This document shows positions 1 to 64,000 of a stretch of 64,000 nucleotides of DNA, piece by piece. Under the pieces are notes generated by a model that did no database searches, was not told the DNA's origin, and was given only the letters and a program-made list of their open reading frames with translations. The first letter of the stretch is position 1. Each line of letters begins with the position of its first letter. The DNA is taken from NCBI RefSeq assembly GCF_000266945.1, contig NC_018025.1, positions 5,646,001 to 5,710,000 on the forward strand. Direction: 5' to 3'. The translations under genes and the position numbers were made by a program. Source of the stretch: Desulfomonile tiedjei DSM 6799 (GTDB lineage Bacteria; Desulfobacterota; Desulfomonilia; Desulfomonilales; Desulfomonilaceae).

Positions 1-59
1 ATGAGTAATGAAGGCGGGACCGCCAAAGAGAATCGGCGGCCCCCAACGGTGTGACATGA

Positions 60-2846
60 CTACTTGTCGTAGCTCTTCTCGAGCATAGTCGCATGTGCTG
101 CAGCGAGCCTGGCTATGGGGACCCGAGGACCGGAGCAAGAGACATAGTCCAGCCCTGCATGATGGCAAAAACGGATTGACGCGGGATGGCCACCGTGCTC
201 GCCGCATATCCCGATTTTGAGATCGGGACGCACGCTGCGACCACCCTTTACGGCCAATTTCATGAGATTGCCGACCCCTTTGACATCCAGGGACTCGAAC
301 GGATTTTCCGGGAGAATATTTTGTTGCTGGTAGTACGGGAGGAATTTGTTTTCAGCATCTTCCCGACTGAATGAGAATGTCGCCTGTGTCAGATCGTTGG
401 TTCCGAAAGAGAAGAATTCTGATGCGCCGGCCAGTTCGTCTGCGGTTATACACGCTCGAACAACCTCCACCATGGATCCGAATTTAAAGTTGACCTCAAC
501 TCCGTGAGATTCTTCCACTTCTTTTTTGACTTGATCTATGATCTTCTGGACGTATTCGAGCTCGAGAACCGAACAAACCTGAGGAACCATTATCTCCGGA
601 TGAACCTCAATCCCCTCCTTTATGCAATCCGCTGCGGCCTCCAGTATGGCTCGTATCTGCATCTCGTAAATTTCCGGAAACGAGACGGCAAGCCGCACTC
701 CGCGATGGCCGAGCATGGGGTTGACTTCCTTGAGGATTCTTGCCCTCTGGAGCATCAATTCTTTCTTCGCCAGTGCGGCATCGATCAAAGTCAGATCGAG
801 ACTGGCAAAGAATGCGGGGAGACCCTGCCGTTGGGCCATATAGTTGCTGTGCAGCATAGGATCGATCAACTTGAGACTTTCGACGTTCTTCTCGGTGAGT
901 CGCGCAGTGTCATGCAAACGCCGAAGATCCTCTATTTGTACCTCCAGTTCGCCTTCCGAGGGGAGGAATTCATGAATCGGCGGATCGAGAAGTCTGACGG
1001 TAACCGGATACGGCGCCATTGCTTTGAGAATACCGGAAAAATCAGACCTTTGAATGGGAAGGAGCCTATTAAGAGCTTCCTTCCGCTGCTCCACCGTATC
1101 GGCAAGAATCATGTCAATGACAAGGGGCAGTCGATCCACGGCATTGAACATTCTTTCAGTCCGGCACAGCCCTATGCCTACCGCTCCGTAATTACGAGCC
1201 TTTTCCGCAGCTTCCGGAGTATCTGCATTGGCCATGACACCGAGCTTTGCAGATTCATCGGCCCAGTCCAGAAGAGTATGCAAATATGAGCTGAATTCCG
1301 GTTCGATGGTGGGGATTTCACCGAGATATACATTTCCTGTGCCACCGTCTATGGTAATGATGTCGCCTTCGTGAAGCACTCGGTCACCGACTATCGCAAG
1401 CCGATGCTCCGTATCCACGTGGATTCCTTCAGCTCCGGCGACACACGGTTTACCCATGCCTCGGGCGACGACAGCAGCATGTGAGGTCTTCCCGCCTCGA
1501 CTGGTCAATATACCTTGAGAGGCAAAGAACCCGTGAATGTCTTCCGGTTTGGTCTCTTCACGGACGAGGATGACTTTTTGGCCGGCTCTTCCAATTCTTT
1601 CGGCACTGTCTGCATCGAAAATACATTTTCCTGAAGCCGCTCCGGGAGAAGCGGGGAGCCCCTGAGACAGCGGTTCAGCTTTGAAATTAGGATCGAGTCC
1701 GGGATAGAGCAGTTGCTCCAGGTGCTCCGGGTTGATTCGCAGGAGACCTTCCGGCTTGGTGAGCAATCCCTCGTTGACCATTTCAACAGAGGTCCTCACC
1801 ATTGCTGTCGCGTTCATCTTGCCGTTGCGCGTCTGCAAGCAATAGAGAATACCTTTTTCAATGGTGAACTCGAAATCCTGGACTTCACGGTAATGCTTTT
1901 CCAGACGATCCCGGAGTTCCTCGAGTTGGTGGTAGAGATCCGGCATTTCCTGAGCCATGGCTTGGATCGGTCTGGGTGTCCGAATACCTGCCACCACATC
2001 TTCACCCTGGGCATTGACCAGGTATTCTCCGAACATTTTGTTCTCGCCGGTCGCCGGATCGCGTGTGAACCCTACTCCGGTTCCGCTATCATTACCCATG
2101 TTTCCGAAAACCATGGCAACAATGCTCACAGCGGTTCCGTTTGCCTGGTCAAGAGTGATGTTGAATTGTTTGCGGTAGTCCACCGCGCGCTTACCCGACC
2201 AGGAGTTGAATACCGCTTTTATTGCGATATTCAGTTGTTCCCAGACATCTTCGGGAAACGGCCTGAATTTCTGTTCTTCCACCACATTATGGAAGAGCTC
2301 CACTATTTCTTTGAGGTCTTCAATGGTAAGGTCCACATCAGAAATGGCTCCCGCCCGGACCTTGATGGCATCCAGTGTTTCGTCGAAATACTGGTCAGGA
2401 ATTCCCATAGCGACCTTGCCGAAAATCTGGATGAATCTGCGGTATGCGTCGTAAGCGAAACGCTCGTTGGATGTCTGTCTTATAAGTCCGTGAAGCGTCT
2501 GGGAATTCAGTCCCAAGTTAAGGACAGTGTCCATCATACCGGGCATGGACATGGCAGACCCTGAACGAACAGAGACAAGGAGCGGGTTGTCGGGGTCACC
2601 AAATTTTTTTCCGGTTGCACGTTCAATATCAGCCATATGGACCTTCACGGCATCCAAAAGACCTTCAGGAAGCTCGCCGTTCGGCGCTTCCAAATACTGG
2701 ACGCAGGCTTCAGTAGAGATAACAAAACCGGGCGGCACATTGAGGCCGATCTGCGTCATTTCGCATAAATTAGCCCCTTTTCCTCCCAGAAGTTTCTTAT
2801 TCTTGCCGTCACCTTCGAGAAATGAAAAAACATGTTTTACCATCAT
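60..2846 (-). CDS. ppdK: pyruvate, phosphate dikinase
   Basis: Reversibly converts pyruvate, ATP and phosphate to phosphoenolpyruvate, AMP and pyrophosphate in the cytoplasm; in anaerobes it serves gluconeogenesis or pyrophosphate-linked glycolysis. The 928 residues match a full-length PPDK. The N-terminal ATP-grasp region has LLGGKGANLCEMT. The central swivelling domain carries the phospho-histidine in GGKTSHAAVVARGMG (about residue 455); lysine stands where many homologues have methionine. The C-terminal PEP-binding barrel has FSFGTNDLTQ and the active-site cysteine in ICGEHGG. The start is the first of two adjacent ATGs, with GGAG six bases upstream. It is monocistronic, with long non-coding DNA on its 5' side. 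Confidence 0.97.
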   Translation of the reverse strand: MMVKHVFSFLEGDGKNKKLLGGKGANLCEMTQIGLNVPPGFVISTEACVQYLEAPNGELPEGLLDAVKVHMADIERATGKKFGDPDNPLLVSVRSGSAMSMPGMMDTVLNLGLNSQTLHGLIRQTSNERFAYDAYRRFIQIFGKVAMGIPDQYFDETLDAIKVRAGAISDVDLTIEDLKEIVELFHNVVEEQKFRPFPEDVWEQLNIAIKAVFNSWSGKRAVDYRKQFNITLDQANGTAVSIVAMVFGNMGNDSGTGVGFTRDPATGENKMFGEYLVNAQGEDVVAGIRTPRPIQAMAQEMPDLYHQLEELRDRLEKHYREVQDFEFTIEKGILYCLQTRNGKMNATAMVRTSVEMVNEGLLTKPEGLLRINPEHLEQLLYPGLDPNFKAEPLSQGLPASPGAASGKCIFDADSAERIGRAGQKVILVREETKPEDIHGFFASQGILTSRGGKTSHAAVVARGMGKPCVAGAEGIHVDTEHRLAIVGDRVLHEGDIITIDGGTGNVYLGEIPTIEPEFSSYLHTLLDWADESAKLGVMANADTPEAAEKARNYGAVGIGLCRTERMFNAVDRLPLVIDMILADTVEQRKEALNRLLPIQRSDFSGILKAMAPYPVTVRLLDPPIHEFLPSEGELEVQIEDLRRLHDTARLTEKNVESLKLIDPMLHSNYMAQRQGLPAFFASLDLTLIDAALAKKELMLQRARILKEVNPMLGHRGVRLAVSFPEIYEMQIRAILEAAADCIKEGIEVHPEIMVPQVCSVLELEYVQKIIDQVKKEVEESHGVEVNFKFGSMVEVVRACITADELAGASEFFSFGTNDLTQATFSFSREDAENKFLPYYQQQNILPENPFESLDVKGVGNLMKLAVKGGRSVRPDLKIGICGEHGGHPASIRFCHHAGLDYVSCSGPRVPIARLAAAHATMLEKSYDK

Positions 2847-3609
2847 GCCGGTCTCCTCAAATAAAAGTCATTAACAGTCCCAAACTGAAAGCAGCCTTTC
2901 CTTGTGGCGGACAAGAAAACCCTCTCATGGAATACCCCCGCTTTTCATGCGTAAGGGGGTGAAGCAGGACAAGGTCAATTTCGGCTGCAATTCAGGGCTG
3001 ATATGCACCAGAAAGGCCGTCAACCGCTTTTTGGGCGTAATTATACATTTTACAGAAAGAGTTCTTATAACGCAATATTCAGCCCAAGGAATTCCGGTGT
3101 CCGTCCAGGTTTCGCAATTTGAGCTTTGCCGGTCCATTCTATCGATATCATTGATCATATTGAAGATGTGCCGGCGCGGAGGCCGGCACCCACCAATACT
3201 CCTATCCTCAATCGGACATCAATTTTGGCAATTGCTAATACTGATTCGCTTTTCTTTTTATAATCTGGCAGGCTGGAGGTATTCTTCGCTCCGGACGACG
3301 CAAAGCCGTCTGATCGCTCCGCTTAGAACACCTCAGCCTGCGCCATCTTATGTGCATAATTGCGAAATGGTATAACATGTCATTTGCCATCATGCCCCGA
3401 CACCCATGACCGGTCGAACCGGCTTAACAAAGCGGATGATATGCTTCGTGTCAGCTTGACGTGGTTGAACGCTACCGATAATTTAACGGCTCACGTTTTT
3501 TCTCTCCGGACATGATTCAAGTGCCGAAAGCATGAAGAGAGAATTTGTTCCGTCATGTGTGAAGCTGTTTTTGCAGCACTGCATAATTCAAATGTGGATT
3601 GGATCGCCC
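2847..3609. repeat. non-coding stretch holding two dispersed repeats
   Basis: About 760 bases without a convincing gene. Bases 3123-3235 closely resemble 56035-56150: both have the ATATTGAAGATGTGCCGGC core, then CACCCACCAAT and a shared tail ending in AATTTTGGCAA. Bases 3235-3376 are a second repeat type, beginning CTAATACTGATTCGC and ending GCGAAATGGTATAAC, which recurs near 10171, 16405 (inverted) and 33485. Reading frames here cross the repeats and look spurious. Confidence 0.7.
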
Positions 3610-4059
3610 ATGAAAAAACGCGTCGTGAACAGGGAAAGAGTCGATTTCTTGAAAATGGATTACGAGCGAGGATTCATACAGTTCTGCGGATATGAAGCAG
3701 TACACGCGGAATGGGGGAGATTTCAGGCACGTGTGCAAATACATGAACATCACAGACAGCAAGACGGATTCATCCACGCAGGCGTCATGGCTACCATGGC
3801 GGACCATACCGCCGGCTATTCGGCCTTTACCACTGTTCCAGCGAGCATGCAGATACTTACTATCGAGTTCAAGATAAACTTCTTGCGCCCGGCATTCGGT
3901 TCCATTCTCCTTTGCTCTGCACAGGTAATCAGGGAAGGAAAGCAGGTGATCGTGTCGGAATCGGAGGTGTACGATGTTCGGGAAGATGCGGAAGTCCTCG
4001 TAGCAAAAGCAATGGTCACGCTTATGGCAGTTCCGAAAGAGAAGCTAACCGCGAAGTGA
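3610..4059 (+). CDS. PaaI-like hotdog-fold thioesterase
   Basis: Probable acyl-CoA thioesterase of the PaaI/4HBT hotdog family, likely hydrolysing aromatic or medium-chain acyl-CoA in the cytoplasm. About 149 residues. The family signature is in the middle: GFIHAGVMATMADHTAGYSA, where the HAG/D pattern supplies the helix and acidic residue of the active site, followed by a long strand (TIEFKINFLRPA) and alternating strands to the C-terminus. I chose the ATG at 3610 because the 26 upstream codons are cysteine-rich and unlike the family; no start has a strong ribosome site. It stands alone upstream of tatA. The exact substrate cannot be read from the sequence. Confidence 0.85.
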   Translation: MKKRVVNRERVDFLKMDYERGFIQFCGYEAVHAEWGRFQARVQIHEHHRQQDGFIHAGVMATMADHTAGYSAFTTVPASMQILTIEFKINFLRPAFGSILLCSAQVIREGKQVIVSESEVYDVREDAEVLVAKAMVTLMAVPKEKLTAK

Positions 4060-4189
4060 AATCCCCGAGATAATCGTTATATTCCAAGACACGAAAATTA
4101 CAGGATGATTCGAATCCAGTCAGTTGACTCTTTCAGCCCGGAGTGGTACCTTAAAGACCGACTGTAAGAACTCTGAATGGAGACTACCC

Positions 4190-4405
4190 ATGTTAGGCCC
4201 GCAGGAATTAATCGTGATCCTCCTCATCGCCGTCCTGATTTTCGGAGGAAAAAAGATACCCGAAATTATGGAAGGAGTAGGAAAAGGAATAAGGACTTTC
4301 AAAAAGGCGATGGATGGTGAAGACCAAACCGTTCCAGCTCAGCAGGCGCCTCAAATCGAGACCCCACCGAAAAAAATTGAAGGTCCTGTGGAAAAAAAGG
4401 CCTGA
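4190..4405 (+). CDS. tatA: Sec-independent protein translocase TatA/TatE
   Basis: Pore-forming subunit of the twin-arginine translocase. The 71-residue protein has the TatA plan: a short N-terminal transmembrane helix (LIVILLIAVLIFG), the glycine hinge, an amphipathic helix (KKIPEIMEGVGKGIRTFKKA) and a charged, proline-rich tail. The ATG at 4190 has GGAGA six bases upstream and puts the helix at the N-terminus as in the family, so the longer frame from 4124 is rejected. No tatB or tatC is adjacent. A substrate candidate in the window is the TRAP binding protein at 50817, whose signal begins SRRKF. Confidence 0.92.
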   Translation: MLGPQELIVILLIAVLIFGGKKIPEIMEGVGKGIRTFKKAMDGEDQTVPAQQAPQIETPPKKIEGPVEKKA

Positions 4406-4584
4406 TTCGCATACGGTTGTAAGCTACCGTTAGGCGATTCCACTCTTACATATTACTAGCCCGATCTTCCCGATTACGTGAAGAAGCCCTTTTTCACGCT
4501 CTTGACATGCCGCGCCCCAGTATCCATATTGGGGCGACGGATTCGCTTTCAGCAGCACAGACTCGATCACCTAAAGGATGCAAT

Positions 4585-7035
4585 GTGAAACCCTCTTCGC
4601 GGGACAAACTCGATCTCGCTAATAAGAATTTTCTGGATATAATCGTTGACCGACGCAGATTGTTGGTCACCCTTATTACTGTAGCCACAATCATACTTGT
4701 GTGGTTCGTGCCCCAAATACAGACCGACCCCACCCTAGAGTCAGGGGTGGATAAGTCCACACCGGCGTATTTGGATCACCGTGAATTTACCCGAATCTTC
4801 GGGAATGAAGAGTTTATTCTGATGGCCTTGAAGAGTCCCGGAGGGGCCGGGGATCCCGAAACTCTCAAGGCTCTCGACAGAATCACCACCACACTTCAAT
4901 CCTTGGACAAGATCCAGGAAGTCGTCTCCCTTTCAACCATCAAGCTTTTCCAAAAGAAGGGTGAGCTTTTCGGGAATTACCCGATTTTACGAAAGAACGG
5001 CGACAATCTCGCCTTGCCTGCGGAACCGGAACTTGAACAGATAAAGAAAGCTCTCCCGGTGACAGATCTTCTCATTTCCCCGGACCGGAAGACTATCGGC
5101 ATCCTCCTCAGAATGCAGGACAAATGGAAATTCGATGTAGATGCGGCAAAAGTACTGCGCCGAGAGCTGAATGAGATCATCAAGAAAGAAGCCCCCGCGA
5201 ATACGCAGTTCAGGATGGTAGGGCCTCCCTTCATCAGGCAGGCAATAGTCCGGTACAATATTCAAACCGGCATTATCTTCGGCGTGCTCTGTTTACTTAT
5301 CGGCACAGTCGTATCGGCCTACGTTTTCAGAAGCATCCGAGTAACAGCTATCACCAATGCGATTCTTTCCCTCTGTGTGCTCTGGATACTTGGATTCATG
5401 TCCCTGTTGGGGATTCCTCTTAATTCTACCACTGTTCTTTCCTTCGGCTTCATCCCTATAGCGACGATTGAAATCGTCATTCATATGGTCGTCCGGTATC
5501 ACTTTTTTCACCAATGTACAAATGAGAAAGAGGGAGCAATCAAGCAGGCGGTTCGTTGGCTTGCACGCCCTTGCTTCGTGTGCTGCGCCACTACTTCGAT
5601 CGGGTTCGGAACACTGATGGTCAGTTCCATTCCCATGGTGAGACAACTCGGGTTCATCATGTCTGTGGGAATCATGATTGCGTACGGTCTGGCCATTATC
5701 CTGACACCTGCGTTTTTCATGCGTTTGAAGCAACTGGATGCTTCCGAGCAAAATACCGTAATTAGAGGCTGGCTTGACAATTCTCTCGATAAACTCGAGG
5801 GGTCTATCTTCAAGCATTCTCGTTTGTATGTGATGTTCGGGCTTCTTTCGGCAGCGATTTTGCTTTGTGGTGCGCCTCTGATACGCAGTGACACGCAAAT
5901 TCTGCGGATGCTCAGCTCAAATACTCCTGAGGTCCAGGATCTGCATTTTGTGGAAAGCAATCTGACTGCCGTGAATTCTGTCGAGCTTATGCTGTTGGGA
6001 CAACCCGGCGAGTTCAAGAGTGCAGCCGCGTGGTCGAAAATAGCCGAGCTGGAGAACAAACTGAAGAGTATTCCCGAAGTGGCGGGAGTTGATTCGTTGC
6101 TCCCTCTCCTGGATTATCTCAATACCCTGCTCAGCGATTCCGAGACGAGAGAAGAGCTCCTCGCGAACCATTCAAAAGTTCCGCAATTCCTAGCGCTCGT
6201 GAACATGGGAACTGAAGGAAAACGTGTGAGCAGGCGCTTTGTCAATGATGCTTACGACGTCGTCCATATATCGGTACGGATAGTGAATTCGCCGGATCAC
6301 CCCATTGGAGAAGTCATCGACAAAATTCAGGCAGCCGCTGATTCGGTGATGCAAGATAAAATCAAAGCGGTAGTGACCGGGGACCTGGTGGTAGTAGCGA
6401 AGCAGACTTCGGAACTGATAAGGGACCAGATCAGATCGATGTTTTTGGCGGGATTGCTCATCACGATTGTCATGATGATCCAGATGGGCTCGGTCGTCCT
6501 TGGTCTGGTGAGCCTTATACCGAATATTCCACCGGTTGCTGCAGTATTCGGTATCATGGGATGGTTCGGAATCGCACTGGACGCGGTAACCATCTTTGCA
6601 GCCACCGTAGCCGTCGGCCTTGCCGTGGACAATACTATACATTTCCTCACACAGTTGAAACGGGAAATTATCCTGGATCCCGATCGAAGCGTGGAAGAAT
6701 CGGTAAGAAGCGCATACCGGTTTACCTCGAAACAGATTTCCTCCTGGTCCACGATCACCCTGCTCGGTTTTCTCGCGCTTATCATCTCGCCATTCCGGCC
6801 GGTAGTATTTTTCGGCATCCTGGGATGTGCATCTCTGTGCCTCGGGCTGTACGGCGACCTTATCTTTGTTCAGTCCTTAATCCTGTCCTCAAAGTGGTTG
6901 AAATCTGCTGTTCGCAAAGTCGCGGAAGCCGAGAATGGTAAGATAACGAGCAGCGTGGTAGAAATTGTGCAGGTTGGATCGTCGATCGAAGCTTCGTGCC
7001 GAGACAGCTCCGAAACGAGACGAAAAATCGGTTAA
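4585..7035 (+). CDS. RND/MMPL-family exporter
   Basis: Predicted inner-membrane exporter of the RND superfamily, MMPL type, about 816 residues. Two similar halves each have one membrane helix, a large periplasmic loop, and a five-helix bundle. Helix 1 is near residues 30-50 (LLVTLITVATIILVWF) and the second bundle contains VAVGLAVDNTIHFLTQLKRE, the conserved acidic helix of this family. Such proteins export lipids, hopanoids or hydrophobic compounds using the proton gradient; the substrate is unknown here. I chose the GTG at 4585 because AAAGGA lies six bases upstream, which the ATG at 4507 lacks. No adaptor or outer-membrane partner is adjacent. Confidence 0.88.
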   Translation: MKPSSRDKLDLANKNFLDIIVDRRRLLVTLITVATIILVWFVPQIQTDPTLESGVDKSTPAYLDHREFTRIFGNEEFILMALKSPGGAGDPETLKALDRITTTLQSLDKIQEVVSLSTIKLFQKKGELFGNYPILRKNGDNLALPAEPELEQIKKALPVTDLLISPDRKTIGILLRMQDKWKFDVDAAKVLRRELNEIIKKEAPANTQFRMVGPPFIRQAIVRYNIQTGIIFGVLCLLIGTVVSAYVFRSIRVTAITNAILSLCVLWILGFMSLLGIPLNSTTVLSFGFIPIATIEIVIHMVVRYHFFHQCTNEKEGAIKQAVRWLARPCFVCCATTSIGFGTLMVSSIPMVRQLGFIMSVGIMIAYGLAIILTPAFFMRLKQLDASEQNTVIRGWLDNSLDKLEGSIFKHSRLYVMFGLLSAAILLCGAPLIRSDTQILRMLSSNTPEVQDLHFVESNLTAVNSVELMLLGQPGEFKSAAAWSKIAELENKLKSIPEVAGVDSLLPLLDYLNTLLSDSETREELLANHSKVPQFLALVNMGTEGKRVSRRFVNDAYDVVHISVRIVNSPDHPIGEVIDKIQAAADSVMQDKIKAVVTGDLVVVAKQTSELIRDQIRSMFLAGLLITIVMMIQMGSVVLGLVSLIPNIPPVAAVFGIMGWFGIALDAVTIFAATVAVGLAVDNTIHFLTQLKREIILDPDRSVEESVRSAYRFTSKQISSWSTITLLGFLALIISPFRPVVFFGILGCASLCLGLYGDLIFVQSLILSSKWLKSAVRKVAEAENGKITSSVVEIVQVGSSIEASCRDSSETRRKIG

Positions 7036-7075
7036 GTAAACAAAAACTAAATGGTTTTCTGTATGAGAGATCACA

Positions 7076-7693
7076 TTACTTCTTTGATCCCGAAGTTGCA
7101 GAGGGAAAACCAGTTTCCCAAACAGACCCTTCAGAAATCTGTTTGTTGCGTCTGAACAACCATGGAGGAGTAGGTTTGGGGACTGACCAAATCCCCAGCT
7201 TTTGGCGGCGTGCCATAATTTCGAATGTATATAGATCGTAGCGTTTTCTCGCGTACGATCTGTACCACCAGGCAAGGCCTGCTTTGACCAGTTCCTTGTT
7301 CAGGCTTCTTCCATCCACTGATACCCAGGCGACAGCCCTGCCGTATCTGTCCTTAGCCGCTGGAGCGACATCGACGATTTTTCCGAACACCATTTCTGAA
7401 GTAAAGTCTTTTGCGGCTGCGAAAAAATCCTGACCGTGTTCCGGAGCATCCACTCCGTAGAGGCGAATTTTCTCCGGTTTGGATTCTCTGAGCACTGTAA
7501 TGGTGTCTCCATCACTGACGCTGATGACCTTTGCCGTCCAGGCACAACACGTTTCTATGAAGATAAAAGGAATAATACACGCGAGTGTAATTGCGTACGT
7601 AGTCCGTGCGACCCCATGGACGTATATCCATCTGTTATGCGGCACTTGCGAAGTTGCTGCCGAAAGATGTGCCGGCAGTGAATTGCGCCTCAT
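7076..7693 (-). CDS. secreted thermonuclease-like (SNase) protein
   Basis: Staphylococcal-nuclease-fold phosphodiesterase, about 205 residues. After an N-terminal hydrophobic segment (about residues 30-50, signal or anchor) comes the OB-fold core with VSVSDGDTI-like and VISVSDGDTITV strands, then IRLYGVDAPEHGQ with catalytic Arg and Asp, DRYGRAVAWVSVDG, and the helix LNKELVKAGLAWWYRSY. These cover the Arg/Asp/Glu/Arg catalytic positions of the family. The ATG overlaps the stop of the upstream BY-kinase gene as ATGA, so the two are translationally coupled. A link between a nuclease and a polysaccharide kinase is unexplained; it may act outside the cytoplasm on extracellular DNA in the matrix (inference). 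Confidence 0.88.
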   Translation of the reverse strand: MRRNSLPAHLSAATSQVPHNRWIYVHGVARTTYAITLACIIPFIFIETCCAWTAKVISVSDGDTITVLRESKPEKIRLYGVDAPEHGQDFFAAAKDFTSEMVFGKIVDVAPAAKDRYGRAVAWVSVDGRSLNKELVKAGLAWWYRSYARKRYDLYTFEIMARRQKLGIWSVPKPTPPWLFRRNKQISEGSVWETGFPSATSGSKK

Positions 7694-9912
7694 GCGCTTC
7701 GTTTCTGATGATAGCGATTATATCCGTAGTAATAATGGTACCGGGAGCCCAGACTTTTGTGCTCCGACATGTTCACCACGATGCCAAGAAGCCGTCCCCT
7801 GCCCCTGAAGACGGATTCTTTAGCCTGGACAAGCACGTCCATGGGAGTATGACCTGATTTGGTCACCAGGATGAGGCCATCTGAATAACCCGAGATGATA
7901 GATGCATCCACCAACCCTATAATGGGAGGAGCGTCCAAGATGACAAAATCGAATTCTCGCTTACATTCCTCAATGATATTCTGCATTCTCTCCGACTTGA
8001 GCAATGCGACGGGATTGTCGGAACGCGATCCGGAAGTCATGTAGAAAACCCCAGGAACATGGGATCTCCGGACAGCTTCCCGCAAATCGACGCATTTCCC
8101 TGTGATCAAATCCGCAAGACCGGGACTTTCGTTCTTGCACTTGAAGACTTCATGTATTCTGGGTCGCCGCATATCGCCATCGATAACGAGGACTCTTTTC
8201 AATTCCGAGGCGATAACTGTGGCCATGACAACGGAAATAACAGTCTTACCTTCGAGAGGAAGAGCGCTTGAGACGCACATGCTCACCCCGGTGTCCGTCA
8301 AAACCGAAGAGGAGACGCTATTCTGCACGATACGTATTGAATCCGTGAATGGAGACGTGGGAAACCGATGCGCCAGGAACTCCAAAGAAGCCTGGGGTTC
8401 GTCTTCGCCATAGTCTTTCTGAGCGACTCGGGGCACCTCCCCAAGGATAGGTATATTGAGATGCCGTTCGATTTCCTTAGGACTATGAACGGAGCGGTCG
8501 AATGCTTCGAGAAAAATCGCTAAACCTATGCCTCCGATGAGGCCTATTACGGCCCCCAGCAGAATAATCTTGCTCTTTACCGGATATACAGGCGAAAGTG
8601 GCAATGAAGGGGGATTTGCAATGAGAATGTTGTGTCCCATCACCCCGTTATCCAGCTCGGCCTGCTTGGATTTCTGAAGCAACATCACATAAAGCTGGCT
8701 ATTGGCATCCACCATCTTTCGCAAGATTTCATACTGGACCGCCAGCGCGCTCATGTTCATTGCTTCTTCTTTGGACTTCTCGTACGCCTCATTGGAAACA
8801 GCTTCCCTCTTCTTCGCAGATTCCAATGCCGAATCGAGAGTGCTCTGCTCTACCTGATTTATAGCTTCCTCAAGTGAATGAATCTTGTTTCGCAACAAGT
8901 TCATTTTGAAATAATCAGGTGAATAAATCGCCTTAAGACCGGTATATTCCGATTTGAGCGAGGCAAGCTGAGTTCTCAAATTCTGAAGGTACTCATTCGA
9001 CATTTGAGGCGGCAAAGGGTCCTTTTCACTCCGGAGCGCCTCAATATTCTGGCGTGCATCTTTTGATCTGTGAAATGTTTCCCCGGCCTTTTGCAGAAAT
9101 GACAAAGACTGATTAGGCCCCTTGTCCAGAAACACCACGCCGTGGGTTTTGCTGAACTCCAGGAGGTTGTTCTCGGATTCCTTTAACTGCTTCTCGGTTT
9201 CAGTAAGCTCTTTCTGAAGCCATTCACGGACCTTGTGGCCGACCTCCATCCTTTTTCGGCGATTCTCCTCGCTGAACGCTTCCAGGTATTTTTCCAGCAT
9301 CTGCTTTGCGAGAACAGGAGTTTCAGCACCCATGTCCACTTGAATGAGCTGAGTTCCTTTAACAGGAGCTATGGTTATTCTCGAGAGAATCGAATCCGTA
9401 GCTGCAGCAATTCGCTTTTCCTCTTCAAGATTGCTTTCGCCGGTTTTGCCGATTTCCTGACTGCCATCTTTTTGTGTAGATTTATCCGATGAACCGGATT
9501 TGTCCCACACCTTCAGAAAACTCTCGGCCAGTCGCCTGCTCTTAAGAAATTCAATCTGTGTTTGGTAATAAAGATCGAATTGTCCGAAGAAGCTGAACAG
9601 ATCATTCATATTGGCAGCGCCGGGATACATTTTTTCTACTTCTATTGTGGCTGTGGAACGGTAGAACGGAGTGGCCAAATAGGAGTACAGCCCGGCTGCG
9701 GCAACGGCAAGCACAAAAAAACCTGCTACGATCCATTTGCGATTGAGGACTGCATAAAAATATTCAAGGAATGTATCTTTGTCGAATCGTGATTGATAGT
9801 CGTTCAGAGAATCGTCGGGATTCAAATACTGCGGACGCAAAACTCGGGCGTCAACAGGCACACTGCTTGCGTCGTAACGGGTAACGGCTCCGGGACCGCT
9901 TTCCTTTTCCAT
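7690..9912 (-). CDS. Wzz/BY-kinase, polysaccharide co-polymerase with tyrosine autokinase domain
   Basis: Inner-membrane protein controlling exopolysaccharide chain length and export. The 740 residues comprise a cytosolic N-tail, membrane helix 1 (about 60-80), a Wzz periplasmic domain with a long coiled coil (about 200-430), a proline-rich second helix region near PVYPVKSKIILLG, then a cytoplasmic BY-kinase domain. Walker A' is VLVIDGDMRRPR and Walker B is FVILDAPP. The C-terminal tyrosine cluster YHYYYGYNRYHQ is the autophosphorylation tail. The Walker A loop reads PLEGKT where bacterial kinases usually have PGEGKS/T, so the first glycine is missing. No glycosyltransferase or flippase genes are adjacent; the only operon partner visible is the overlapping nuclease. 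Confidence 0.93.
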   Translation of the reverse strand: MEKESGPGAVTRYDASSVPVDARVLRPQYLNPDDSLNDYQSRFDKDTFLEYFYAVLNRKWIVAGFFVLAVAAAGLYSYLATPFYRSTATIEVEKMYPGAANMNDLFSFFGQFDLYYQTQIEFLKSRRLAESFLKVWDKSGSSDKSTQKDGSQEIGKTGESNLEEEKRIAAATDSILSRITIAPVKGTQLIQVDMGAETPVLAKQMLEKYLEAFSEENRRKRMEVGHKVREWLQKELTETEKQLKESENNLLEFSKTHGVVFLDKGPNQSLSFLQKAGETFHRSKDARQNIEALRSEKDPLPPQMSNEYLQNLRTQLASLKSEYTGLKAIYSPDYFKMNLLRNKIHSLEEAINQVEQSTLDSALESAKKREAVSNEAYEKSKEEAMNMSALAVQYEILRKMVDANSQLYVMLLQKSKQAELDNGVMGHNILIANPPSLPLSPVYPVKSKIILLGAVIGLIGGIGLAIFLEAFDRSVHSPKEIERHLNIPILGEVPRVAQKDYGEDEPQASLEFLAHRFPTSPFTDSIRIVQNSVSSSVLTDTGVSMCVSSALPLEGKTVISVVMATVIASELKRVLVIDGDMRRPRIHEVFKCKNESPGLADLITGKCVDLREAVRRSHVPGVFYMTSGSRSDNPVALLKSERMQNIIEECKREFDFVILDAPPIIGLVDASIISGYSDGLILVTKSGHTPMDVLVQAKESVFRGRGRLLGIVVNMSEHKSLGSRYHYYYGYNRYHQKRSA

Positions 9913-10423
9913 ATAAAACCTCTCAGACCAGCCCGGGAAAATCTCGTTGTTTCATTCTAATCATAAAACCGCGAGATTACAACCTTGCCACACCGGTCTA
10001 TGCCTTTGGTTTCCGACGCGTAATTTTGCGTGCTATAATTCTATATGGACATTCGTTAGCTTTCAAGGCATTTTTTACAAAAAACGAGCCTTTCACGAAA
10101 ACAGTTCACATCTTTATTCCATAAATCAGGCTAAGAACTGTCCGGTGCAGTATATCCGTTAAGTTGCCTCGATTAATGCCGATTCGCTTTTCTTTTCATA
10201 ATCTGGGAGGCTGAAGTATCCTTCGCTATCTTATGTGCATGCGAAATGTTACAAGATTTGTTCGACCCAGCCATGACAAGCCTTTCTGTCACGGATCTTT
10301 TGGATCTATCCCGGGTGGGATGCTGCGAGCCCGGGTGGCAGCAGGCACGTGCTAGAGATAAAGAAAAATGCTTGTCCGATCGGCACGTGTTATTTTCTCA
10401 TTTGATGAAGACGTCTTCTCATT
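9913..10423. repeat. non-coding stretch with dispersed repeat copy
   Basis: About 510 bases between two genes on the minus strand. Bases 10171-10252 are a shortened copy of the repeat at 3235-3376 (GATTCGCTTTTCTTTT, ATAATCTGG, then ATCTTATGTGCAT). Bases 10300-10400 contain short GC-rich direct and inverted repeats (CCCGGGTGG twice, GGCACGTG twice). I see no gene or clear promoter. Confidence 0.6.
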
Positions 10424-10933
10424 CTAGCTTGCCTCATGTTGGGTTTTGTGGAATCCGCCAGTGGCAAGCAGGACGTTCTCGGAAGGTTGAGAGCGTTCTT
10501 GAGCCGCACCTGTTACCGGGGTTTGAGGTGCGCTTCTGAAGAATCGTACGAGACGAAATGCCTGATCCACCCCATATTTCCAGAGCACCACGAGGAAAAT
10601 TCCCGTGCACCCGACTGCGAACAGAGCCACGATGAGAAGAATATAGCCGATCCATCGGGAGGCGATACTTTCGGGACTCAGTGGTATTACGAGGAGAAGT
10701 ATCAGGAAAAAAGATTTGGGCAAAGGAGCTAGAACGGTAAAAAGGGTCTGAACACAGTCAAGAAATTTTAGGGTGATCTTCAAAGTTATCCACAGTGCTC
10801 CACAACCGAACACAACAAAGACAAACAACCGAGCTATCAATATGACCGTGGTAGAAGTCTCCATTCCGCTGAACAAGAAATTGAGCTGAAAGAAACTTTG
10901 CACATAAGGAAGAGCAAGTGCGAGTGTATCCAT
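10424..10933 (-). CDS. small integral membrane protein of unknown function
   Basis: I do not recognise this 169-residue protein. It has three or four hydrophobic segments: near residues 25-50 (TTVILIARLFVFVVFGCGALW), 70-90 (SFFLILLLVIPLSP) and 95-120 (IGYILLIVALFAVGCTGIFLVVLW). These are followed by a basic, polar cytoplasmic-type tail of about 45 residues. The start at 10933 is set by CAGGAGAG eight bases upstream; the frame continues upstream for 22 codons without a ribosome site. It lies alone between non-coding stretches, so the context gives no function. Confidence 0.65.
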   Translation of the reverse strand: MDTLALALPYVQSFFQLNFLFSGMETSTTVILIARLFVFVVFGCGALWITLKITLKFLDCVQTLFTVLAPLPKSFFLILLLVIPLSPESIASRWIGYILLIVALFAVGCTGIFLVVLWKYGVDQAFRLVRFFRSAPQTPVTGAAQERSQPSENVLLATGGFHKTQHEAS

Positions 10934-11501
10934 ATTTCTCTCCTGAAAATGCCTGGATTGCAGTGGCCGGAAAGGGGCTTGGGAGCAATCCATACACAAT
11001 TCGTATTCTTATCTTAGCGAGTTATGTAGAAATTCTCAACCGAATTCTTAGACGGTAGTGGCTGTCATTTCGCAAGACCAAGAATGCGGATATGGTTAGC
11101 ATCGGAATTGTCCTCTCAGCATTGCTTTCAAATAGTGTCATTGCGAGAGCTGCAGCGATCCCGCGTTTGCGGACAATCACCTGACTCAAGCGGACTAATT
11201 TCAGGAGATTACTTCGCTTCACTCGCAATGACAATTATCAAACTCATCCTGAACAGTTTGTCTATTGCTGTTCGTGCACGTGTTCAGTTAACCATGTTCG
11301 GCAGGGACGCCGACCGCTACCAAGAAAGTTGTAACTTGTGTGCCTATTTTGACACCTTGTACCGCGGTCAGCCGATTTCAGGCATCAGGATCGAACTGAG
11401 GTAGAACTTAGAGGTGCTGGAACGACCGAAAATATTCGCTGCTTGCAAAGCCGCTCGAGCCATGGGATATTGTTCATGAAATTCTTTGCAAGGTTTTCCG
11501 C
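10934..11501. repeat. non-coding stretch with palindromic GTCATTGCGAG element
   Basis: About 570 bases without a supported gene. Bases 11137-11232 form a roughly 96-base element bounded by GTCATTGCGAG and its near-complement CTCGCAATGAC, with interior inverted segments (GCGATCCCGCG and GAGATTACTTCGCTTC). A second copy lies at 35439-35534. The remainder, up to the TPR gene, shows no clear feature. Confidence 0.65.
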
Positions 11502-13142
11502 ATGCGCTTGCTGCGAGACAAAATTTCGGGCGCCATCGACCATCCGGTCAAATTAGGGGTTGTGCTGAGCCTCATTTGTCTGTCCGTAGCACTGTATTGG
11601 TTTTTCGGGCGCTCGCCAGACCCTCTGGATCATGCCCGAGAGTTGATCAACAAGGGCGAAACCGGACAGGCAGTTGCGATCCTTGACGGGATCATGCTGA
11701 AGAATCCGAAAGAGGTTTCGGCTCTGGTTCTCAGAGGATGGGCGAAAGAGAGACAGGATGAGTACGATTTGGCGCTTCACGATTATACTGCGGCAATCGA
11801 TCTCGATCCTGATTACGGTTCCGCATGGGAGATGCGAGGCCGTCTTCTCGCACGAATGGAAGATCATGAAGGCGCTTTACGCGATCTCAAGAGAGCAGCG
11901 GAACTCCAGCCTCATGCTGCAGCAATCGTTGCTTCCATGGGATTGATGCGTTTTTTCGAGCAAGACTATGACGGAGCCCGAACGTATTTTGATAAAAGCT
12001 CCCAACTGGACCCGAAGGAAGAATCTGCCTATTTCGGACGGACGGCCATTTACCTTGAAAAGAATGACTTTACTTCCGCAATAGCCGAAATGGACAAATT
12101 GTTGCAGTTCCAACCGCAAAGTGCTCAGGCTTTGTTCCGTAGAGGCTTCGCTTATCTGAAGTCCGGTCAACCACAGAAATCACTGGAGGATTTCGACAAA
12201 GCACTTGAGCTGGACCCTGAGATGAAAGAGATCTACTGGTACAGAGCAGATGCGCACCGCGCGATCAATGCCCTGGACAAAGCTCTCAAAGATTATCAAA
12301 AAGCAGCATCTATAGACCCTGAGGATTCCATACTTCTCTTGAACCAGGCCACCATTCTCATGATGATGGGCAGGTACGACGAAGCTCTGGAAATGCTCCG
12401 TCAGTCCATTCTCCTGGAACCGGACAACCCGTTGCCTTACACAAACCGTGCTCTATTGTACCTCGGCACGGGAAACTACCTCGGCGCCCTCAAGGACCTC
12501 AATAAGGCTCTGCAGGTTCAACCGGACGATGTATGGTTGCTCATCAAGCGTGCACATGTTTTCAAAATGATTGCCAGAGGTGATAAGGCGTTGGCTGACT
12601 TGGACAGCGTTATCGAACTCGATCCTGAAAATCATGAAGCCCGATTGATGCGAGGAAGCCTCTATTTTAATGACAAACAGTTGGAGCGGGCTATTCAGGA
12701 CCTCAAGATAGCCATCGATCTCCTCCCTGAAGATGCAGCAGCATATCAACTTCTGGCGGAAGCGTTTCTTAAGAAAGGTGACACACCTGAAGCTCTGAAG
12801 ATGATCGGTCAAGCTTTGAAGAAAGAATCTTCATTTCCGGCGGCATTCGTCACGCTTGGTGAGATTCATATGGCCGATTCCCACATGGATCAGGCCCTTG
12901 AGGCATATTCTAGAGCTTTGACAATAGACCCGAACAGCTTTGAAGCACGAATGAGAAGAGCCGAACTCTTCATTGAGTTGAACAATTATCAAAACGCTGT
13001 TCAGGATCTGGAACACGCTGCAAAATCAAATCCCTACAGCGGCAAAGTGTACCAGCTTCGGGCAATGTGTTACGAGACTCTCGGTGATAAAGAAAAAGCA
13101 CGGCAAGATCTCTGGAAAGCTCGAGTATTCGCCCACAGGTGA
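11502..13142 (+). CDS. membrane-anchored tetratricopeptide repeat protein
   Basis: About 546 residues. The N-terminus has a cytosolic stretch and one signal-anchor helix (LGVVLSLICLSVALYWFFG, about residues 19-37). Roughly 13 consecutive 34-residue TPR units follow, with the usual W/L-G-Y-A-F-A-P spacing, for example DYDLALHDYTAAIDLDPDYG and LDKALKDYQKAASIDPEDS. Such solenoids are protein-interaction scaffolds, here probably facing the periplasm. No enzymatic domain is visible. The start is the ATG at 11502, which just precedes the anchor. It has no obvious operon partner. Confidence 0.88.
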   Translation: MRLLRDKISGAIDHPVKLGVVLSLICLSVALYWFFGRSPDPLDHARELINKGETGQAVAILDGIMLKNPKEVSALVLRGWAKERQDEYDLALHDYTAAIDLDPDYGSAWEMRGRLLARMEDHEGALRDLKRAAELQPHAAAIVASMGLMRFFEQDYDGARTYFDKSSQLDPKEESAYFGRTAIYLEKNDFTSAIAEMDKLLQFQPQSAQALFRRGFAYLKSGQPQKSLEDFDKALELDPEMKEIYWYRADAHRAINALDKALKDYQKAASIDPEDSILLLNQATILMMMGRYDEALEMLRQSILLEPDNPLPYTNRALLYLGTGNYLGALKDLNKALQVQPDDVWLLIKRAHVFKMIARGDKALADLDSVIELDPENHEARLMRGSLYFNDKQLERAIQDLKIAIDLLPEDAAAYQLLAEAFLKKGDTPEALKMIGQALKKESSFPAAFVTLGEIHMADSHMDQALEAYSRALTIDPNSFEARMRRAELFIELNNYQNAVQDLEHAAKSNPYSGKVYQLRAMCYETLGDKEKARQDLWKARVFAHR

Positions 13143-13177
13143 TCTGCACTAATACTATTTTAAGATCAAAGAAGTAA

Positions 13178-13375
13178 GATCGGGGGGACATTCTTTACAA
13201 TACAAAAAAGATTCCTCAACCAACACGCAATTTTAACCTGCGACTTTCAGGAAAGACCGATCCTTACAATGAAAAGTTTGAAGTGACCATAGGAATGGGA
13301 AATTTCCCAACTGGAGGGTATGGTTACAGACTTGTGACTTTCTATCCACACTATAGTGTTTCTCAAAAGTTTTGA
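13178..13375 (+). pseudogene. remnant of a protein with a PTGGYGY motif
   Basis: An open frame of 65 codons with no usable start follows the TPR gene and ends at TGA. Its translation is protein-like: RLSGKTDPYNEKFEVTIGM, then NFPTGGYGYRLV and a short tail. The strand-TGGY-strand pattern resembles the C-terminal domain of PrcB-type proteins, but this is a weak match by eye. I read it as the 3' end of a gene whose 5' part is lost. It sits just upstream of repeat and insertion-sequence DNA, which fits local rearrangement. Confidence 0.35.
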
Positions 13376-13404
13376 AGCAATCCGATACCAGCACTGAAGA
13401 GTAT

Positions 13405-13543
13405 CAGTAGCGCCCGGCGTCCCTGCCGGGCAAAACTAGTTGATTTGTTTGCATATTGTCCACCGGCACGGAGGCCGGTGGCTACCAAATTCGAGGAATC
13501 GCTCTTCGCAATTCGCGATTACTTTTGAGAATCAGTATAAAAA
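13405..13543. repeat. dispersed CCGGC-bounded repeat, copy interrupted by an IS
   Basis: This segment reads GTAGCGCCCGGCGTCCCTGCC, then GCCGGCACGGAGGCC-like sequence and GGCTACCAAATT, then CGCGATTACTTTTGAGAATC. The same order occurs around 54308-54384 joined to 55899-55966, where a different insertion sequence splits it. Within it, CCCGGC/GCCGGG and CCACCGGC/GCCGGTGG can form hairpins. Confidence 0.7.
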
Positions 13544-15022
13544 CTATAGTTTCGCCCTTTTTGTATTCTGGACGGTTAGATGGTGAGATAATCCTTGAAA
13601 AAATAAGGCGTTCCGCACATACCCGGTTTTGTGAAAGATTCTGGGAAGGAGGAACGCCAGTTGAAGAGATCTATACCAGATCCGTTCGGGATTGACGAGA
13701 TTCATTTCAGAGCGTGTTTCAGCGCACCGAGTTTCCGTATCTTCGTTGCGCTGGTGGTCGGTTGGGTGCTCACTATGGGCAAGCACACTATCAGCCAGGT
13801 GATTCTGACCATGAGACTCCATGAATCCAAGCACTTCGCCAGCATCTACCGATTCCTCGGCAAGGGACGATGGGAGACTGACTTTGTCTCCTATTTCGTC
13901 TTCAGAATGTTGGTAGAAACGCTGATTGCAGAAGGGATCGAGATCCTTGTGGTGATTGACGACACCTTGAACAAGCACACTGGCAAGAAGATCTGTGGCG
14001 CGGGCTGGCAGCATGATGGTTCACTCCCAAAGCATACTAAGCAAAAGGGGTATGGAGTGTGCTTTGTCATCATAGGACTGGCGATTCGCCTTCCCGGCAT
14101 CAGCGATCGCATGTTTTGTCTGCCATACGCTGCCCGCCTTTGGTGGCCGCCAAAGGCCAAGTTTAATCCCAAGAGCCTGCCCTACAAGACAAAACCCGAA
14201 CTTGGATTGGATCTTATAAATCTGACTCATTCATGGCTCCAAGAGGGAGAAAGACTGAGAATTGTGTTCGACCTGGGATACTGCTGCGATACCATCCTCA
14301 AAGCACGACCCAAGAATGTGCACATTACAGGGAGGCTGAGAAAGGATGCAGCTTTGTTCGCTGTGCTGGAACCTGCTCCATTTACAGTGATGGGCAGACC
14401 TCGCAAGAGAGGCGCTCGACTGCCCTCCCTGGAAACGATGTTCCAGGACCCCAATCTGGGGTGGAATGAGATTAGGGTCTTCTGCTATGGAAAACAAACT
14501 AAGCTCCTGATACATCAGTTCACGGCGCTATGGTATCATAGCGCAGGGCAACAGCCTCTTTCGATCGTGTTGTGCCATGACCCGGCCGGCCACCATGCCA
14601 ATATGGTGTTTTTCGATACGGACCCTCAGGCTGCACCACAGCAGATTATCGAGCGCTACGCTGCACGCTTTAGCATTGAGATGACCAATCGAGAGACCAA
14701 GAACCTCCTGGGTGCGGCTGAACCTCAGTGTCGGAAAGAGACCTCGGTAACCCGTGCCCCTATGTTTGCTTACTGGGCCTACTGCTTTGTAGTGCTTTGG
14801 TTCGTTGGGCAATTCGTCACTGCAAAGAACCTCGTTGCCGACCCGGCTCCCTGGTACTGCCGGAAAAAGTCGTTCACCTTTTCAGACATGCTGGCAGCAG
14901 CTCGAAGGAGTCATTTCTCGCTGAGAATTTATTCGAAAGCCAGCCGAATCAATAAGTTCGAAAAACTCAACGGCCCGCGCTCCACGCGCGGACTCGACCA
15001 TGCAAGAATCGCGAAACTATAG
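13544..15022 (+). mobile_element. IS701-like insertion sequence
   Basis: About 1.48 kb bounded by imperfect terminal inverted repeats. The outer 12 bases are perfect (CTATAGTTTCGC at 13544-13555 and its complement at 15011-15022), and about 19 of 23 bases match overall. The right repeat contains the transposase stop codon. Outside both ends is ATAAAAA (13537-13543 and 15023-15029), a candidate 7-base target duplication, although it is low-complexity and longer than expected for the IS701 family. One transposase gene fills the element. Confidence 0.85.
13661..15022 (+). CDS. DDE transposase, IS701-like
   Basis: Cut-and-paste transposase of the IS4/IS701 DDE superfamily, about 453 residues. 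Candidate catalytic acids are the Asp pair in LVVIDDTLNKHTGKK (about residue 85), the Asp in RIVFDLGYC, and a Glu in the ERYAARFSIEMTNRETK region, which has the Y-x2-R-x3-E-like spacing of this superfamily. GTG at 13631 is possible, but the TTG at 13661 has a strong AAGGAGGA seven bases upstream, so I prefer it. The coding frame appears intact, so the element may be active. Confidence 0.88.
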   Translation: MKRSIPDPFGIDEIHFRACFSAPSFRIFVALVVGWVLTMGKHTISQVILTMRLHESKHFASIYRFLGKGRWETDFVSYFVFRMLVETLIAEGIEILVVIDDTLNKHTGKKICGAGWQHDGSLPKHTKQKGYGVCFVIIGLAIRLPGISDRMFCLPYAARLWWPPKAKFNPKSLPYKTKPELGLDLINLTHSWLQEGERLRIVFDLGYCCDTILKARPKNVHITGRLRKDAALFAVLEPAPFTVMGRPRKRGARLPSLETMFQDPNLGWNEIRVFCYGKQTKLLIHQFTALWYHSAGQQPLSIVLCHDPAGHHANMVFFDTDPQAAPQQIIERYAARFSIEMTNRETKNLLGAAEPQCRKETSVTRAPMFAYWAYCFVVLWFVGQFVTAKNLVADPAPWYCRKKSFTFSDMLAAARRSHFSLRIYSKASRINKFEKLNGPRSTRGLDHARIAKL

Positions 15023-15472
15023 ATAAAAAAGAAAAAGTCCATGCTCATCGCAGCTCCCTACAGGACCCGCAGCTTGCGTCGCATATGTCCGCTTGCATGG
15101 ACTTCCACTTCTTGTGAGCATCGATTCTTGGATCGATGCCCTCCGTACATGACACACTTTATCAGACAATATTTCGTTCAATATTTCGTTGTCAAGGTTT
15201 CAAAGAAAATTTATCGAGTTTCTGCTGGATCTATCCGTAATGAAAACCAACGTTACCTAATGATTTCTTGTTGCTCTACAATATCACCTTCTTTCTCTCT
15301 ATCTCTATCGCATCTCGCACTTTGCACGTTGGAGAATGTGCCGACCGACCGAACAACTATTTCCTAATGCTTCCCAAATAGTTATTGCACAGTCCAAAAT
15401 GCCTTGGTAACATGCATCTAACATGCAAAGAAATCGTGAGCAATAGCAAACGTACTCACTGAGGAGGGGGTT
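15023..15472. other. non-coding stretch after the IS
   Basis: About 450 bases with no supported gene. It contains a 12-base direct repeat (CAATATTTCGTT, twice near 15169-15192). A weak promoter-like pair (TTGCAC, 17 bases, TAACAT) near 15384 precedes the PhnD-like gene, which itself has a good ribosome site (GAGGAGG). Confidence 0.4.
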
Positions 15473-16363
15473 ATGAGAAAGCTTGCCAAAAGCCTGCTTT
15501 TAATTTGTTTAATCAGTGCCCTGAGCGGAACTTCATGGGGGGAAGTCAAACTCGGAATGCTGGCCCAGAGAGGGGCGGAAACCGCTCTCAAGGAGTGGGG
15601 CGGTATTGCGGCCTATCTCAGCGAGCAGTTGGGCGAGCAAGTCACTATAGTACCTCTTCCGTTCAGCGAATTCATGGATTTCTGCGATGTAGAGCGTTCT
15701 GCCTTCATTTTTACCAACCCCTGGTTCTACGTGAAAGCCAAAGTGAAAAAGGATGCAAAGGCGCTGGTCACAGTGAAGTATCAGAAATCCGGCAGCATGA
15801 TGGGCGGAGTAATCTTTACACGGCGGGACAGCGGAATCAAAAACCTTGCCGACTTAAAGGGAAAGATCTTGATGTGTCCCAAATTGTCTTCACCCGGCGG
15901 GTGGCTGTTCGCTAAAGGGGAAATCGTGAAATCCGGAATAATACCGGAGAAGGATCTCAAGCTCCTGCTCGAAACGCCTAAGGAATCGCACGACGAAGTA
16001 GTTTATGCCGTACGAGACAGAAAAGCGGATGTGGGAACCGTCCGCACAAATTTGTTGGAAGCCATGAACCGGGAGGGAAAGATCAATATTGACGATTTCC
16101 TGGTGCTCAATGAAACCCGCCATGAAGGACTCAATGAACGATGTAGCACTCCTCTCTACCCTGATTGGCCGGTAGCATCCCTCGGCAACACCCCTCCGGA
16201 GCTCGCCGTAAAAATGAAAGCGGCGTTGCTCGGTATGCAGCCGGGCAACCCCGCCCTGGAGCAAGCGCGAAAGATTGAACGATTCGTAGAAGCTCTCAAC
16301 TACGGACCTATGGAAGAGCTCTGCCGTAGGCTCAATGTAGAGCCTTTCAGGAAAATGCACTAG
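15473..16363 (+). CDS. PhnD-like periplasmic substrate-binding protein
   Basis: Periplasmic binding protein of the phosphate/phosphite/phosphonate (PhnD) family, about 296 residues. It has a cleavable signal (residues 1-23, ending GTSWG), then KLGMLAQRG, a first lobe with YLSEQLGEQVTIVPL and IFTNPWFYVKA, and the crossover region NLADLKGKILMCP followed by the second lobe. GAGGAGG lies before the ATG. No permease, ATPase or sensor kinase gene is adjacent, so it is an orphan. Family members of this type also serve as ligand sensors for two-component systems, and the ligand need not be a phosphonate. Confidence 0.85.
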   Translation: MRKLAKSLLLICLISALSGTSWGEVKLGMLAQRGAETALKEWGGIAAYLSEQLGEQVTIVPLPFSEFMDFCDVERSAFIFTNPWFYVKAKVKKDAKALVTVKYQKSGSMMGGVIFTRRDSGIKNLADLKGKILMCPKLSSPGGWLFAKGEIVKSGIIPEKDLKLLLETPKESHDEVVYAVRDRKADVGTVRTNLLEAMNREGKINIDDFLVLNETRHEGLNERCSTPLYPDWPVASLGNTPPELAVKMKAALLGMQPGNPALEQARKIERFVEALNYGPMEELCRRLNVEPFRKMH

Positions 16364-16404
16364 ATGGTAGTCAGAATGTTTTCAAACCTCGCTTGATCAC
16401 ATAT

Positions 16405-16490
16405 CTTATACCATTGCGCAGTTATGCACATAAGACAGCAGAGGATACCTCCAGCCTCCCAGATTATGAAAAGAAAAGAATCGGTATTAG
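16405..16490 (-). repeat. dispersed repeat, inverted copy
   Basis: Read on the minus strand this segment begins CTAATACCGATTC, continues TTTTCATAATCTGGGAGGC, and ends CTTATGTGCATAACTGCG then CAATGGTATAAG. It matches the plus-strand copies at 3235-3376 and 10171-10252. It abuts and just overlaps the stop codon of the outer-membrane-type gene. Confidence 0.7.
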
Positions 16491-17329
16491 TAATAAAACA
16501 CGTATTCTGCGAAAACACCGGAGAGAGTGACATCAGCGGTCTGACCGGCGGAACTGAATTCTGTAGCCGTATGACGCCATCCTGCCCTGACTGCGGAACA
16601 TCCCAGTATGGTGTCCGGCAACTTGAGTCCCCCGGCAACTTCGAATTCATACATTTTGGTCCCGGTTTGGATCGGCCATCGGTATCGCGCTTCTACTACT
16701 GGTGAAATACCACAGGTGAAACGAGGATTGTACCAGCCATGAACGCCGAATGTTACAGGTCGCTGCCCGACAACTTGAAAAGGGCCCAGTATCGGATCAG
16801 TCACACTCAAAGTCGGATAGTTGGTCGTGAAGTCCAAGTTCACTCCGAGCCGCCATGTATCTCTCTTGAACACATCGACATCTGCACCGATTCGGAGTTC
16901 CGGCCAATATAAGTAGCCCGACCCCCTGTAGGCTCTCATATAAGCATCGTACACTGCGCGAAGGGAGTAGCGTGCCAATTGGAGTCGTCCGGCAAATTCA
17001 ACAGCGGATACGTTATGCGGAAACAGAAGATCGTCTTTCAGATCCAGCGCGATTCCACGTTCAGGAAAGAGGAATTTCCCGTTTATCATGTTGTAAGAAA
17101 GCCAGGTGACTCTGACTTCTCCTCCTATTTGAGGCATGTGAAGAAAGGGATATTTTGAAAGCGTAGCTCCCGGAAAATCCGATTCAACAGCACGTCCCAG
17201 CAAGGGAACCGACTGGAATAACTGAGCGAATGGATCGGCCTGTGCTTCTCGATCGACCGCAAGCATGTGAAAACAAAGAATGAGGAAGAATAGTAAATAT
17301 ATTTTCTGTACGGAACGGAAGCGCATCAT
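16487..17329 (-). CDS. predicted outer-membrane beta-barrel protein
   Basis: I do not recognise the family. The 280-residue protein has a signal peptide (residues 1-31, hydrophobic core YLLFFLILCFHMLAV, cleavage near AQA-DP). The rest is rich in alternating hydrophobic/polar strands with aromatic girdle residues, such as YLYWPELRIGADVDVF, WRLGVNLDFTTNYP and VEARYRWPIQ. It ends in an aromatic-rich strand (FAEYVFYY), as outer-membrane barrels often do. About ten to twelve strands would fit. Its stop lies within a dispersed repeat. Confidence 0.65.
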   Translation of the reverse strand: MMRFRSVQKIYLLFFLILCFHMLAVDREAQADPFAQLFQSVPLLGRAVESDFPGATLSKYPFLHMPQIGGEVRVTWLSYNMINGKFLFPERGIALDLKDDLLFPHNVSAVEFAGRLQLARYSLRAVYDAYMRAYRGSGYLYWPELRIGADVDVFKRDTWRLGVNLDFTTNYPTLSVTDPILGPFQVVGQRPVTFGVHGWYNPRFTCGISPVVEARYRWPIQTGTKMYEFEVAGGLKLPDTILGCSAVRAGWRHTATEFSSAGQTADVTLSGVFAEYVFYY

Positions 17330-17451
17330 GTTTTGGGGGCCTCTTCTACTTTAACAACTGACGATATCTTACTAGTATTAAAGATCAAAATCAAGAGAAT
17401 TATGGGTGGGTGATGTAATCATTTCGTAACTGAACGATGGTGATTCTTCCG

Positions 17452-17479
17452 AAAACTGGCGGAATAGTACCATTCCGCC
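17452..17479 (-). terminator. likely terminator of the DUF5996 gene
   Basis: On the minus strand GGCGGAAT and its complement ATTCCGCC form an 8-bp stem with a six-base loop, followed by AGTTTTC. It lies about 80 bases after the stop codon of the gene at 17561-18502. Confidence 0.55.
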
Positions 17480-17560
17480 ATCGAGCAGCGGTGGGTAAGT
17501 CACATGCACATTTCAAATCAAAAAACTGCGCAAAAGTCGAATATCATTCACTGTGAAACT

Positions 17561-18502
17561 TCAGAATTTTCCACCGGACTCGGGTGAGTTCCTTTCCAGG
17601 GATTTCCGATCCCAGTTTCCGAGATCTGCTGCAGCTTCGTACGTACTCTGTGAAAATTTCAGGAGCATATCGTCCGGGTTTTGCGACTGACGCACGGCGT
17701 CGTAGGGTAGGATGAATTCGCTCATTTCTGCGCTGTAGAACGCTTGTTCAGGAATGATTGAAACTTCTTTGAACCCGGTCGGTTCGGGATAAGCATACGC
17801 GTAGAAGGCGGGCTCCAGGACTGCCCCACCTCCAGGCCAGAATCCGCAACTGCTCACTTCATGAGAATACGCTTCTTGCACCACGAAATCGGCTAAAGCA
17901 GGGACTCCACCGGGATGCATCGGAGCTGCACGCCCTGAAAAGCGGGTTACTGCCATGTCGAAGGCGCCCCAGAAAAAATGAACCGGGCTGCACTTTCCGA
18001 TAAAACCCGACCGAAACTGCTTCAATACGCGATCTGTTTGTACCAAGATCTGCCACAGTCGTTGCACATGTTGTGAATCGTAGGATGCGTGCGTGTGATC
18101 CTCTTCAAACAGAATACGTTCCGGCACTTCCACCGGTTTCGTCCATATCTTCACATAAATTTCAAGGGAATGGAGAACGTCCATGAGCTTTCGATAAAAA
18201 TCAGCGACTGAATTTCCGGCCAGAGCAAATGTCCGTTGACCGCCGTCGTTAGTTCGAACGATGAGCACATGATCCATGAAATCAAAGTCGATCTCAAAGG
18301 TTCTCGTACCGTACGGGATTGGAGACGTAGTCAACCCCCGAGCGTTCACGTACAGCACTACCTGCCACCAGTGGTTCACATGCGGGCTTTGCATCAGTTT
18401 TATTTTGCCGACAACCTGAGTGCACATGTGAAGCGTAGTATATGTATTCTGCCATTCCGCCAAAGGCAATTCGGGCCAGAATGGATTGCCCGTATTTGAC
18501 AT
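17561..18502 (-). CDS. DUF5996 family protein
   Basis: A 313-residue cytoplasmic protein of the DUF5996 family; its biochemical role is unknown. Family features visible here are an N-terminal WPELPLAEWQNTYTTLHMCT, the segment HVNHWWQVVLYVNARGLTT, FEIDFDFMDH, the central VHFFWGAFDMAVTRFSGR, and the C-terminal GFWPGGG followed by FYAYAYPEP. No membrane segment or signal is present. The gene is monocistronic, with a likely terminator at 17452-17479. The reading frame is full length for the family. Confidence 0.85.
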   Translation of the reverse strand: MSNTGNPFWPELPLAEWQNTYTTLHMCTQVVGKIKLMQSPHVNHWWQVVLYVNARGLTTSPIPYGTRTFEIDFDFMDHVLIVRTNDGGQRTFALAGNSVADFYRKLMDVLHSLEIYVKIWTKPVEVPERILFEEDHTHASYDSQHVQRLWQILVQTDRVLKQFRSGFIGKCSPVHFFWGAFDMAVTRFSGRAAPMHPGGVPALADFVVQEAYSHEVSSCGFWPGGGAVLEPAFYAYAYPEPTGFKEVSIIPEQAFYSAEMSEFILPYDAVRQSQNPDDMLLKFSQSTYEAAADLGNWDRKSLERNSPESGGKF

Positions 18503-18820
18503 GGAATCCTCCTCTTATCAATTTTCTGTGGATAGCGATTCCGATGGATCCGCATTTTCAAACAAAACATGATAAAAACAATTGAGCGTGTGCATTTCAA
18601 ACACTGTTAAATTACTTCTCTTATACTCACTCTGCACTTCATTATTCTGAATCAACTTGCCCTGGAGGTCAACAGCATGAAAACTGCAGACTTACCCCAG
18701 GACAAGATCTGAAATCACAATTTTCATGTCAACAATAAGTATTGATGCGTTGTGGGGCCAGTGAAGTAGAGACCCCTTGAGTTAATGTTCTCAGCATTGG
18801 TGAACAACAGTCCGCACCAA
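18503..18820. other. short non-coding gap
   Basis: About 320 bases between two minus-strand genes. The only notable item is a plus-strand GGAGG followed by an 11-codon frame from 18677, too short to call. No convincing terminator or repeat is visible. Confidence 0.4.
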
Positions 18821-20320
18821 TCAGGTCCGAAGGGAACTGAATACCCGTTTTCGCAAGTATTTTCTCCTGATCGGTATGGTTTGCGCAACCACTTCAGAAA
18901 AGGTTCTCCATGTGTTCTCTTGGGCAAATTGGATTCTTCCTATCTCATCCATCACGGGACTCGGAGAAGACGACGGCAATCGCTCAAATTCAATGGGAGA
19001 AATGCTGTTATTTTTTGTTTCCTTGTACATGTTTATTGCTGCCACGTTGAGTCGATCGTCTACTAGAACGATAGATCCACCGTGTAAAGGATTGGGGTCG
19101 AGTGTGTCCACTACCCATCCGCCTGAATTGTACACATCTACTCCATCTTTATATCCGGCAAAGGCTTCATGATGCATATATGGTTTGTGCGTGTGGCCGA
19201 AAATGAAGGTAGTCGGCGGGGCAACTTCTCCTTTGAAGAAATCCGGTTTGTCATCTTTGTCCTTGAGCTCGTTTTTCTTCTCTCGAATAGCGAGGATCTC
19301 ATAACGAATCTGTGCGTGCAGCGGGCCTTCCATATAGCGGAAAAGTTGCTTCAGACCATCCGGGCTCAGAGGTGCATCGCTGTGGCCTTTTTCAGCACCT
19401 CCAAAACCACGGTAGATGAGACTCAGAAACTTATCGATAACAGCCCCTTCGAACCAGTCGAACGTCCGTGTGCCGACCTCCTTTGCCAGTCCTGCCGAGA
19501 AATTAGCGATTACCTGCCCAAATTCACGATTATCGAGCGCTTTCTCGTAGACAGTCTCTAGACCGGGCCCGCTCTGACCCAGAGCAGACCAGGCGAAGTC
19601 TATCCAGGCGAAATTTCCTTTTTCGATGTCCCAGGGATACTGACTCATGTCTTCACGTTCAAAAATCCATCCGTTTACCGTGCTCATTGCAGAATAGATC
19701 CATTCAGTGAAATGCCCGTGATGAAACACGACACACTTCTTCGGGTCTTTATTCCGTCCGAGTGTTTTTTCTGTTATGAGCCCATAATTCGGGTATGCGA
19801 CCTCCAGTTTCATGTCCATTTTTAACGGAGGGCGCTGAATCATATCCGTGAGGTAATGACTGATCGGATTGTCGTCAGGTCCTGCGAACATTTTGGTTGA
19901 ATGCCATTGTTCGGGCAGTTTGACGACTTCAGGATGTCGCTGCAGGTAATCTCTGTACTGATCTTCACGAGTCATCTCCCACAAATGATGGTCATGGTTG
20001 CCTGGAACCATCACGATTTTATCGAATGGAAATCCCTTGTCCCCGTGAAGCTCACTGATAAAACACTGGAAAGCCATGGTAGCCTGATGAATGGGGCACA
20101 GTGCCAGTTCGAGAGTGTCGCCGTTCAAGACAAGGATGGGCTTGCGTGTACTCCCACAAAACTTACCTATGAGATCTTTGATGCAGGCTGCCAATTCCTT
20201 CAAAACCGGGCCTGGTACGCATGGATCACCGTCAACTCCGTCCTCTTTCATACTCGAGAGAATGCTATCCTCCTCACCAAGGTGAAGATCCGACAAGCAA
20301 ATGTACTGGATTTCCGACAT
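18821..20320 (-). CDS. calcineurin-like metallophosphoesterase
   Basis: Binuclear-metal phosphoesterase of the calcineurin-like superfamily, about 499 residues. The five metal-ligand blocks are in order: LSDLHLGE (residues about 8-15), NGDTLEL (about 66-72), PGNHDHH (about 105-111), HHGHFTEW (about 196) and FGHTHKPY (about 370). The roughly 150-residue insertion between the last two blocks is unusual and may be a lid or oligomerisation region. The ATG at 20320 has a G-rich AGGGGG six bases upstream, better than the TTG two codons earlier. No signal peptide is seen. The substrate (nucleotide, lipid or protein) cannot be told from the sequence. Confidence 0.87.
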   Translation of the reverse strand: MSEIQYICLSDLHLGEEDSILSSMKEDGVDGDPCVPGPVLKELAACIKDLIGKFCGSTRKPILVLNGDTLELALCPIHQATMAFQCFISELHGDKGFPFDKIVMVPGNHDHHLWEMTREDQYRDYLQRHPEVVKLPEQWHSTKMFAGPDDNPISHYLTDMIQRPPLKMDMKLEVAYPNYGLITEKTLGRNKDPKKCVVFHHGHFTEWIYSAMSTVNGWIFEREDMSQYPWDIEKGNFAWIDFAWSALGQSGPGLETVYEKALDNREFGQVIANFSAGLAKEVGTRTFDWFEGAVIDKFLSLIYRGFGGAEKGHSDAPLSPDGLKQLFRYMEGPLHAQIRYEILAIREKKNELKDKDDKPDFFKGEVAPPTTFIFGHTHKPYMHHEAFAGYKDGVDVYNSGGWVVDTLDPNPLHGGSIVLVDDRLNVAAINMYKETKNNSISPIEFERLPSSSPSPVMDEIGRIQFAQENTWRTFSEVVAQTIPIRRKYLRKRVFSSLRT

Positions 20321-20520
20321 GAGCAACCCCCTTCGTTATCATTGTTGTACGGACAAACGTCCTTCGACGTGCAAAGAATTAGTTTTGAACCGAGACAATT
20401 TGATCGGCGTACGTTTTGTTCCCCCCCTTTTTTCCTGGACGAGAAATTCTATCCGAGATCTAACTCAAAGTTCAGGGTCTCGCAGCCAACCTTATTCAGG
20501 TGAACTCATCGGAAGAGGGA

Positions 20521-20982
20521 CTATTTGAAATAGCTGGCACCAATGTACATGTCTTGTCCATGTACTTTTTTAACGTAAGCTGATTTAGGAAATTCTCCCT
20601 GTTCTCCAGGTTTTGGCCAGGTATAGTCCACCCATCCTTCACCTTTTCCATTGACGACTTTCTTGAATTCCTGAAAGACGAATTTCCCATTACTGTCCTT
20701 ATGATCGGAAAAATTCTTTCCTATAAGGCCGGGATTAAAAGGGTGTGCCAGCATGACATTGTCCATAGACAGAACAAAAATGTACAAATCTTTATCCACA
20801 AAAGGGCTGTTGCGGGTAGAAAAGACTTTAAGAGCGTATTCCACGCCTTTTTCCCGAATGAATGCCTCGGCATTCGACACCATCATAATACAATCGTTTG
20901 CCTGGTTGGCTGCTGCAACCCCTGCCAGGAGGCAGACGGCAACTGAGGCGACGAATACTAAGCAAATTACGCGTGCTTTCAT
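20521..20982 (-). CDS. secreted single Cache-domain protein
   Basis: A 153-residue protein with a signal peptide (residues 1-25, ending GVAAA) followed only by a single Cache sensor fold: a long N-terminal helix (ANQANDCIMMVSNAEAFI), LYIFVLSMDNVMLAHPFNP, GWVDYTWPKPG and a final strand AYVKKVHGQDMYIGASY. Cache domains normally form the extracytoplasmic ligand pocket of chemoreceptors or kinases. Here there is no transmembrane output domain, so it may act as a free periplasmic binding protein or partner of a membrane sensor (inference). It is monocistronic. Confidence 0.8.
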   Translation of the reverse strand: MKARVICLVFVASVAVCLLAGVAAANQANDCIMMVSNAEAFIREKGVEYALKVFSTRNSPFVDKDLYIFVLSMDNVMLAHPFNPGLIGKNFSDHKDSNGKFVFQEFKKVVNGKGEGWVDYTWPKPGEQGEFPKSAYVKKVHGQDMYIGASYFK

Positions 20983-21358
20983 CGTGTTCTCTCCTGATTC
21001 AGATCGATGTTCAGAAATGCAGTTATGAAAGAACCAGTCGAAAATCCGCCGCGTTATATAAAGACTGACTCAGAGCACGTCAGGTCAGAGGATGCTTACG
21101 TTTGAAGGCAAGCCAGCGCGTGAGCGAGTAACCATCGATATTGTAGCTGAATATTGATTAAGAAGGCATCACCACTAGGACCTCAATATACAGCATTGAT
21201 GGCTTGTAAAGCAATCAGAAACTATTTTAATTTCGACGCAGAACGAAATTGTCAGGTAAGAAATGTTGAGAATAAATCATATCATCGCATAGATTTTGTA
21301 CTCTGTTGAGAAGAAGTATACGGTTTGTGGCAGAACGCCAATAATTTTACAAATGGAG
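20983..21358. other. non-coding gap
   Basis: About 375 bases between the ilvB terminator and the Cache gene. No reading frame, repeat or strong promoter is evident. Confidence 0.4.
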
Positions 21359-21396
21359 TTCGGGGGAAAACCTCTCGCATGAAGTTTTCCCCCGAA
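21359..21396 (-). terminator. hairpin downstream of ilvB
   Basis: TTCGGGGGAAAAC and its exact complement GTTTTCCCCCGAA form a 13-bp stem with a 12-base loop, starting 12 bases beyond the ilvB stop. The sequence resembles the hairpins at 42380 and 54191, so it belongs to a dispersed palindrome family as well as acting as a probable terminator. Confidence 0.65.
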
Positions 21397-21408
21397 TTTC
21401 GTTGTTTT

Positions 21409-23097
21409 TCATGAGACAGCACAAGCGTTTGCATCTTCTGTGATCATATTTCTGTTTGCAGCACCCGGAGGTACCATAGGATAGACCTTTGCGCCGCTAT
21501 GAATAGGTGCATGGATGAGACAGGGGCCTCGCTCCTTCAGGGCAGAGCAGAGCATTGATAACGGATCGTCCGCGGTGGCCAGATCCCGGGCTTGCATGCC
21601 GAAACCTTCGGCAATCCGGATGAAATCCACCTGTCTCTGATACCTCGAGGCATAAATCCTGCCGCCGTAAAACAGATCCTGTTGCTGACAGACCAACCCC
21701 AGAGAACTGTTGTTCATGAGGATTATCTTGATATTCAAATTCTGATCCACAGCAGTGGCCAGTTCCTGAATATTCATCATTATGCTGCCATCACCGCTGA
21801 AGCAGACCACTCGCTGGTCCGGGCAGGCAAGGGCCGCTCCGATAGCCGCAGGCAAACCAAAGCCCATGGTGCCCAGCCCGCCTGATGTGAGCCATCGCCG
21901 GGGGCGACGGAATGGATAGGTTTGTGCCACCCACATCTGGTGTTGACCGACATCGGTGACAATGACCGTATCGGGGTCGAGCACTTCGGCTGCCTGCGTG
22001 ATGAGACTGACAGGATTGCGCAAATCTCCCGAATTAGGCTTTCGCGGGGGATGCTTCTCCCGAAGATCCGATATGAATGACAACCATTCGGCACGAGGAT
22101 TTTCGTCAACCATGGGAAAAAGAGCTTTGAGCACATCTCCGATGTCGCCCCGGATTCCCACATGAGCTGTCTTGATCTTGTGGAGTTCGCATTCATCTAT
22201 GTCGATATGAATGATGTCGGCTGTCGGGCAAAAAAGCGTCGGGTTTCCCGTGGCACGGTCGTCAAAACGCACTCCGGCGCCGATCAGTAGATCGCACTCT
22301 TCCAGGACCATATTTGTGTATCGAGCTGCATGCATCCCCAACATACCAATCGATCGAGGATGCTCAATGGGCACTGCTCCCAATCCCATTAAGGTCATGG
22401 TTACTGGAATCGAAGCTTTCTCCGCGAGGAGCGTTGCAATGGCGGCAGCTTCGGAATGTATTACGCCTCCGCCAAGATACAGCACCGGTCGCCGCGATGA
22501 ATTGATGAGCTCTGCTGCCTGTGAAATATCGTTGTCATTGACAGTCGGAGCAGGATCCGCTCTGCCGGGTTCGGGCCATTCCGAGAATTCAACACTTTCG
22601 GTCTGAACGTCTTTCGGTATATCGATGAGTACCGGGCCGGGCCGGCCTGAGGTGGCTATGCGAAACGCGTCGGGGATCACCTGAAGCAGTTCGGCAGCCG
22701 ATTGCACAAGGAAATTGTGTTTCGTAATGGGAATGGTCAGGCCGTACGTGTCCACTTCCTGGAACGCGTCAGTGCCGATGAGAGATCGAGCAACTTGACC
22801 GGTAAAACATATGACGGGAATCGAATCCAGCTTTGCGTCTGCAAGAGCGGTCAAGATGTTGGTCGCCCCCGGTCCTGAGGTTGCAAAACACACCTGAGCG
22901 CGGCCGCTCACGCGGGCCATCCCCTGCGCGATAAAACCTGCTCCTTGTTCGTGGCGTGCCAGGACGTGAGAAATTTGAGTGCTTTGGGAAAGGGCGTCAT
23001 ACAAAGGCAGGTTCGCGCCGCCAGGTATTCCGGTTATAAGATGGATATCCTGACGTTCAAGTAATCGGATGGCTATCTCTGCGCCGGTCATTTTCAT
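21409..23097 (-). CDS. ilvB: acetolactate synthase, large (catalytic) subunit
   Basis: Thiamine-diphosphate enzyme condensing two pyruvates (or pyruvate and 2-oxobutyrate) at the first common step of valine, leucine and isoleucine synthesis. The 562 residues match the family. The N-terminal domain carries the catalytic glutamate in LARHEQGAGFIAQG; the middle FAD-binding domain follows (VLYLGGG); the C-terminal domain has the ThDP motif FSGDGSIMMNIQELAT ending in NN. No ilvN regulatory subunit follows; a hairpin does. Upstream are a promoter, a Val/Leu-rich leader peptide and an attenuator, the arrangement of E. coli ivbL-ilvBN. AGGAG lies 13 bases before the ATG, slightly far. Confidence 0.95.
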   Translation of the reverse strand: MKMTGAEIAIRLLERQDIHLITGIPGGANLPLYDALSQSTQISHVLARHEQGAGFIAQGMARVSGRAQVCFATSGPGATNILTALADAKLDSIPVICFTGQVARSLIGTDAFQEVDTYGLTIPITKHNFLVQSAAELLQVIPDAFRIATSGRPGPVLIDIPKDVQTESVEFSEWPEPGRADPAPTVNDNDISQAAELINSSRRPVLYLGGGVIHSEAAAIATLLAEKASIPVTMTLMGLGAVPIEHPRSIGMLGMHAARYTNMVLEECDLLIGAGVRFDDRATGNPTLFCPTADIIHIDIDECELHKIKTAHVGIRGDIGDVLKALFPMVDENPRAEWLSFISDLREKHPPRKPNSGDLRNPVSLITQAAEVLDPDTVIVTDVGQHQMWVAQTYPFRRPRRWLTSGGLGTMGFGLPAAIGAALACPDQRVVCFSGDGSIMMNIQELATAVDQNLNIKIILMNNSSLGLVCQQQDLFYGGRIYASRYQRQVDFIRIAEGFGMQARDLATADDPLSMLCSALKERGPCLIHAPIHSGAKVYPMVPPGAANRNMITEDANACAVS

Positions 23098-23152
23098 TTT
23101 GAGGGTACTCTCCTTTCATTCTCTTCCCCTTGCTGTTGGACCGACGTGGATG

Positions 23153-23196
23153 CTTAAAAATAGCAACCCCCGCCGGTGCCTTGCTCCAGCGGGGGT
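23153..23196 (-). terminator. attenuator terminator of the ilvB leader
   Basis: On the minus strand ACCCCCGC (23189-23196) pairs with GCGGGGGT (23166-23173), extended by three more pairs, with a loop of about nine bases, followed by TTGCTATTTTT. This is an intrinsic terminator lying between the leader peptide stop and the ilvB start. Confidence 0.85.
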
Positions 23197-23228
23197 GTAT
23201 GTGCTTTCAGATTGGCAGATCCCGCTAG
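23187..23228 (-). promoter_or_regulatory. candidate antiterminator pairing
   Basis: On the minus strand CTAGCGGG (23221-23228), which contains the leader stop codon, can pair with CCCGCTGG (23187-23194), the 5' side of the terminator stem; seven of eight pairs are Watson-Crick and one is G-U. A ribosome that reaches the stop codon would cover CTAGCGGG and let the terminator form. A ribosome stalled at the valine run would leave it free. Confidence 0.7.
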
Positions 23229-23323
23229 GGCGCACCGACGACGAGGCCTAGAACGACGACGACAACATTAAGGAGGACTTTGCCAATCTCAAATTCTCTG
23301 GTTGTAGTGCCGTCGTGCTTCAT
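23225..23323 (-). CDS. ilvB leader peptide (IvbL-like)
   Basis: A 32-codon frame from ATG at 23323 to TAG at 23225. Thirteen of 32 residues are branched-chain (eight Val, four Leu, one Ile), concentrated in the second half, which ends VVVVVLGLVVGAP. The E. coli IvbL peptide ends in a similar valine run followed by GNAP. The frame lies between a consensus promoter and an intrinsic terminator, upstream of ilvB. The start lacks a strong Shine-Dalgarno sequence. Its role is to make ribosome progress sense charged valyl- and leucyl-tRNA, so that ilvB is transcribed only when these are scarce. Confidence 0.88.
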   Translation of the reverse strand: MKHDGTTTREFEIGKVLLNVVVVVLGLVVGAP

Positions 23324-23359
23324 AGCGGAATACCAAACTCTGAATTACAGAACTGACTT

Positions 23360-23388
23360 ATCCTAGCGTCTGTCTACAGAGCTGTCAA
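23360..23388 (-). promoter_or_regulatory. sigma-70 promoter for the ilvB leader and ilvB
   Basis: On the minus strand TTGACA (23383-23388), a 17-base spacer, then TAGGAT (23360-23365). The -35 box is perfect and the -10 box matches four of six. Transcription would begin near 23353, about 30 bases before the leader peptide start. Confidence 0.8.
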
Positions 23389-23513
23389 GATATAAACGAA
23401 ACACATTGCATGTCCATGTCATTGTCTTCGATTCCGAAAGCCCTGCAAATAAATGGAGGAAGCCTTCATGAGAAAGACTTCCTCCATAAATTCATCCTAT
23501 ATTCTCGAACATG

Positions 23514-24254
23514 TTAACGACGGTGACCGCCACCTCCACGATGTCCGCCGCCGCCATGAAAACGATGATGTCCACCGCCACCATGCCAGCCGCCATGCCA
23601 CCGTCGGCCGCCACCCCATCCGAATCCTATACTCGGGCCATAGCCATAGTAATAATCAGGGCCGTAATAAGAGGTAGCAGGCTCCTGCCAGAGCGAGGAG
23701 TCATCGAATTCTTCGGACGAATACGTTCCTCCGCCCGTGCTTCTTCGTGCCTGACTCTGCACTCGCGGCTTATTGGGCGCATCTATCTGGTTGCTGAACA
23801 CCCAGCCTTCGTCCGCAAGTTTCGCCCAACGACCGTCACTGCTGTACCTGCCGCTGAGCTGCAATTTTTCTCCCATTTTGACGCATCCGATGATGTCGGA
23901 AGAACTCGTTGCGTCCGCTCGAATACGCAAACATCCATCCGGCTTATCTATTCCGGTAACCGTGCCCTGGATGGTTTGGGGTTGCGTGCTCCGGGATGCC
24001 GGATCTTTGGTGGTAGAACCCGCAGCCGCTCTATCCATAGAACGGGCTGGTTCTCGCTGTGTATCCTGACGGCCTGCTTGAGCAGGAACCGAAAAATCAT
24101 AGTCCTCTTCTAAGGCCTGGTCCAGGACCGCACCAGGACTTGTCATCCGGGTCGAATCGCCACGGTCTCCCATCTGGGCCATGACTTTAGCCGGCATAAA
24201 TGCCAGCATCGCAATAAAGAACACTGCTAGTCCAAAGAACAATTTCCTACACAT
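23514..24254 (-). CDS. secreted SH3-like protein with Gly/His-rich tail
   Basis: A 246-residue exported protein. The signal peptide covers residues 1-26 (FFGLAVFFIAMLAFMPAKVMA). A low-complexity linker follows, then a bacterial SH3-like domain (about residues 95-160: GTVTGIDKPDGCLRIRADAT to WAKLADEGWVFSNQI), then a disordered stretch. The tail is Tyr/Gly-rich (YYGPDYYYGYGPS) passing into a Gly/His/Arg-rich end of about 35 residues. SH3b domains bind cell-wall peptides; the tail could bind metal or surfaces. Function is not established. No operon partner is seen. Confidence 0.75.
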   Translation of the reverse strand: MCRKLFFGLAVFFIAMLAFMPAKVMAQMGDRGDSTRMTSPGAVLDQALEEDYDFSVPAQAGRQDTQREPARSMDRAAAGSTTKDPASRSTQPQTIQGTVTGIDKPDGCLRIRADATSSSDIIGCVKMGEKLQLSGRYSSDGRWAKLADEGWVFSNQIDAPNKPRVQSQARRSTGGGTYSSEEFDDSSLWQEPATSYYGPDYYYGYGPSIGFGWGGGRRWHGGWHGGGGHHRFHGGGGHRGGGGHRR

Positions 24255-24682
24255 AAGTTGTCACCTCATTGCCATTTCCCGCGATCGAATTACGCGGCTG
24301 ATTATGGATAATCTGTATCAATTACTCCATCCGGCTTATTAAAAGGTTGAGCACAGTTCAATAACTTGTCAAATTAAGGAACAAAGCTCACCGGGCGGGC
24401 ATAGGCCTAATTTAGAGTCATGGCTGCCCGAATGGGCAGCTCCGAGAGTCAAGAAGGCCATTAATGTCCCCCTTTTCTAAAGGGGGATTCAGGGATTTCA
24501 GGGGCTTAGATCAAAATCCCCCCTTGCCCCCCTTTATGAAAGGGGGGAATACTCTGGTGAGTTTGCGCCTATGCCTCGAGCGTGAGTAGTCACTCCTCTC
24601 CATGGAGCGAGCTGTAGCTTCAGCCGGCATTCGATAAGAGGTGATTGGTGGAAACATATTGCGCCCACCGGCTTTGTTCATT
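24255..24682. repeat. non-coding stretch with CCCCC/GGGGG hairpin repeat
   Basis: About 430 bases without a gene. Bases 24467-24550 carry two stem-loops of the type CCCCCTTTTCTAAAGGGGG and CCCCCCTTTATGAAAGGGGG, separated by a run containing AAAATCCCCCC. The same double stem-loop occurs at 39916-40012 and 59079-59166. Confidence 0.7.
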
Positions 24683-25072
24683 TCATTCTACAATCTTGTA
24701 ACCTGCCGATTGCAGGGAGGGTCTGGTGTAAATGAAGATCATCTCAACCGGTTCGTCAAAGGGATTATAGAACCAGTGAACTGCACCGCGCGGGACAAAC
24801 ATGGTGTCTCCCGGCTGCATCTCTACCTCTTTGTTTCCGATGCCACTCAAACCTTTGCCGGACAAAATGTATATGACTTCTTCAGCATCCTTATGGACAT
24901 GCCTCTTGTGTGTAGATGTTTTAGCCTCAAATCTGCAGTAGGCAAAGGTTATGTCTTCTGCACCGACCGTATCTTTATCAACGAGAACCACTCGTTTCGC
25001 GTTGTCGAGATCTTTGATCGGTTCATTTCGTCCTTCTTCGAGTTTTATGACATACTTGCTATCTAGAGCCAT
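24683..25072 (-). CDS. cupin-domain protein
   Basis: A 129-residue single-domain cupin. Motif 1 is HKRHVHKDAEEVIYILSGKG (metal-ligand histidines and glutamate) and motif 2 is GDTMFVPRGAVHWFYNP (last histidine), so all four usual metal ligands are present. Small cupins of this type are isomerases, epimerases or dioxygenases, or simply bind a ligand; the sequence does not decide. It is followed on the opposite side by no partner. Another small cupin is at 56176, not closely similar. Confidence 0.85.
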   Translation of the reverse strand: MALDSKYVIKLEEGRNEPIKDLDNAKRVVLVDKDTVGAEDITFAYCRFEAKTSTHKRHVHKDAEEVIYILSGKGLSGIGNKEVEMQPGDTMFVPRGAVHWFYNPFDEPVEMIFIYTRPSLQSAGYKIVE

Positions 25073-25279
25073 TTTGCTATCTCCTGTGGAAAATTCGGGG
25101 TCTGCCCTTAGATACCTTTATACCTCCTATGAGTCAGTTGATGGTATACCGAAAAGATCGGCGGATCTTCCAGAACCCAATTTTCAAACCCCGAAGTGGA
25201 ATTGGCATGTTTCTCTATTTGAGATTATTTTTTCCGCACGTCAACTGTCGCGGAGAATACAGGCAGACCCGAATTTGAA

Positions 25280-25483
25280 TTGACCCAGGCGCATGAGGCA
25301 GGGTATGTACCACCTGGAGATTTTATCAGTCTAGGTACCGCTGTTTCTTGCGGCGCGTGTGCTGCGCTATATTGCTGCAATTTCAAGTATGATTGGAAGA
25401 AACTCGCCAACAAACCGCTGAAAAAGTCTGTGACTGGCTCGCTTGAACTCCACAGGCTGAAGGGATCCTTTGATGCTTGCTGA
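25280..25483 (+). CDS. possible small protein overlapping the nuclease-like gene
   Basis: A 67-codon frame from TTG that overlaps the start of the next gene by 11 bases, as coupled genes often do. It has a cysteine-rich stretch (SCGACAALYCCNFKYDWKK) and a basic C-terminus. The frame stays open upstream for at least 25 codons without a better start. I do not recognise it. It could be a small partner of the 729-residue protein, or the decayed end of another gene. Confidence 0.3.
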   Translation: MTQAHEAGYVPPGDFISLGTAVSCGACAALYCCNFKYDWKKLANKPLKKSVTGSLELHRLKGSFDAC

Positions 25484-27659
25484 AGAACATTTCCGAGACC
25501 TTGTTGATGATATCAAACCGGTCATTCCATGTGACTTGAATGATTTGCAATCTTTATACGCCCATTACAATCTGCCAAGTGATGGTTACTTTTCTACCAG
25601 CGTAGTTTCGGATCATTTGTCCCAGAAAATTAGCCAAATCCTGTTGGGGGCTGTCAATGGGAGCATGAAAGGGCAAGTAAGCATAGAATTATCCTTCCTG
25701 AAGAAACAAATCGTCATGCGCTATTTCCTTGACGAGGTGGATTACCAGCCATATTGGGCAGTGCTCAACTTTATTTCGAGTTCCTTATTTTCCCTCTCAG
25801 ACGATACCCTTTTGACAGATGATGAAACTGCGTGGAGGTCGGCGATTGAATTTGCACGGGAAAAGGCTTTGCTCAATCCTTCTATCTTCGATGATCCTCC
25901 CGACAGGCTGACCCGACTGCATTCCCGGGAACGTGCAGTGGCCGAAGCGGCACGGTATTTTCGGAACCGCAAGTGCCAGCTGCATTTGGACATGGGAAAA
26001 ATAGTTATGGATGACAATGAACTGGAGCGGATCACTCAGGAATTGGATTCGAAGATAAGAATTTACGGAGGACGACGATTTGCGGAATACTTGTTTGACA
26101 AAATGAAACCGATTTTTTGTCCGTCGCAAGAACGGTACCATCTTATACGGCGTCCGACAACTGCCCCATCACCTAGCCAAAGACAGACGCCGTTCGGGTA
26201 TCTGATCAACCTTAGCGTCAAACATCTGGAGAGCCGGCGCATAGTGCTTCCAAATCAAGCTAAAATCTTGAATGAAATTCTTGAGACGGCAACCATGCTA
26301 GCAGGACTCTTTGACGTTCAGCCCTACCATTTTGCGGAGAACATCCAGATTCCGCCCCATCGGTTTATTAGCGCTGTGAGCGAACACGCGTTATTTGATC
26401 GTATATTTGCCTTCCCTCAATGGAGACCATCCGACCTGACAGGGATTCTACGCGGATTGTTCAAATGGGTTGAGGCAGATCCAGGAAGTGCTGTCCTTGA
26501 TTGGACAATAGAGGATGCTGCAACCTTAGTGGAAAGCATTATCCGACTCTGCAAGGGCAACAACGAGCCCCACTTTTTCCATGTTTCTCTCTTGCGTAGA
26601 GAACTTGCGAACATGCCCGAACAAACCCTTCAGGCTTTGTTAACTGTCTTCTCACACGACGCGTCAGAAGTAAACCACGGATTCCTAAGCCCTGTATGTG
26701 TCCCTCAACGATGTCGAGATTTCATGTTCAAACCGCTTGTCAAGCTCAATGCCGGAGAATATTGCCTAATGAGTTCTTCAGGGTGTGCACCGGCATTTTA
26801 TGAGGCAATAGCAATGGCTTTGCGCGACATATGCGGCCAGTCTACTGACAAGAAGATTGGGGATTCTTTGGAGCAGTATGTTAGGCAAGTTCTCGTGAAG
26901 AAAGGAATTACCCTTGTACACGGAGAATACCAGTTTCGGAGCATTCCAGATGGCCGTTGCGCCAAAGATAAGCACTTGAGGGGTGATTGCGATTTAGCGG
27001 TTGAGACTGCAGACACAATCATACTTTTTGAGGTTAAGAAACAGCCCTTTACGAGGCCATCGCGAGCAGGGAAGAGTGGTGAACTCCTTCATGATCTAGC
27101 CAAGGGTTTCGTTCGCGGACACAAGCAACTGGTCAGGCAAGCGATAATTCTGAAAGAAAGTGGGAGCTTGGTGTTGCAGAGCGACCAGGGGGAATACGAA
27201 CTCCAATCAAATGGAAGAGCAGTCGAACGCGTATTCGTCACGCTTGATGATTATGGCGCTTTTCAGGATCAAGTTCTTGCGAATGGTCTCTTGGAGTTCA
27301 TGACTTTTGTGGGAATTTCGTCAGAGGATCAGGGCTTGCAAAAGAAACTAGAAAAGGTCAGGTCCGAATGTCTCGAGTTGAGAGAATGCCTTATGCGATT
27401 GCTTGGCCCAAGCGAGCGTCCGTTCGATCGCCCTTTTTTCAACTGCAGGTTCATTTCGCTGCCTCAGTTGCTTGTCATGCTTGATGAAGTAACCTGCAAC
27501 GAATCTCTCCGACAATCGCTGTGGCGTACTCGGTCCGTTTCCTATGGCACTCGTGATTTCTACGCGGAACATTTTTATAACCAGCAACTTCGAAGACAGC
27601 ATGATAATCGTATGCGACCCTCCCTATCTAGCAAGATATCTGATCCCCATGCTCCATGA
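25473..27659 (+). CDS. unknown protein with PD-(D/E)XK nuclease-like core
   Basis: I do not recognise this 729-residue protein as a named family. The N-terminal 450 residues look helical with no motif I can assign. Residues about 460-560 have the restriction-endonuclease-like pattern: a helix with KIGDSLEQYVRQVLVKKG, then HLRGDCDLAVETADTIILFE continuing into VKKQPF, giving E...D-x(n)-E-x-K. The C-terminal 170 residues are mixed helical. AAGGGA lies seven bases before the ATG at 25473. No methylase, helicase or other defence gene is adjacent. By architecture it may be a nuclease of unknown target, possibly defensive (inference). Confidence 0.7.
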   Translation: MLAEEHFRDLVDDIKPVIPCDLNDLQSLYAHYNLPSDGYFSTSVVSDHLSQKISQILLGAVNGSMKGQVSIELSFLKKQIVMRYFLDEVDYQPYWAVLNFISSSLFSLSDDTLLTDDETAWRSAIEFAREKALLNPSIFDDPPDRLTRLHSRERAVAEAARYFRNRKCQLHLDMGKIVMDDNELERITQELDSKIRIYGGRRFAEYLFDKMKPIFCPSQERYHLIRRPTTAPSPSQRQTPFGYLINLSVKHLESRRIVLPNQAKILNEILETATMLAGLFDVQPYHFAENIQIPPHRFISAVSEHALFDRIFAFPQWRPSDLTGILRGLFKWVEADPGSAVLDWTIEDAATLVESIIRLCKGNNEPHFFHVSLLRRELANMPEQTLQALLTVFSHDASEVNHGFLSPVCVPQRCRDFMFKPLVKLNAGEYCLMSSSGCAPAFYEAIAMALRDICGQSTDKKIGDSLEQYVRQVLVKKGITLVHGEYQFRSIPDGRCAKDKHLRGDCDLAVETADTIILFEVKKQPFTRPSRAGKSGELLHDLAKGFVRGHKQLVRQAIILKESGSLVLQSDQGEYELQSNGRAVERVFVTLDDYGAFQDQVLANGLLEFMTFVGISSEDQGLQKKLEKVRSECLELRECLMRLLGPSERPFDRPFFNCRFISLPQLLVMLDEVTCNESLRQSLWRTRSVSYGTRDFYAEHFYNQQLRRQHDNRMRPSLSSKISDPHAP

Positions 27660-27699
27660 GCAGTTACGATGACGGCTTTAGAGGCACTCTTTGTTGCAA

Positions 27700-27738
27700 G
27701 GGATTCCGAGAATTCTCCCGGGAATTCTCGGAATTCCC
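27700..27738. repeat. perfect inverted repeat after the nuclease-like gene
   Basis: CCGAGAATTC and its complement GAATTCTCGG flank the six-base TCCCGG, with further partial pairing outside. There is no T-run. It lies between convergently arranged genes and may be a bidirectional transcription stop or a protein site. Confidence 0.45.
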
Positions 27739-27868
27739 CGTACACCATAGTCATTTATGCATGAACTGCAGGAAAGCATCGTTTGCTCTGCGCTGCGACA
27801 GCTTCCCTACAATCATTGGAAACAGTCGAGAAAAGCTGTGTTAAGCTATATTCGCCAAGTGCCTAACA

Positions 27869-29455
27869 CTAGACAGCTTCCCTCAATCTGTTGAATTTTT
27901 CGACCTCCAGGCGTTTGAGTTCTCGCTTCAAGATCTTGCCTGTTGCGGTTTTGGGTAATTCGTCAATCGTGGTGAATTCCACCTGACGGGGTGCTTTGTA
28001 TGCAGCCATATTGCCTTTGGCCCACTGAATGATTTCTTCTTCCCCCGCGGTCTGACCTGGAGACAGAACAATAAACGCTTTCGGTATCTCTCCTTTTACT
28101 CTGTCAGGTACACCGATCACAATTGCCTGCAAGACTTTAGGATGTTGACTCAAGTAGCTTTCAACTTCACTGGGATAGATGTTGTATCCGCCACAAACCA
28201 ACATATCGTCCTTGCGATCCACAATGAACAGCAGACTGTCAGCGTGATCTTTCCCGCGCACGTAACCCAAATCGCCGGACTTCCACCAGCCGTCACGAAT
28301 CTTGTTTGCGGTCATCTCAGGATCGTTCCAGTATTCTTTTATTATTCCCGGCCCCTTACAGCACAATTCGCCTATTTCGCCCTCGGGCAGTTCTTTGCCG
28401 TCGTCATCCACGATCTTGATTTTCCAGCCGGGAGCAGCCCAGCCGGGAGTTCCCGGAATGAAATGGTTGAAACGTGTGTGCGTCACAGTGCTCGATGTCT
28501 CTGTGGAGCCATAACATTCTACGAGTCCGATTCCGAAAACCTCCTGGATTTGCTTTGCCAAATCCGACGGCAACAGAGACCCCGCACATTGGCCGAACCA
28601 AAAGCTGGAAATATCGTATTGCTGGCTGTTCTTCAGGTATTCCTCGATAAGATAAGCCCACATGGTAGGCGTGCCCATGAAGTGTGTTCCCTGATACTTG
28701 GTTATCAATTCCAAAGTCTGTTTGGGAAAAAACCTCTGAAGCGTGACAACGGCAGCTCCCGCATAGAGTGTAGGTAAGACCGTAAACACTACGTACACGT
28801 GAAAGTAAGGTGCGCCGGTAAGTATACGGTCTTCCTCAGTCATCGGTACCACATGCGAGGCATTCATAGACGCCTGAGCAAGCCAGCTTCCATGTGTCGA
28901 AAGCGCGCCCTTCGGCTTACCCGTAGTTCCGGACGTATAGAGCAGACAGAGTCCATCGTTCTCATCCATGTCCATTGCGGCAAATTCCGTTCCATTGCTT
29001 GAGATAAGATTCTCGTACTCCAGCACTTTCGGATGAGTTCCACCTCCTGCCACTCCATGGACGGAAATTATTTTTTCCAGTGATGGAAGATTGTCCCATA
29101 TGGGCATTACGTTTTGGTCGGTTTCTTCGGTCATCCCGAAGAGAATTCTGGCTTGACTGTGGTTCAGGATGTACTCGATTTCCATTTTTTTCAGCATGAT
29201 GTTGAACGGAACAGAAATCGCTCCAACTTTGGCGATAGCAAGAAACGCCACAATGAACTCGGGCACATTCCGCATGTAAAGAGCAACTCGATCGCCTTTG
29301 TCTATGCCTAAGGATCGTAAGGCATTGGCCATGGAGTTAACTTTTTCGTTTAATTCCGCGTAGGTGTAAATAACACCACTGTGTCCGTCGATAATCGCGG
29401 GTCGGGTTGGGATGCGGCGAGCGTTTTTTTCAATGCATTCTTGACTCAAGTTCAT
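27869..29455 (-). CDS. AMP-forming acyl-CoA synthetase
   Basis: Adenylate-forming ligase activating a carboxylic acid, probably a long-chain fatty acid, to its CoA ester with ATP. About 528 residues. Motifs: [18 protein letters not shown] (P-loop-like, about residue 175), [25 protein letters not shown], and the C-terminal catalytic lysine in [15 protein letters not shown] use the ATG at 29455 because AAGGAG lies seven bases upstream; the 36 upstream codons are unlike the family. A sigma-54 two-component pair lies just upstream on the same strand, but the gap of about 250 bases shows no clear -24/-12 promoter. Confidence 0.92.
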
Positions 29456-29704
29456 CACAGTGCTCCTTTGCTCCACAGACGATAGGCCTTCATGGATCTC
29501 TGAACGAGAGGTTGAGGCGTGTCGGTCAGACTGAGCAAAGTTCATGCCCAAGTAAGTTTGCATCTGAAGTAAGTAAAGAAACGCTGCATCAGCAGGCGAG
29601 AAGGATTATCCCCGTCACGTGTTAGGAGTACAAAGGTTATTAGATGGGAAGTTTCTTTCCAGGACTGGAAACTTTCTTACCGCTCGGTCAGTCGGACGGT
29701 TGAA

Positions 29705-31054
29705 TTATCTCATGCCATATTGTTTCAGACGCTTGCGCAGTGTGGGACGGGAGACTCCCAGAATTCGAGCGGCAGCAGACAAGTTACCGTCTGTTTCAGA
29801 CATGGTCTTCAAAATATGTTTTTTCTCAAGCTCATCCAGAGAAGTACTTGCATCAGTTTCCGGAGAATCCAAAGGAAAAATACCGATGGCAGTTTCCACT
29901 GCATCCGTAAGTAAGACCGCTCCCCTGGATTCCAGAACCGCTTTCGTGAGCACATTTTTCAACTCTCTCACGTTTCCGGGCCAGGTATAGCCTTTCAGGA
30001 TGTTCATTACTTCTCGTTCGATGCGGTTTATCCTGGAACCCAAATCTCTATTGATGCCTGCAATGAAGAAATCTACCAGGGCCTGCAAATCGTCCATACG
30101 TTCACGCAATGGCGGCAGCGTTATAGTAACCACTTTCAGGCGAAAGAGAAGATCGCGTCTGAAGAGACCTTTTGTAACCAGATCGCTCAAGTTGTGATTG
30201 GTTGCAGCAATGATGCGTGCTTTCGAACAAAGAGTCTGGGTGCCTCCGACTCTCGTGAACTCCCGATACTCGAGGAAGCGCAGAAGCTTCGCCTGTAAAG
30301 AAAGCGGCAAGTCGCCAACCTCGTCCAAAAAGATGGTGCCCTCACCGGCTAATTCCAGCCGGCCTCTCTTCATTTCGCCCGCACCGGTAAACGCGCCTCG
30401 TTCATGGCCGAAGAGTTCGGATTCGAAAAGGCTGTCCACCAGCGTGGTGCAATCAACCGTGATAAAGGGCTCATCATTGGAACTGGAAGATTCGTGTATT
30501 ACTCGCGCGATAAGCTCTTTACCGCTGCCTGTTTCTCCTTCAATGAGAACAGTCGCCCGATTCCGAGACAAGAGTCCAATTGTCTTGAAGAGGCCTCGCA
30601 TGACAGGAGTATGCCCGATTATCTGGTGACGACCCGCTGCATGGATAGCTCTTCGGATTACCTGACGACTGGATGTGGCAGTCTCCGCGATCCGGAGACT
30701 TTTGGTAACTGCGTAGTCCAGTTCGTCCACATCAAGCGGTTTGTGAATATAGTCGTAAGCACCGTTACGCATCGCCTCGATAGTTGTCTCCATATCGTGG
30801 TAAGCCGTAATCATGATCACTTTGGCATCTGCATCCACAGCCATTATTTGTTTGAGGACCTCAAGGCCGGAGATATCAGGCAAGCGAATATCGAGAACGA
30901 TTACTTGCGGTTGAAATACGAGGTACTGCTCCAAACCCTCCGATCCGGTACCCGCAACGCAAACTGCGAGACCTTTTTCACGCAGAAACATTTCGAGAGA
31001 TTCTTGAATCGCGGTCTCATCATCAATGATGAGGATTCTCTTCACGCCATGCAT
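29705..31054 (-). CDS. sigma-54-dependent response regulator (NtrC type)
   Basis: A 449-residue activator. The N-terminal receiver has the phospho-acceptor Asp in VIVLDIRLPDISG; the central AAA+ domain has Walker A GETGSGKE, the sigma-54 contact motif GAFTGA and FLDEVGDLPLSLQAKLLRFL; the C-terminal Fis-type helix-turn-helix is GNLSAAARILGVSRPTLRKR. Its start overlaps the end of the histidine kinase gene by 13 bases, so they form a coupled two-component system. Targets are unknown; the neighbouring acyl-CoA ligase is a candidate by position only. Confidence 0.94.
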   Translation of the reverse strand: MHGVKRILIIDDETAIQESLEMFLREKGLAVCVAGTGSEGLEQYLVFQPQVIVLDIRLPDISGLEVLKQIMAVDADAKVIMITAYHDMETTIEAMRNGAYDYIHKPLDVDELDYAVTKSLRIAETATSSRQVIRRAIHAAGRHQIIGHTPVMRGLFKTIGLLSRNRATVLIEGETGSGKELIARVIHESSSSNDEPFITVDCTTLVDSLFESELFGHERGAFTGAGEMKRGRLELAGEGTIFLDEVGDLPLSLQAKLLRFLEYREFTRVGGTQTLCSKARIIAATNHNLSDLVTKGLFRRDLLFRLKVVTITLPPLRERMDDLQALVDFFIAGINRDLGSRINRIEREVMNILKGYTWPGNVRELKNVLTKAVLESRGAVLLTDAVETAIGIFPLDSPETDASTSLDELEKKHILKTMSETDGNLSAAARILGVSRPTLRKRLKQYGMR

Positions 31055-32601
31055 GGTAACCTCAGGACAAAGATCGCTCCTTTTCCTTTCTTACTGTGGA
31101 CTTCAATTTCACCGGAATGCGCATCGACAATGCGTTTGACGTTACTGAGACCGAGCCCGCACCCGAGACTTTTCGTAGTATGAAAGGGGGTAAATATATG
31201 CTTCATGTGATGCTGTTCGATTCCGGTTCCGGTATCTTTTACAGCAAGTTCCAATACACAGGCACCATTAGTCTTCGCAAGGCTTGTCCATACTTTGATA
31301 TTGCCGTACTCGGGAGTAGCCTCTATTGCATTCAACAAGAGATTTATAACCGCTTGTTCCAATCTACCGGCATCGATTTTGGCGAAAGGTAATCCGGGGG
31401 AATAATGCTCGGCTATCCGTATTTGCTTTTCCTGAGCTTTTGGTCTGAGCAAATCCACACAGCCTTGTGCGAGAGCCGATAAATCCGTGGGTGCTGTTTC
31501 AATGGTTAACGGACGCGCCAGATCGAGCAGTTGTCGAAGGATGTTCTCCAGGCGGGAAACTTCATGCACGGTTATCTCGAGTCGCCGTTGATCGTATCCA
31601 TCCAGATCGAGTTTTCTCGAGAGAATTTGCAGGTTCATCTTAATCGATGAGAGGGGATTTCTTATCTCATGAGACAACGAAGCCGATAGATGCCCCAAAT
31701 AAGCCATTCGCTCATGTTCCCGCATCTTGGATTCCATGGCGAGACGTTCACTGATGTCGCGACAGATCCCTATGATGACAGGCCCTTCACCCAAATCCAC
31801 GGATCTGGCTCTGACTTCCGTGGCTGCTTCGTTTTCCGGGACACCGATTCTGGTGTATTGTAACGGCCCCTGAGGAGGACGATCTTCCAACACGCTCGCG
31901 TAAGCAGCTTGCAGGCTTTCGCGATGATCCTGAGACACGAAATCCAAGAAATGGCGTCCAATGATATTGTCCAGGAGAGTGCCGTGCATTCTACAGAATG
32001 CCTGGTTCGCAAAAATAATGCGCTCGTTCTGGACCACGAAATAGCCGTCATTAATCTCTTCAACCAAAGTCTTGTATTTGCGTTCGCTCCTGCGGAGCGC
32101 TTCTTCGGATTCAAGCCTGTGAGTGATGTCTATGAGAGACCCTATTACTGAAGGAGCGCCTTGATATTCCATGCGAGACCCGTACGCCTCGATGTAAATC
32201 ACGGTTCCGTCTTTCTTGATGCCTCGAAATTGATAGTTCATCGCATCAATTTCACCGGACAGACGCTTCGTCAAGTTCTCCTCCAACAAAGGCCTGTCCT
32301 CATCAAATACCAGGCTTGAAGCTGTCGCTTTGCCGATAAGCTCATGCGATTCGTACCCGAAAATTTCCGCTAATTTAGGGTTGACGTACTGAAACACCCC
32401 ATCCTGAATGAGGTAAACCCCGACTACGGATTTCTCGGTGAGGGTTCTGAATTTGTTCTCTGATTTGTCGAGAGCCTGTTCTAAAATCTTGCGATGTACT
32501 TCTGCAAGCTCGAATTCAGCAATCCTGCATTTTAATTCCAGAATCTCTTGTTCCAGGTCTCTTTTGGTTTTAGCGCGAATCATCATCCGGATTGTATCCA
32601 T
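31042..32601 (-). CDS. PAS-domain sensor histidine kinase
   Basis: About 519 residues with no transmembrane segment, so probably a cytoplasmic sensor. An N-terminal coiled coil is followed by two PAS domains (YLIQDGVFQYVNPKLAEIFG and YFVVQNERIIFANQAFCRMH). The H-box is HLSASLSHEIRNPLSSIKMN with the phospho-His, then N-box QAVINLLLNAIEAT, G1 VKDTGTGIEQ and G2 LGCGLGLSNV. The exact start is uncertain; ATG at 32601 is used, and a TTG seven codons earlier is possible. It is the partner of the overlapping regulator at 29705-31054. Confidence 0.92.
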   Translation of the reverse strand: MDTIRMMIRAKTKRDLEQEILELKCRIAEFELAEVHRKILEQALDKSENKFRTLTEKSVVGVYLIQDGVFQYVNPKLAEIFGYESHELIGKATASSLVFDEDRPLLEENLTKRLSGEIDAMNYQFRGIKKDGTVIYIEAYGSRMEYQGAPSVIGSLIDITHRLESEEALRRSERKYKTLVEEINDGYFVVQNERIIFANQAFCRMHGTLLDNIIGRHFLDFVSQDHRESLQAAYASVLEDRPPQGPLQYTRIGVPENEAATEVRARSVDLGEGPVIIGICRDISERLAMESKMREHERMAYLGHLSASLSHEIRNPLSSIKMNLQILSRKLDLDGYDQRRLEITVHEVSRLENILRQLLDLARPLTIETAPTDLSALAQGCVDLLRPKAQEKQIRIAEHYSPGLPFAKIDAGRLEQAVINLLLNAIEATPEYGNIKVWTSLAKTNGACVLELAVKDTGTGIEQHHMKHIFTPFHTTKSLGCGLGLSNVKRIVDAHSGEIEVHSKKGKGAIFVLRLPCMA

Positions 32602-32932
32602 CTTCCTGGAGAGGAAAGCCAAAGGAACCTATCTAAATTTTCACATCGGTTGGATTATATTATCATAAAGTTGATGAGCAAAACAGATGTCGTCGACAAA
32701 TACCCGTGGCGAATTCTCTGCAAATTATTTCCGATAGAATGAAAAGAGTGTTAACATACCAGCGGTTACGCTGCCGCACGCGGGAACGTGAGGCAGCTCG
32801 CGATGTACCGTGGATCGTTCAGAAAAAGAGATAGGGCTCCTTTATGTTCACGTGTGAAGCCGACGGCAGCGTTGTTGGATGTGCAGGCTGTCTTGTTTTC
32901 GGTAAGTATGATGACAAATTTGAGGCCATCCG
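32602..32932. other. divergent intergenic region
   Basis: About 330 bases between the divergently transcribed kinase and HPP genes. It must hold both promoters, but I see no consensus pair and no repeat. Confidence 0.4.
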
Positions 32933-33457
32933 ATGGACAAAATGAAATACGTGGAGAAAGTCTCCCCGGGTGATATCTGGCGCTCATGTCTGGGGGCATT
33001 TCTTGGAATAGCCGGTTTGGCACTGGTGGACCCCGGTATCCCCAACGGTCAAGACGCCTGGGTGCTCATAAGCGCCTTTGGTGCTTCGGCCGTTCTCGTG
33101 TTCGGCAACAGACGGCATTCCTTTGCACAACCCCGCAGTCTTATTGGAGGACACCTGCTCTCAGCTCTGGCCGGGGTTGCATCGTTCAAGATGTTTCAGG
33201 GGTATCCCTGGCTCGCTGCCGGGATTGGAACTGCCGCAGCACTTGCGATTATGCAGGTGACAAATACTCTCCATCCTCCCGGCGGAGGCACAGCACTCTT
33301 CGCAGTCATAGGTCCCGATCGAATCCACGATCTGGGATTCCTCTACATCATTGCTCCAGTGGGATTTGGAGCTCTGTTTCTTTTAGTTGTTGCACTTGCA
33401 GTGAACAATATCGCGAGCAGCAGGCGTTACCCGGAATTCTGGTTTCATCGAGAGTAA
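32933..33457 (+). CDS. HPP-family membrane protein
   Basis: A 174-residue membrane protein of the HPP family, some members of which transport nitrite in plastids and cyanobacteria. It has four predicted helices: near residues 18-33, 45-60, 75-115 and 138-158. The signature after helix 3 is NTLHPPGGGTALFAV, which names the family, and SAFGASAVLVFG lies after helix 2. GAGG precedes the ATG. Substrate in this organism is unknown. Confidence 0.9.
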   Translation: MDKMKYVEKVSPGDIWRSCLGAFLGIAGLALVDPGIPNGQDAWVLISAFGASAVLVFGNRRHSFAQPRSLIGGHLLSALAGVASFKMFQGYPWLAAGIGTAAALAIMQVTNTLHPPGGGTALFAVIGPDRIHDLGFLYIIAPVGFGALFLLVVALAVNNIASSRRYPEFWFHRE

Positions 33458-33484
33458 ATATTAGATGAGCGTCACCTCAGCCGT

Positions 33485-33520
33485 CGCCATCTTATATGCA
33501 TAATTGTGAAATGGTATCAT
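33485..33520 (+). repeat. short copy of a dispersed repeat end
   Basis: CGCCATCTTATATGCATAAT then TGTGAAATGGTATCA corresponds to the last 36 bases of the repeat at 3235-3376. Only this end is present. Confidence 0.55.
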
Positions 33521-34740
33521 TGATCATTGAGGCAGATGAACTCTACGAGAGTCCCTTTAGAAATATGTTCCACTCCTTCAGGTATCAGGAAAAGGCCGTC
33601 AGCAGTAGCCATGGAACGCAACCGTTGCGTTGAAGCGAGAGGTACTAAACGAATCGAGAAGTCTTGCTTCTCTGCTCGACAATGAACTACCTGCGTCCAG
33701 TCTTTCTGACCTCTTACCTCTTCTGTCAAAATCCCTGTGAGTCGACGATACGGAGACCCGGTGTACCCGGCCAGTTGAAGCACCAAAGGCAGCGCTATCA
33801 GGAGAAACGCCGCCTCATTCGATGGTGGACCTCCAGGCAAACAGACTACAGGCTTTCCCTGGAGGAATCCCAGAGCCACAGCTTTTCCGGGCCCGAGCCT
33901 GATCCTGTGAAAGAGCATATTCCATCCAAGTCCGTCGAGAACCTTCACGATCAGGTCGCGATCTCCTTTCCAGGCCCCGCCTGAAGTGAGAATGATGTCA
34001 CATTCATCGACAATCGACTCAAGTGCGGTCTTTAAGCCCGGAAAAGAGTCTTCCGCTTTTTCGATAACGCTGGAAATGGACCATGATCGAAGCCATGCAT
34101 CCTGGAGCGCCAGGTTGCTCGCGAAAAGCTTCCCTGTCTCCGGCGGTTGGCCAGGCAGGAGCACTTCATTTCCGGTGGCCAGAAGACCCACTTTAGGGCG
34201 ACGAAAGACCCACGCTTCCTGAATGCCTCCTGCGACTATTAAACCGATTTTTGCTGGAGTGAACACCTCACCCGTCCGGACGAGGATCTCTCCCTCTTTC
34301 ACTTCGGAACCTTTTGCAAGGATATTTCTTCCCTGCTCCGAGCACGCCAAGGCTCTGATATGACCGTCTCTCTTTTCAGCGAATTCTTCTGCAAGAACAG
34401 CTTCAGCTCCCTCGGGAATAGAGGCACCGCTGAGGACTCGAACGGTTTTTCCAGTGCTCACCGACATAGTGCAGGGATCGCCTGCGCCAAGGGTTCCGAC
34501 CACCTGGAGTAAGACCGGATTCTGCCGGTCCGCACGTGCTATGTCCCGAGAAATTACTGCATATCCATCTTTGAGAGATGAATCGGCTGACGGGTAGTCG
34601 ATCAGAGCAATCGCCTCCCGTGCGCAGACTCGGCCCGAGAGGCCCGAGACCGGTATCTTCTCCGCTCCCAAAGGTGTGATATTGTTCCTTGCCAATTCGC
34701 AGGCCTGTTGAAATCCTATATCGTACATGAACTTAAGCAC
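33517..34740 (-). CDS. MoeA-like molybdopterin molybdenumtransferase
   Basis: Inserts molybdate or tungstate into adenylylated molybdopterin. The 407 residues have the MoeA layout: an N-terminal domain with DYPSADSSLKDGYAVIS (family: D-x-S-x-x-D-G-Y-A), VRVLSGASIPEGAEAVLAEE, then the MPT-binding domain with LTSGGAWKGDRD and VCLPGGPPSNEAAF, and a C-terminal beta domain. Compared with canonical MoeA, the TSGG-VS-GD-YD and PGNP motifs are altered, so this may be a divergent paralogue. The start is GTG at 34740; an ATG four codons on (34728) is equally possible. No other molybdenum-cofactor gene is nearby. Confidence 0.83.
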   Translation of the reverse strand: MLKFMYDIGFQQACELARNNITPLGAEKIPVSGLSGRVCAREAIALIDYPSADSSLKDGYAVISRDIARADRQNPVLLQVVGTLGAGDPCTMSVSTGKTVRVLSGASIPEGAEAVLAEEFAEKRDGHIRALACSEQGRNILAKGSEVKEGEILVRTGEVFTPAKIGLIVAGGIQEAWVFRRPKVGLLATGNEVLLPGQPPETGKLFASNLALQDAWLRSWSISSVIEKAEDSFPGLKTALESIVDECDIILTSGGAWKGDRDLIVKVLDGLGWNMLFHRIRLGPGKAVALGFLQGKPVVCLPGGPPSNEAAFLLIALPLVLQLAGYTGSPYRRLTGILTEEVRGQKDWTQVVHCRAEKQDFSIRLVPLASTQRLRSMATADGLFLIPEGVEHISKGTLVEFICLNDQ

Positions 34741-34802
34741 CTGACATAAGTATGATTAATGATACGGATGACAGATCACGCAAAACTCTTCCGCTATATC
34801 CA

Positions 34803-35305
34803 TTCACTTACCCGTGGAAGAGCTTTCTACAGCCCCATAGGGGCTGCCCAAGAGTAGCCGTGGGTGCAAAACCCACGGAAGCGATATGGAAGTCCCTTGT
34901 CTTCAAGACCCTGAAGGGGTCTGCCAACGCCATTTGAGCGTTATTGTCTTGTTGGTCGACCCCTTTCAGGGTCGTTGAACTATGCTTATGGGCCGGCCGC
35001 TCCACGGGTTGACGAAACTGTCTCAAAATTCTCGAATACACAAAAATCGTGCCACGATTCATCCTCCTTGTAGGGGGCAGATCTCGTGCCTGCCCTCCTG
35101 CAATGACCGGCACGGAGGTCGGTCACTACCGGGCACCCACGAGGGGCGCCCCTACAATCAGGGCCGTGAAGATCATGAGAACTTCGTGCCACGATCTGGG
35201 ATAAATTTTGATTCCTGAGACACTTTCTGACACCTGTGGCTATTGCTGGGTCGCCCTTCCAGGGCTCAGAATTCCTAGTGCCCGCCTACAACTGAATGGT
35301 TACCT
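34803..35305 (+). repeat. long dispersed direct repeat, copy 1
   Basis: About 500 bases matching 39349-39846 at roughly 80-90 percent by eye. Shared landmarks, in order: TTTCTACAGCCCCATAGG, GTAGCCGTGGGTGCAAA, AAGACCCTGAAGGGGTC, CCACGGGTTGACGA, CTGTCTCAAAATTCTCGAAT, ATCGTGCCACGATTC, CTCGTGCCTGCCCTCC, GGTCACTACCGGGCACCCAC and CGCCCTTCCAGGGC. It has several internal short inverted repeats and no coding potential I trust. Confidence 0.8.
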
Positions 35306-35438
35306 TCCGCCTCACTGGACTACTTTAGCAGAAATTGTGAGATCTTGACCGCATATTCTCCATGACCCTGTACAAAGATTTCAGTTCCGGTCGACGTGTT
35401 CCTTCAGTTACCCACGGAGGTGAGGTGCTGGGGGACAT

Positions 35439-35534
35439 GTCATTGCGAGGAGCGGAGCGATCCCGCGTCTCGCGGGACAATCTCCTGATACTTGCCTGCA
35501 CCTTCAGGGGATTGCTTCGCTTCGCTCACAATGA
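35439..35534 (+). repeat. palindromic GTCATTGCGAG element, copy 2
   Basis: Bounded by GTCATTGCGAGGAGCGGAGC and GCTTCGCTTCGCTCACAATG, near-complementary ends about 96 bases apart. It contains the inner palindrome CCCGCGTCTCGCGGG. It matches 11137-11232 in ends, length and interior order. Confidence 0.7.
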
Positions 35535-35602
35535 CAATTCAAATAATCAATTTGCTGAATTTCAGGAGGGCAGTCGTTCCGGTACTAAATTCTCATACTT
35601 CG

Positions 35603-36508
35603 TCAAGATGCTTTTCCCACGAGACTTGCATCAATGATTCGAGGCACAACATCCGACCATCCAAGTGGCATGAAATGTACTCCCTGAGTCATTGGAGCTA
35701 CCTCTTTGAAGAATTCGGATGTCATCTCCACGCACAAATCTTTTGCTTTTTCTGTGGGAACATCCCCGAGCCTTTTTACCCACCTGTCGGGAACCGTGAT
35801 GCCCGCGATGTTGCGATTCATAAACTCAGCCATTTTGGCGGACTTAATGAGAACAATGCCTATCTGAATCGGCACTCCGAAGCCTTCGGTCTTCCGAATG
35901 AACTTCTCGAACAAAGCCGCATCGTACACTGTTTGCGTCTGGAAAAACTGTGCTCCTGCAGCTATCTTCTTCTCCATCTTGATCAATTGCAGATCCAACG
36001 GCTCGAAATTCGGATTGACAACCGCGCCCAGCGCAAAATCAGTGGCTTGAGTGAGTTGGTTTCCGGCCATGTCGTATCCGTTTTTCATCTGTGTTGCAAT
36101 GCGCAGAAGTTGAACTGAATCCAGATCGAACACGGGTTTTGCAGAGCGATGGTCTCCAAGAGTGGTATGATCTCCGGTTATGACCAGCACGTTGTCGATT
36201 CCCAGAGAACAGGCATTCAGGAGTTCCGATTGCAGCGCGATTCGGTTCCGGTCGCGGCAGGTTATCTGGTAAATGGGTTCGACGCCGCGTTCTTTCAATC
36301 TCACCGAAGCCGCCAGAGAACCCAGGCGCATGACGGCACTCTGATTGTCCGTCACATTGATTGCGTGAACATGGTTTTTCAGGATGTCCGCTTCTTCGAG
36401 ACAACGAGGCACCTTGCCGTCCCCGAGATCTCGCATGCATCCCTTTACGGGACCGACTTCACTGGTAATGACGTATGTTCCACCGGCAAAAAGTTCGGTT
36501 ATTTTCAT
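35603..36508 (-). CDS. metF: methylenetetrahydrofolate reductase
   Basis: Flavoprotein reducing 5,10-methylene-THF to 5-methyl-THF, or the reverse in acetate- and one-carbon-oxidising anaerobes (Wood-Ljungdahl methyl branch). The 301 residues form one beta/alpha barrel: ITSEVGPVKG at the N-terminus, HAINVTDNQSAVMRLGSLA, YQITCRDRNRIALQSELL, and NVLVITGDH, with the flavin-contacting segments in the usual order. GAGGA lies seven bases before the ATG. It is 13 bases downstream of metV, and both follow the tusA-like gene, so all three are probably one operon from the sigma-54 promoter at 37537. Confidence 0.93.
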   Translation of the reverse strand: MKITELFAGGTYVITSEVGPVKGCMRDLGDGKVPRCLEEADILKNHVHAINVTDNQSAVMRLGSLAASVRLKERGVEPIYQITCRDRNRIALQSELLNACSLGIDNVLVITGDHTTLGDHRSAKPVFDLDSVQLLRIATQMKNGYDMAGNQLTQATDFALGAVVNPNFEPLDLQLIKMEKKIAAGAQFFQTQTVYDAALFEKFIRKTEGFGVPIQIGIVLIKSAKMAEFMNRNIAGITVPDRWVKRLGDVPTEKAKDLCVEMTSEFFKEVAPMTQGVHFMPLGWSDVVPRIIDASLVGKAS

Positions 36509-36521
36509 GACAGTTTCCTCA

Positions 36522-37184
36522 TCAGGCTAATTTCAGAGATCGCGGTTTGTTGAATTTGGCGTAGTCTTTCGGTTCCCTGTATATGGACAATGAACCCAGT
36601 TCACCAAGTGCTGCCAATCGATTGTAGATAAGTACCCAGGCACAATCACGATCGCGATCCACCTCGCATTTGCCGTTTTCTGCCCCGCCACAAGGACCGT
36701 TCAACAGATTCTTCGCACATTTTGTAAACGGGCAAATGCCGCCGGTTTCGTTGAGCACGCAATCACCGCATTCCTGACACTGCTCGAGTGCAAACGCTCC
36801 GGCTATGGTCGTGTCCATATGTCCGACCGAGTTCAGTCCGATCTTTACCGGAACAGTCATTCCCAATTGTTCCGTCGCTTGCCGCACAATCTGCACTGCT
36901 CCGCCACACCCGAGCACGAGAATTGCGTCGCTTTCCCGGAGTTGCTCTTCTTTTCCTTCGAATGCTGCCATGGTGTGATTGATGTAGCAGGTACGCTCCG
37001 GGACAACCTCGAGGACGACTTCTTTGCCGTTCTTGCGCAGTTGTTCGGCCATTACGGGGACTTGCGCTTCGCCGCCTGTCTTGCAAGCTTTCGCACAGCC
37101 ATTGCAACCGGTCACGATAATTTTACGGTATTTGCTCAATGCTTCCAAAATCTCAGAATCCGACTTTCTTGCGGTCCCGATCAT
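36522..37184 (-). CDS. metV: MetV, C-terminal-domain partner of MetF
   Basis: Iron-sulfur and zinc-binding partner of MetF in acetogens and sulfate reducers, about 220 residues. It is rich in cysteine pairs: TGCNGCAKACKTGG at the N-terminus, VLGCGGAVQ in the middle, then QCQECGDCVLNETGGICPFTKC-type clusters and NGPCGGAENGKCEVD. The last block is typical of the MTHFR_C (zinc-finger) domain. AAGGAGGA precedes the ATG. It probably relays electrons between a donor such as ferredoxin or a Hdr-like complex and MetF (family knowledge; the donor is not in this window). Confidence 0.92.
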   Translation of the reverse strand: MIGTARKSDSEILEALSKYRKIIVTGCNGCAKACKTGGEAQVPVMAEQLRKNGKEVVLEVVPERTCYINHTMAAFEGKEEQLRESDAILVLGCGGAVQIVRQATEQLGMTVPVKIGLNSVGHMDTTIAGAFALEQCQECGDCVLNETGGICPFTKCAKNLLNGPCGGAENGKCEVDRDRDCAWVLIYNRLAALGELGSLSIYREPKDYAKFNKPRSLKLA

Positions 37185-37236
37185 CAGTTCCTCCTTCTGT
37201 TGTGCTTCGATACGAGCCGAAACGAAGTAGTGATTC

Positions 37237-37497
37237 TCACAGATGATTCTTCTTTCTTATGAAAATACGATCACACCCTTGCGAAGTTATAAATCCGAGA
37301 AACTCGTGTCCCGTCTTCCTGGCCCAGGCTGAGATGTCCCCTGGAGCCCCCGGATCATGGGATCGGATTTCCAGTACATCTCCCTCCTTCAGGTGGCCGA
37401 TGCCGTCCTTTGCCTCCAGAAGCGGGCCCGGACATGGAGTCCATCGGGCGTCGATCACTCTTTTTGGTTTCAATGCTGTCAATCCCGCTTTGTCCAT
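37237..37497 (-). CDS. TusA-family sulfur carrier-like protein
   Basis: A small (86 residue) TusA/SirA-fold protein with the signature cysteine in DARWTPCPGPLLEAKDGIGH (CPxP), followed by GDVLEIRSHDPGAPGDISAW, KTGHEFLGF and a C-terminal strand. TusA proteins carry persulfide sulfur to acceptors. I start it at the ATG at 37497 because the frame upstream would run through the sigma-54 promoter at 37537-37552. GAGGG lies upstream. It is 52 bases before metV and shares its promoter, so it is likely to act with MetV/MetF or in maturing their clusters; the link is inference. Confidence 0.82.
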   Translation of the reverse strand: MDKAGLTALKPKRVIDARWTPCPGPLLEAKDGIGHLKEGDVLEIRSHDPGAPGDISAWARKTGHEFLGFITSQGCDRIFIRKKNHL

Positions 37498-37536
37498 GTC
37501 GGTACCCTCGGGTTCGTCCTTTTCCGGCTGTGATGA

Positions 37537-37552
37537 AGCAACGCCTGTGCCA
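37537..37552 (-). promoter_or_regulatory. sigma-54 (-24/-12) promoter for tusA-metV-metF
   Basis: On the minus strand TGGCAC, five bases AGGCG, TTGCT: a perfect -24/-12 consensus with the invariant GG and GC ten bases apart. Transcription would start near 37526, about 30 bases before the tusA-like ATG. The divergent gene next door encodes a sigma-54 activator. Confidence 0.85.
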
Positions 37553-37648
37553 AAGTTCGTCAAATCCGTAGCCACTGAACAATAGATTCTCGTTGCTATT
37601 GAGAGGCATCTTCTTCTCGTCAACGTCAACCCTGGAACCGTAAACCGG

Positions 37649-37677
37649 TTGACAATTGTTAAGTGATTGGTTAACCT
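37649..37677 (+). promoter_or_regulatory. possible sigma-70 promoter of the activator gene
   Basis: TTGACA (37649-37654), a 17-base spacer, then TAACCT (37672-37677) upstream of the sigma-54 activator. The -10 box is poor (three of six). GGTTAACC overlaps it and could be an operator. Confidence 0.4.
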
Positions 37678-37867
37678 TCAGTTGACGTCTTATACGAATG
37701 TGCGTTCAAAGAAGTAAAGTCTGGCAAATCCGGTCCCGGCATGTCTCCGAAGCGAAGTCAGGCCGTGCCGTTCGTAACGGAGAAGATTTGGCGGGACGGG
37801 CCAAGAACAGATCTCTCAATATTCCCTCTATGGAAGCACATTGGTATTGCCCCGGAGGTCGCGGCAA

Positions 37868-39238
37868 ATGCATCGCGAAAATATGGTGAACTTCTGGAAA
37901 ACCATTGTAGAAACCATGATGGACGGCTTGATGGTCGTGGATGCGGATGGGATGATCGTCTCCGTGAACAAAGCTACAGAAGCGCTGACCGGCTATACGA
38001 GAGAGGAACTTATCGGAAGTCCCTGCACGATTCTTAACTGTGACAACTGCTCTGCACGTTGCGGAGAAGACAATGGTTTTTCCTGCGATCTATTCGAGAC
38101 GAAGAAGGTAGAACGACGAAAATGCAACATGAAAAGGAAGGATGGAGCAATCGTACCAATCATGAAAAATGCTTCGGCGCTTGTGTCCCATGACGGTAGG
38201 CTTATGGGCGCTGTAGAGACGCTTATGGACCTGAGCGAAATTGTTGAACGAGACCGGCGAATTGCGAGACTCAGCTCCATTCTGAAAGGTAAGGACCGCT
38301 TCCAGGGCATGATCGGAAAATGCCGTGCAATGCGAGATGTCTTTGACCTGATCACCGATGCTGCTCAGTCGGAAGCACCTATCATCATCCATGGAGAAAG
38401 CGGCACCGGTAAGGAACTCGTGGCTTCCGCGATTCACAATCTGGGAAATCGCAAATTCGGTCCTTTCGTCAAAGTCAACTGCGCTGCTCTGAGCGAATCG
38501 CTTTTGGAAAGCGAACTCTTCGGACATGTGAAAGGAGCGTACACAGGCGCGGACAAAATGAGAAAAGGTCGATTCGAGATGGCCCACAAAGGGGACATCT
38601 TTCTCGACGAGATCGGTGATATCCCGCTCTCCATGCAAGTGAAGATCCTCAGAGTGCTTCAAGAAAAAGAAATAGAGCGGGTAGGGGACAGTGTCCCGAT
38701 CAGAATCGATGCAAGGATAATCTCGGCGACCCACAGGGATTTGACTGATATGATTGCAAAGGATCTATTCCGAGAAGACCTGTTCTATCGCCTCAATGTC
38801 ATACCTATACGGCTCCCTCCGTTGAGAGAACGAATGGAAGATCTGCCTTTGCTCGTGGAACATCTCATAGAAGAAAACCGACTCAAAACAGGTAAACGTA
38901 TTCGTGACATAAGCGGTGAGGCCATGGAGACGCTGATGCATTATCAGTGGCCGGGAAATATTAGAGAACTCATCAATGCATTCGATTACGCGTTTGTGGT
39001 CTGTAGAACTCAGTGCATCGAGCTTTCCCACTTGCCCGACACATTAACCGGAGTAGAAAAGATCCTGTCAAAGCCGTCGCCGAGCACTCGGGATGAGGTA
39101 ACGTCGGTTTTGCACGCATTGAGCCGCTCCGGCGGCAGCAAGAGTGAGGCGGCGAAAATCCTGGGAATCAGCCGGCAAGCGCTCTGGAAGAAAATGGCTA
39201 AGCTTGGGATCAAGAACAATTTTCATGTCATCCGCTAG
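37868..39238 (+). CDS. PAS-AAA-Fis sigma-54 transcriptional activator with cysteine-rich PAS region
   Basis: A one-component sigma-54 activator, about 456 residues. The N-terminal PAS domain (about 5-130) has GLMVVDADGMIVSVNKATEA and, in its middle, a cysteine cluster: PCTILNCDNCSARCGEDNG then FSCDLFE and RRKC. The AAA+ domain has GESGTGKE, the sigma-54 contact loop GAYTGA (a Tyr variant of GAFTGA), FLDEIGDIPLSMQVKIL and arginine finger region. The C-terminal helix-turn-helix is SKSEAAKILGISRQALWKKM. ATG at 37868 has GGAGG nine bases upstream. It is divergent from tusA-metV-metF, whose promoter is sigma-54 type, so it is probably their activator. Confidence 0.92.
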   Translation: MHRENMVNFWKTIVETMMDGLMVVDADGMIVSVNKATEALTGYTREELIGSPCTILNCDNCSARCGEDNGFSCDLFETKKVERRKCNMKRKDGAIVPIMKNASALVSHDGRLMGAVETLMDLSEIVERDRRIARLSSILKGKDRFQGMIGKCRAMRDVFDLITDAAQSEAPIIIHGESGTGKELVASAIHNLGNRKFGPFVKVNCAALSESLLESELFGHVKGAYTGADKMRKGRFEMAHKGDIFLDEIGDIPLSMQVKILRVLQEKEIERVGDSVPIRIDARIISATHRDLTDMIAKDLFREDLFYRLNVIPIRLPPLRERMEDLPLLVEHLIEENRLKTGKRIRDISGEAMETLMHYQWPGNIRELINAFDYAFVVCRTQCIELSHLPDTLTGVEKILSKPSPSTRDEVTSVLHALSRSGGSKSEAAKILGISRQALWKKMAKLGIKNNFHVIR

Positions 39239-39348
39239 GGTTCCATCGTATTTTGTATGCTTCAGTCATGCGTGGGAAAAATCAGCGGTATCATGATCAC
39301 AGGAGAAGATCTTCTCTACCCAGCGTAACTGAACGATTACCGCATTTC

Positions 39349-39846
39349 GTAACCATTCAGTTACACGGGGTAGAGATTTCTACAGCCCCATAGGGGGCTA
39401 CCCAACAGTAGCCGTGGGTGCAAACCCACGGAAGCGATACGGGAAGTCTTTTGTTTTCAAGACCCTGAAGGGGTCGACCAACGACATTTGAAAATTATTG
39501 CCTATCGGTGGACCCTTTCAGGATCATTCAATTATGCATAGGGGCGTGCGGCTGTCCACGGGTTGACGAGACTGTCTCAAAATTCTCGAATCCACAGAAC
39601 ATCGTGCCACGATTCGCCATCGTGGTAGGGGCAGGTCTCGTGCCTGCCCTCCCGCAATGACCGGCACGGAGGCCGGTCACTACCGGGCACCCACGGGGGG
39701 CGCTCCTACAGTCAGTCTGGAGAGATGATGAGAAATTCGTGGCACGATCCGGGATAAATTTTGACTTTTGAGACAGTTTCTGACACCCGTGGCTACTATT
39801 GGGGCCGCCCTTCCAGGGCGTGCCCGGCTATGACTAAATGGTTACG
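39349..39846 (+). repeat. long dispersed direct repeat, copy 2
   Basis: About 500 bases homologous to 34803-35305 in the same orientation. It is itself bracketed by a shorter direct repeat, ATTCAGTTACACGGGGTAGA near 39354 and ATTCAGTTACGCGGGGTAGA near 39858. The two long copies enclose the metF/metV/tusA/activator block. Confidence 0.8.
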
Positions 39847-39915
39847 CATTTGTAACGATTCAGTTACGCGGGGTAGAGAGAATCTTTTCTCGGATCACAG
39901 TCCTTCCAACTTTCC

Positions 39916-40012
39916 AAATCCCCCCAAACCCCCCTTTACTAAGGGGGGAATTTCGGGTTGCTTCTTTACCCCCCTTTTATAAAGGGGGGGGGAGGGGGGA
40001 TTTTCCCCACGT
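39916..40012. repeat. CCCCCC/GGGGGG double stem-loop repeat
   Basis: Two stem-loops, CCCCCCTTTACTAAGGGGGG and CCCCCCTTTTATAAAGGGGGG-like, with outer AAATCCCCCC and GGGGGGATTT also complementary. Closely similar in order and spacing to 59079-59166, and related to 24467-24550. Confidence 0.75.
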
Positions 40013-40094
40013 ATAACTGAATGGATACACGCATTTCACCGTTTTTGCTTGACAAGGCTCGCTGTTGCGGGCACTCTAAAGAAAAAAGTTGTGC

Positions 40095-40302
40095 TCTTGA
40101 AGACATGATACTGACGGAACACGGTGCAATTCCGTGGCGGACCCGCCGCTGTAATCGGTGACGAAGCTCGCATAGCCACTGTTCGGTTCCAACTGAATGG
40201 GAAGGGCGAGCGGAGGAAGACCCGAAAGCCAGAAGACGAGTGTCAGGTCTTGGGAAAGCTGATGGTAAAAGCAACCCCTACCTTTGAGGTAGGGGTTTTT
40301 TA
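40095..40302 (+). ncRNA. cobalamin riboswitch with intrinsic terminator
   Basis: The aptamer core is clear: GGTGCAATTCCGTGGCGG, CCGCCGCTGTAATCGGTGAC, GCCACTG, GGGAAGG-CGAGC and GGAAGACCCGAAAGCCAGAA, ending in a P1 stem in which AAGAC and CTGAC pair with GTCAG and GTCTT. The expression platform is a terminator at 40273-40302: AACCCCTACC and its complement GGTAGGGGTT around a five-base loop, then a T-run. The ECF S-component gene begins 24 bases later. Cobalamin binding would favour termination, shutting off the transport genes. Confidence 0.93.
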
Positions 40303-40326
40303 TTGAGCAATCACAGGGAGGACGCA

Positions 40327-40893
40327 ATGAACACAGCAAAAGCACTCACACAGGATGGTCGTTCGCTAACGTTTACGCGGGTAGATACTGAATCTCTCGT
40401 TGGCGCGGTGCTGTTCGGTCTCGTCTTTGTGCTCGTGCAACAAGTCGCACATCGCATCGATGCTGTCATCAACCCGGCATGCGTCATCGTTGGTGGAGTG
40501 ACTTGGGCAACCATGACAGCGCTTGTCGCGCTCCTGTATCGCCAACCTGCAGGATTTATCACTGGCGAAGTCGCTGCTCTCGTGGCTCTCGCGACGGGAT
40601 TGTCACCATTGGCGCTTTTCTTCATCCCCGCAAATGGCCTGGGCTCACTGGTTTTTTCGCTGGCTGTTCGTAATTGCACCGACATGACGTGGTCAAGGAT
40701 TCTCCTGGCCCAAGTATCCGCAAATGTGGTGGGAAACCTTTGTGTCGCTGTCGGTCTCAGGACGATTTTGAATCTGCCTTACCCTGTCATTGGAATTGCT
40801 GCGGCTATAACCTGCGTTGCCGGCATAATCGGAGGGACGATCCTCACAAAATTGATCTATGGAAACCTTGTACGATCCGGACTGACAAAATAG
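40327..40893 (+). CDS. ECF transporter S-component (substrate-binding membrane subunit)
   Basis: A 188-residue membrane protein with about six hydrophobic segments, including SLVGAVLFGLVFVLVQQVAH, CVIVGGVTWATMTALVALLY, EVAALVALATGLSPLALFF and IGIAAAITCVAGIIGGTILT. Size and layout fit an ECF S-component. The ATG at 40327 has GGGAGGA upstream and directly follows the cobalamin riboswitch, so the likely substrate is a corrinoid or a corrinoid precursor. A conserved signature that would settle the substrate is not obvious. ATPase and T-component genes lie about 1.7 kb downstream. Confidence 0.82.
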   Translation: MNTAKALTQDGRSLTFTRVDTESLVGAVLFGLVFVLVQQVAHRIDAVINPACVIVGGVTWATMTALVALLYRQPAGFITGEVAALVALATGLSPLALFFIPANGLGSLVFSLAVRNCTDMTWSRILLAQVSANVVGNLCVAVGLRTILNLPYPVIGIAAAITCVAGIIGGTILTKLIYGNLVRSGLTK

Positions 40894-40994
40894 TGTTCGC
40901 CTGTATTTGTAGAGAACATCGGGAAGACTGTCTGTAGCGTAGAAGATTCATCGACTTTTGCCCGGGTCCGTACCGCGGCAGGTTAGGATAATGT

Positions 40995-42368
40995 ATGAGT
41001 CAAGATTGGCGCGATTTCATCAGATTGTACGAGCAGAACAATCCTCGCGATGTTCTGCGTATTACGGAAGAGCTGAATGCCGTATGGGAACCGACTGCGA
41101 TCATAATGGAGTTAGAACGTATGCGGCGATATCCTCTGGTGATTTTCGAGAAGATTTCAGGGCGGGATTTTCCGGTGGTGGCAAATCTCCTGGCTGGCAG
41201 GGAACGGCTTGCACGTGCTCTGGGGGTAACTGCAGAAGAGATAGGGTCTTCTTTCGCAGATCGCATTCAACGGTCAATACCCGTCGAGATCGTCGAAGCG
41301 CCGGCTTTCCTGCAAAACCAATTTGTAGGTGCAGAGCTGGATTTGACCAAATTACCCATCCTCACGCATTTTCCTATCGATGCAGGTCCGTACATAACTG
41401 CAGGGCTAGTAGTAGCTCGAGACCCGTACACAGGGGCGGAAACCTGCGGTTACCATCGGATGCAGCTAAAAGGAAGAGATAAGCTTGCCGTCAGTCTCCA
41501 TTCCCGGCAGCGTCTATGGGAATATTTCCGGAGGGCAGAGGAGCAAGGGAGAAATCTGGAAGCAGCCGTTGTTCTCGGTGTACATCCAGCCATCTCATTG
41601 GGATCGATGGCGCTTGTTCCCTACGATGAAAGCAAGTACCCGAGAATAGGGGCGCTCCTGGGACAACCCATGCAGGTCGGCAGATGCAGCCACATAGACC
41701 TTACAGTTCCGGCATGGTCCGAGATAGTGATCGAAGGGGAAATTCTTGCAGGCGTAAGGGAACCGGAAGGACCCTTTGCGGAGTTCACGAACTATTCCTG
41801 TCACAGAAGCACCGAAAACGTGTTTGCGGCCAAATCGCTTTCTCACAGAAATGGAGCGCTCTACCAGTGCATTACACCGGGAATGTGTTCAGAGCACGTC
41901 ACTATCGTTGCGATTCAACGGGAAGGCGACGTGATGCAGGCACTCAAGCAGTCTCTACCGAATGTTTCTAAAGTGCATGCTCCGTTGTCTGCGTGCGGAC
42001 TCTTTCACTGCTATATATCCATGAAGAAGATAGCGGAAGGTCAACCCATGCAAGCGATAATGCGCGCGTTTTCGGTGGATCACAATCTGAAAATGGTCGT
42101 AGTCGTGGACGATGACGTGGACGTATTCGATGAAACGCAGGTCTTGTGGGCTATTGCCACTCGTGTGCAAGCAGATCGGGATGTCCATATCATTCCTCAA
42201 CACCTCGGAATGGGCTGCACTCTCGATCCATCCACCGACGAACTGAGCCGAACTGCAAGAATGGGAATTGACGCAACCAAGCCACTCAACGGCTTTGCGG
42301 ATAGCATTACCCTGGATACCGAAGCGCGAACCAAAGCACAAAGCATACTGGCCAAGCTACTTCCGTAG
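40995..42368 (+). CDS. UbiD-family (de)carboxylase
   Basis: Prenylated-FMN-dependent decarboxylase of the UbiD family, about 457 residues, which removes or adds carboxyl groups on aromatic or unsaturated acids. The active-site Arg/Glu region is REPEGPFAEFTNYSCHRSTE; other family segments are DWRDFIRLYE, KLPILTHFPIDAGPYI, GYHRMQLKGRDKL and HLGMGCTLDPS at the metal-binding C-terminal part. AGGAT lies eight bases before the ATG. No ubiX (prenyl-FMN synthase) is adjacent. It lies between the S- and A-components of an ECF transporter under a cobalamin riboswitch, about 100 bases after the S gene. Confidence 0.9.
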   Translation: MSQDWRDFIRLYEQNNPRDVLRITEELNAVWEPTAIIMELERMRRYPLVIFEKISGRDFPVVANLLAGRERLARALGVTAEEIGSSFADRIQRSIPVEIVEAPAFLQNQFVGAELDLTKLPILTHFPIDAGPYITAGLVVARDPYTGAETCGYHRMQLKGRDKLAVSLHSRQRLWEYFRRAEEQGRNLEAAVVLGVHPAISLGSMALVPYDESKYPRIGALLGQPMQVGRCSHIDLTVPAWSEIVIEGEILAGVREPEGPFAEFTNYSCHRSTENVFAAKSLSHRNGALYQCITPGMCSEHVTIVAIQREGDVMQALKQSLPNVSKVHAPLSACGLFHCYISMKKIAEGQPMQAIMRAFSVDHNLKMVVVVDDDVDVFDETQVLWAIATRVQADRDVHIIPQHLGMGCTLDPSTDELSRTARMGIDATKPLNGFADSITLDTEARTKAQSILAKLLP

Positions 42369-42379
42369 CTTGAAGGAAG

Positions 42380-42423
42380 GAAATCGGGGAGGAACTTCTT
42401 GTAAGAAGTTCCTCCCCGATTTC
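42380..42423 (+). terminator. perfect 21-bp hairpin after the UbiD gene
   Basis: A 21-base arm (42380-42400) and its exact complement (42403-42423) are separated by only two bases; the arm contains CGGGGAGGAACTTC. A short T/C tract follows. It begins 11 bases after the UbiD stop. It resembles the hairpin at 54191 in sequence. Confidence 0.7.
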
Positions 42424-42444
42424 CTCCTCAAGAACTTTTGATAC

Positions 42445-42489
42445 TCGCAGGAACCCGAATTTCCTGGAAGGAAATTCGGGTTCCTGCGA
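42445..42489. repeat. perfect 20-bp hairpin before the ECF ATPase gene
   Basis: TCGCAGGAACCCGAATTTCC (42445-42464) and its exact complement (42470-42489) enclose a five-base loop. It is not followed by a T-run, so it is more likely an RNA-processing or dispersed palindrome element than a terminator. Confidence 0.6.
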
Positions 42490-42560
42490 ATGACAAAAAA
42501 TCCTTAGAGAGAGTTTTGAGGGAAATTTTCCTTACAGAGAATACCCACGGCGCTTTCTTG

Positions 42561-44114
42561 ATGCAAATGGCAAGACTTATGACCTTGAACCTGCTTGAAG
42601 TCGACATTCGAACAGTCGCCTACCCTGATGCAGAACACCCTGCGTTGCAGGATATTCATTTGTGCATCAAGCAAGGAGAGTTCATCGTTCTCGCAGGCTC
42701 CAGTCTCGCGGGAAAGACCACTCTGTGCCGATGCATTGCGGGTGTCATCCCTCATTTTGAAAAAGCTGTTCTGGAAGGAGACGTGCTGTTCGAAGGCTCA
42801 AGTCTTACGGGAATGCGACTTGCTGAATTGGCCGGAAAAATCGCTCTCATAAGACAAGATCCTTCGGACCAGCTCTTTTGTACAACCATCGAGCAGGATG
42901 TGGCCTTTGGTCCGTGCAACCTCCTGGTTTCCCGAAACGAAGTCCGAATCCGAGTGCAGGAATCCTTGGAATATGTCGGATTGCAGGGCTATGAACAGAG
43001 GAGCCCTGAAACGCTTTCCGGCGGCGAAAGTCAGCGTGCTGTACTGGCGAGCTATCTCTCGCTCCATCCGACCGTCCTGATATTAGACGGAGCGGCGGAT
43101 CAGCTTGATTTTCAGGGCCGCCGAAGCATCTACATGCGACTGCTCCAGGAGTGCCGTTCAAGAGGACTCTCTGTAATCGTGGTGGACAACAAGATAGCCG
43201 AATTGGGTATCGAGGCGGATCGAGTTATAGTGCTGGAGCGCGGGAGGTTGGCTTCAATTACCACGAAACTGGAATCCCGGCCGAGTGGTACTATTAGACG
43301 CATCTTTCCTCTTTGTAGGGATGTCATCGATTCGACGCAAACGACTTCGCCTGAATTGCAGAGTGGAACTGCTTCATTCTTAAGAGGAAATGGCGATGAA
43401 GAATCTGCTGCCCCCATCATATCGGTTGAAAATCTGTGCTTCAGCTATGGAGCGTCCCAGTTTGGGCTGACAAACGTTTCACTGAGAATTTATGAAGGCG
43501 AATTCGTTGTCCTGGTAGGCGAAAACGGGTCCGGCAAGACAACTCTGGCCAAGCACTTGGTTGGACTCTTGCGTCAGCAGTCTGGCACGGTGTTCTTCAA
43601 GGATATTGACACGAAATGCCTGACCACCGCAGAATTGGCTCGCTATGTCGGTTATATGCCGCAAAATCCCTATCTTCAAGTCTGCACCGGCTCAGTGAGA
43701 GAAGAAGTCGGCCTCGCTCTCCAGGCTCAAAAGCTCGATCCAAACATCATTGAGGAAAGGGTTGCCCATTGGCTTGCAAAGCTGGATCTGAGCGAAGTAG
43801 CCAGTGTACACCCTTACAGACTTCCTGGAGGAATGATGCAAAAGGTAGCTTTTGCTTCCCGGCTGATACACGAACCTGAAGTCCTTGTTCTCGATGAACC
43901 CACGTCACATATGAGCTTCCCGGACGACTTCAAGACCATGGAGCTCCTGACTCAACTCAGGGAAGAAGGAAGAACTATTATCGTGATCACCCACGATCAT
44001 CAAATAGCCCTAAGCTTTGCTTCCAGATTTATATTTCTCGAAAGAGGTAAGATCCAAGCCGAATTGAGCCCCGAAGAGATATGTTTGACTTCTCATGGGA
44101 CAAGATTCGCATGA
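42561..44114 (+). CDS. ECF transporter ATPase, two fused ABC domains
   Basis: Energy-coupling subunit with EcfA1 and EcfA2 fused in one chain, about 517 residues. Domain 1 has Walker A SSLAGKTT, signature LSGGESQR, but Walker B LILDGAAD (Gly in place of the catalytic Glu) and VVDNK where the switch His should be. Domain 2 has Walker A GENGSGKTT, an altered signature LPGGMMQK, Walker B VLVLDEPT and the switch His in ITHDH. The intact site is therefore domain 2 Walker motifs with the domain 1 signature; the other is degenerate. Start is uncertain (ATG 42561, 42567 or 42579); upstream frame crosses the hairpins. Confidence 0.88.
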   Translation: MQMARLMTLNLLEVDIRTVAYPDAEHPALQDIHLCIKQGEFIVLAGSSLAGKTTLCRCIAGVIPHFEKAVLEGDVLFEGSSLTGMRLAELAGKIALIRQDPSDQLFCTTIEQDVAFGPCNLLVSRNEVRIRVQESLEYVGLQGYEQRSPETLSGGESQRAVLASYLSLHPTVLILDGAADQLDFQGRRSIYMRLLQECRSRGLSVIVVDNKIAELGIEADRVIVLERGRLASITTKLESRPSGTIRRIFPLCRDVIDSTQTTSPELQSGTASFLRGNGDEESAAPIISVENLCFSYGASQFGLTNVSLRIYEGEFVVLVGENGSGKTTLAKHLVGLLRQQSGTVFFKDIDTKCLTTAELARYVGYMPQNPYLQVCTGSVREEVGLALQAQKLDPNIIEERVAHWLAKLDLSEVASVHPYRLPGGMMQKVAFASRLIHEPEVLVLDEPTSHMSFPDDFKTMELLTQLREEGRTIIVITHDHQIALSFASRFIFLERGKIQAELSPEEICLTSHGTRFA

Positions 44115-44184
44115 AAGAGATAAAATATGAGAAATCCTTCTTGTAAAGAAGGCTCACTTAAGCTTTCGCAAGAACTTCCAGCAG

Positions 44185-44286
44185 TCGTCCGAATCCTCGC
44201 TTTTTCATCGAAAAACGAGGATTCGGACGAGTATTAGAAGTTTTTGGAAGGGTTTGGGGAACCTTTTTGAAAAAAGGTTTCCCAAA
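44185..44286. repeat. two consecutive long hairpins between ECF ATPase and EcfT
   Basis: First, TCGTCCGAATCCTCG (44185-44199) pairs with its exact complement at 44216-44230. Second, a 16-base arm at 44253-44268 containing GGGGAACCTTTTT pairs with 44271-44286 with one G-U, around a two-base loop. They could attenuate or punctuate expression between the two transporter genes. Confidence 0.6.
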
Positions 44287-44302
44287 TTTAGTGTCTTTGG
44301 CT

Positions 44303-45073
44303 ATGCAGCTTCTGGTAAGTTACAGTAGAGATTCGGCGATTAGTCGGTTAGACCCCAGAGTGAAGATTCTGTGGCTCATTGGCAACGCCATATTCACTGT
44401 CTGGGGTTTGAGCCCTGGTCTGGTCGCGTGGAACTTCTTTGTCGTACTGTTCACCATACGATTGGCAGGGATCTCCTTGAGGAATCTGTTGCCGTTCCTC
44501 AAAATCATGGCAGTAATAGGAATCCAGCTCATATTGTTACAGGGTTTGTTACGGACGCAAGGCAGCCCGGTTTTCCATCTCGGACCAGCGACATTCTACA
44601 GTGAAGGTCTCCTATTGGGGGCAATGGGAGTGCTCACGCTCACCAGTCTTTCGCTCCTGTTTCTGCAGTTCATTATGTGCACAACGCCTGAAGAGATGAC
44701 TCTTCTGATGATAAATTGCAGACTGCCCGCTTCGTCGGCCGTTCTGGTAGGGCTTGCATTTCGCTTCCTGCCGCTCCTTGAACGTGACCTCCGTGAAATT
44801 CACGAGAGTCAGGAATCCAGAGGAATCGCTCTAACCACAACCTGGCAAAAAGCAAAGGGAATCGTCACGGTAATCCTTCCACTCATTTTAAGAACACTCC
44901 GAAGAACGCATGAAGTGTCCCTAACGATGGAGTTGAAGGGTTTCCGATTGCATGATACCCGTACGTTTCTTGAGGATTTGTCCTTCAGGAGGACCGACCG
45001 GTTGGCTGCAGCGGCAATCGGAGCCTATTTTGCTGTCGTGACTGCTGTTCTTATTCTAATGAGCTCGCTTTAA
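44303..45073 (+). CDS. ECF transporter T-component (EcfT)
   Basis: Membrane scaffold of an ECF importer, about 256 residues, linking the S-component to the ATPases. Four to six hydrophobic segments (for example VAWNFFVVLFTIRLAGI, AVIGIQLILLQGLL, GVLTLTSLSLLFLQFIM) precede the coupling helices. The two coupling motifs (family: Ala-Arg-Gly) are here HESQESRGIAL and SLTMELKGFRL; the second has Leu-Lys-Gly in place of Ala-Arg-Gly. The start at 44303 is the first ATG, with a weak ribosome site. It completes the S, A, A, T set begun at 40327. Confidence 0.88.
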   Translation: MQLLVSYSRDSAISRLDPRVKILWLIGNAIFTVWGLSPGLVAWNFFVVLFTIRLAGISLRNLLPFLKIMAVIGIQLILLQGLLRTQGSPVFHLGPATFYSEGLLLGAMGVLTLTSLSLLFLQFIMCTTPEEMTLLMINCRLPASSAVLVGLAFRFLPLLERDLREIHESQESRGIALTTTWQKAKGIVTVILPLILRTLRRTHEVSLTMELKGFRLHDTRTFLEDLSFRRTDRLAAAAIGAYFAVVTAVLILMSSL

Positions 45074-45137
45074 TTCTTTGACTTTTGTATATGTCAGTAA
45101 TATACATCTTAAATAAGACACGAGAACTTGGTGAGAC

Positions 45138-45458
45138 GTGCAACAGGACAAATTATCCAAATGCACCACATTTGAGTGGGACCAAGGAAATTCAGACAAG
45201 AACTGGATCAAACATGGAGTGTCCCAAATGGAATGCGAGCAAGTTTTCTTAAATGTCCCGCTGGTCGTTGGGGACGATTCGAAGCACTCGCAGACGGAAG
45301 AACGGCACTATGCATTAGAGCAAACCGATGATGACCGGTATTTGTTCGTGGTGTTTACCATCCGCGGCGAAAGCATTCGTGTCATTTCAGCCCGTGACAT
45401 GAACCGAAAAGAGAGATTGATTTACGATGAAAAAACAGATACCGAAATTCGAGAATGA
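45138..45458 (+). CDS. brnT: BrnT-type toxin
   Basis: Type II toxin of the RelE-like BrnT fold, a ribosome-dependent RNase in the founder system. About 106 residues. Family features are FEWDQGNSDKNWIKHGVS at the N-terminus, QVFLNVPLVVGDDSKHS, then EERHYALEQTDDDRYLFVVF, FTIRGESIRVISARDMNRKE and a C-terminal RLIYDE. It starts at a GTG. Its 3' end overlaps the antitoxin gene by 32 bases. Confidence 0.88.
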   Translation: MQQDKLSKCTTFEWDQGNSDKNWIKHGVSQMECEQVFLNVPLVVGDDSKHSQTEERHYALEQTDDDRYLFVVFTIRGESIRVISARDMNRKERLIYDEKTDTEIRE

Positions 45459-45690
45459 AGACCAGGAACGAGATTTCTGGGCAAGCCACGATTCGACTGT
45501 GTACGTGAAGTGGGAAAAAGCCAAACGAAAGAAGTTCCCGAATCTGAAGCCATCTACCCGCACCATCTCTATCAGGCTTCCCGAATCGATGCTCGAAGAC
45601 TTGAAGATACTCGCAAATAAGAGAGATGTGCCTTACCAGTCGCTGCTGAAAATGTTTCTCGCAGAGCGCATTAAACAAGAGCTTGGGTAA
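45427..45690 (+). CDS. brnA: BrnA-type antitoxin
   Basis: Antitoxin partner of BrnT, 87 residues. The N-terminal half is charged and probably wraps the toxin (DQERDFWASHDSTVYVKWEK). The C-terminal half is a ribbon-helix-helix DNA-binding domain (RTISIRLPESMLEDLKILAN then QSLLKMFLAERI). It normally represses its own operon. Toxin-first order and overlapping genes are usual for brnTA. Confidence 0.86.
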   Translation: MKKQIPKFENEDQERDFWASHDSTVYVKWEKAKRKKFPNLKPSTRTISIRLPESMLEDLKILANKRDVPYQSLLKMFLAERIKQELG

Positions 45691-45696
45691 CCAAGC

Positions 45697-45897
45697 AGTG
45701 CAGATGATATAATCCAGCACTGACCAGCGAAGTAGGTCCGCTCTAGGACACATGTAATCTCCCCGCTTTCATCAATGATCTCCAGATCTCCATTCTCCTT
45801 CGGGACCTTGGTCAGGAATAACACCTGCTTCTTTTTTCCTTGCCGGAAACGCCATAGGAATCTCTATCCAGGGCATTCGCTCATCAGCCGGATTCAT
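45697..45897 (-). pseudogene. possible frameshifted small gene
   Basis: From the ATG at 45897 (AGGGA upstream) a frame encodes MPWIEIPMAFPARKKE then runs out of register and stops at 45772. In the adjacent frame, from the same point, protein-like sequence continues (VLFLTKVPKENGDLEIIDES, then GEITCVLERTYFAGQCW). Together they look like one small protein broken by a frameshift. I do not recognise it. Confidence 0.3.
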
Positions 45898-46109
45898 TGA
45901 ATAATTTTCCCTGACAGTTTGCCTGAATGTTCTACAGCGATTCGGCTCAAAAGCGCTGTGGACGGGTTGGGATTGTTTTTTCGTACTGTGTTGAATTTTT
46001 TTCTTGACTCTGATTTGTACGATTGTAGACTGTAGACAGACGACACAAGACAGAAGACAAAAGGCAATAGACTAAAGGCATACCCCGCGGGACGTTTCAA
46101 AGAAAGAAA
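45898..46109. other. intergenic region with AGAC-rich tract
   Basis: The last 100 bases contain a purine-rich tract of short variants of GTAGAC and AGAC (GATTGTAGACTGTAGACAGA and onward to 46080). A promoter-like pair, TTGACT (46004-46009), 16 bases, TAGACT (46026-46031), precedes the GntR gene. Confidence 0.45.
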
Positions 46110-46853
46110 ATGAGGGATTTCATGCTGGTAGAAATCAAATCTGTTTCCGAGACCGTGGTTGATTACCTGAGAACACAAATTATTACGGGCAAGTTGAGCG
46201 CCAATCAGAAAATTAACGAAAACGATCTCGCAACCAGTCTCGGAATCAGCAGGCCTCCTATTCGCGAGGCTTTTCGCATTTTGGAAAACGAACATCTGCT
46301 CGTCAGTATTCCGCGAAAGGGGACCTACGTTTCTGACGTATCAATTGAGGATTTGACGGGATTATTCCAGACACGCGAGATGATTGAAACCTATGCCTTC
46401 GATCTTCTCAAATCTCTTGAACATCCGGACTTCTCCAAGGTTGAAGCCACTTTTGAAGATGCTGTCGGCCTGTCGTTACCTTCTATTGAGAATCCCGAAG
46501 AGATGCTCCATTTCCACCAGGTCTTTGCCGGATTCCATACCAGATTGGTCGAGCTGACCGGCAATTCCCGAATAATACACTTTTACAAGACTATTTCTCT
46601 AAATCTGACACGTTATCAAGTCATGTATCTGTTCATGCCAGGGTCGGTAGATCAATCACTGGAGGATCATCGGGAGATTTTGACCCTGATTCAAGAAGGC
46701 CAATACGATCAGGCCAAGAAATCTCTCTTGAAGCACCTGGAGTTCGCTTCAAAAGTACTCAAAGACCGAATCGAGCAAAACCTGACCCAAACGAAAAACG
46801 ACGTTCTCAACTCAACTCAGCAAACCGGTATGTTTACAGGAGAAATCAAATGA
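46110..46853 (+). CDS. GntR-family regulator with FCD ligand domain
   Basis: A FadR-subfamily transcription factor, about 247 residues, usually a repressor released by a carboxylic-acid metabolite. The N-terminal winged helix has LSANQKINENDLATSLGISR and PPIREAFRILENEHLLVS. The C-terminal helical FCD domain (about 80-225) includes LFQTREMIETYAFDLLKS, HQVFAGFHTRLVELTGN and the metal-ligand region DHREILTLIQEG. ATG at 46122 with GAGGG upstream is an alternative start. Its stop overlaps the next start as ATGA, so it is the first gene of the catabolic operon and probably controls it. Confidence 0.9.
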   Translation: MRDFMLVEIKSVSETVVDYLRTQIITGKLSANQKINENDLATSLGISRPPIREAFRILENEHLLVSIPRKGTYVSDVSIEDLTGLFQTREMIETYAFDLLKSLEHPDFSKVEATFEDAVGLSLPSIENPEEMLHFHQVFAGFHTRLVELTGNSRIIHFYKTISLNLTRYQVMYLFMPGSVDQSLEDHREILTLIQEGQYDQAKKSLLKHLEFASKVLKDRIEQNLTQTKNDVLNSTQQTGMFTGEIK

Positions 46854-48010
46854 AGTTCTATGGATATCCGAGGCCTGACGGCAAGGTGGGGGCTAGAAAT
46901 CATGTTATCATTTTGCCCACCACCGGGTGCGTCAATGCGGTCTGCTATCACATTGAGAAGCTCATCAGAGGAACAAAGGCGCTACCGCATCATCAAGGTT
47001 GTCTCCATCCACCCCAAGACACCGAACAGGTTACCCGAACCTTAATTAACCTGGGCAAGAACCCCAACGTAGCCGCTGTCTTACTGGTGGGGCTGGGATG
47101 CGAGATGGTGCTCTCCGAACAGGTATTGGAAGGCATCAGGGAGTCGGGCAAACCTGTTGAACTGGTCGTGGTTCATCAGATCGGCGGGATGCTGGATACC
47201 GTAAACAAGGGCGCCAAAATTGCCGCTGAAATGGTGCTCGAAGCAAGCGCCATAAGGCGAGAGGAAGCCGGCCTCGACAAATTGTGCTTTGGCACCAAGT
47301 GTGGCTCGTCCGATACCACTTCCGGGCTGTCATCAAACCTCGTTGTCGGTGAAGTCTGCCGGATTATGACTGAGAAGGGCGGCAAGTTTATCCAGGGCGA
47401 AATATGCGACATCATGGGTGGTGAGTACGCTCTGAAGAACCTCTGCGCACAAGAAGAGCATGGCGAACGGATAGTCGATTTCGTCCGCGATCTCTATCTT
47501 CGCGGAGTCGCCGTAGGAGCTGACGTGAGAGGATCGCAGATGACAGTCGGTAACGTAGCCGGAGGCCTGACCACTCTAGTCGAAAAGGCATTGGGAGCAA
47601 ACGCCAAGGGAGCGGATGTCCCTATACAGACCAGCGTGCGGTACGCTGAAATCCCTGAAGGTCCGGGAAGGCATATTATGGACATTCCCGGCCATGGGTT
47701 CGAGAATCTCGTGGGGCTGGCCGCGGGTGGAGCAATGATACATCTCTTCACGACCGGTAGAGGGGCGCCTAATGGTAATCCGCTTCTTCCCACCGTAAAA
47801 GTGTGCGGAAACGCGAAAACCAACGTAACTATGCGAGAACACATCGATGTGGATGTGTCGTCCATAATAGACGAAACCGAAACTGTCGCGGAGGCGGGCG
47901 AAAGATTATACAAGTACGCCATCGACGTGGCCAATGGGAAGATGACCAGGGCGGAAATCCTCAATTTCGATGGAACCATGGAGATTCTGATAAAGGGACC
48001 CGTTATCTAA
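46850..48010 (+). CDS. UxaA/SuyB-type lyase, large subunit
   Basis: Dehydratase or lyase subunit of the altronate/galactarate dehydratase C-terminal family, about 386 residues, the size of SuyB of (2R)-sulfolactate sulfo-lyase. Features: YPRPDGKVGARNHVIILPTT at the N-terminus, HHQGCLHPPQDTEQ, GLGCEMV, LCFGTKCGSSDTTSGLSSN and GAMIHLFTTGRGAPNGN, with conserved Cys as iron-sulfur ligands. It starts inside the stop of the regulator gene (ATGA). The small SAF-domain subunit follows 15 bases later. The substrate may be sulfolactate or a sugar acid; sequence alone does not decide. Confidence 0.85.
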   Translation: MKFYGYPRPDGKVGARNHVIILPTTGCVNAVCYHIEKLIRGTKALPHHQGCLHPPQDTEQVTRTLINLGKNPNVAAVLLVGLGCEMVLSEQVLEGIRESGKPVELVVVHQIGGMLDTVNKGAKIAAEMVLEASAIRREEAGLDKLCFGTKCGSSDTTSGLSSNLVVGEVCRIMTEKGGKFIQGEICDIMGGEYALKNLCAQEEHGERIVDFVRDLYLRGVAVGADVRGSQMTVGNVAGGLTTLVEKALGANAKGADVPIQTSVRYAEIPEGPGRHIMDIPGHGFENLVGLAAGGAMIHLFTTGRGAPNGNPLLPTVKVCGNAKTNVTMREHIDVDVSSIIDETETVAEAGERLYKYAIDVANGKMTRAEILNFDGTMEILIKGPVI

Positions 48011-48025
48011 ATCGGAGGGACTGAT

Positions 48026-48340
48026 ATGAAGCGAGCGAAAATCGTTAAAGACGGAGACAATGTGGCGACAGCTCTGGTCGATATAACAGCCGGCGAACAA
48101 GTGACATCCAAGTCTAAAGGAAACGATCTCATTTATACGTGCAACCAGGATGTTCCATTCGGCCATAAAATTGCCATCGTCGAGATCAAATCCGGCGACA
48201 AAGTGTTGAAGTACGGACATCCCATCGGAAGTGCAACGCAAGATATCAAGCAAGGTGATTGGGTCCATGTCCATAACGTGAGAGACGATTACAAAGTACT
48301 CGACAAAGACGGCAATCCTATGCAGGGCCAGGATAATTAG
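48026..48340 (+). CDS. SAF-domain small subunit (SuyA/UxaA N-terminal type)
   Basis: A 104-residue protein consisting of an SAF fold, the N-terminal domain of UxaA and the small subunit SuyA of sulfolactate sulfo-lyase. It reads VKDGDNVATALVDITAGEQV, then VPFGHKIAIVEIKSGDKVLK, YGHPIGSATQDIKQGDWVHV. The pattern FGHK...Y-G-x-P-I-G is characteristic. It follows the large subunit; in many SuyAB operons the order is the reverse. Together they should form one metal-dependent lyase. Confidence 0.85.
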   Translation: MKRAKIVKDGDNVATALVDITAGEQVTSKSKGNDLIYTCNQDVPFGHKIAIVEIKSGDKVLKYGHPIGSATQDIKQGDWVHVHNVRDDYKVLDKDGNPMQGQDN

Positions 48341-48372
48341 AGCGAACCTGCCGATTTAAAAGTGAGACGAAC

Positions 48373-49605
48373 ATGATTCTCTCAAGCACTGAAGAAGCAA
48401 TGGCCTGTGGAAAATGCGGTCCCGGGCTAGAAAAATGCATGAACATCCTGATCAAGTTCGGTGAGGCCATGGGCGCCGAGAAGATGGTACCCATTTCCAG
48501 TGCACATACGATACCGAGGGAGCCACCGGATCTGCTCATGGAGATGACCGAAGGGGTCGAGCAAACGGGCACTTTCACTACACTGCACGCTCTGATGTCC
48601 GCGTTTGACCCTCACCTTTGGCAAAAAATGGGAATCTCGGAAGAATATGCTTCAAGAGAAATTCCTGTATTAAACCAACGGCTCGATATTTATCGTAAAC
48701 TGGGGTTTTATGAAACGTACACCTGTCTACCGATGCTGGTGGGCAATCTTCCGCGAAGAGGCGATTTCATCTCTTGGATTGGATCGTGTGCACAGCTCTT
48801 CGTTAACTCGCTTCTTGGCGCACGAACGAATAGAGACGGTGCGGTCGTCAATCTGGCTGCAGCAATCACCGGAAAGGCTCCTTACAGAGGACTGTTTCTG
48901 GATGAGAATCGGCACGGGCAAGTATTGGTGGAACTGGAAGGAGTAGACCCGTACGGGATAACGTACACGGACCTCAGTGCCATCGGCTACTACGTAGGAT
49001 CTCGAGCCCAACACCGAAATGTAGTCGTAAACGGCCTGCCTCGGGAACTGAACATTTCTCACTTGTTGGCACTTATGGCACCGCTCCCGGCTTCAGGATC
49101 GGTTGCCATCTGTCACATCGTAGGATCGACTCCGGAAGCACCGACCCTTGAGCAGGCTTTGGGAAATCAAAAACCCGCCGATGTCATAACGGTGGATAAG
49201 AAGGCTATTGAGGAAACAAAGGCGCTCCACGCATTGAACAACTCCGAAACGGTGGATATGTGCATCCTGGGGTGTCCCCATTGCACGATCCAGGAAATCC
49301 GAAGTATCGCGGGAAAACTCACCGGAAGAAAACTACGCGACGGAAGAAGACTCTGGATAGGTTCACCCTATCAAACCTACTATCTGGCACAGACTATGGG
49401 ATACTGCCGCACCATCGAAGATGCGGGCGGAGTCGTTTCCAGTTCCTGTATGGCAACGATCCCGGACTCTCCCATACCGGATGACGTAAAAACGTTGGCA
49501 ACGAATTCCTTCAAGGCGGCTCACTATATCTCCAGACTCACCAAAGGACGGGTAAAAGTTGCTGTCATGGAGATGTCAGAGTGTATTGATGCCATTTCCG
49601 CCTAG
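48373..49605 (+). CDS. aconitase X, catalytic (large) subunit
   Basis: Large subunit of the aconitase-X (AcnX, DUF521) dehydratase family, about 410 residues, related to cis-3-hydroxyproline dehydratase and mevalonate-phosphate dehydratase. Features: LEKCMNILIKFGEAMGAEKM, ISSAHTIPREPPDLL, GTFTTLHALMSAFD, LGARTNRDGAVVNLAAAITG, and the late cysteine segments LGCPHCTIQEIRSIAG and SSSCMATIPDSP that bind the iron-sulfur cluster. The small swivel subunit is at 49697. In this family both subunits are needed for activity. It shares the operon with the SuyAB-like lyase. Confidence 0.92.
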   Translation: MILSSTEEAMACGKCGPGLEKCMNILIKFGEAMGAEKMVPISSAHTIPREPPDLLMEMTEGVEQTGTFTTLHALMSAFDPHLWQKMGISEEYASREIPVLNQRLDIYRKLGFYETYTCLPMLVGNLPRRGDFISWIGSCAQLFVNSLLGARTNRDGAVVNLAAAITGKAPYRGLFLDENRHGQVLVELEGVDPYGITYTDLSAIGYYVGSRAQHRNVVVNGLPRELNISHLLALMAPLPASGSVAICHIVGSTPEAPTLEQALGNQKPADVITVDKKAIEETKALHALNNSETVDMCILGCPHCTIQEIRSIAGKLTGRKLRDGRRLWIGSPYQTYYLAQTMGYCRTIEDAGGVVSSSCMATIPDSPIPDDVKTLATNSFKAAHYISRLTKGRVKVAVMEMSECIDAISA

Positions 49606-49696
49606 GCGGCAGTGGAAGAGACAATTTTACGAACAGCACGTTACGTTTAGCTCGGGAGCGAACATGACGAGTTGCGCCTGAGAGTCGAGGACAATC

Positions 49697-50092
49697 ATGA
49701 AGATGAAGGGCAGAATCGTGAACGGCGGAAATGCATCAGGTCAAGCGGTGGTCCTGGATGTGCCCTTTTCATTTATCGGAGATTTCGATCCTAATAGTGG
49801 AAAGATCACCATACCAAACCACTCCATGTTCGGACAAAGCATCGCCGGCAGAATCCTGGTTTGCCCCACCGGAAAGGGAGGCACCATTGCTCCCTTTATT
49901 GCCTACGAAGCAATGAAGAAAGGAAACGCACCCGCGGCGATTCTCTGCCGGGAAGCGGACCCGATCCTTTGTGAGTCGGCACTGGCAATAGACATTCCTA
50001 TGTTGGATTCTTTCGATGAAGATCTTTACGGGATGATTGAGAACGGTCAGTCCGTATCTATCGAGAATGATGACGTGTCGGTAAACGAATAG
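49697..50092 (+). CDS. aconitase X, swivel (small) subunit
   Basis: Small subunit (DUF126) of AcnX, 131 residues, forming the swivelling domain. It has GRIVNGGNASGQAVVLDVPF at the N-terminus, PNHSMFGQSIAGRILVCPTG in the middle and KGGTIAPFIAYEAMKKGNAP with the active-site Ser/Thr loop. It is 91 bases after the large-subunit gene. The pair is intact and full length. Confidence 0.9.
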   Translation: MKMKGRIVNGGNASGQAVVLDVPFSFIGDFDPNSGKITIPNHSMFGQSIAGRILVCPTGKGGTIAPFIAYEAMKKGNAPAAILCREADPILCESALAIDIPMLDSFDEDLYGMIENGQSVSIENDDVSVNE

Positions 50093-50244
50093 ATACCATT
50101 TGGTGTTTTCTAACGACCCGCATGACTCGTGTCGGGAAAGAGGTTCGTCGCATACTGATGTGCGCGGGGCAGGGGTAGGACTGTCAGTCGGTATATGAAC
50201 ATTCATGCTGAATAAGAGATAAGGACTTTGGGAGGTACAGGAAT

Positions 50245-50694
50245 ATGAGAAAATCGATGTTGGCATTGATTTTGGTTGGCGTATTCGCGATCAGTCCCTT
50301 GGCGGCTTTCGCCGATATAGGCGCAGAGTATGCTCCGAGGGGGAGCGGCAATGTTGTGGTCGTTATTCAGAATGGCGACGCAGAGATCATTTATTTCGGC
50401 CTTCTCTATGCAGCCAGAGCTATCAAAGGCAAATGGATGGACAACGTGAAAGTCGTCCTCTGGGGCCCGGCGGAGAAGACAATAGCTGGTCTTCCACCGG
50501 ATAGCGAGCAAATCAAACTGATAAAAGAGATTCAATCCTTCGGCGGGAAAGACGGCAAGATCTGGTGCTGCAAAGCTTGTAGCGATCGGTATGGCATTAC
50601 GAACAAGATGCTGGAACTTGGATGCGAGGTCTTCCATACGGGTGAAGCCACTTCTTATCTGCTTAAGATGGGTTACCGTATGTGGAACTGGTAA
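50245..50694 (+). CDS. secreted DsrE-like protein
   Basis: A 149-residue protein with a signal peptide (residues 1-24, LILVGVFAISPLAAFA). The mature part has a DsrE-like alpha/beta fold: VVVVIQNGDAEIIYFGLLYA, VKVVLWGPAEK, then IWCCKACSDRYGIT with a CC-x2-C cluster and LGCEVFHTGE. In cytoplasmic DsrE a cysteine carries sulfur; here the cluster and the export signal suggest a periplasmic thiol or metal function. It lies between AcnX and the TRAP genes, so it may belong to the same catabolic unit. Its role is unknown. Confidence 0.72.
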   Translation: MRKSMLALILVGVFAISPLAAFADIGAEYAPRGSGNVVVVIQNGDAEIIYFGLLYAARAIKGKWMDNVKVVLWGPAEKTIAGLPPDSEQIKLIKEIQSFGGKDGKIWCCKACSDRYGITNKMLELGCEVFHTGEATSYLLKMGYRMWNW

Positions 50695-50816
50695 AGGATT
50701 GACTAAATTGACCCTTGGATGGTGATATTTTTCCCGACTGTCCCTACCAACGCCCCTTTTACAGTGGAAGTAAAGAGTCATCGGATACTGTAAAGCCGAA
50801 AAGAAAGGTGACGAAA

Positions 50817-51929
50817 ATGGAAAGCAGGAGAAAGTTTTGTGCAACCGTTGGAGCCGCCCTCGTAGCCGCACCGGTGGTTGCCTCGCAGGCAATATCAAAG
50901 GCTGAAGCCGCAGAGGAAACTTGGACCTGGAAAGGTCAAGCGTTTTGTTCCCGGGCCAACAGGCTTTATGAGCTGGGTGAAGATTTCGGGGAGATGATCA
51001 CGAAGTACAGTAACGGACGGGTCAAGATCCAGTTCCATCAGGCAGGTGAAATGGTGCCCGCCGGACAAGTTTTCGACGCTACAGGGCAGGGCATAATCGA
51101 CTTCGGCCAGGGGTGTCCCTGTCTTGCAAAATCCAAGGCCTATGCCGCTCAGTGGTTCTGCGATGCTCCAGGCTCTCAGAGCCCCATTGAAAAGATCATC
51201 TGGTACTACAATGGTGGTGGAAAGGAAATCCTCGAAGACATTTTCCACAAGAAGTACAATTCACACCCCCTCTTCATGATCGCCATAACTGCGGAAATCT
51301 GGCTGTATTCCAACAAGAAGATTAACACCGTGGATGACCTCAAGGGTCTGAAGATGCGTGCTGCGGGAGTCAGAGGAGAAGTTCTCACCAAGTTCGGTAC
51401 ATCCGTGGTTGTTCTCCCCGAAGGAGAAATGGTTCCCGCAATGGAGAGAAAAGTCATAGATGCCATGGAGTATTCAAGCATCAACTGTACGTATCCGGTC
51501 GGATTCTGCGATGTTACCAAGTATCTCTATATGCATCCTACCAAATCTACTTCGCCGATTAATATCTGGGCAATCAACCTGGATAAATGGAACAAGCTTC
51601 CCGCTGATATCAAGAAGTCTATCGAAAAGGCAAGCAGAGACGCCACGTTGCGCTCTCTCGCCTGGGGTATCGAGCAGGATACGCTGACGCTCAAGAAAGC
51701 TGTAGAGGAAAAGAAGTCTGAGGTTTTGGTACTCCCTTCGGACGTGATCAAAGCATTCGACGAAGCTTCAGCCGACTACTACTACGAGAAGGCACAAAAG
51801 GATAAAGATCTTGCACGCATTCTCGAATCCTGGGCCAAGTTCAAGAAGGATTACGGCAAATACGGCAAGTGGATGGACTACTTCAATATGACCGGAGACC
51901 ACATTGGGCTCGTAAAAGGCGATTCATAA
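50817..51929 (+). CDS. TRAP transporter substrate-binding protein (DctP)
   Basis: Periplasmic solute-binding subunit of a TRAP transporter, about 370 residues. The signal peptide has a twin-arginine motif (SRRKF) then ATVGAALVAAPVVASQA, so it may go through Tat. The mature protein has the DctP pattern: YELGEDFGEMITKYSNGRVK, FHQAGEMVPAGQVFDATGQG, and the carboxylate-binding arginine region DLKGLKMRAAGVRGEVLTKF. The start at 50817 has AAAGGTG upstream; a longer frame from 50715 lacks a signal sequence. The permease genes follow. The ligand is probably the acid processed by the upstream enzymes. Confidence 0.92.
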   Translation: MESRRKFCATVGAALVAAPVVASQAISKAEAAEETWTWKGQAFCSRANRLYELGEDFGEMITKYSNGRVKIQFHQAGEMVPAGQVFDATGQGIIDFGQGCPCLAKSKAYAAQWFCDAPGSQSPIEKIIWYYNGGGKEILEDIFHKKYNSHPLFMIAITAEIWLYSNKKINTVDDLKGLKMRAAGVRGEVLTKFGTSVVVLPEGEMVPAMERKVIDAMEYSSINCTYPVGFCDVTKYLYMHPTKSTSPINIWAINLDKWNKLPADIKKSIEKASRDATLRSLAWGIEQDTLTLKKAVEEKKSEVLVLPSDVIKAFDEASADYYYEKAQKDKDLARILESWAKFKKDYGKYGKWMDYFNMTGDHIGLVKGDS

Positions 51930-52084
51930 CAGCCGATTTTCGGCAGTTTCGGACAAGTAGCAGGGCTGGGAACAATCCCCGCCCTGACCGGCACAGTTTG
52001 GCGCAAGGTTAACGTCTCGGGTCGTGCGACCTCGTTGCTCTGTGCCTTCTGTGCCCGATGGAGTTCGAGAGAGGAAGGGACATT

Positions 52085-52630
52085 ATGAAGTTCCTAGACA
52101 TGATCGATGGTATTAGTATCTGGAGCGGAAAAATAGTGCGATGGCTGGCCATGGTCCTCAGCCTCGTTGTGCTGTATGAGATAATCGCACGATACGTGTT
52201 CAATGCGCCCACAATCTGGGCTTTCGATTTGGCCATGATGATCTCTTCCACAATGTTCCTCATGGGTGCGGCTTTCATCCAATATCAGAAGGGACACATC
52301 AGGGTTGATGTCATTTTTAACATGCTACCCGCGCGGGTGAGATCCATTCTGGACATCATCTTTTTTCTTCTCTTCTTCTTCCCCTTTATCGGAGTGATGA
52401 TCTGGTGGGGGACTAAGATTGCCTACGGCGCATGGATAGCGGAAGAAATAAGCAACACGAGCCAATGGGGCGAGCCGGTGTACCACTGGAGATTTGTCAT
52501 TCCGCTTGCATTCCTATTTTTCGGACTCCAGGGGGTAGCTGATTTTGTCCGGCTTATTCAGTCACTGTTTGCATCTCCGGATAAGAAAAACGAAATTCCC
52601 GTTTCCGGGGAAGCAGAGAAAGTGGCGTGA
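52085..52630 (+). CDS. TRAP transporter small permease (DctQ)
   Basis: Four-helix membrane subunit, about 181 residues. Helices lie near residues 18-40 (LAMVLSLVVLYEIIARYVF), 48-70 (WAFDLAMMISSTMFLMGAAF), 90-115 (ILDIIFFLLFFFPFIGVMIW) and 140-160 (WRFVIPLAFLFFGLQGVADF). The cytoplasmic loop QKGHIRVDVI is typical of DctQ. GGAAGGGA precedes the ATG at 52085. Confidence 0.9.
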   Translation: MKFLDMIDGISIWSGKIVRWLAMVLSLVVLYEIIARYVFNAPTIWAFDLAMMISSTMFLMGAAFIQYQKGHIRVDVIFNMLPARVRSILDIIFFLLFFFPFIGVMIWWGTKIAYGAWIAEEISNTSQWGEPVYHWRFVIPLAFLFFGLQGVADFVRLIQSLFASPDKKNEIPVSGEAEKVA

Positions 52631-52724
52631 TCATGCTCGCCTTACATATGAAATGAGAGGGGCGCCTGCTCCTTTTTTCACATAACAGTCATTTTGGCGG
52701 ACCTGTATTAAGGAGAAATAAACA

Positions 52725-54038
52725 ATGGGCGCCGAGACTTACGCACTGATAATGTTGGGAACGATCGTTTTTGCGATTGTCATCGGAGTGCATGTAGCCA
52801 TAGCACTCTCCGCCATTCCTCTAATTTTTGGACTCATCTTCATGGGAGAACGAGTGCTCCCCATGTATCCGGTTCAGGCCTTCGGGATGATGTCCAATTA
52901 CCCGTTTGTGGCGGCGCCCCTGTTCATTTACATGGGTGCACTCATGGAGCATGCCGGTGTCGCCGAAAAGCTGTACGACGCCTTCTATCAGTTGCTCGGG
53001 CCCGTTCGTGGCGGCCTGGCGCTTGCCACCATCGGGATGGCAATCATTTTCGGCGCCTGTACAGGGATCGTGGGAGCAGGCGTGATCCTCATAGGATTGC
53101 TCGCCTTGCCATCCATGCTTTCACGCGGCTACAACAAGACCCTTGCAACTGGCTGTGTCATGGTAGGAGGCGGTTTGGGTGTCATGATTCCGCCGAGTAT
53201 CATGCTGATCCTTTACGGTTGCGCAGCAGGAGTATCCATTTCGCAACTCTATATAGCTTCTGCAATTCCCGGAGTGCTTCTCGGCCTCATGTACATGGCG
53301 TATGTGTACGGATGGGCTGTTGTGGACCCAAGCATTGGAAAGCCGATTCAAGAAGATGAGAGGATCAGAGGGAAGGAGCTTCTGAACCTGGTTACAAAGT
53401 CTCTTGTACCTCCGGTCGTGCTGATCCTGGCGGTGATGGGATCCATCTTCTTCGGTCTGGTAGGTCCTTCGGAAGCAGGCGCCATGGGTGTATTGGGTTC
53501 GCTTGGACTGATCGTACTGGCAGGCAGGATGAATCTGGAAGTTTTGACCAAAGCTACCACGTCCACCCTTAAAATCACGACCGCGGTCCTTATGATCTGT
53601 CTCGGAGGCCAGCTCTTCACAGGTGTATTCATATCCATGGGCGGTGATGCGGCCTTGAGGAAAATCATACTGGGCTTTCAGTTCGGACAAATGGGAACCA
53701 TCATCATCATGCTCTTGATCGTATGGCTCCTCGGATTCGTGATGGACTGGATAGCGTTGATATTCATTCTGGTTCCGATATTTTCACCTTTGATCGCCAC
53801 ACTGGGCATTGACCCTCTCTATTTTGCGATACTCTTCTGCTCGACTCTGGAAATCTCGAACATGACACCGCCGTTCGCGTATTCGGCTTTCTATCTGAAA
53901 ACGATAGCGCCTGAAGACGTTACAATGGGAGTACTCTATAGAGGTTGTATACCTTTCTTCTTCGTGAATACGGCAATGGTCATCTTGCTGTTGGCATTCC
54001 CGTCACTCATTCTGTGGCTCCCCAGCCTGATGAGGTGA
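52725..54038 (+). CDS. TRAP transporter large permease (DctM)
   Basis: The transport subunit, 437 residues with about 12 transmembrane segments. Family signatures include FLYPVQ-like MYPVQAFGMMSNYPFVAAPL, FGACTGIVGAGVILIGLLAL, GGGLGVMIPPSIMLILYG and FGLVGPSEAGAMGVLG, the last two lining the transport path. AAGGAG lies before the ATG. It is the last gene of the catabolic operon, and is followed by a terminator-like hairpin at 54191. Confidence 0.93.
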   Translation: MGAETYALIMLGTIVFAIVIGVHVAIALSAIPLIFGLIFMGERVLPMYPVQAFGMMSNYPFVAAPLFIYMGALMEHAGVAEKLYDAFYQLLGPVRGGLALATIGMAIIFGACTGIVGAGVILIGLLALPSMLSRGYNKTLATGCVMVGGGLGVMIPPSIMLILYGCAAGVSISQLYIASAIPGVLLGLMYMAYVYGWAVVDPSIGKPIQEDERIRGKELLNLVTKSLVPPVVLILAVMGSIFFGLVGPSEAGAMGVLGSLGLIVLAGRMNLEVLTKATTSTLKITTAVLMICLGGQLFTGVFISMGGDAALRKIILGFQFGQMGTIIIMLLIVWLLGFVMDWIALIFILVPIFSPLIATLGIDPLYFAILFCSTLEISNMTPPFAYSAFYLKTIAPEDVTMGVLYRGCIPFFFVNTAMVILLLAFPSLILWLPSLMR

Positions 54039-54190
54039 GCCCACAATCCGGCGAACAATACATTTCGCCGAGAACTCCGGGGCCCGGCAGGAATGTCGAG
54101 CCCCGGATCGTCAACCAACGGCGACCTGTCTCCATGCAGGCCAATTTAGGCTAAAGACGCAAATGCTTACAACGGGGTTTTACAGAGTCG

Positions 54191-54236
54191 ATTGGGGGAG
54201 AAACTTCTTGCAGGAAGTTTTTCCCCGATTTTTCCC
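54191..54236 (+). terminator. terminator after the TRAP operon
   Basis: ATTGGGGGAGAAACTTCTTG and CAGGAAGTTTTTCCCCGAT form a long stem with several G-U pairs and a tight loop, followed by TTTTTCCCC. It belongs to the same palindrome family as 42380-42423 and 21359-21396. Confidence 0.7.
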
Positions 54237-54307
54237 CTTTCCTGACGAGATCGTTTATAGCTGTTATCGAAAGTCTTGACGGAATCCAATGCCTGCAATG
54301 GGAAGAA

Positions 54308-54384
54308 TCAGTAGCGCCGGCGTCCCTGCCGGCGATAACTTATTGCTTTGTTTGGTGAATTGTTCGCCGGCACGGAGGCCGGCG
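54308..54384. repeat. left half of a dispersed repeat split by the IS4-type element
   Basis: AGTAGCGCCGGCGTCCCTGCC through GCCGGCACGGAGGCCGGCG. The right half continues at 55899 (GGAGGCCGGCGCTACCAATT) to about 55966. Joined, the two reproduce the order of the repeat at 13405-13543. Confidence 0.75.
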
Positions 54385-55898
54385 CAATGCTGTTGAATTA
54401 AGGAAAGGGTTCTTGATTTTTCACGTTTAACCTCCGAGAATTCAGAAGGAATTGTGTTGACATGCGGGTAGTTACGCGCGATAAATTCTTTCAAAACAAG
54501 CTGCTGAAAGGATTTTATTATGGCACGCATTATGCTTTGAAGAACCATGCCAACTTAGCGCGTACGCTGAAAAATTTCTTCACATTATTCCCGGACAAAT
54601 CGACCCTTCCAAGAAACGCTCGCCTCAGGACTTTACTCGAAACAGAAAACTCGCCTTTGGAAAGCTTATCACCTTCATCTTGTCCATTGCCGCCAGTGGA
54701 AAGGGTAAAGGAGTGGACATGAAATCCGGTGAATTCTTTCGACATGCCAGAATTCTTGGCCTTTGGCCTGACGCCGAGGCGATCCATCGAAGCGCGCTCA
54801 CCAAGGCGCGCAAAAAGGTGGATTGGAGGATCTTTCGGCAAATACTCGATGATGCGGTTGGTCTGGCTTATGAGTGTTGGCCTAAGAGCCCGAAGGACGA
54901 GTGGCATGGTATGTCCACTCATGCGATAGATGGCTCCGACTATACGCTTCCAGCCGCCGATGAGCTCAGGGCCGAGTTTGATCCTGAGAGCGGACTTGGG
55001 CAAGCGGGCAAAGGACATTATCCTCAGTGTCTTGTATGCACGCTCTATGACGTCTTCAGACGTCTGCCCATCGCAAGAACTGTGGTCCCGGTGAATTCTT
55101 CGGAGCGGGACCAAGCCAAACATCTCCTGCCCCTCGTGCCTGAGGGAAGTGTCTTGCTCCTGGATCGAGGTTACCCAGGATATGAATTTCTCAGCTACCT
55201 TTTGGACAAGTTCAAAGGCTATTTCGTGATACGTTGCCCCGCAACGTCCACCTTCGCCACAGTAAAGGAATTCATTCGGAGCGGGAAGAGCGAAGCCGAA
55301 ATCGTGATTCCTCCGACATCGAACTATCTCAGCCAGGTGACGGCTGAACAACGAAAGGCCGCCAAGCCCATCAGAGTGAGAGTCATCAGACTGTCCAATC
55401 CTGACGGAACCCTCTCGGTTCTCCTGACGAATCTTTACGACAAGGTGGAGTTTCCGAGACAGGAGATCACTGACCTCTATTTCAGGCGATGGGAAATCGA
55501 GAGCTATTTCCGGGATGAAAAGATTGGGCTCGAAATCGAAAAATTTCATGGCAAAACCTGCAACAGCGTCCTGCAAGAACTCTTTGCAGCTGCGATCATG
55601 GCTGTGATCTCAAGAACTCTCATGGCCATTTCCACCCAGTTACTCGGTGGAGAGCTCGGAGAACCTCAGTTCAAGAATGCGGTCATGACGCTCGCGTCTG
55701 AAGCCGCCGTGCTCGCCGCAGACGATCCTGAAAGAGCCATCGAAATCTTTCAGGATATTCTCAAAGAAATCTATCGTGTCAAATACTATCGACCAAACAG
55801 TCAGCGACCACCCCAACCAAGGGTGAACAAGCAAAGCAAAAACAAATGGCTTTACCGCAGGTACAAAAATGTCCCCGCAGCTTAAGTCAACAGCATTG
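54385..55898 (+). mobile_element. IS4-type insertion sequence
   Basis: About 1.51 kb. The terminal inverted repeats are 18 bases with one mismatch: CAATGCTGTTGAATTAAG (54385-54402) and CTTAAGTCAACAGCATTG (55881-55898). GGAGGCCGGCG is directly repeated outside both ends (54374-54384 and 55899-55909), an 11-bp target duplication as expected for IS4-type elements. The right inverted repeat contains the transposase stop codon. The single transposase gene appears frameshifted. Confidence 0.93.
54462..55885 (+). pseudogene. IS4-family DDE transposase, frame disrupted near its start
   Basis: The main frame has the DDE triad: Asp in IDGSDYTLPAADE, Asp in LLLDRGYPGYE, and Glu in YFRRWEIESYFRDEK, the Y-x2-R-x3-E-x6-K signature. 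Open sequence in this frame continues upstream of the TTG at 54680 with family-like DPSKKRSPQDFTRNRKLAFG. The preceding family-like part (NHANLARTLKNFFTLFP) is in a different frame, starting at ATG 54462. The frames meet near 54590, where a -1 shift would join them. Either a mutation has inactivated the gene or ribosomes shift there; I see no classical slippery heptamer. Confidence 0.82.
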
Positions 55899-56155
55899 GG
55901 AGGCCGGCGCTACCAATTGCTGGGAACTGCTCTTCACAATCCGTGATTACTTTCGAGAATCGGTATATAGTCAGTGCCAAAAATTCTGTCGTTTATCCCT
56001 CGTGTAAATTACAGGATATTGGTAGGGACCGGCGACCCTGCCGGTCCATTATAGCTATATCATGGATTATATTGAAGATGTGCCGGCACGGAGGCACGGC
56101 ACCCACCAATCTTCCTAATCTTCAATCGGTCACTAATTTTGGCAACTGATATAAC
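55899..56155. repeat. right half of the split repeat, and another repeat copy
   Basis: Bases 55899-55966 complete the repeat interrupted by the IS4-type element. Bases 56035-56150 are a copy of the element at 3123-3235 (CCGGTCCATT, ATATTGAAGATGTGCCGGC, CACCCACCAAT, AATTTTGGCAA). Confidence 0.75.
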
Positions 56156-56175
56156 ATTTGAAAAGGAGCATGCAA

Positions 56176-56520
56176 GTGGAAGTCTGTCGAAAACTTGAAA
56201 ACATTCCTTGGGCGCCGCACGCCATTGCTGAAGGAGTCCTGATCAAACCGTACATTTCCCAAAGAGACGATGGTCTGAACGTAACGTGTATGCTCGTGAA
56301 TATTCCGGCTGGAAAGGAAGTGGCGGAACACATTCATCCTACTCAGGACGACATTCTGTATCCGCTTTCCGGAAAAGCTACTATGTGGGTTGACGGAACC
56401 GGCGAATTCACCCTTGAGCCGGGAATAGCGGTCAGGGTCCCGAAAGGAACGAAGCACAAGATTGTCGATGTTGTAGAAGAGCTGCTTGTTCTCGATGTGT
56501 TCTGTCCGGCGCTTCTGTAA
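56176..56520 (+). CDS. small cupin protein
   Basis: A cupin of about 114 residues. Motif 1 is EVAEHIHPTQDDILYPLSGK (HxH...E replaced by D-D around the third ligand) and motif 2 is VRVPKGTKHKIVDV. GTG at 56176 lies seven bases after AGGAG, whereas the ATG at 56170 is too close, so GTG is preferred. It differs from the cupin at 24683 in motif 1. Cytoplasmic, function unknown. Confidence 0.8.
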   Translation: MEVCRKLENIPWAPHAIAEGVLIKPYISQRDDGLNVTCMLVNIPAGKEVAEHIHPTQDDILYPLSGKATMWVDGTGEFTLEPGIAVRVPKGTKHKIVDVVEELLVLDVFCPALL

Positions 56521-56565
56521 TTTGCCTATTAGTTTCCGGAAAGAAAATTCTTCGAGCGCTCCGAC

Positions 56566-57810
56566 TCAGGCCAAGGGGATTTCAATAGTGAACATCGTCC
56601 CTTTCGCAAGATCGCTGCAAACCCGGATGTCTCCCATGTGCAATTTCACTATAGAGTAGCTGATTGATAGTCCCAATCCTGTTCCTTTTCCCCAGGATGA
56701 CTCTGAAAAGAAGGGATCGAAGACTTTTTCGAGGTGCTGGTCCTTTATCCCATGGCCTGTGTCCGCAACCTCGACTATGGCGTTGGCTCCACTCTTGTTC
56801 ACGTGAACGCTGAGTGTTCCTCCGTTCTCCCTCATGGCTGCGAATGAGTTCATAAAAAGATTCAAGATTGCCTGGGTGAGGAGTGAAGCATTTCCCTTTA
56901 CATGCAAGGGGCTCGGGTGCAAGACGAAATGTAGTTGGACTCGGTGACTTTTTGCCTGGTCTGATATTGATGTCTCCAATTCGCGCAGCAGCCAAACAAT
57001 ATCCACATCGGTCATGCCACAGTCCGTTACGGGCCTTGCAAAAGTCAGCAGGTTTTCGATAATCACTGAAGCCCGTTGTATTCCCGAAACAATCTTTTTT
57101 GCACAATCTTTTCGAAAAGCTTCGGAGACATTGTCGTCCATGAGCAACTGTGCTGCCGAAGAGGAGATTGCCAGAGGATTTCTGATTTCGTGAGCAACTC
57201 CGCCTGCCAAATTGCTCAACGCATCCATCTTCCTGGCATTCTGCATCTGCTCTTGCGAAAGCTTATACGAAGTGATGTCGTGGATGATCCCCTGAGCTTT
57301 TACGATTTGCCCATCCTGTGCTCGGTGGAGGGTAGCGGTCAAAAGGCATTCCATGGAGGCGCCACCCTTTTTGTACAAGGTCATCTCACGATTCTTGACT
57401 GAGCCGTGCTCCAGAAGCTCGATCTGGAACTCTCTCCATTTATGAGCGTTGAGGAAGATTTCTCCTGTCATTCCGACTACATCTTCTTTCATGCAGTCGA
57501 ACAGGGCCAGGAAAGAGCTGTTGACATCGGTAAAATTACCGTGACCGTCAGTAATGTAAATTGGATCTCGAGAATCTTCGAATAGGCTCCTATACCTTTC
57601 CTCACTCTCCATGAGCTGTTCCTGAGCCTTTTTGCGTTCGGCAATTTCAATCTCAAGTTTCGCATTGGCAGCTTCCAGAGCTTCCCGCCTGGCCCGCTCT
57701 TCTTGAAAAACCTCCGCGAGGTCTCGGGCGTAGCTCAACAACTGCTCCATAGAGAGAGCTTTGTCGGGAACAATCTCCTTCGGGTCAGATCGATCTTTAA
57801 TGTCAGGCAT
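56566..57810 (-). CDS. PAS-domain sensor histidine kinase
   Basis: A soluble sensor kinase of 414 residues. An N-terminal coiled coil (about 25-65, AEVFQEERARREALEAANAK) leads to one PAS domain (about 70-180, RSLFEDSRDPIYITDGHGNF), then the H-box LAGGVAHEIRNPLAISSSAA, N-box QAILNLFMNSFAAM, G1 VEVADTGHGI and G2 GKGTGLGLSISYS. No membrane helix. It is divergent from the gas-vesicle-linked genes and about 1.4 kb from the sigma-54 response regulator at 59217, which lacks an adjacent kinase, so they are likely partners (inference). Confidence 0.92.
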   Translation of the reverse strand: MPDIKDRSDPKEIVPDKALSMEQLLSYARDLAEVFQEERARREALEAANAKLEIEIAERKKAQEQLMESEERYRSLFEDSRDPIYITDGHGNFTDVNSSFLALFDCMKEDVVGMTGEIFLNAHKWREFQIELLEHGSVKNREMTLYKKGGASMECLLTATLHRAQDGQIVKAQGIIHDITSYKLSQEQMQNARKMDALSNLAGGVAHEIRNPLAISSSAAQLLMDDNVSEAFRKDCAKKIVSGIQRASVIIENLLTFARPVTDCGMTDVDIVWLLRELETSISDQAKSHRVQLHFVLHPSPLHVKGNASLLTQAILNLFMNSFAAMRENGGTLSVHVNKSGANAIVEVADTGHGIKDQHLEKVFDPFFSESSWGKGTGLGLSISYSIVKLHMGDIRVCSDLAKGTMFTIEIPLA

Positions 57811-58379
57811 GGACGGAATGTCTTTCTTGGCCGCTCGCGTGCGTCGACAGTGCAGTCAATCAAAACAGATCATCTATTATAGGGGAGTGTGTTTATTCGG
57901 CAAAGCGATTTTTGAAGCGTGATGTTCAGCGCACACTTTCACTTGCTGTTACCAGGGCTTTGAGCGTTACAGATGGTTTCTGGCACAGATCATGCACTAT
58001 AACTCCCTGTCGCCCCTTCTACTTGGTTTGGGTTCCTTTAATGATGCCGTGGCCTGCATAGGGCAGGCTACGGCTACGTTTTAGCTAAGTTCAAATTTCA
58101 AATGCTTCACGCATGAATTCCTGGAAAGGGGCAAACACTCTAGACACTCTGGGCTAGCCGATCGCCATATCAACAAGCCGAATAAGAGAGTGGCCCTCTA
58201 TGCAGAAAATTGTCGCCCGATCACACATGAATTTCAATCTTCTCAGGAAATCAGTGTTCTTAAGCCTATTTCTTCTCCCTATTGCGAGCCTCGGATTAGG
58301 GAGCAAAACCCCTATGTATGGAATGCATTCTATGGGAGCTCTTCCATAGTCTCTTACTATTGATTGCCAGGACACCAGT
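57811..58379. other. long intergenic region with a candidate sigma-54 promoter
   Basis: About 570 bases between the kinase and the hypothetical gene. Apart from the -24/-12 element at 57981-57996 I see no repeat; a short minus-strand frame (58154-58417) overlaps the next gene and is not supported. Confidence 0.5.
57981..57996 (+). promoter_or_regulatory. candidate sigma-54 promoter
   Basis: TGGCAC, five bases AGATC, ATGCA: the -24 box is perfect and the invariant GG and GC are ten bases apart; the -12 box has one mismatch (ATGC for TTGC). It points toward the gene at 58380, about 370 bases away, and toward the sigma-54 regulator and gas-vesicle genes beyond. Confidence 0.55.
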
Positions 58380-59006
58380 ATGTGTGAATCAGTTGGACTA
58401 CATTTTCGCACCCTCATCTATATTCCCATAATACATACCCAGGCTGACATGGGCGCACTTCAAAGCCAGGTGAAGAAGGCTTCGCTCAAGAAATTCGGCC
58501 TAACGGGATGGAAGAGAAAAATCACACTTGTGGATAAATACTGGACGGAAATAGAAAAATACATTGAAGGACTGTCTCTTCCCCCTGGCGGGGTGCGTAT
58601 CTATCAGGATGCACTACCTGTTTCCGGCAAAGAACGCACAATTGTCGAGGAACTCGCCAAATCCGGTAGTCGCAATCATATATTACTCCTGAATCTGATG
58701 GACAAGGGAGCCATTTTGACAGGGACCGAATCTCTGGAACTCCTTTTGGAGGAGTACAATCATGTCAAAAGAACGCTTGAAGGCCAATCAGATGGAACCG
58801 GAGATGCAGAGAAACGTATAAGCGCCTCGATCCTTGAACGCCGAGACAGATTCATAGCAATGCGCATTAACGAAACGCTTTCTCCCGGTGAACTCGGCAT
58901 AATCTTCCTCGGTATGCTCCATTCTTTGGAACAATGGTTGGACAGCGATATCCAGGTGGCTTATCCGGTTCATGCTCGAATCGATCCAGGTTCCGGACGG
59001 TCTTAA
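58380..59006 (+). CDS. conserved-looking hypothetical protein
   Basis: I do not recognise this 208-residue cytoplasmic protein. It has an N-terminal strand-rich part (HFRTLIYIPIIHTQADMGAL), a basic helix (VKKASLKKFGLTGWKRKITL), VRIYQDALPVSGKERTIVEE, SRNHILLLNLMDKGAILTGT and a helical C-terminal third ending GIIFLGMLHSLEQWLDSDI. Codon use looks like the neighbours. AGGA precedes the ATG. Its position between a possible sigma-54 promoter and the gas-vesicle regulator suggests a related role, but this is only context. Confidence 0.65.
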   Translation: MCESVGLHFRTLIYIPIIHTQADMGALQSQVKKASLKKFGLTGWKRKITLVDKYWTEIEKYIEGLSLPPGGVRIYQDALPVSGKERTIVEELAKSGSRNHILLLNLMDKGAILTGTESLELLLEEYNHVKRTLEGQSDGTGDAEKRISASILERRDRFIAMRINETLSPGELGIIFLGMLHSLEQWLDSDIQVAYPVHARIDPGSGRS

Positions 59007-59078
59007 ACCACTTTCCCGATGACATTCTATGGTCATTATTGAAATAAATGACCCAAACTTAGTGCAGATGTTAGTCGA

Positions 59079-59166
59079 AAAATCCCCCTATCCCCCCTTT
59101 AATAAGGAGGGAATTAAGATGTTGCCTCTTACCCCCCTTTTGTAAAGGGGGGCTGGGGGGATTTGA
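59079..59166. repeat. CCCCCC/GGGGGG double stem-loop repeat
   Basis: AATCCCCCTATCCCCCC, then AAGGAGGGAATT, TTGCCTCTTACCCCCC and AAAGGGGGGCTGGGGGGATT. It matches 39916-40012 in order and spacing. It lies just before the sigma-54 response regulator. Confidence 0.75.
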
Positions 59167-59216
59167 ATCGGATAAGACTCTTGGCAACACTATGAATCAC
59201 GAGCGGAGACATTCTC

Positions 59217-60644
59217 ATGTCTACAGGCCAGGCCCGAATCCTTATAGTCGATGATGAAAAGGATTTTTGTGAAATACTGTTTCACGTGGTGAGAAGGGAA
59301 GGATTCGCACCATTAATTGCCCATAATGGTGAAACAGCTCTTGAAATGGTTCGTGTCGGGATGCCTGACGCGTTGCTTTTGGACGTGAAAATGCCGGGAA
59401 TGGACGGGATGGAAGTCTTGAGGCGATCGAAAGCGATCGATCCGGATCTTCCCGTTCTCATGCTTACTGCTTACGGTGGTGTAAACGGCGCAGTGCAGGC
59501 AATGAAAGAAGGAGCATTCGATTATTTGGCAAAGCCTCTCAACAATAATGAACTCATAGAAAAACTGAAAAGAGCTTTGGAAAACAGGTCTCCACGTCCC
59601 AAAAAGCCTGTTGCAGGGAGCAAAGCATGGAGTTCCACTAAGGTAAGCTTGCAGGAGATCATGGGACCCAGCGATGCAGTGCAGAAGATCATTTCCGACA
59701 TTAAGTTGGTTGCCGCCTCAAATTTCACTGTGGTAATCCAAGGTGAAACCGGCTCTGGAAAAGAGCTTGTAGCGCGGGCAATTCACAAGGCAAGTCTGCG
59801 ACAAGAGACCCCCCTGGTTTCACTGGATTGTGGGGCTATCCCGGAGACATTATTCGAAAGTGAGTTATTCGGATACGAAAAGGGAGCTTTCACCGGAGCC
59901 ATCAGCCGGCGACAGGGAAAGTTTGAGTTGGCACAAGGTGGAACCCTGTTCCTCGATGAAATCACCAACATGCCTGTCAGTTGCCAAACAAAACTGCTCA
60001 GAGCGATCCAGGAGAGATCGTTTTTCAGAGTAGGTGGCTCAGAGCCGGTCAGTGTAGATATCCGACTTCTGGTTGCCACCAACCAGGATCTGAATATAGC
60101 TGTTTCACAGGGCAGATTCAGCCGCGATCTGTTGTATCGTTTGAGCGAATTCAACGTCTTCATTCCTCCCTTGCGAGAGCGAAAGGAAGATATACTGCAT
60201 CTCTCCAATCGTTTCATCAAAGCTACCAATACCGAGTTGAACAAGAAAGTGAAAGGTCTCTCCGATGCGGCCCTGCAGATACTGTTCGAACAAAAGTGGC
60301 CGGGAAACGTTCGTCAACTGAGAGCCACCGTACGAAGAGCCGTACTTCAGGCGGAAGATCTAATTGGACCTGAACATCTCATCATTGACGGCTCGCCACC
60401 AGTGTGTGCAAACATCGCATGTTCCGCTGCAAATGCATGGGATGGTTTAACCCTTAAGGAAATCATCCGCAAGAGTTCGGAAGATCTGGAGAGACGTGTG
60501 CTCGCGTGGATGCTTGCCAAGACAAAAGGTAACAAAGCAGAAGCGGCCCGCTTATTGCAAATAGATTACAAGACAATTCATTCCAAACTGAAACAGTACT
60601 GCATCAAGTACCATCCGGAGGAACAATATGGCCAAAAAGAGTAA
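59217..60644 (+). CDS. sigma-54-dependent response regulator linked to gas-vesicle genes
   Basis: An NtrC-type activator of 475 residues. Receiver Asp is in ALLLDVKMPGMDGMEVL; the AAA+ domain has GETGSGKE, the sigma-54 motif GAFTGA in SYEKGAFTGA-like GYEKGAFTGAISRR, and FLDEITNMPVSCQTKLLRAI; the C-terminal helix-turn-helix is NKAEAARLLQIDYKTIHSKL. Its 3' end overlaps gvpH by 17 bases. In Serratia, gas-vesicle clusters carry NtrC-type regulators (GvrA), so a similar role is likely here. Confidence 0.93.
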   Translation: MSTGQARILIVDDEKDFCEILFHVVRREGFAPLIAHNGETALEMVRVGMPDALLLDVKMPGMDGMEVLRRSKAIDPDLPVLMLTAYGGVNGAVQAMKEGAFDYLAKPLNNNELIEKLKRALENRSPRPKKPVAGSKAWSSTKVSLQEIMGPSDAVQKIISDIKLVAASNFTVVIQGETGSGKELVARAIHKASLRQETPLVSLDCGAIPETLFESELFGYEKGAFTGAISRRQGKFELAQGGTLFLDEITNMPVSCQTKLLRAIQERSFFRVGGSEPVSVDIRLLVATNQDLNIAVSQGRFSRDLLYRLSEFNVFIPPLRERKEDILHLSNRFIKATNTELNKKVKGLSDAALQILFEQKWPGNVRQLRATVRRAVLQAEDLIGPEHLIIDGSPPVCANIACSAANAWDGLTLKEIIRKSSEDLERRVLAWMLAKTKGNKAEAARLLQIDYKTIHSKLKQYCIKYHPEEQYGQKE

Positions 60645-61143
60645 GGGCGTCGACGATCGCACGTCCGGTGGAGGTCTTGGCGGCTTCTTGGGCGGATTAA
60701 CCGAACTGGTTGAAAAACTCAACGAACTCGCTGAAACAGGAAAACAGCTATCCGGCACTGGAGAAATTCCGGATTTGGGCAAACAGTTGAAGGGTGTGTA
60801 CGGATTCAACGTGAAAGTGGGACTGGGGGACGACAAAGTAAAAGTCGAACCGTTCGGGAACATCAGGAAAGACACAACATCAGGGCAGACAGTGGTCCAG
60901 GAGGTCCGAGAACCCCTCGTTGACGTGTTTGAAGAGGAAGATCACACCCTGATTGTCGCAGAAATGCCGGGAATAAGCACGAAAGACGTGAAACTCGATA
61001 TAAGAGATGACGTGCTGACCATAACTGCCCAGAGAAAAGATAAGAAGTATCATAAAGAGATTCTGCTGCCGAAGGTTGTGGACAAAGATAAAGTCGTATT
61101 TTCATGCAATAACGGAATGCTTGAGATCAAGTGCCTCTATTAG
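60628..61143 (+). CDS. gvpH: gas-vesicle Hsp20-like protein (GvpH-like)
   Basis: A 171-residue small-heat-shock-type protein. The N-terminus has a Gly-rich helix (GGLGGFLGGLTELVEKLNEL), a linker, then an alpha-crystallin domain (about 90-171) with REPLVDVFEEEDHTLIVAEM, PGISTKDVKLDIRDDVLTIT and SCNNGMLEIKCLY. This matches GvpH proteins, which may chaperone gas-vesicle subunits. It overlaps the regulator gene by 17 bases and is followed 16 bases later by a CDC48-type ATPase and then GvpF/L. Confidence 0.85.
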   Translation: MAKKSKGVDDRTSGGGLGGFLGGLTELVEKLNELAETGKQLSGTGEIPDLGKQLKGVYGFNVKVGLGDDKVKVEPFGNIRKDTTSGQTVVQEVREPLVDVFEEEDHTLIVAEMPGISTKDVKLDIRDDVLTITAQRKDKKYHKEILLPKVVDKDKVVFSCNNGMLEIKCLY

Positions 61144-61159
61144 AGGCGGAGACGGATAC

Positions 61160-63283
61160 ATGGGAAAGACACCTGAGTCAATTAAGCTTAAAGTAACCGA
61201 AGCACTCAGTAAGGACATGGGGAGAGCCTACGCTCGAATGGGCCCGGAAGACCTTGAGAAATTGAATGCTTCCATAGGCGACATCGTAGAGATCAAAGGG
61301 AAGCGGACAACAGTCTGCAAAGCTATGCCTGCCTATAAGGAATTGAGGGGACAATCCAAAATACAACTGGATGGTCTTTCGCGACAGAACGCAAAAGCAG
61401 GACTGGATGAAAACGTTGTAGTGACCAAAATTTCGTGCCGGCCCGCTGAGCGTGTGGTGCTCACTCCTACGAATGTCACCCCCTCCGAACGCGATCTGAA
61501 ATACATTGGCGGTCTGCTCGACGGGTTACCGGCTGTAGAAGGTGACACCATCAGAGCATCGCTCTTTGGCAGCCGATCGGCTGATTTCAAGGTTGAAAGC
61601 ACTGTCCCGAAAGAAGCCGTCGTCATCGTTCCCACCACGCAACTTGTGGTCGGTAATGCGGACGAAAGCGGCAAGGCTCGGATCCTTTCGTACGAAGATA
61701 TAGGCGGTCTCAAGAGCCAATTGCACCGGATACGGGAAATGATCGAACTTCCTTTGCGATATCCGGAAGTCTTCGAGCGCCTTGGGATCGATGCTCCAAA
61801 AGGGGTTCTCCTTCATGGGCCTCCGGGATGCGGGAAAACACTTATTGCGCGATCCATAGCGAATGAGACTGAGGCGAATTTCTTCACCGTGAGCGGACCG
61901 GAAATCGTCCACAAGTTTTATGGAGAGAGTGAAGCTCATTTACGAAAGATTTTCGCGGAAGCGACTGCAAAAGGCCCGAGCATAGTTTTCCTCGACGAGA
62001 TAGACGCTATTGCGCCGAAACGGGAGAAGGTGGTCGGGGATGTGGAAAAAAGGGTTGTAGCGCAACTCCTGGCCTTGATGGATGGTTTGACCAAGCGCCA
62101 AAACGTAATCGTTATTGCAGCTACAAACATTCCCAATGCTCTTGACCCTGCTTTGAGACGACCCGGGAGATTCGACAGAGAGATCGCGATTCCCATTCCG
62201 GATCGTAACGGACGGCTGGAGATACTTGAAATCCACAGCAGAGGCATGCCCCTCTCGACCGACGTGAACATGGAGCATCTGGCTGAAATCACGCATGGGT
62301 TTGTGGGAGCCGACCTGGAAGCACTGTGTCGTGAAGCTGCCATGATATGTCTGCGCAGGATCATGCCTGATATAGACTTTGCCATGGCCGGGATTCCGTA
62401 CGAGCAGCTCAAGAAGCTTGAAGTGCACATGCATGATTTTCTCACGGCTCTGAAGGATGTGGAACCGTCGGCAGTCAGAGAGGTCTTTGTGGAAGTGCCT
62501 GATGTTCGCTGGGAAGATGTGGGAGGTCATGCCGGCCTGAAGACGCGGCTCATTGAGTCAGTGGAGTGGCCGTTACAGTATCCGCATATCTTTGAGCGAG
62601 CGGGCACTAAGCCACCGAGAGGAATCCTACTGGGAGGCCCTCCGGGTTGCGGCAAGACTCTCCTGGCAAAAGCAATAGCCAACGAGAGTAAGGTCAACTT
62701 TATATCGGTAAAAGGTCCGGCTTTGCTTTCCAAGTATGTAGGAGAATCGGAACAAGCAGTAAGAGAGGTGTTTCGGAAGGCAAAACAAGCATCTCCGTGT
62801 ATCGTCTTTTTCGATGAGATCGATGCCCTGGTTCCTGTCCGAAGTAGCGGATCGAGCGACTCCCATGTGGGAGAAAGGGTTCTCAGCCAATTCCTGGCGG
62901 AATTCGATGGCATTGAAGAGTTGAACGGTGTCCTCGTCCTTGGAGCGACCAACAGGTTGGACATGCTTGATCCCGCAGTGTTAAGGCCGGGGAGATTCGA
63001 TGAAATAGTCGAGATTCCTATCCCTGAAGAAGCAGACCGAGAAGAAATTTTCCGAGTGCATCTGCGAAGCAAGCCTGTGGAAAAGGGAGTGGATCCTGCG
63101 AAATTGGCCAAAGAAACGGAAGGTTTTTCTGGAGCCGAAATCGCTGCGGTCTGTAACAAGGCCGCTCTGGCTGCGGTCAGGCGTTGTGTCAACGCTCTCA
63201 AAGGCAGCCCGGACGAAGAGGTGCATGTTCTGGTGCTAATATCCGATATCGAAACGGCTCTTTCCGAAATGCGTGAGGATTGA
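61160..63283 (+). CDS. CDC48-type AAA ATPase, gas-vesicle associated
   Basis: A two-ring AAA+ unfoldase of about 707 residues. The N-terminal double-psi barrel (1-200: SIKLKVTEALSKDMGRAYAR) precedes D1 with Walker A HGPPGCGKTLIARSIA, Walker B FLDEIDAIAP, and arginine fingers in LDPALRRPGRFDREI. D2 has GGPPGCGKTLLAKAIA, FFDEIDALVP and LDPAVLRPGRFDEIVE. The second arginine-finger segment has a shorter form than D1. The ATG at 61160 has GGCGGAG upstream; the frame from 61076 overlaps gvpH. CDC48-like ATPases occur in several proteobacterial gas-vesicle clusters, where they may unfold or recycle Gvp subunits. Confidence 0.93.
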   Translation: MGKTPESIKLKVTEALSKDMGRAYARMGPEDLEKLNASIGDIVEIKGKRTTVCKAMPAYKELRGQSKIQLDGLSRQNAKAGLDENVVVTKISCRPAERVVLTPTNVTPSERDLKYIGGLLDGLPAVEGDTIRASLFGSRSADFKVESTVPKEAVVIVPTTQLVVGNADESGKARILSYEDIGGLKSQLHRIREMIELPLRYPEVFERLGIDAPKGVLLHGPPGCGKTLIARSIANETEANFFTVSGPEIVHKFYGESEAHLRKIFAEATAKGPSIVFLDEIDAIAPKREKVVGDVEKRVVAQLLALMDGLTKRQNVIVIAATNIPNALDPALRRPGRFDREIAIPIPDRNGRLEILEIHSRGMPLSTDVNMEHLAEITHGFVGADLEALCREAAMICLRRIMPDIDFAMAGIPYEQLKKLEVHMHDFLTALKDVEPSAVREVFVEVPDVRWEDVGGHAGLKTRLIESVEWPLQYPHIFERAGTKPPRGILLGGPPGCGKTLLAKAIANESKVNFISVKGPALLSKYVGESEQAVREVFRKAKQASPCIVFFDEIDALVPVRSSGSSDSHVGERVLSQFLAEFDGIEELNGVLVLGATNRLDMLDPAVLRPGRFDEIVEIPIPEEADREEIFRVHLRSKPVEKGVDPAKLAKETEGFSGAEIAAVCNKAALAAVRRCVNALKGSPDEEVHVLVLISDIETALSEMRED

Positions 63284-63284
63284 C

Positions 63285-64000
63285 ATGTCAAATGTGCTCT
63301 ATCTTTTTTGCCTCGCACGAACCGGCCTCGTGGACCACATTGAAGGAACCGGGATCACGGGTACCGAAGACTTAATCCTGAAAAACTTTTCCGGTGTCAC
63401 GGCCGTAACCTGTGAGGTGCCGGAGGATGACTTTTCAGGAGAATCGGCGGAAATCAAGCTTCAGGATCTTGCATGGGTAGGACCTAGAGCGGTTCGCCAT
63501 GATCGGATCATTGAAGAAATTATGCAATACTCACCAGTCTTTCCTGCTCCCTTCGGGAGTCTTTTTTCCTCAGAGAAACGTCTCGGGACTTTGATCGAAA
63601 GCAATATCGATGCAATCCGGGAGTTTCTCGATCACACGGCGGACAAGCAAGAATGGTCCGTAAAAGGACTGGTATGCAAGAGCAAGGCCGTGGACGAGAT
63701 CTTCACGGGGAAACTAAAGATATTGTCAGAGACTTTATCTTCGTCTCCGGCCGGGATGCGCTACTTCAAAGAACGCCAGATGCGATCGGAAGCGGAAAAA
63801 GAGCTGTCGGGGAAAGTGAAAGCAGCCTGCACTGTAGTAGGAGAAAAACTGCTTGCTTGCTCCAACAACTTTCGACAGCGAAAGAACATCAGTTTCGGAA
63901 AAGCGGAAGGTGACAAGCAACTCGTGGTGAACTGGGCTTTCCTGGTGGATCATTCCCGGATCTCGTACTTCCTGGATCAGGTCGAACATGCCAACAGCAA
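63285..64000 (+). CDS. gvpF: gas-vesicle protein GvpF/GvpL, partial (3' end beyond window)
   Basis: The ATG at 63285 follows the ATPase stop by one base and has GAGGA five bases upstream. The frame remains open for 238 codons to the window end. Diagnostic GvpF/L sequence: VLYLFCLARTGLVDHIEGTG, VTAVTCEVPEDDFSGESAE, LAWVGPRAVRHDRIIEEIMQ and VFPAPFGSLFSSEKRLGTLI. The family is about 250-280 residues, so little is missing. GvpF/L are minor structural or assembly proteins that bind GvpA; GvpA and other genes should follow outside the window. Confidence 0.9.
   Translation, partial: MSNVLYLFCLARTGLVDHIEGTGITGTEDLILKNFSGVTAVTCEVPEDDFSGESAEIKLQDLAWVGPRAVRHDRIIEEIMQYSPVFPAPFGSLFSSEKRLGTLIESNIDAIREFLDHTADKQEWSVKGLVCKSKAVDEIFTGKLKILSETLSSSPAGMRYFKERQMRSEAEKELSGKVKAACTVVGEKLLACSNNFRQRKNISFGKAEGDKQLVVNWAFLVDHSRISYFLDQVEHANS

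Follow-up and report, generated by a model that had tools for sequence, protein, structure and literature searches.

Background

ECF vitamin transporters controlled by riboswitches include ThiT, YkoE, CbrT and others. Lower ligands of cobamides are supplied by BluB, by BzaABCDEF or by alpha-ribazole salvage, and the lower ligand governs which corrinoid enzymes, reductive dehalogenases included, work well. The locus analyzed here lies in the window (the whole stretch of 64,000 nucleotides under study). The sequence-only reading had placed a cobalamin aptamer and a terminator ahead of genes for an S component, a UbiD-family decarboxylase, a double ATPase and a T component, and this arrangement was confirmed.

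40116..40237, + strand: cobalamin riboswitch aptamer (RF00174; 78.5 bits, E 1.2e-17)
40273..40297, + strand: terminator-like hairpin, riboswitch expression platform (11-pair stem, loop of 3, T run)
40330..40893, + strand: predicted ECF transporter S component (no Pfam/NCBIfam match; gene context and model fold)
40995..42368, + strand: prenyl-FMN decarboxylase of the UbiD family; its clade goes with this transporter
42378..42425, no strand: perfect palindrome with 23-nt arms in the UbiD/A gap, no T tail
42427..42507, no strand: imperfect palindrome (39-nt arms, 82%) in the UbiD/A gap, from a palindrome scan
42561..44114, + strand: double ECF ATPase (A); the ORF opens at 42438, likely start by comparison with relatives
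44169..44286, no strand: two imperfect palindromes (83% and 94%) in the A/T gap, the second terminator-like
44303..45073, + strand: T component, CbiQ family; the ORF opens at 44267, likely start by comparison with relatives

Organization of the locus

The aptamer scores well above the RF00174 gathering score (31.5), the alignment covering model positions 47-167 of 189 only. Terminator-like hairpins are about as frequent in the region as expected (8 sites vs. 6.5), and the weight of the one listed comes from its position behind the aptamer. Covariance match and expression platform assign the element to the cobalamin riboswitches; binding of a cobamide and consequent repression are predicted.

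The S ORF spans positions 40303-40893, the probable true start being the ATG at 40330, behind GGGAGG. As no Pfam or NCBIfam model matches the protein, its identity as S component is drawn from gene context and from a model with the S-component fold. Assignment by sequence to a known vitamin family was rejected, PDB matches being weak and all to TALE repeat proteins. The AlphaFold model, built from 23 sequences (pLDDT 87.3), supersedes an earlier one built from 6 (pLDDT 72.4). In structural comparisons it is closest to ThiT (Z 17.1, rmsd 2.3, 160 aligned), followed by FolT (Z 15.7), RibU (Z 15.0) and BtuM (Z 10.1); the latter value says little either way, because unrelated membrane proteins reach Z 9.8. 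The best Foldseek E-value was 7.6e-3, with none at 0.001. The S protein is thus predicted, from the model, to have the S-component fold.

S is adjoined by a T protein of CbiQ type and by a pair of ABC ATPase domains, as in an ECF transporter. The first half of the double ATPase is devoid of the Walker-B glutamate, and the second deviates from the LSGGQ signature; a degenerate-looking site, one of the pair, is shared by all 20 loci compared. A role in anti-phage defence was considered and discarded, the sole matches being those of the ATPase to ABC-/AAA-like models, and none of S, UbiD or T. The S, UbiD, A and T genes are separated by gaps of 101, 192 and 188 bp. Because of these gaps and of the intergenic palindromes, one of which is terminator-like, co-transcription of all four genes in the genome of the window is only likely.

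The decarboxylase

UbiD matches PF20695, PF01977 and PF20696 (N, middle and C domains), all above cut-off, and TIGR00148 with 323.9 bits (cut-off 244.85). Residues R155, E258 and E263, which we take to be the catalytic Arg-Glu-Glu of UbiD enzymes, are invariant in the six cluster UbiDs aligned. Domains and triad place the protein in the UbiD family; prenyl-FMN binding and decarboxylation are predicted. Among solved structures the closest are 6h6v (306.7 bits) and 6h6x (296.4 bits), followed by a phenolic acid decarboxylase (176.8 bits). The PDB table labels the first two by family name (3-polyprenyl-4-hydroxybenzoate decarboxylase and related); presumably they are HmfF of Pelotomaculum, a furandicarboxylate decarboxylase. 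All 17 UbiDs of the clusters fall in a single clade (support 100/100). More distant UbiDs are found near nitrilase-type or xanthine-dehydrogenase-type genes.

Distribution of the cluster

Strong S homologues reside in 21 genomes of two phyla (the genome of the window and 20 further), L033 and L034 being taken, from their lengths, to be identical with the contigs L029 and L011, and counted once. The distant homologues L106 and L107 (45 and 40 bits) were kept apart from these, and weak matches of 16-20 bits (two among 395 genomes, five among 398, four among 297) were treated as chance. In the order of G422 (297 genomes) two already-known homologues and four weak fragments were retrieved, and nothing else. 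Plasmid-borne copies were sought by tblastn in 72,556 plasmid records, with no match at E 1e-3.

The S-UbiD-A-T order, for which a search in relatives had been proposed, recurs with UbiD in 16 of the 21 loci, and the riboswitch precedes the S operon in 20. Lack of UbiD at orthologous transporter loci, named beforehand as a refuting result, does not hold for those 16. In G433 UbiD is found with A, T and HyuAB on a contig other than that of S. In the Formimonas phylum the UbiD clade (at least 735 bits, next best 427) is present in 12 of 398 genomes, all within the 16 having S (Fisher p 6.5e-20, a value that ignores kinship and includes one profile seed, G420). In the phylum of the window it is present in two of 395 genomes (at least 896 bits, next best 566), both with S and both profile seeds. 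A chance neighbourhood is ruled out by the recurrence of order, riboswitch and UbiD clade in two phyla. UbiD is too tightly coupled to S to be a passenger of the operon; with a clade confined to S genomes in both samples, it belongs to the transporter unit, as the sequence-only reading held, and very probably acts with the transporter in one pathway.

Accompanying genes

HyuA and HyuB, resembling lactam or cyclic-imide hydrolases, accompany the cluster UbiD in 12 of 17 genomes. Those of L030 and L031 best match caprolactamase models, under the model cut-offs. A HyuA of the genome of the window was rejected as member of the unit, the single match being 34% identical and located elsewhere; it adjoins a gene read by eye as methylmalonyl-CoA mutase. 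One distant S homologue lies beside hydantoin racemase and amidohydrolase genes.

UbiX is found near the cluster in 7 of the 17 genomes with a cluster UbiD, in L097 with its own cobalamin riboswitch; UbiX-like genes occur elsewhere in the genome of the window. An ADH/TrpD-like pair with its own riboswitch flanks the cluster in L094. CobT is present in 21/21 S genomes vs. 7/14 controls, a weak support since the gene is common, and adjoins the cluster in one locus only, L099, where its own cobalamin riboswitch lies directly upstream. A single CobT match was found in 18 of the 21 genomes. In G422 there are two matches separated by 1 Mb, in G489 the two lie on separate contigs, and in G577 the second is a mere fragment of 54 bits at another site; tandem pairs of the ArsAB type were found in none of the 21.

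BzaB and BzaF were searched for in 6 of the 21 genomes. Six ThiC-like proteins scored 514-642 against a BzaB cut-off of 700, a seventh, containing a stop, being left out of the scoring; BzaF is indistinguishable from ThiC in this search, which found no match in G420.

Proposed function and alternatives

Our preferred explanation, put forward tentatively, is a cobalamin-riboswitch-controlled uptake-and-processing unit, through which a small (hetero)aromatic compound would be imported, decarboxylated and fed to the cobamide pathway. It builds directly on the riboswitch, the gene order and its conservation, the predicted S fold, the dedicated UbiD clade and the riboswitched CobT and UbiX of single relatives; from these we infer substrate class, reaction order and lower-ligand endpoint. 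When cobamide is scarce, the riboswitch would permit transcriptional read-through. S, driven by T and the double ATPase, would import a small (hetero)aromatic compound, not a corrinoid. HyuAB, where present, probably would first open a lactam or cyclic imide, and UbiD would remove the carboxylate in the cytoplasm, with prenyl-FMN from a UbiX encoded beside the cluster or elsewhere. The product would then be used in cobamide synthesis, most probably serving as a lower-ligand base, or as a step on the way to one, for attachment by CobT.

That the UbiD product serves the lower ligand, as had been proposed from the sequence, is conceivable but short of probable. The idea gains slightly from the riboswitched CobT of L099 and the presence of CobT in all S genomes, and loses from four S genomes missing a cluster-clade UbiD, in two of which an aldehyde:ferredoxin oxidoreductase adjoins S (L095, by Pfam; L096, by eye). 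These four genomes count against the preferred explanation as a whole, as do the S operon of L100, which has no riboswitch, the absence of HyuAB beside 5 of 17 cluster UbiDs, that of the window included (the L011 contig is only 7.2 kb), and the absence of UbiX beside the cluster of the window. The same holds for three ThiC-like matches, BzaF or ThiC, in the genome of the window, which may have its own lower-ligand route via a BzaF among them. Cobalamin riboswitch control equally fits genes replacing B12-dependent steps, which also counts against it.

Such riboswitches control isozymes of B12-dependent enzymes (PMC3766115), HyuAB and UbiD resemble a short degradative sequence, and distant S homologue(s) occur with hydantoin-type genes; the imported compound could be turned into a metabolite replacing the output of a cobamide-dependent enzyme when cobamide is short. 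We regard this as unlikely: the riboswitched CobT (L099), UbiX (L097) and ADH/TrpD-like pair (L094) are not obvious replacement enzymes, and no B12-independent isozyme was recognized in the flanks, where most genes were read by eye. The genome of L102 we assume to be that of D. restrictus. This organism has BtuFCD and FepBCD-like importers (PMC4285132), which speaks against import of a corrinoid by the cluster, with UbiD acting on it or on its nucleotide, or riding along. Riboswitch and ECF type would suit a B12 importer such as CbrT (PMC5997447), and the fold matches include the cobalamin S component BtuM (Z 10.1). Yet the S model lies closer to S components that carry small vitamins, the coupling of UbiD to S is too tight for a passenger gene, and UbiD enzymes have (hetero)aromatic or acrylic acids as substrates (PMC8379154). 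No CbrT chain of the PDB set was matched by a 6-row S profile at E 10, which proves little and presumes that the set contains one, and the absence of CbrT among the listed S fold matches excludes nothing. Corrinoid import appears distinctly unlikely; of the earlier alternatives, corrinoid or precursor uptake, that of the corrinoid itself is not indicated, as suggested, no more, by the nearness of the model to ThiT, FolT and RibU rather than BtuM. The imported compound is probably small and not a corrinoid.

Import of a hydroxybenzoate, decarboxylated to phenol or cresol as phenolic lower ligand, was one form of the lower-ligand idea. Against VdcC, a model of hydroxyarylic acid decarboxylases, UbiD scores 274.9 bits, and in G433 the neighbourhood of S includes an aldehyde oxidoreductase and an alcohol dehydrogenase that could also act on such acids. 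However, the score is far under the VdcC cut-off (650), 6h6v and 6h6x are closer to UbiD than is the phenolic acid decarboxylase, and the tandem CobT homologues ArsAB, required for phenolic lower ligands (PMC6461909), have no counterpart in the 21 S genomes; this form is disfavoured as highly improbable. D. tiedjei requires a naphthoquinone, and UbiD enzymes serve quinone pathways too, so that an aromatic acid might be scavenged for another cofactor, such as a quinone, the riboswitch being acquired by chance. This is left very little likelihood by the riboswitch, which across two phyla precedes all but one of the 21 S operons, and by scores far under the cut-offs of menaquinone and polyprenylbenzoate UbiD models.

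Under the preferred uptake-and-processing explanation, an N-heteroaromatic precursor might be imported, its lactam or imide ring opened by HyuAB where needed, and the product decarboxylated by the dedicated UbiD and attached by CobT, every step being governed by cobalamin riboswitches. An undescribed, oxygen-independent lower-ligand supply of this kind is possible, if on the unlikely side; its users would be anaerobes, probably including organohalide respirers.

Comparison with known systems

No description of the cluster was found in the literature searched. UbiD has the three domains of HmfF (6h6v/6h6x), and its conserved Arg and Glu positions, presumed to be catalytic, align with those of HmfF; it differs in belonging to a clade of its own, associated with an importer and a cobalamin riboswitch. 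The HyuA and HyuB proteins of L030 and L031 are best matched by caprolactamase models of the hydantoinase/caprolactamase family, but they score below the cut-offs and adjoin UbiD under a cobalamin riboswitch.

The cluster resembles ECF vitamin transporters in its S, double A and T components, in the predicted S-component fold, in the vitamin riboswitch and in having the A and T genes beside S. It differs in an S protein matched by no Pfam or NCBIfam model, in an ATPase with one degenerate-looking site (20/20 loci), and in a decarboxylase gene built into the operon. It marks an S-component family with no described substrate and, whatever the true endpoint, connects prenyl-FMN chemistry with the cobalamin regulon. 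For anaerobes having neither BluB nor Bza genes, the cluster provides a concrete, testable gene set as a candidate source of the lower ligand. Like BluB, BzaABCDEF and alpha-ribazole salvage, it would feed its product to the same CobT step; unlike them, it would do so by an importer and a decarboxylase, none of the genes of those routes being recognized in the cluster.

Organization of the cluster

The D. tiedjei chromosome carrying the window is 6,500,104 bases long (6.5 Mb), and the genome also has a second contig. Eight cobalamin riboswitches were found in this genome, including the one that heads the cluster. Window coordinates are as follows (below, L numbers denote fetched loci, and G numbers genomes):

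40116-40237, cobalamin aptamer (RF00174, 78.5 bits)
40273-40297, hairpin with a T run, 3' of the aptamer
40330, ATG of the gene for the ECF substrate component (S), downstream of the hairpin
40995-42368, UbiD gene, after S
42378-42507, palindromes between UbiD and A
42561-44114, double ECF ATPase gene (A), after UbiD
44169-44286, palindromes between A and T
after A, gene for the CbiQ-type T component (T)

A cobalamin riboswitch followed by S, UbiD, A and T had been claimed in the sequence-only reading, which was right as to both content and position: the aptamer, the hairpin and all four genes are there. The gaps among the four genes measure 101-192 bp, and two of the three host palindromes; at these gaps the measured relatives show short spacing or overlap instead. 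In the nine relatives measured, 25 of 27 S/UbiD/A/T gaps, as defined by hand-set gene starts, are shorter than 50 bp or overlapping. A BrnT-type toxin gene lies immediately 3' of T (45138-45458), and an interspersed repeat is found at 39350-39845 and 34797-35303 (82% identity over 513 columns).

Distribution of S and of its riboswitch

By protein search, S is present in 2 of 60 relatives and in 2 of 395 Desulfobacterota genomes, the window's genome being counted in both, and two chance-level matches being left out of the latter. A single GTDB contig scan with S yielded five loci, three from other organisms, labelled Bacillota (Candidatus Formimonas warabiya, Anaerosolibacter carboniphilus and Geosporobacter ferrireducens). 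A six-protein S profile detected 16 strong homologues in 398 genomes of the Formimonas phylum, Formimonas itself included. Strong S homologues reside overall in 21 genomes, and RF00174 lies upstream of the S operon in 20 of them; the sole exception is G425, whose fetched 12 kb contain S but neither A nor T. The cluster is real and conserved.

Two distant S homologues (45 and 40 bits) have as neighbours A, T and hydantoin racemase or amidohydrolase genes (identified by eye at one of the two loci, L107), and lack a cobalamin riboswitch in the searched flank. At L102 an IS200-type transposase-like gene (12731-13225, by eye) separates riboswitch and operon; no such gene intervenes at L103 and L105.

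Association of UbiD with S

UbiD belongs to the same-strand gene run as S in 16 of the 21 genomes, and immediately follows S in 15 of these, the order at L097 being S, A, T, UbiD. In G433 an aldehyde:ferredoxin oxidoreductase gene sits beside S, and UbiD resides on a separate contig together with A, T and the hydrolase-like genes HyuA and HyuB. According to the UbiD profile search, this UbiD clade is absent from G425, G546, G608 and G701. Among the 398 genomes of the Formimonas phylum 12 score at least 735 bits (one of them, G420, had itself seeded the profile), the next best 427; all 12 belong to the 16 S genomes (Fisher's test, p 6.5e-20, kinship ignored). In the 395 Desulfobacterota genomes the top two proteins, at 927 and 896 bits, are both profile seeds and both from S-bearing genomes. 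Around the genes of the two runners-up, at 566 and 556 bits, the fetched stretches of 11.5 and 14 kb contain neither S nor ECF genes nor a cobalamin riboswitch. In a tree of 27 UbiD proteins, from which the latter two were left out, all 17 cluster proteins fall in one clade (support 100/100), with 61-72% identity to the window's UbiD within the clade and 28-44% outside.

Predicted properties of the proteins

Neither Pfam nor NCBIfam gives S a match above cut-off; for one relative there is a chance-level match. A structure model built from 23 sequences (pLDDT 87.3, pTM 0.83) finds S components as top fold matches: ThiT (Z 17.1, rmsd 2.3, 160 aligned), FolT (15.7), RibU (15.0), YkoE (5edl, 14.4) and BtuM (10.1). 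By rank, the prediction of an S-component fold is well supported, but it does not point to a substrate, given that Foldseek alone had a best E-value of 7.6e-3 (none at or below 0.001) and that membrane proteins unrelated to S score as high as Z 9.8. The order of the matches is more in keeping with small ring compounds than with corrinoids.

The best solved match of UbiD is 6h6v (306.7 bits), presumably HmfF, a furandicarboxylate enzyme, labelled 3-polyprenyl-4-hydroxybenzoate decarboxylase and related in the match table; 6h6x (296.4) and phenolic acid decarboxylase (176.8) follow. More distant UbiD genes lie near nitrilase-type (L171, L172) or xanthine-dehydrogenase-type genes (L173, L174), a setting that fits ring-nitrogen chemistry. 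At L130 (G788, 2455-5804) a non-clade UbiD gene (400 bits) directly adjoins MoaD-like and aldehyde:ferredoxin oxidoreductase genes (both by eye), with no cobalamin riboswitch within the 5.8 kb of the locus.

In the double ATPase of the window and 19 relatives the first half is devoid of the Walker-B glutamate and the second deviates from the LSGGQ signature (20/20 loci each), so that a single ATP site looks complete.

Partner genes

In 12 of 17 genomes the operon with UbiD also includes HyuA and HyuB homologues; the window's cluster has none beside it. The two pairs scanned are closest to caprolactamase subunits, yet under model cut-offs. Of the 17 UbiD genomes, 7 have genes resembling UbiX, the maker of prenyl-FMN, within the flanks fetched; a UbiX at L097 has a cobalamin riboswitch of its own. 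CobT, which attaches the lower ligand, is present in all 21 S genomes vs. 7 of 14 control genomes, and at L099 lies immediately upstream of the cluster with its own cobalamin riboswitch. At L094-L096 aldehyde:ferredoxin oxidoreductase replaces UbiD after S (L096 by eye). As either enzyme may follow S, the imported compound may bear a carboxylate, to be removed by UbiD or reduced by the oxidoreductase.

An UppS-like cis-prenyltransferase gene is located a few genes from the cluster, or from its oxidoreductase variant, in four genomes (L092 15629, L093 15671, L095 12714, L128 4292; L093 and L128 by eye). At L103 the neighbourhood of the cluster includes a reductive-dehalogenase-like gene (15997-17547; TIGR02486 158.8 bits, just below the cut-off of 160.35).

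Other riboswitch-linked genes

Elsewhere in the window's genome (region 1,160,000-1,175,000; L018 5645-7857) a cobalamin riboswitch precedes genes for a zinc alcohol dehydrogenase and a TrpD-like phosphoribosyltransferase; a similar pair follows a cobalamin riboswitch near S in G433 (L094 2899-5079). Cobalamin genes of a Chlorobium include, per a figure legend, trpD and a dehydrogenase (PMC8620254). The peptide-modifying radical SAM enzyme CbpB (731 bits) is encoded behind another cobalamin riboswitch of the window's genome (L016 4774-6225), 81% identical to that of the cluster over 198 columns. In Anaerosolibacter a yjdF riboswitch, which senses azaaromatics, and a small gene 3' of it are found ~850 bp 3' of T (L031 15089-15619), possibly by chance placement.

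Discussion

Low cobamide levels would open the riboswitch, as known for cobalamin riboswitches. Gene content suggests the probable later steps: the ECF complex would bring in a small ring compound, HyuAB, where present, would open a lactam or imide, and UbiD would take off a carboxylate. Its product would then enter cobamide assembly, with the CobT step as the most likely point of entry. Several points weigh against this proposal: HyuAB is present in only some of the clusters, this UbiD is missing from four S genomes, CobT stands next to the cluster in a single locus, and a BzaF may be among the ThiC-like genes of the window's genome. Two ThiC-like copies, at 5,111,616 and 6,418,961, have equal scores and neighbourhoods of the same gene content; a third carries an in-frame TAG.

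Among 5.39 million papers, none linking an ECF transporter, with or without a cobalamin riboswitch, to UbiD was found, and UbiD is missing from the ten listed of 80 matches for the lower-ligand, anaerobic and cobamide literature. A study of corrinoid starvation in D. restrictus names five riboswitch operons, and its main text mentions neither UbiD, nor hydantoinase, nor decarboxylase (PMC4285132); the same holds for decarboxylase and hydantoin in the main text of a riboswitch survey (PMC3766115). The lower ligand is predictable for 58% of producers, according to a survey (PMC6461909). Within the main texts, largely of open-access papers, that the searches covered, no published description of the cluster was found. 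The cluster varies a known type of system, ECF transport under riboswitch control, and may serve a new role in metabolism.
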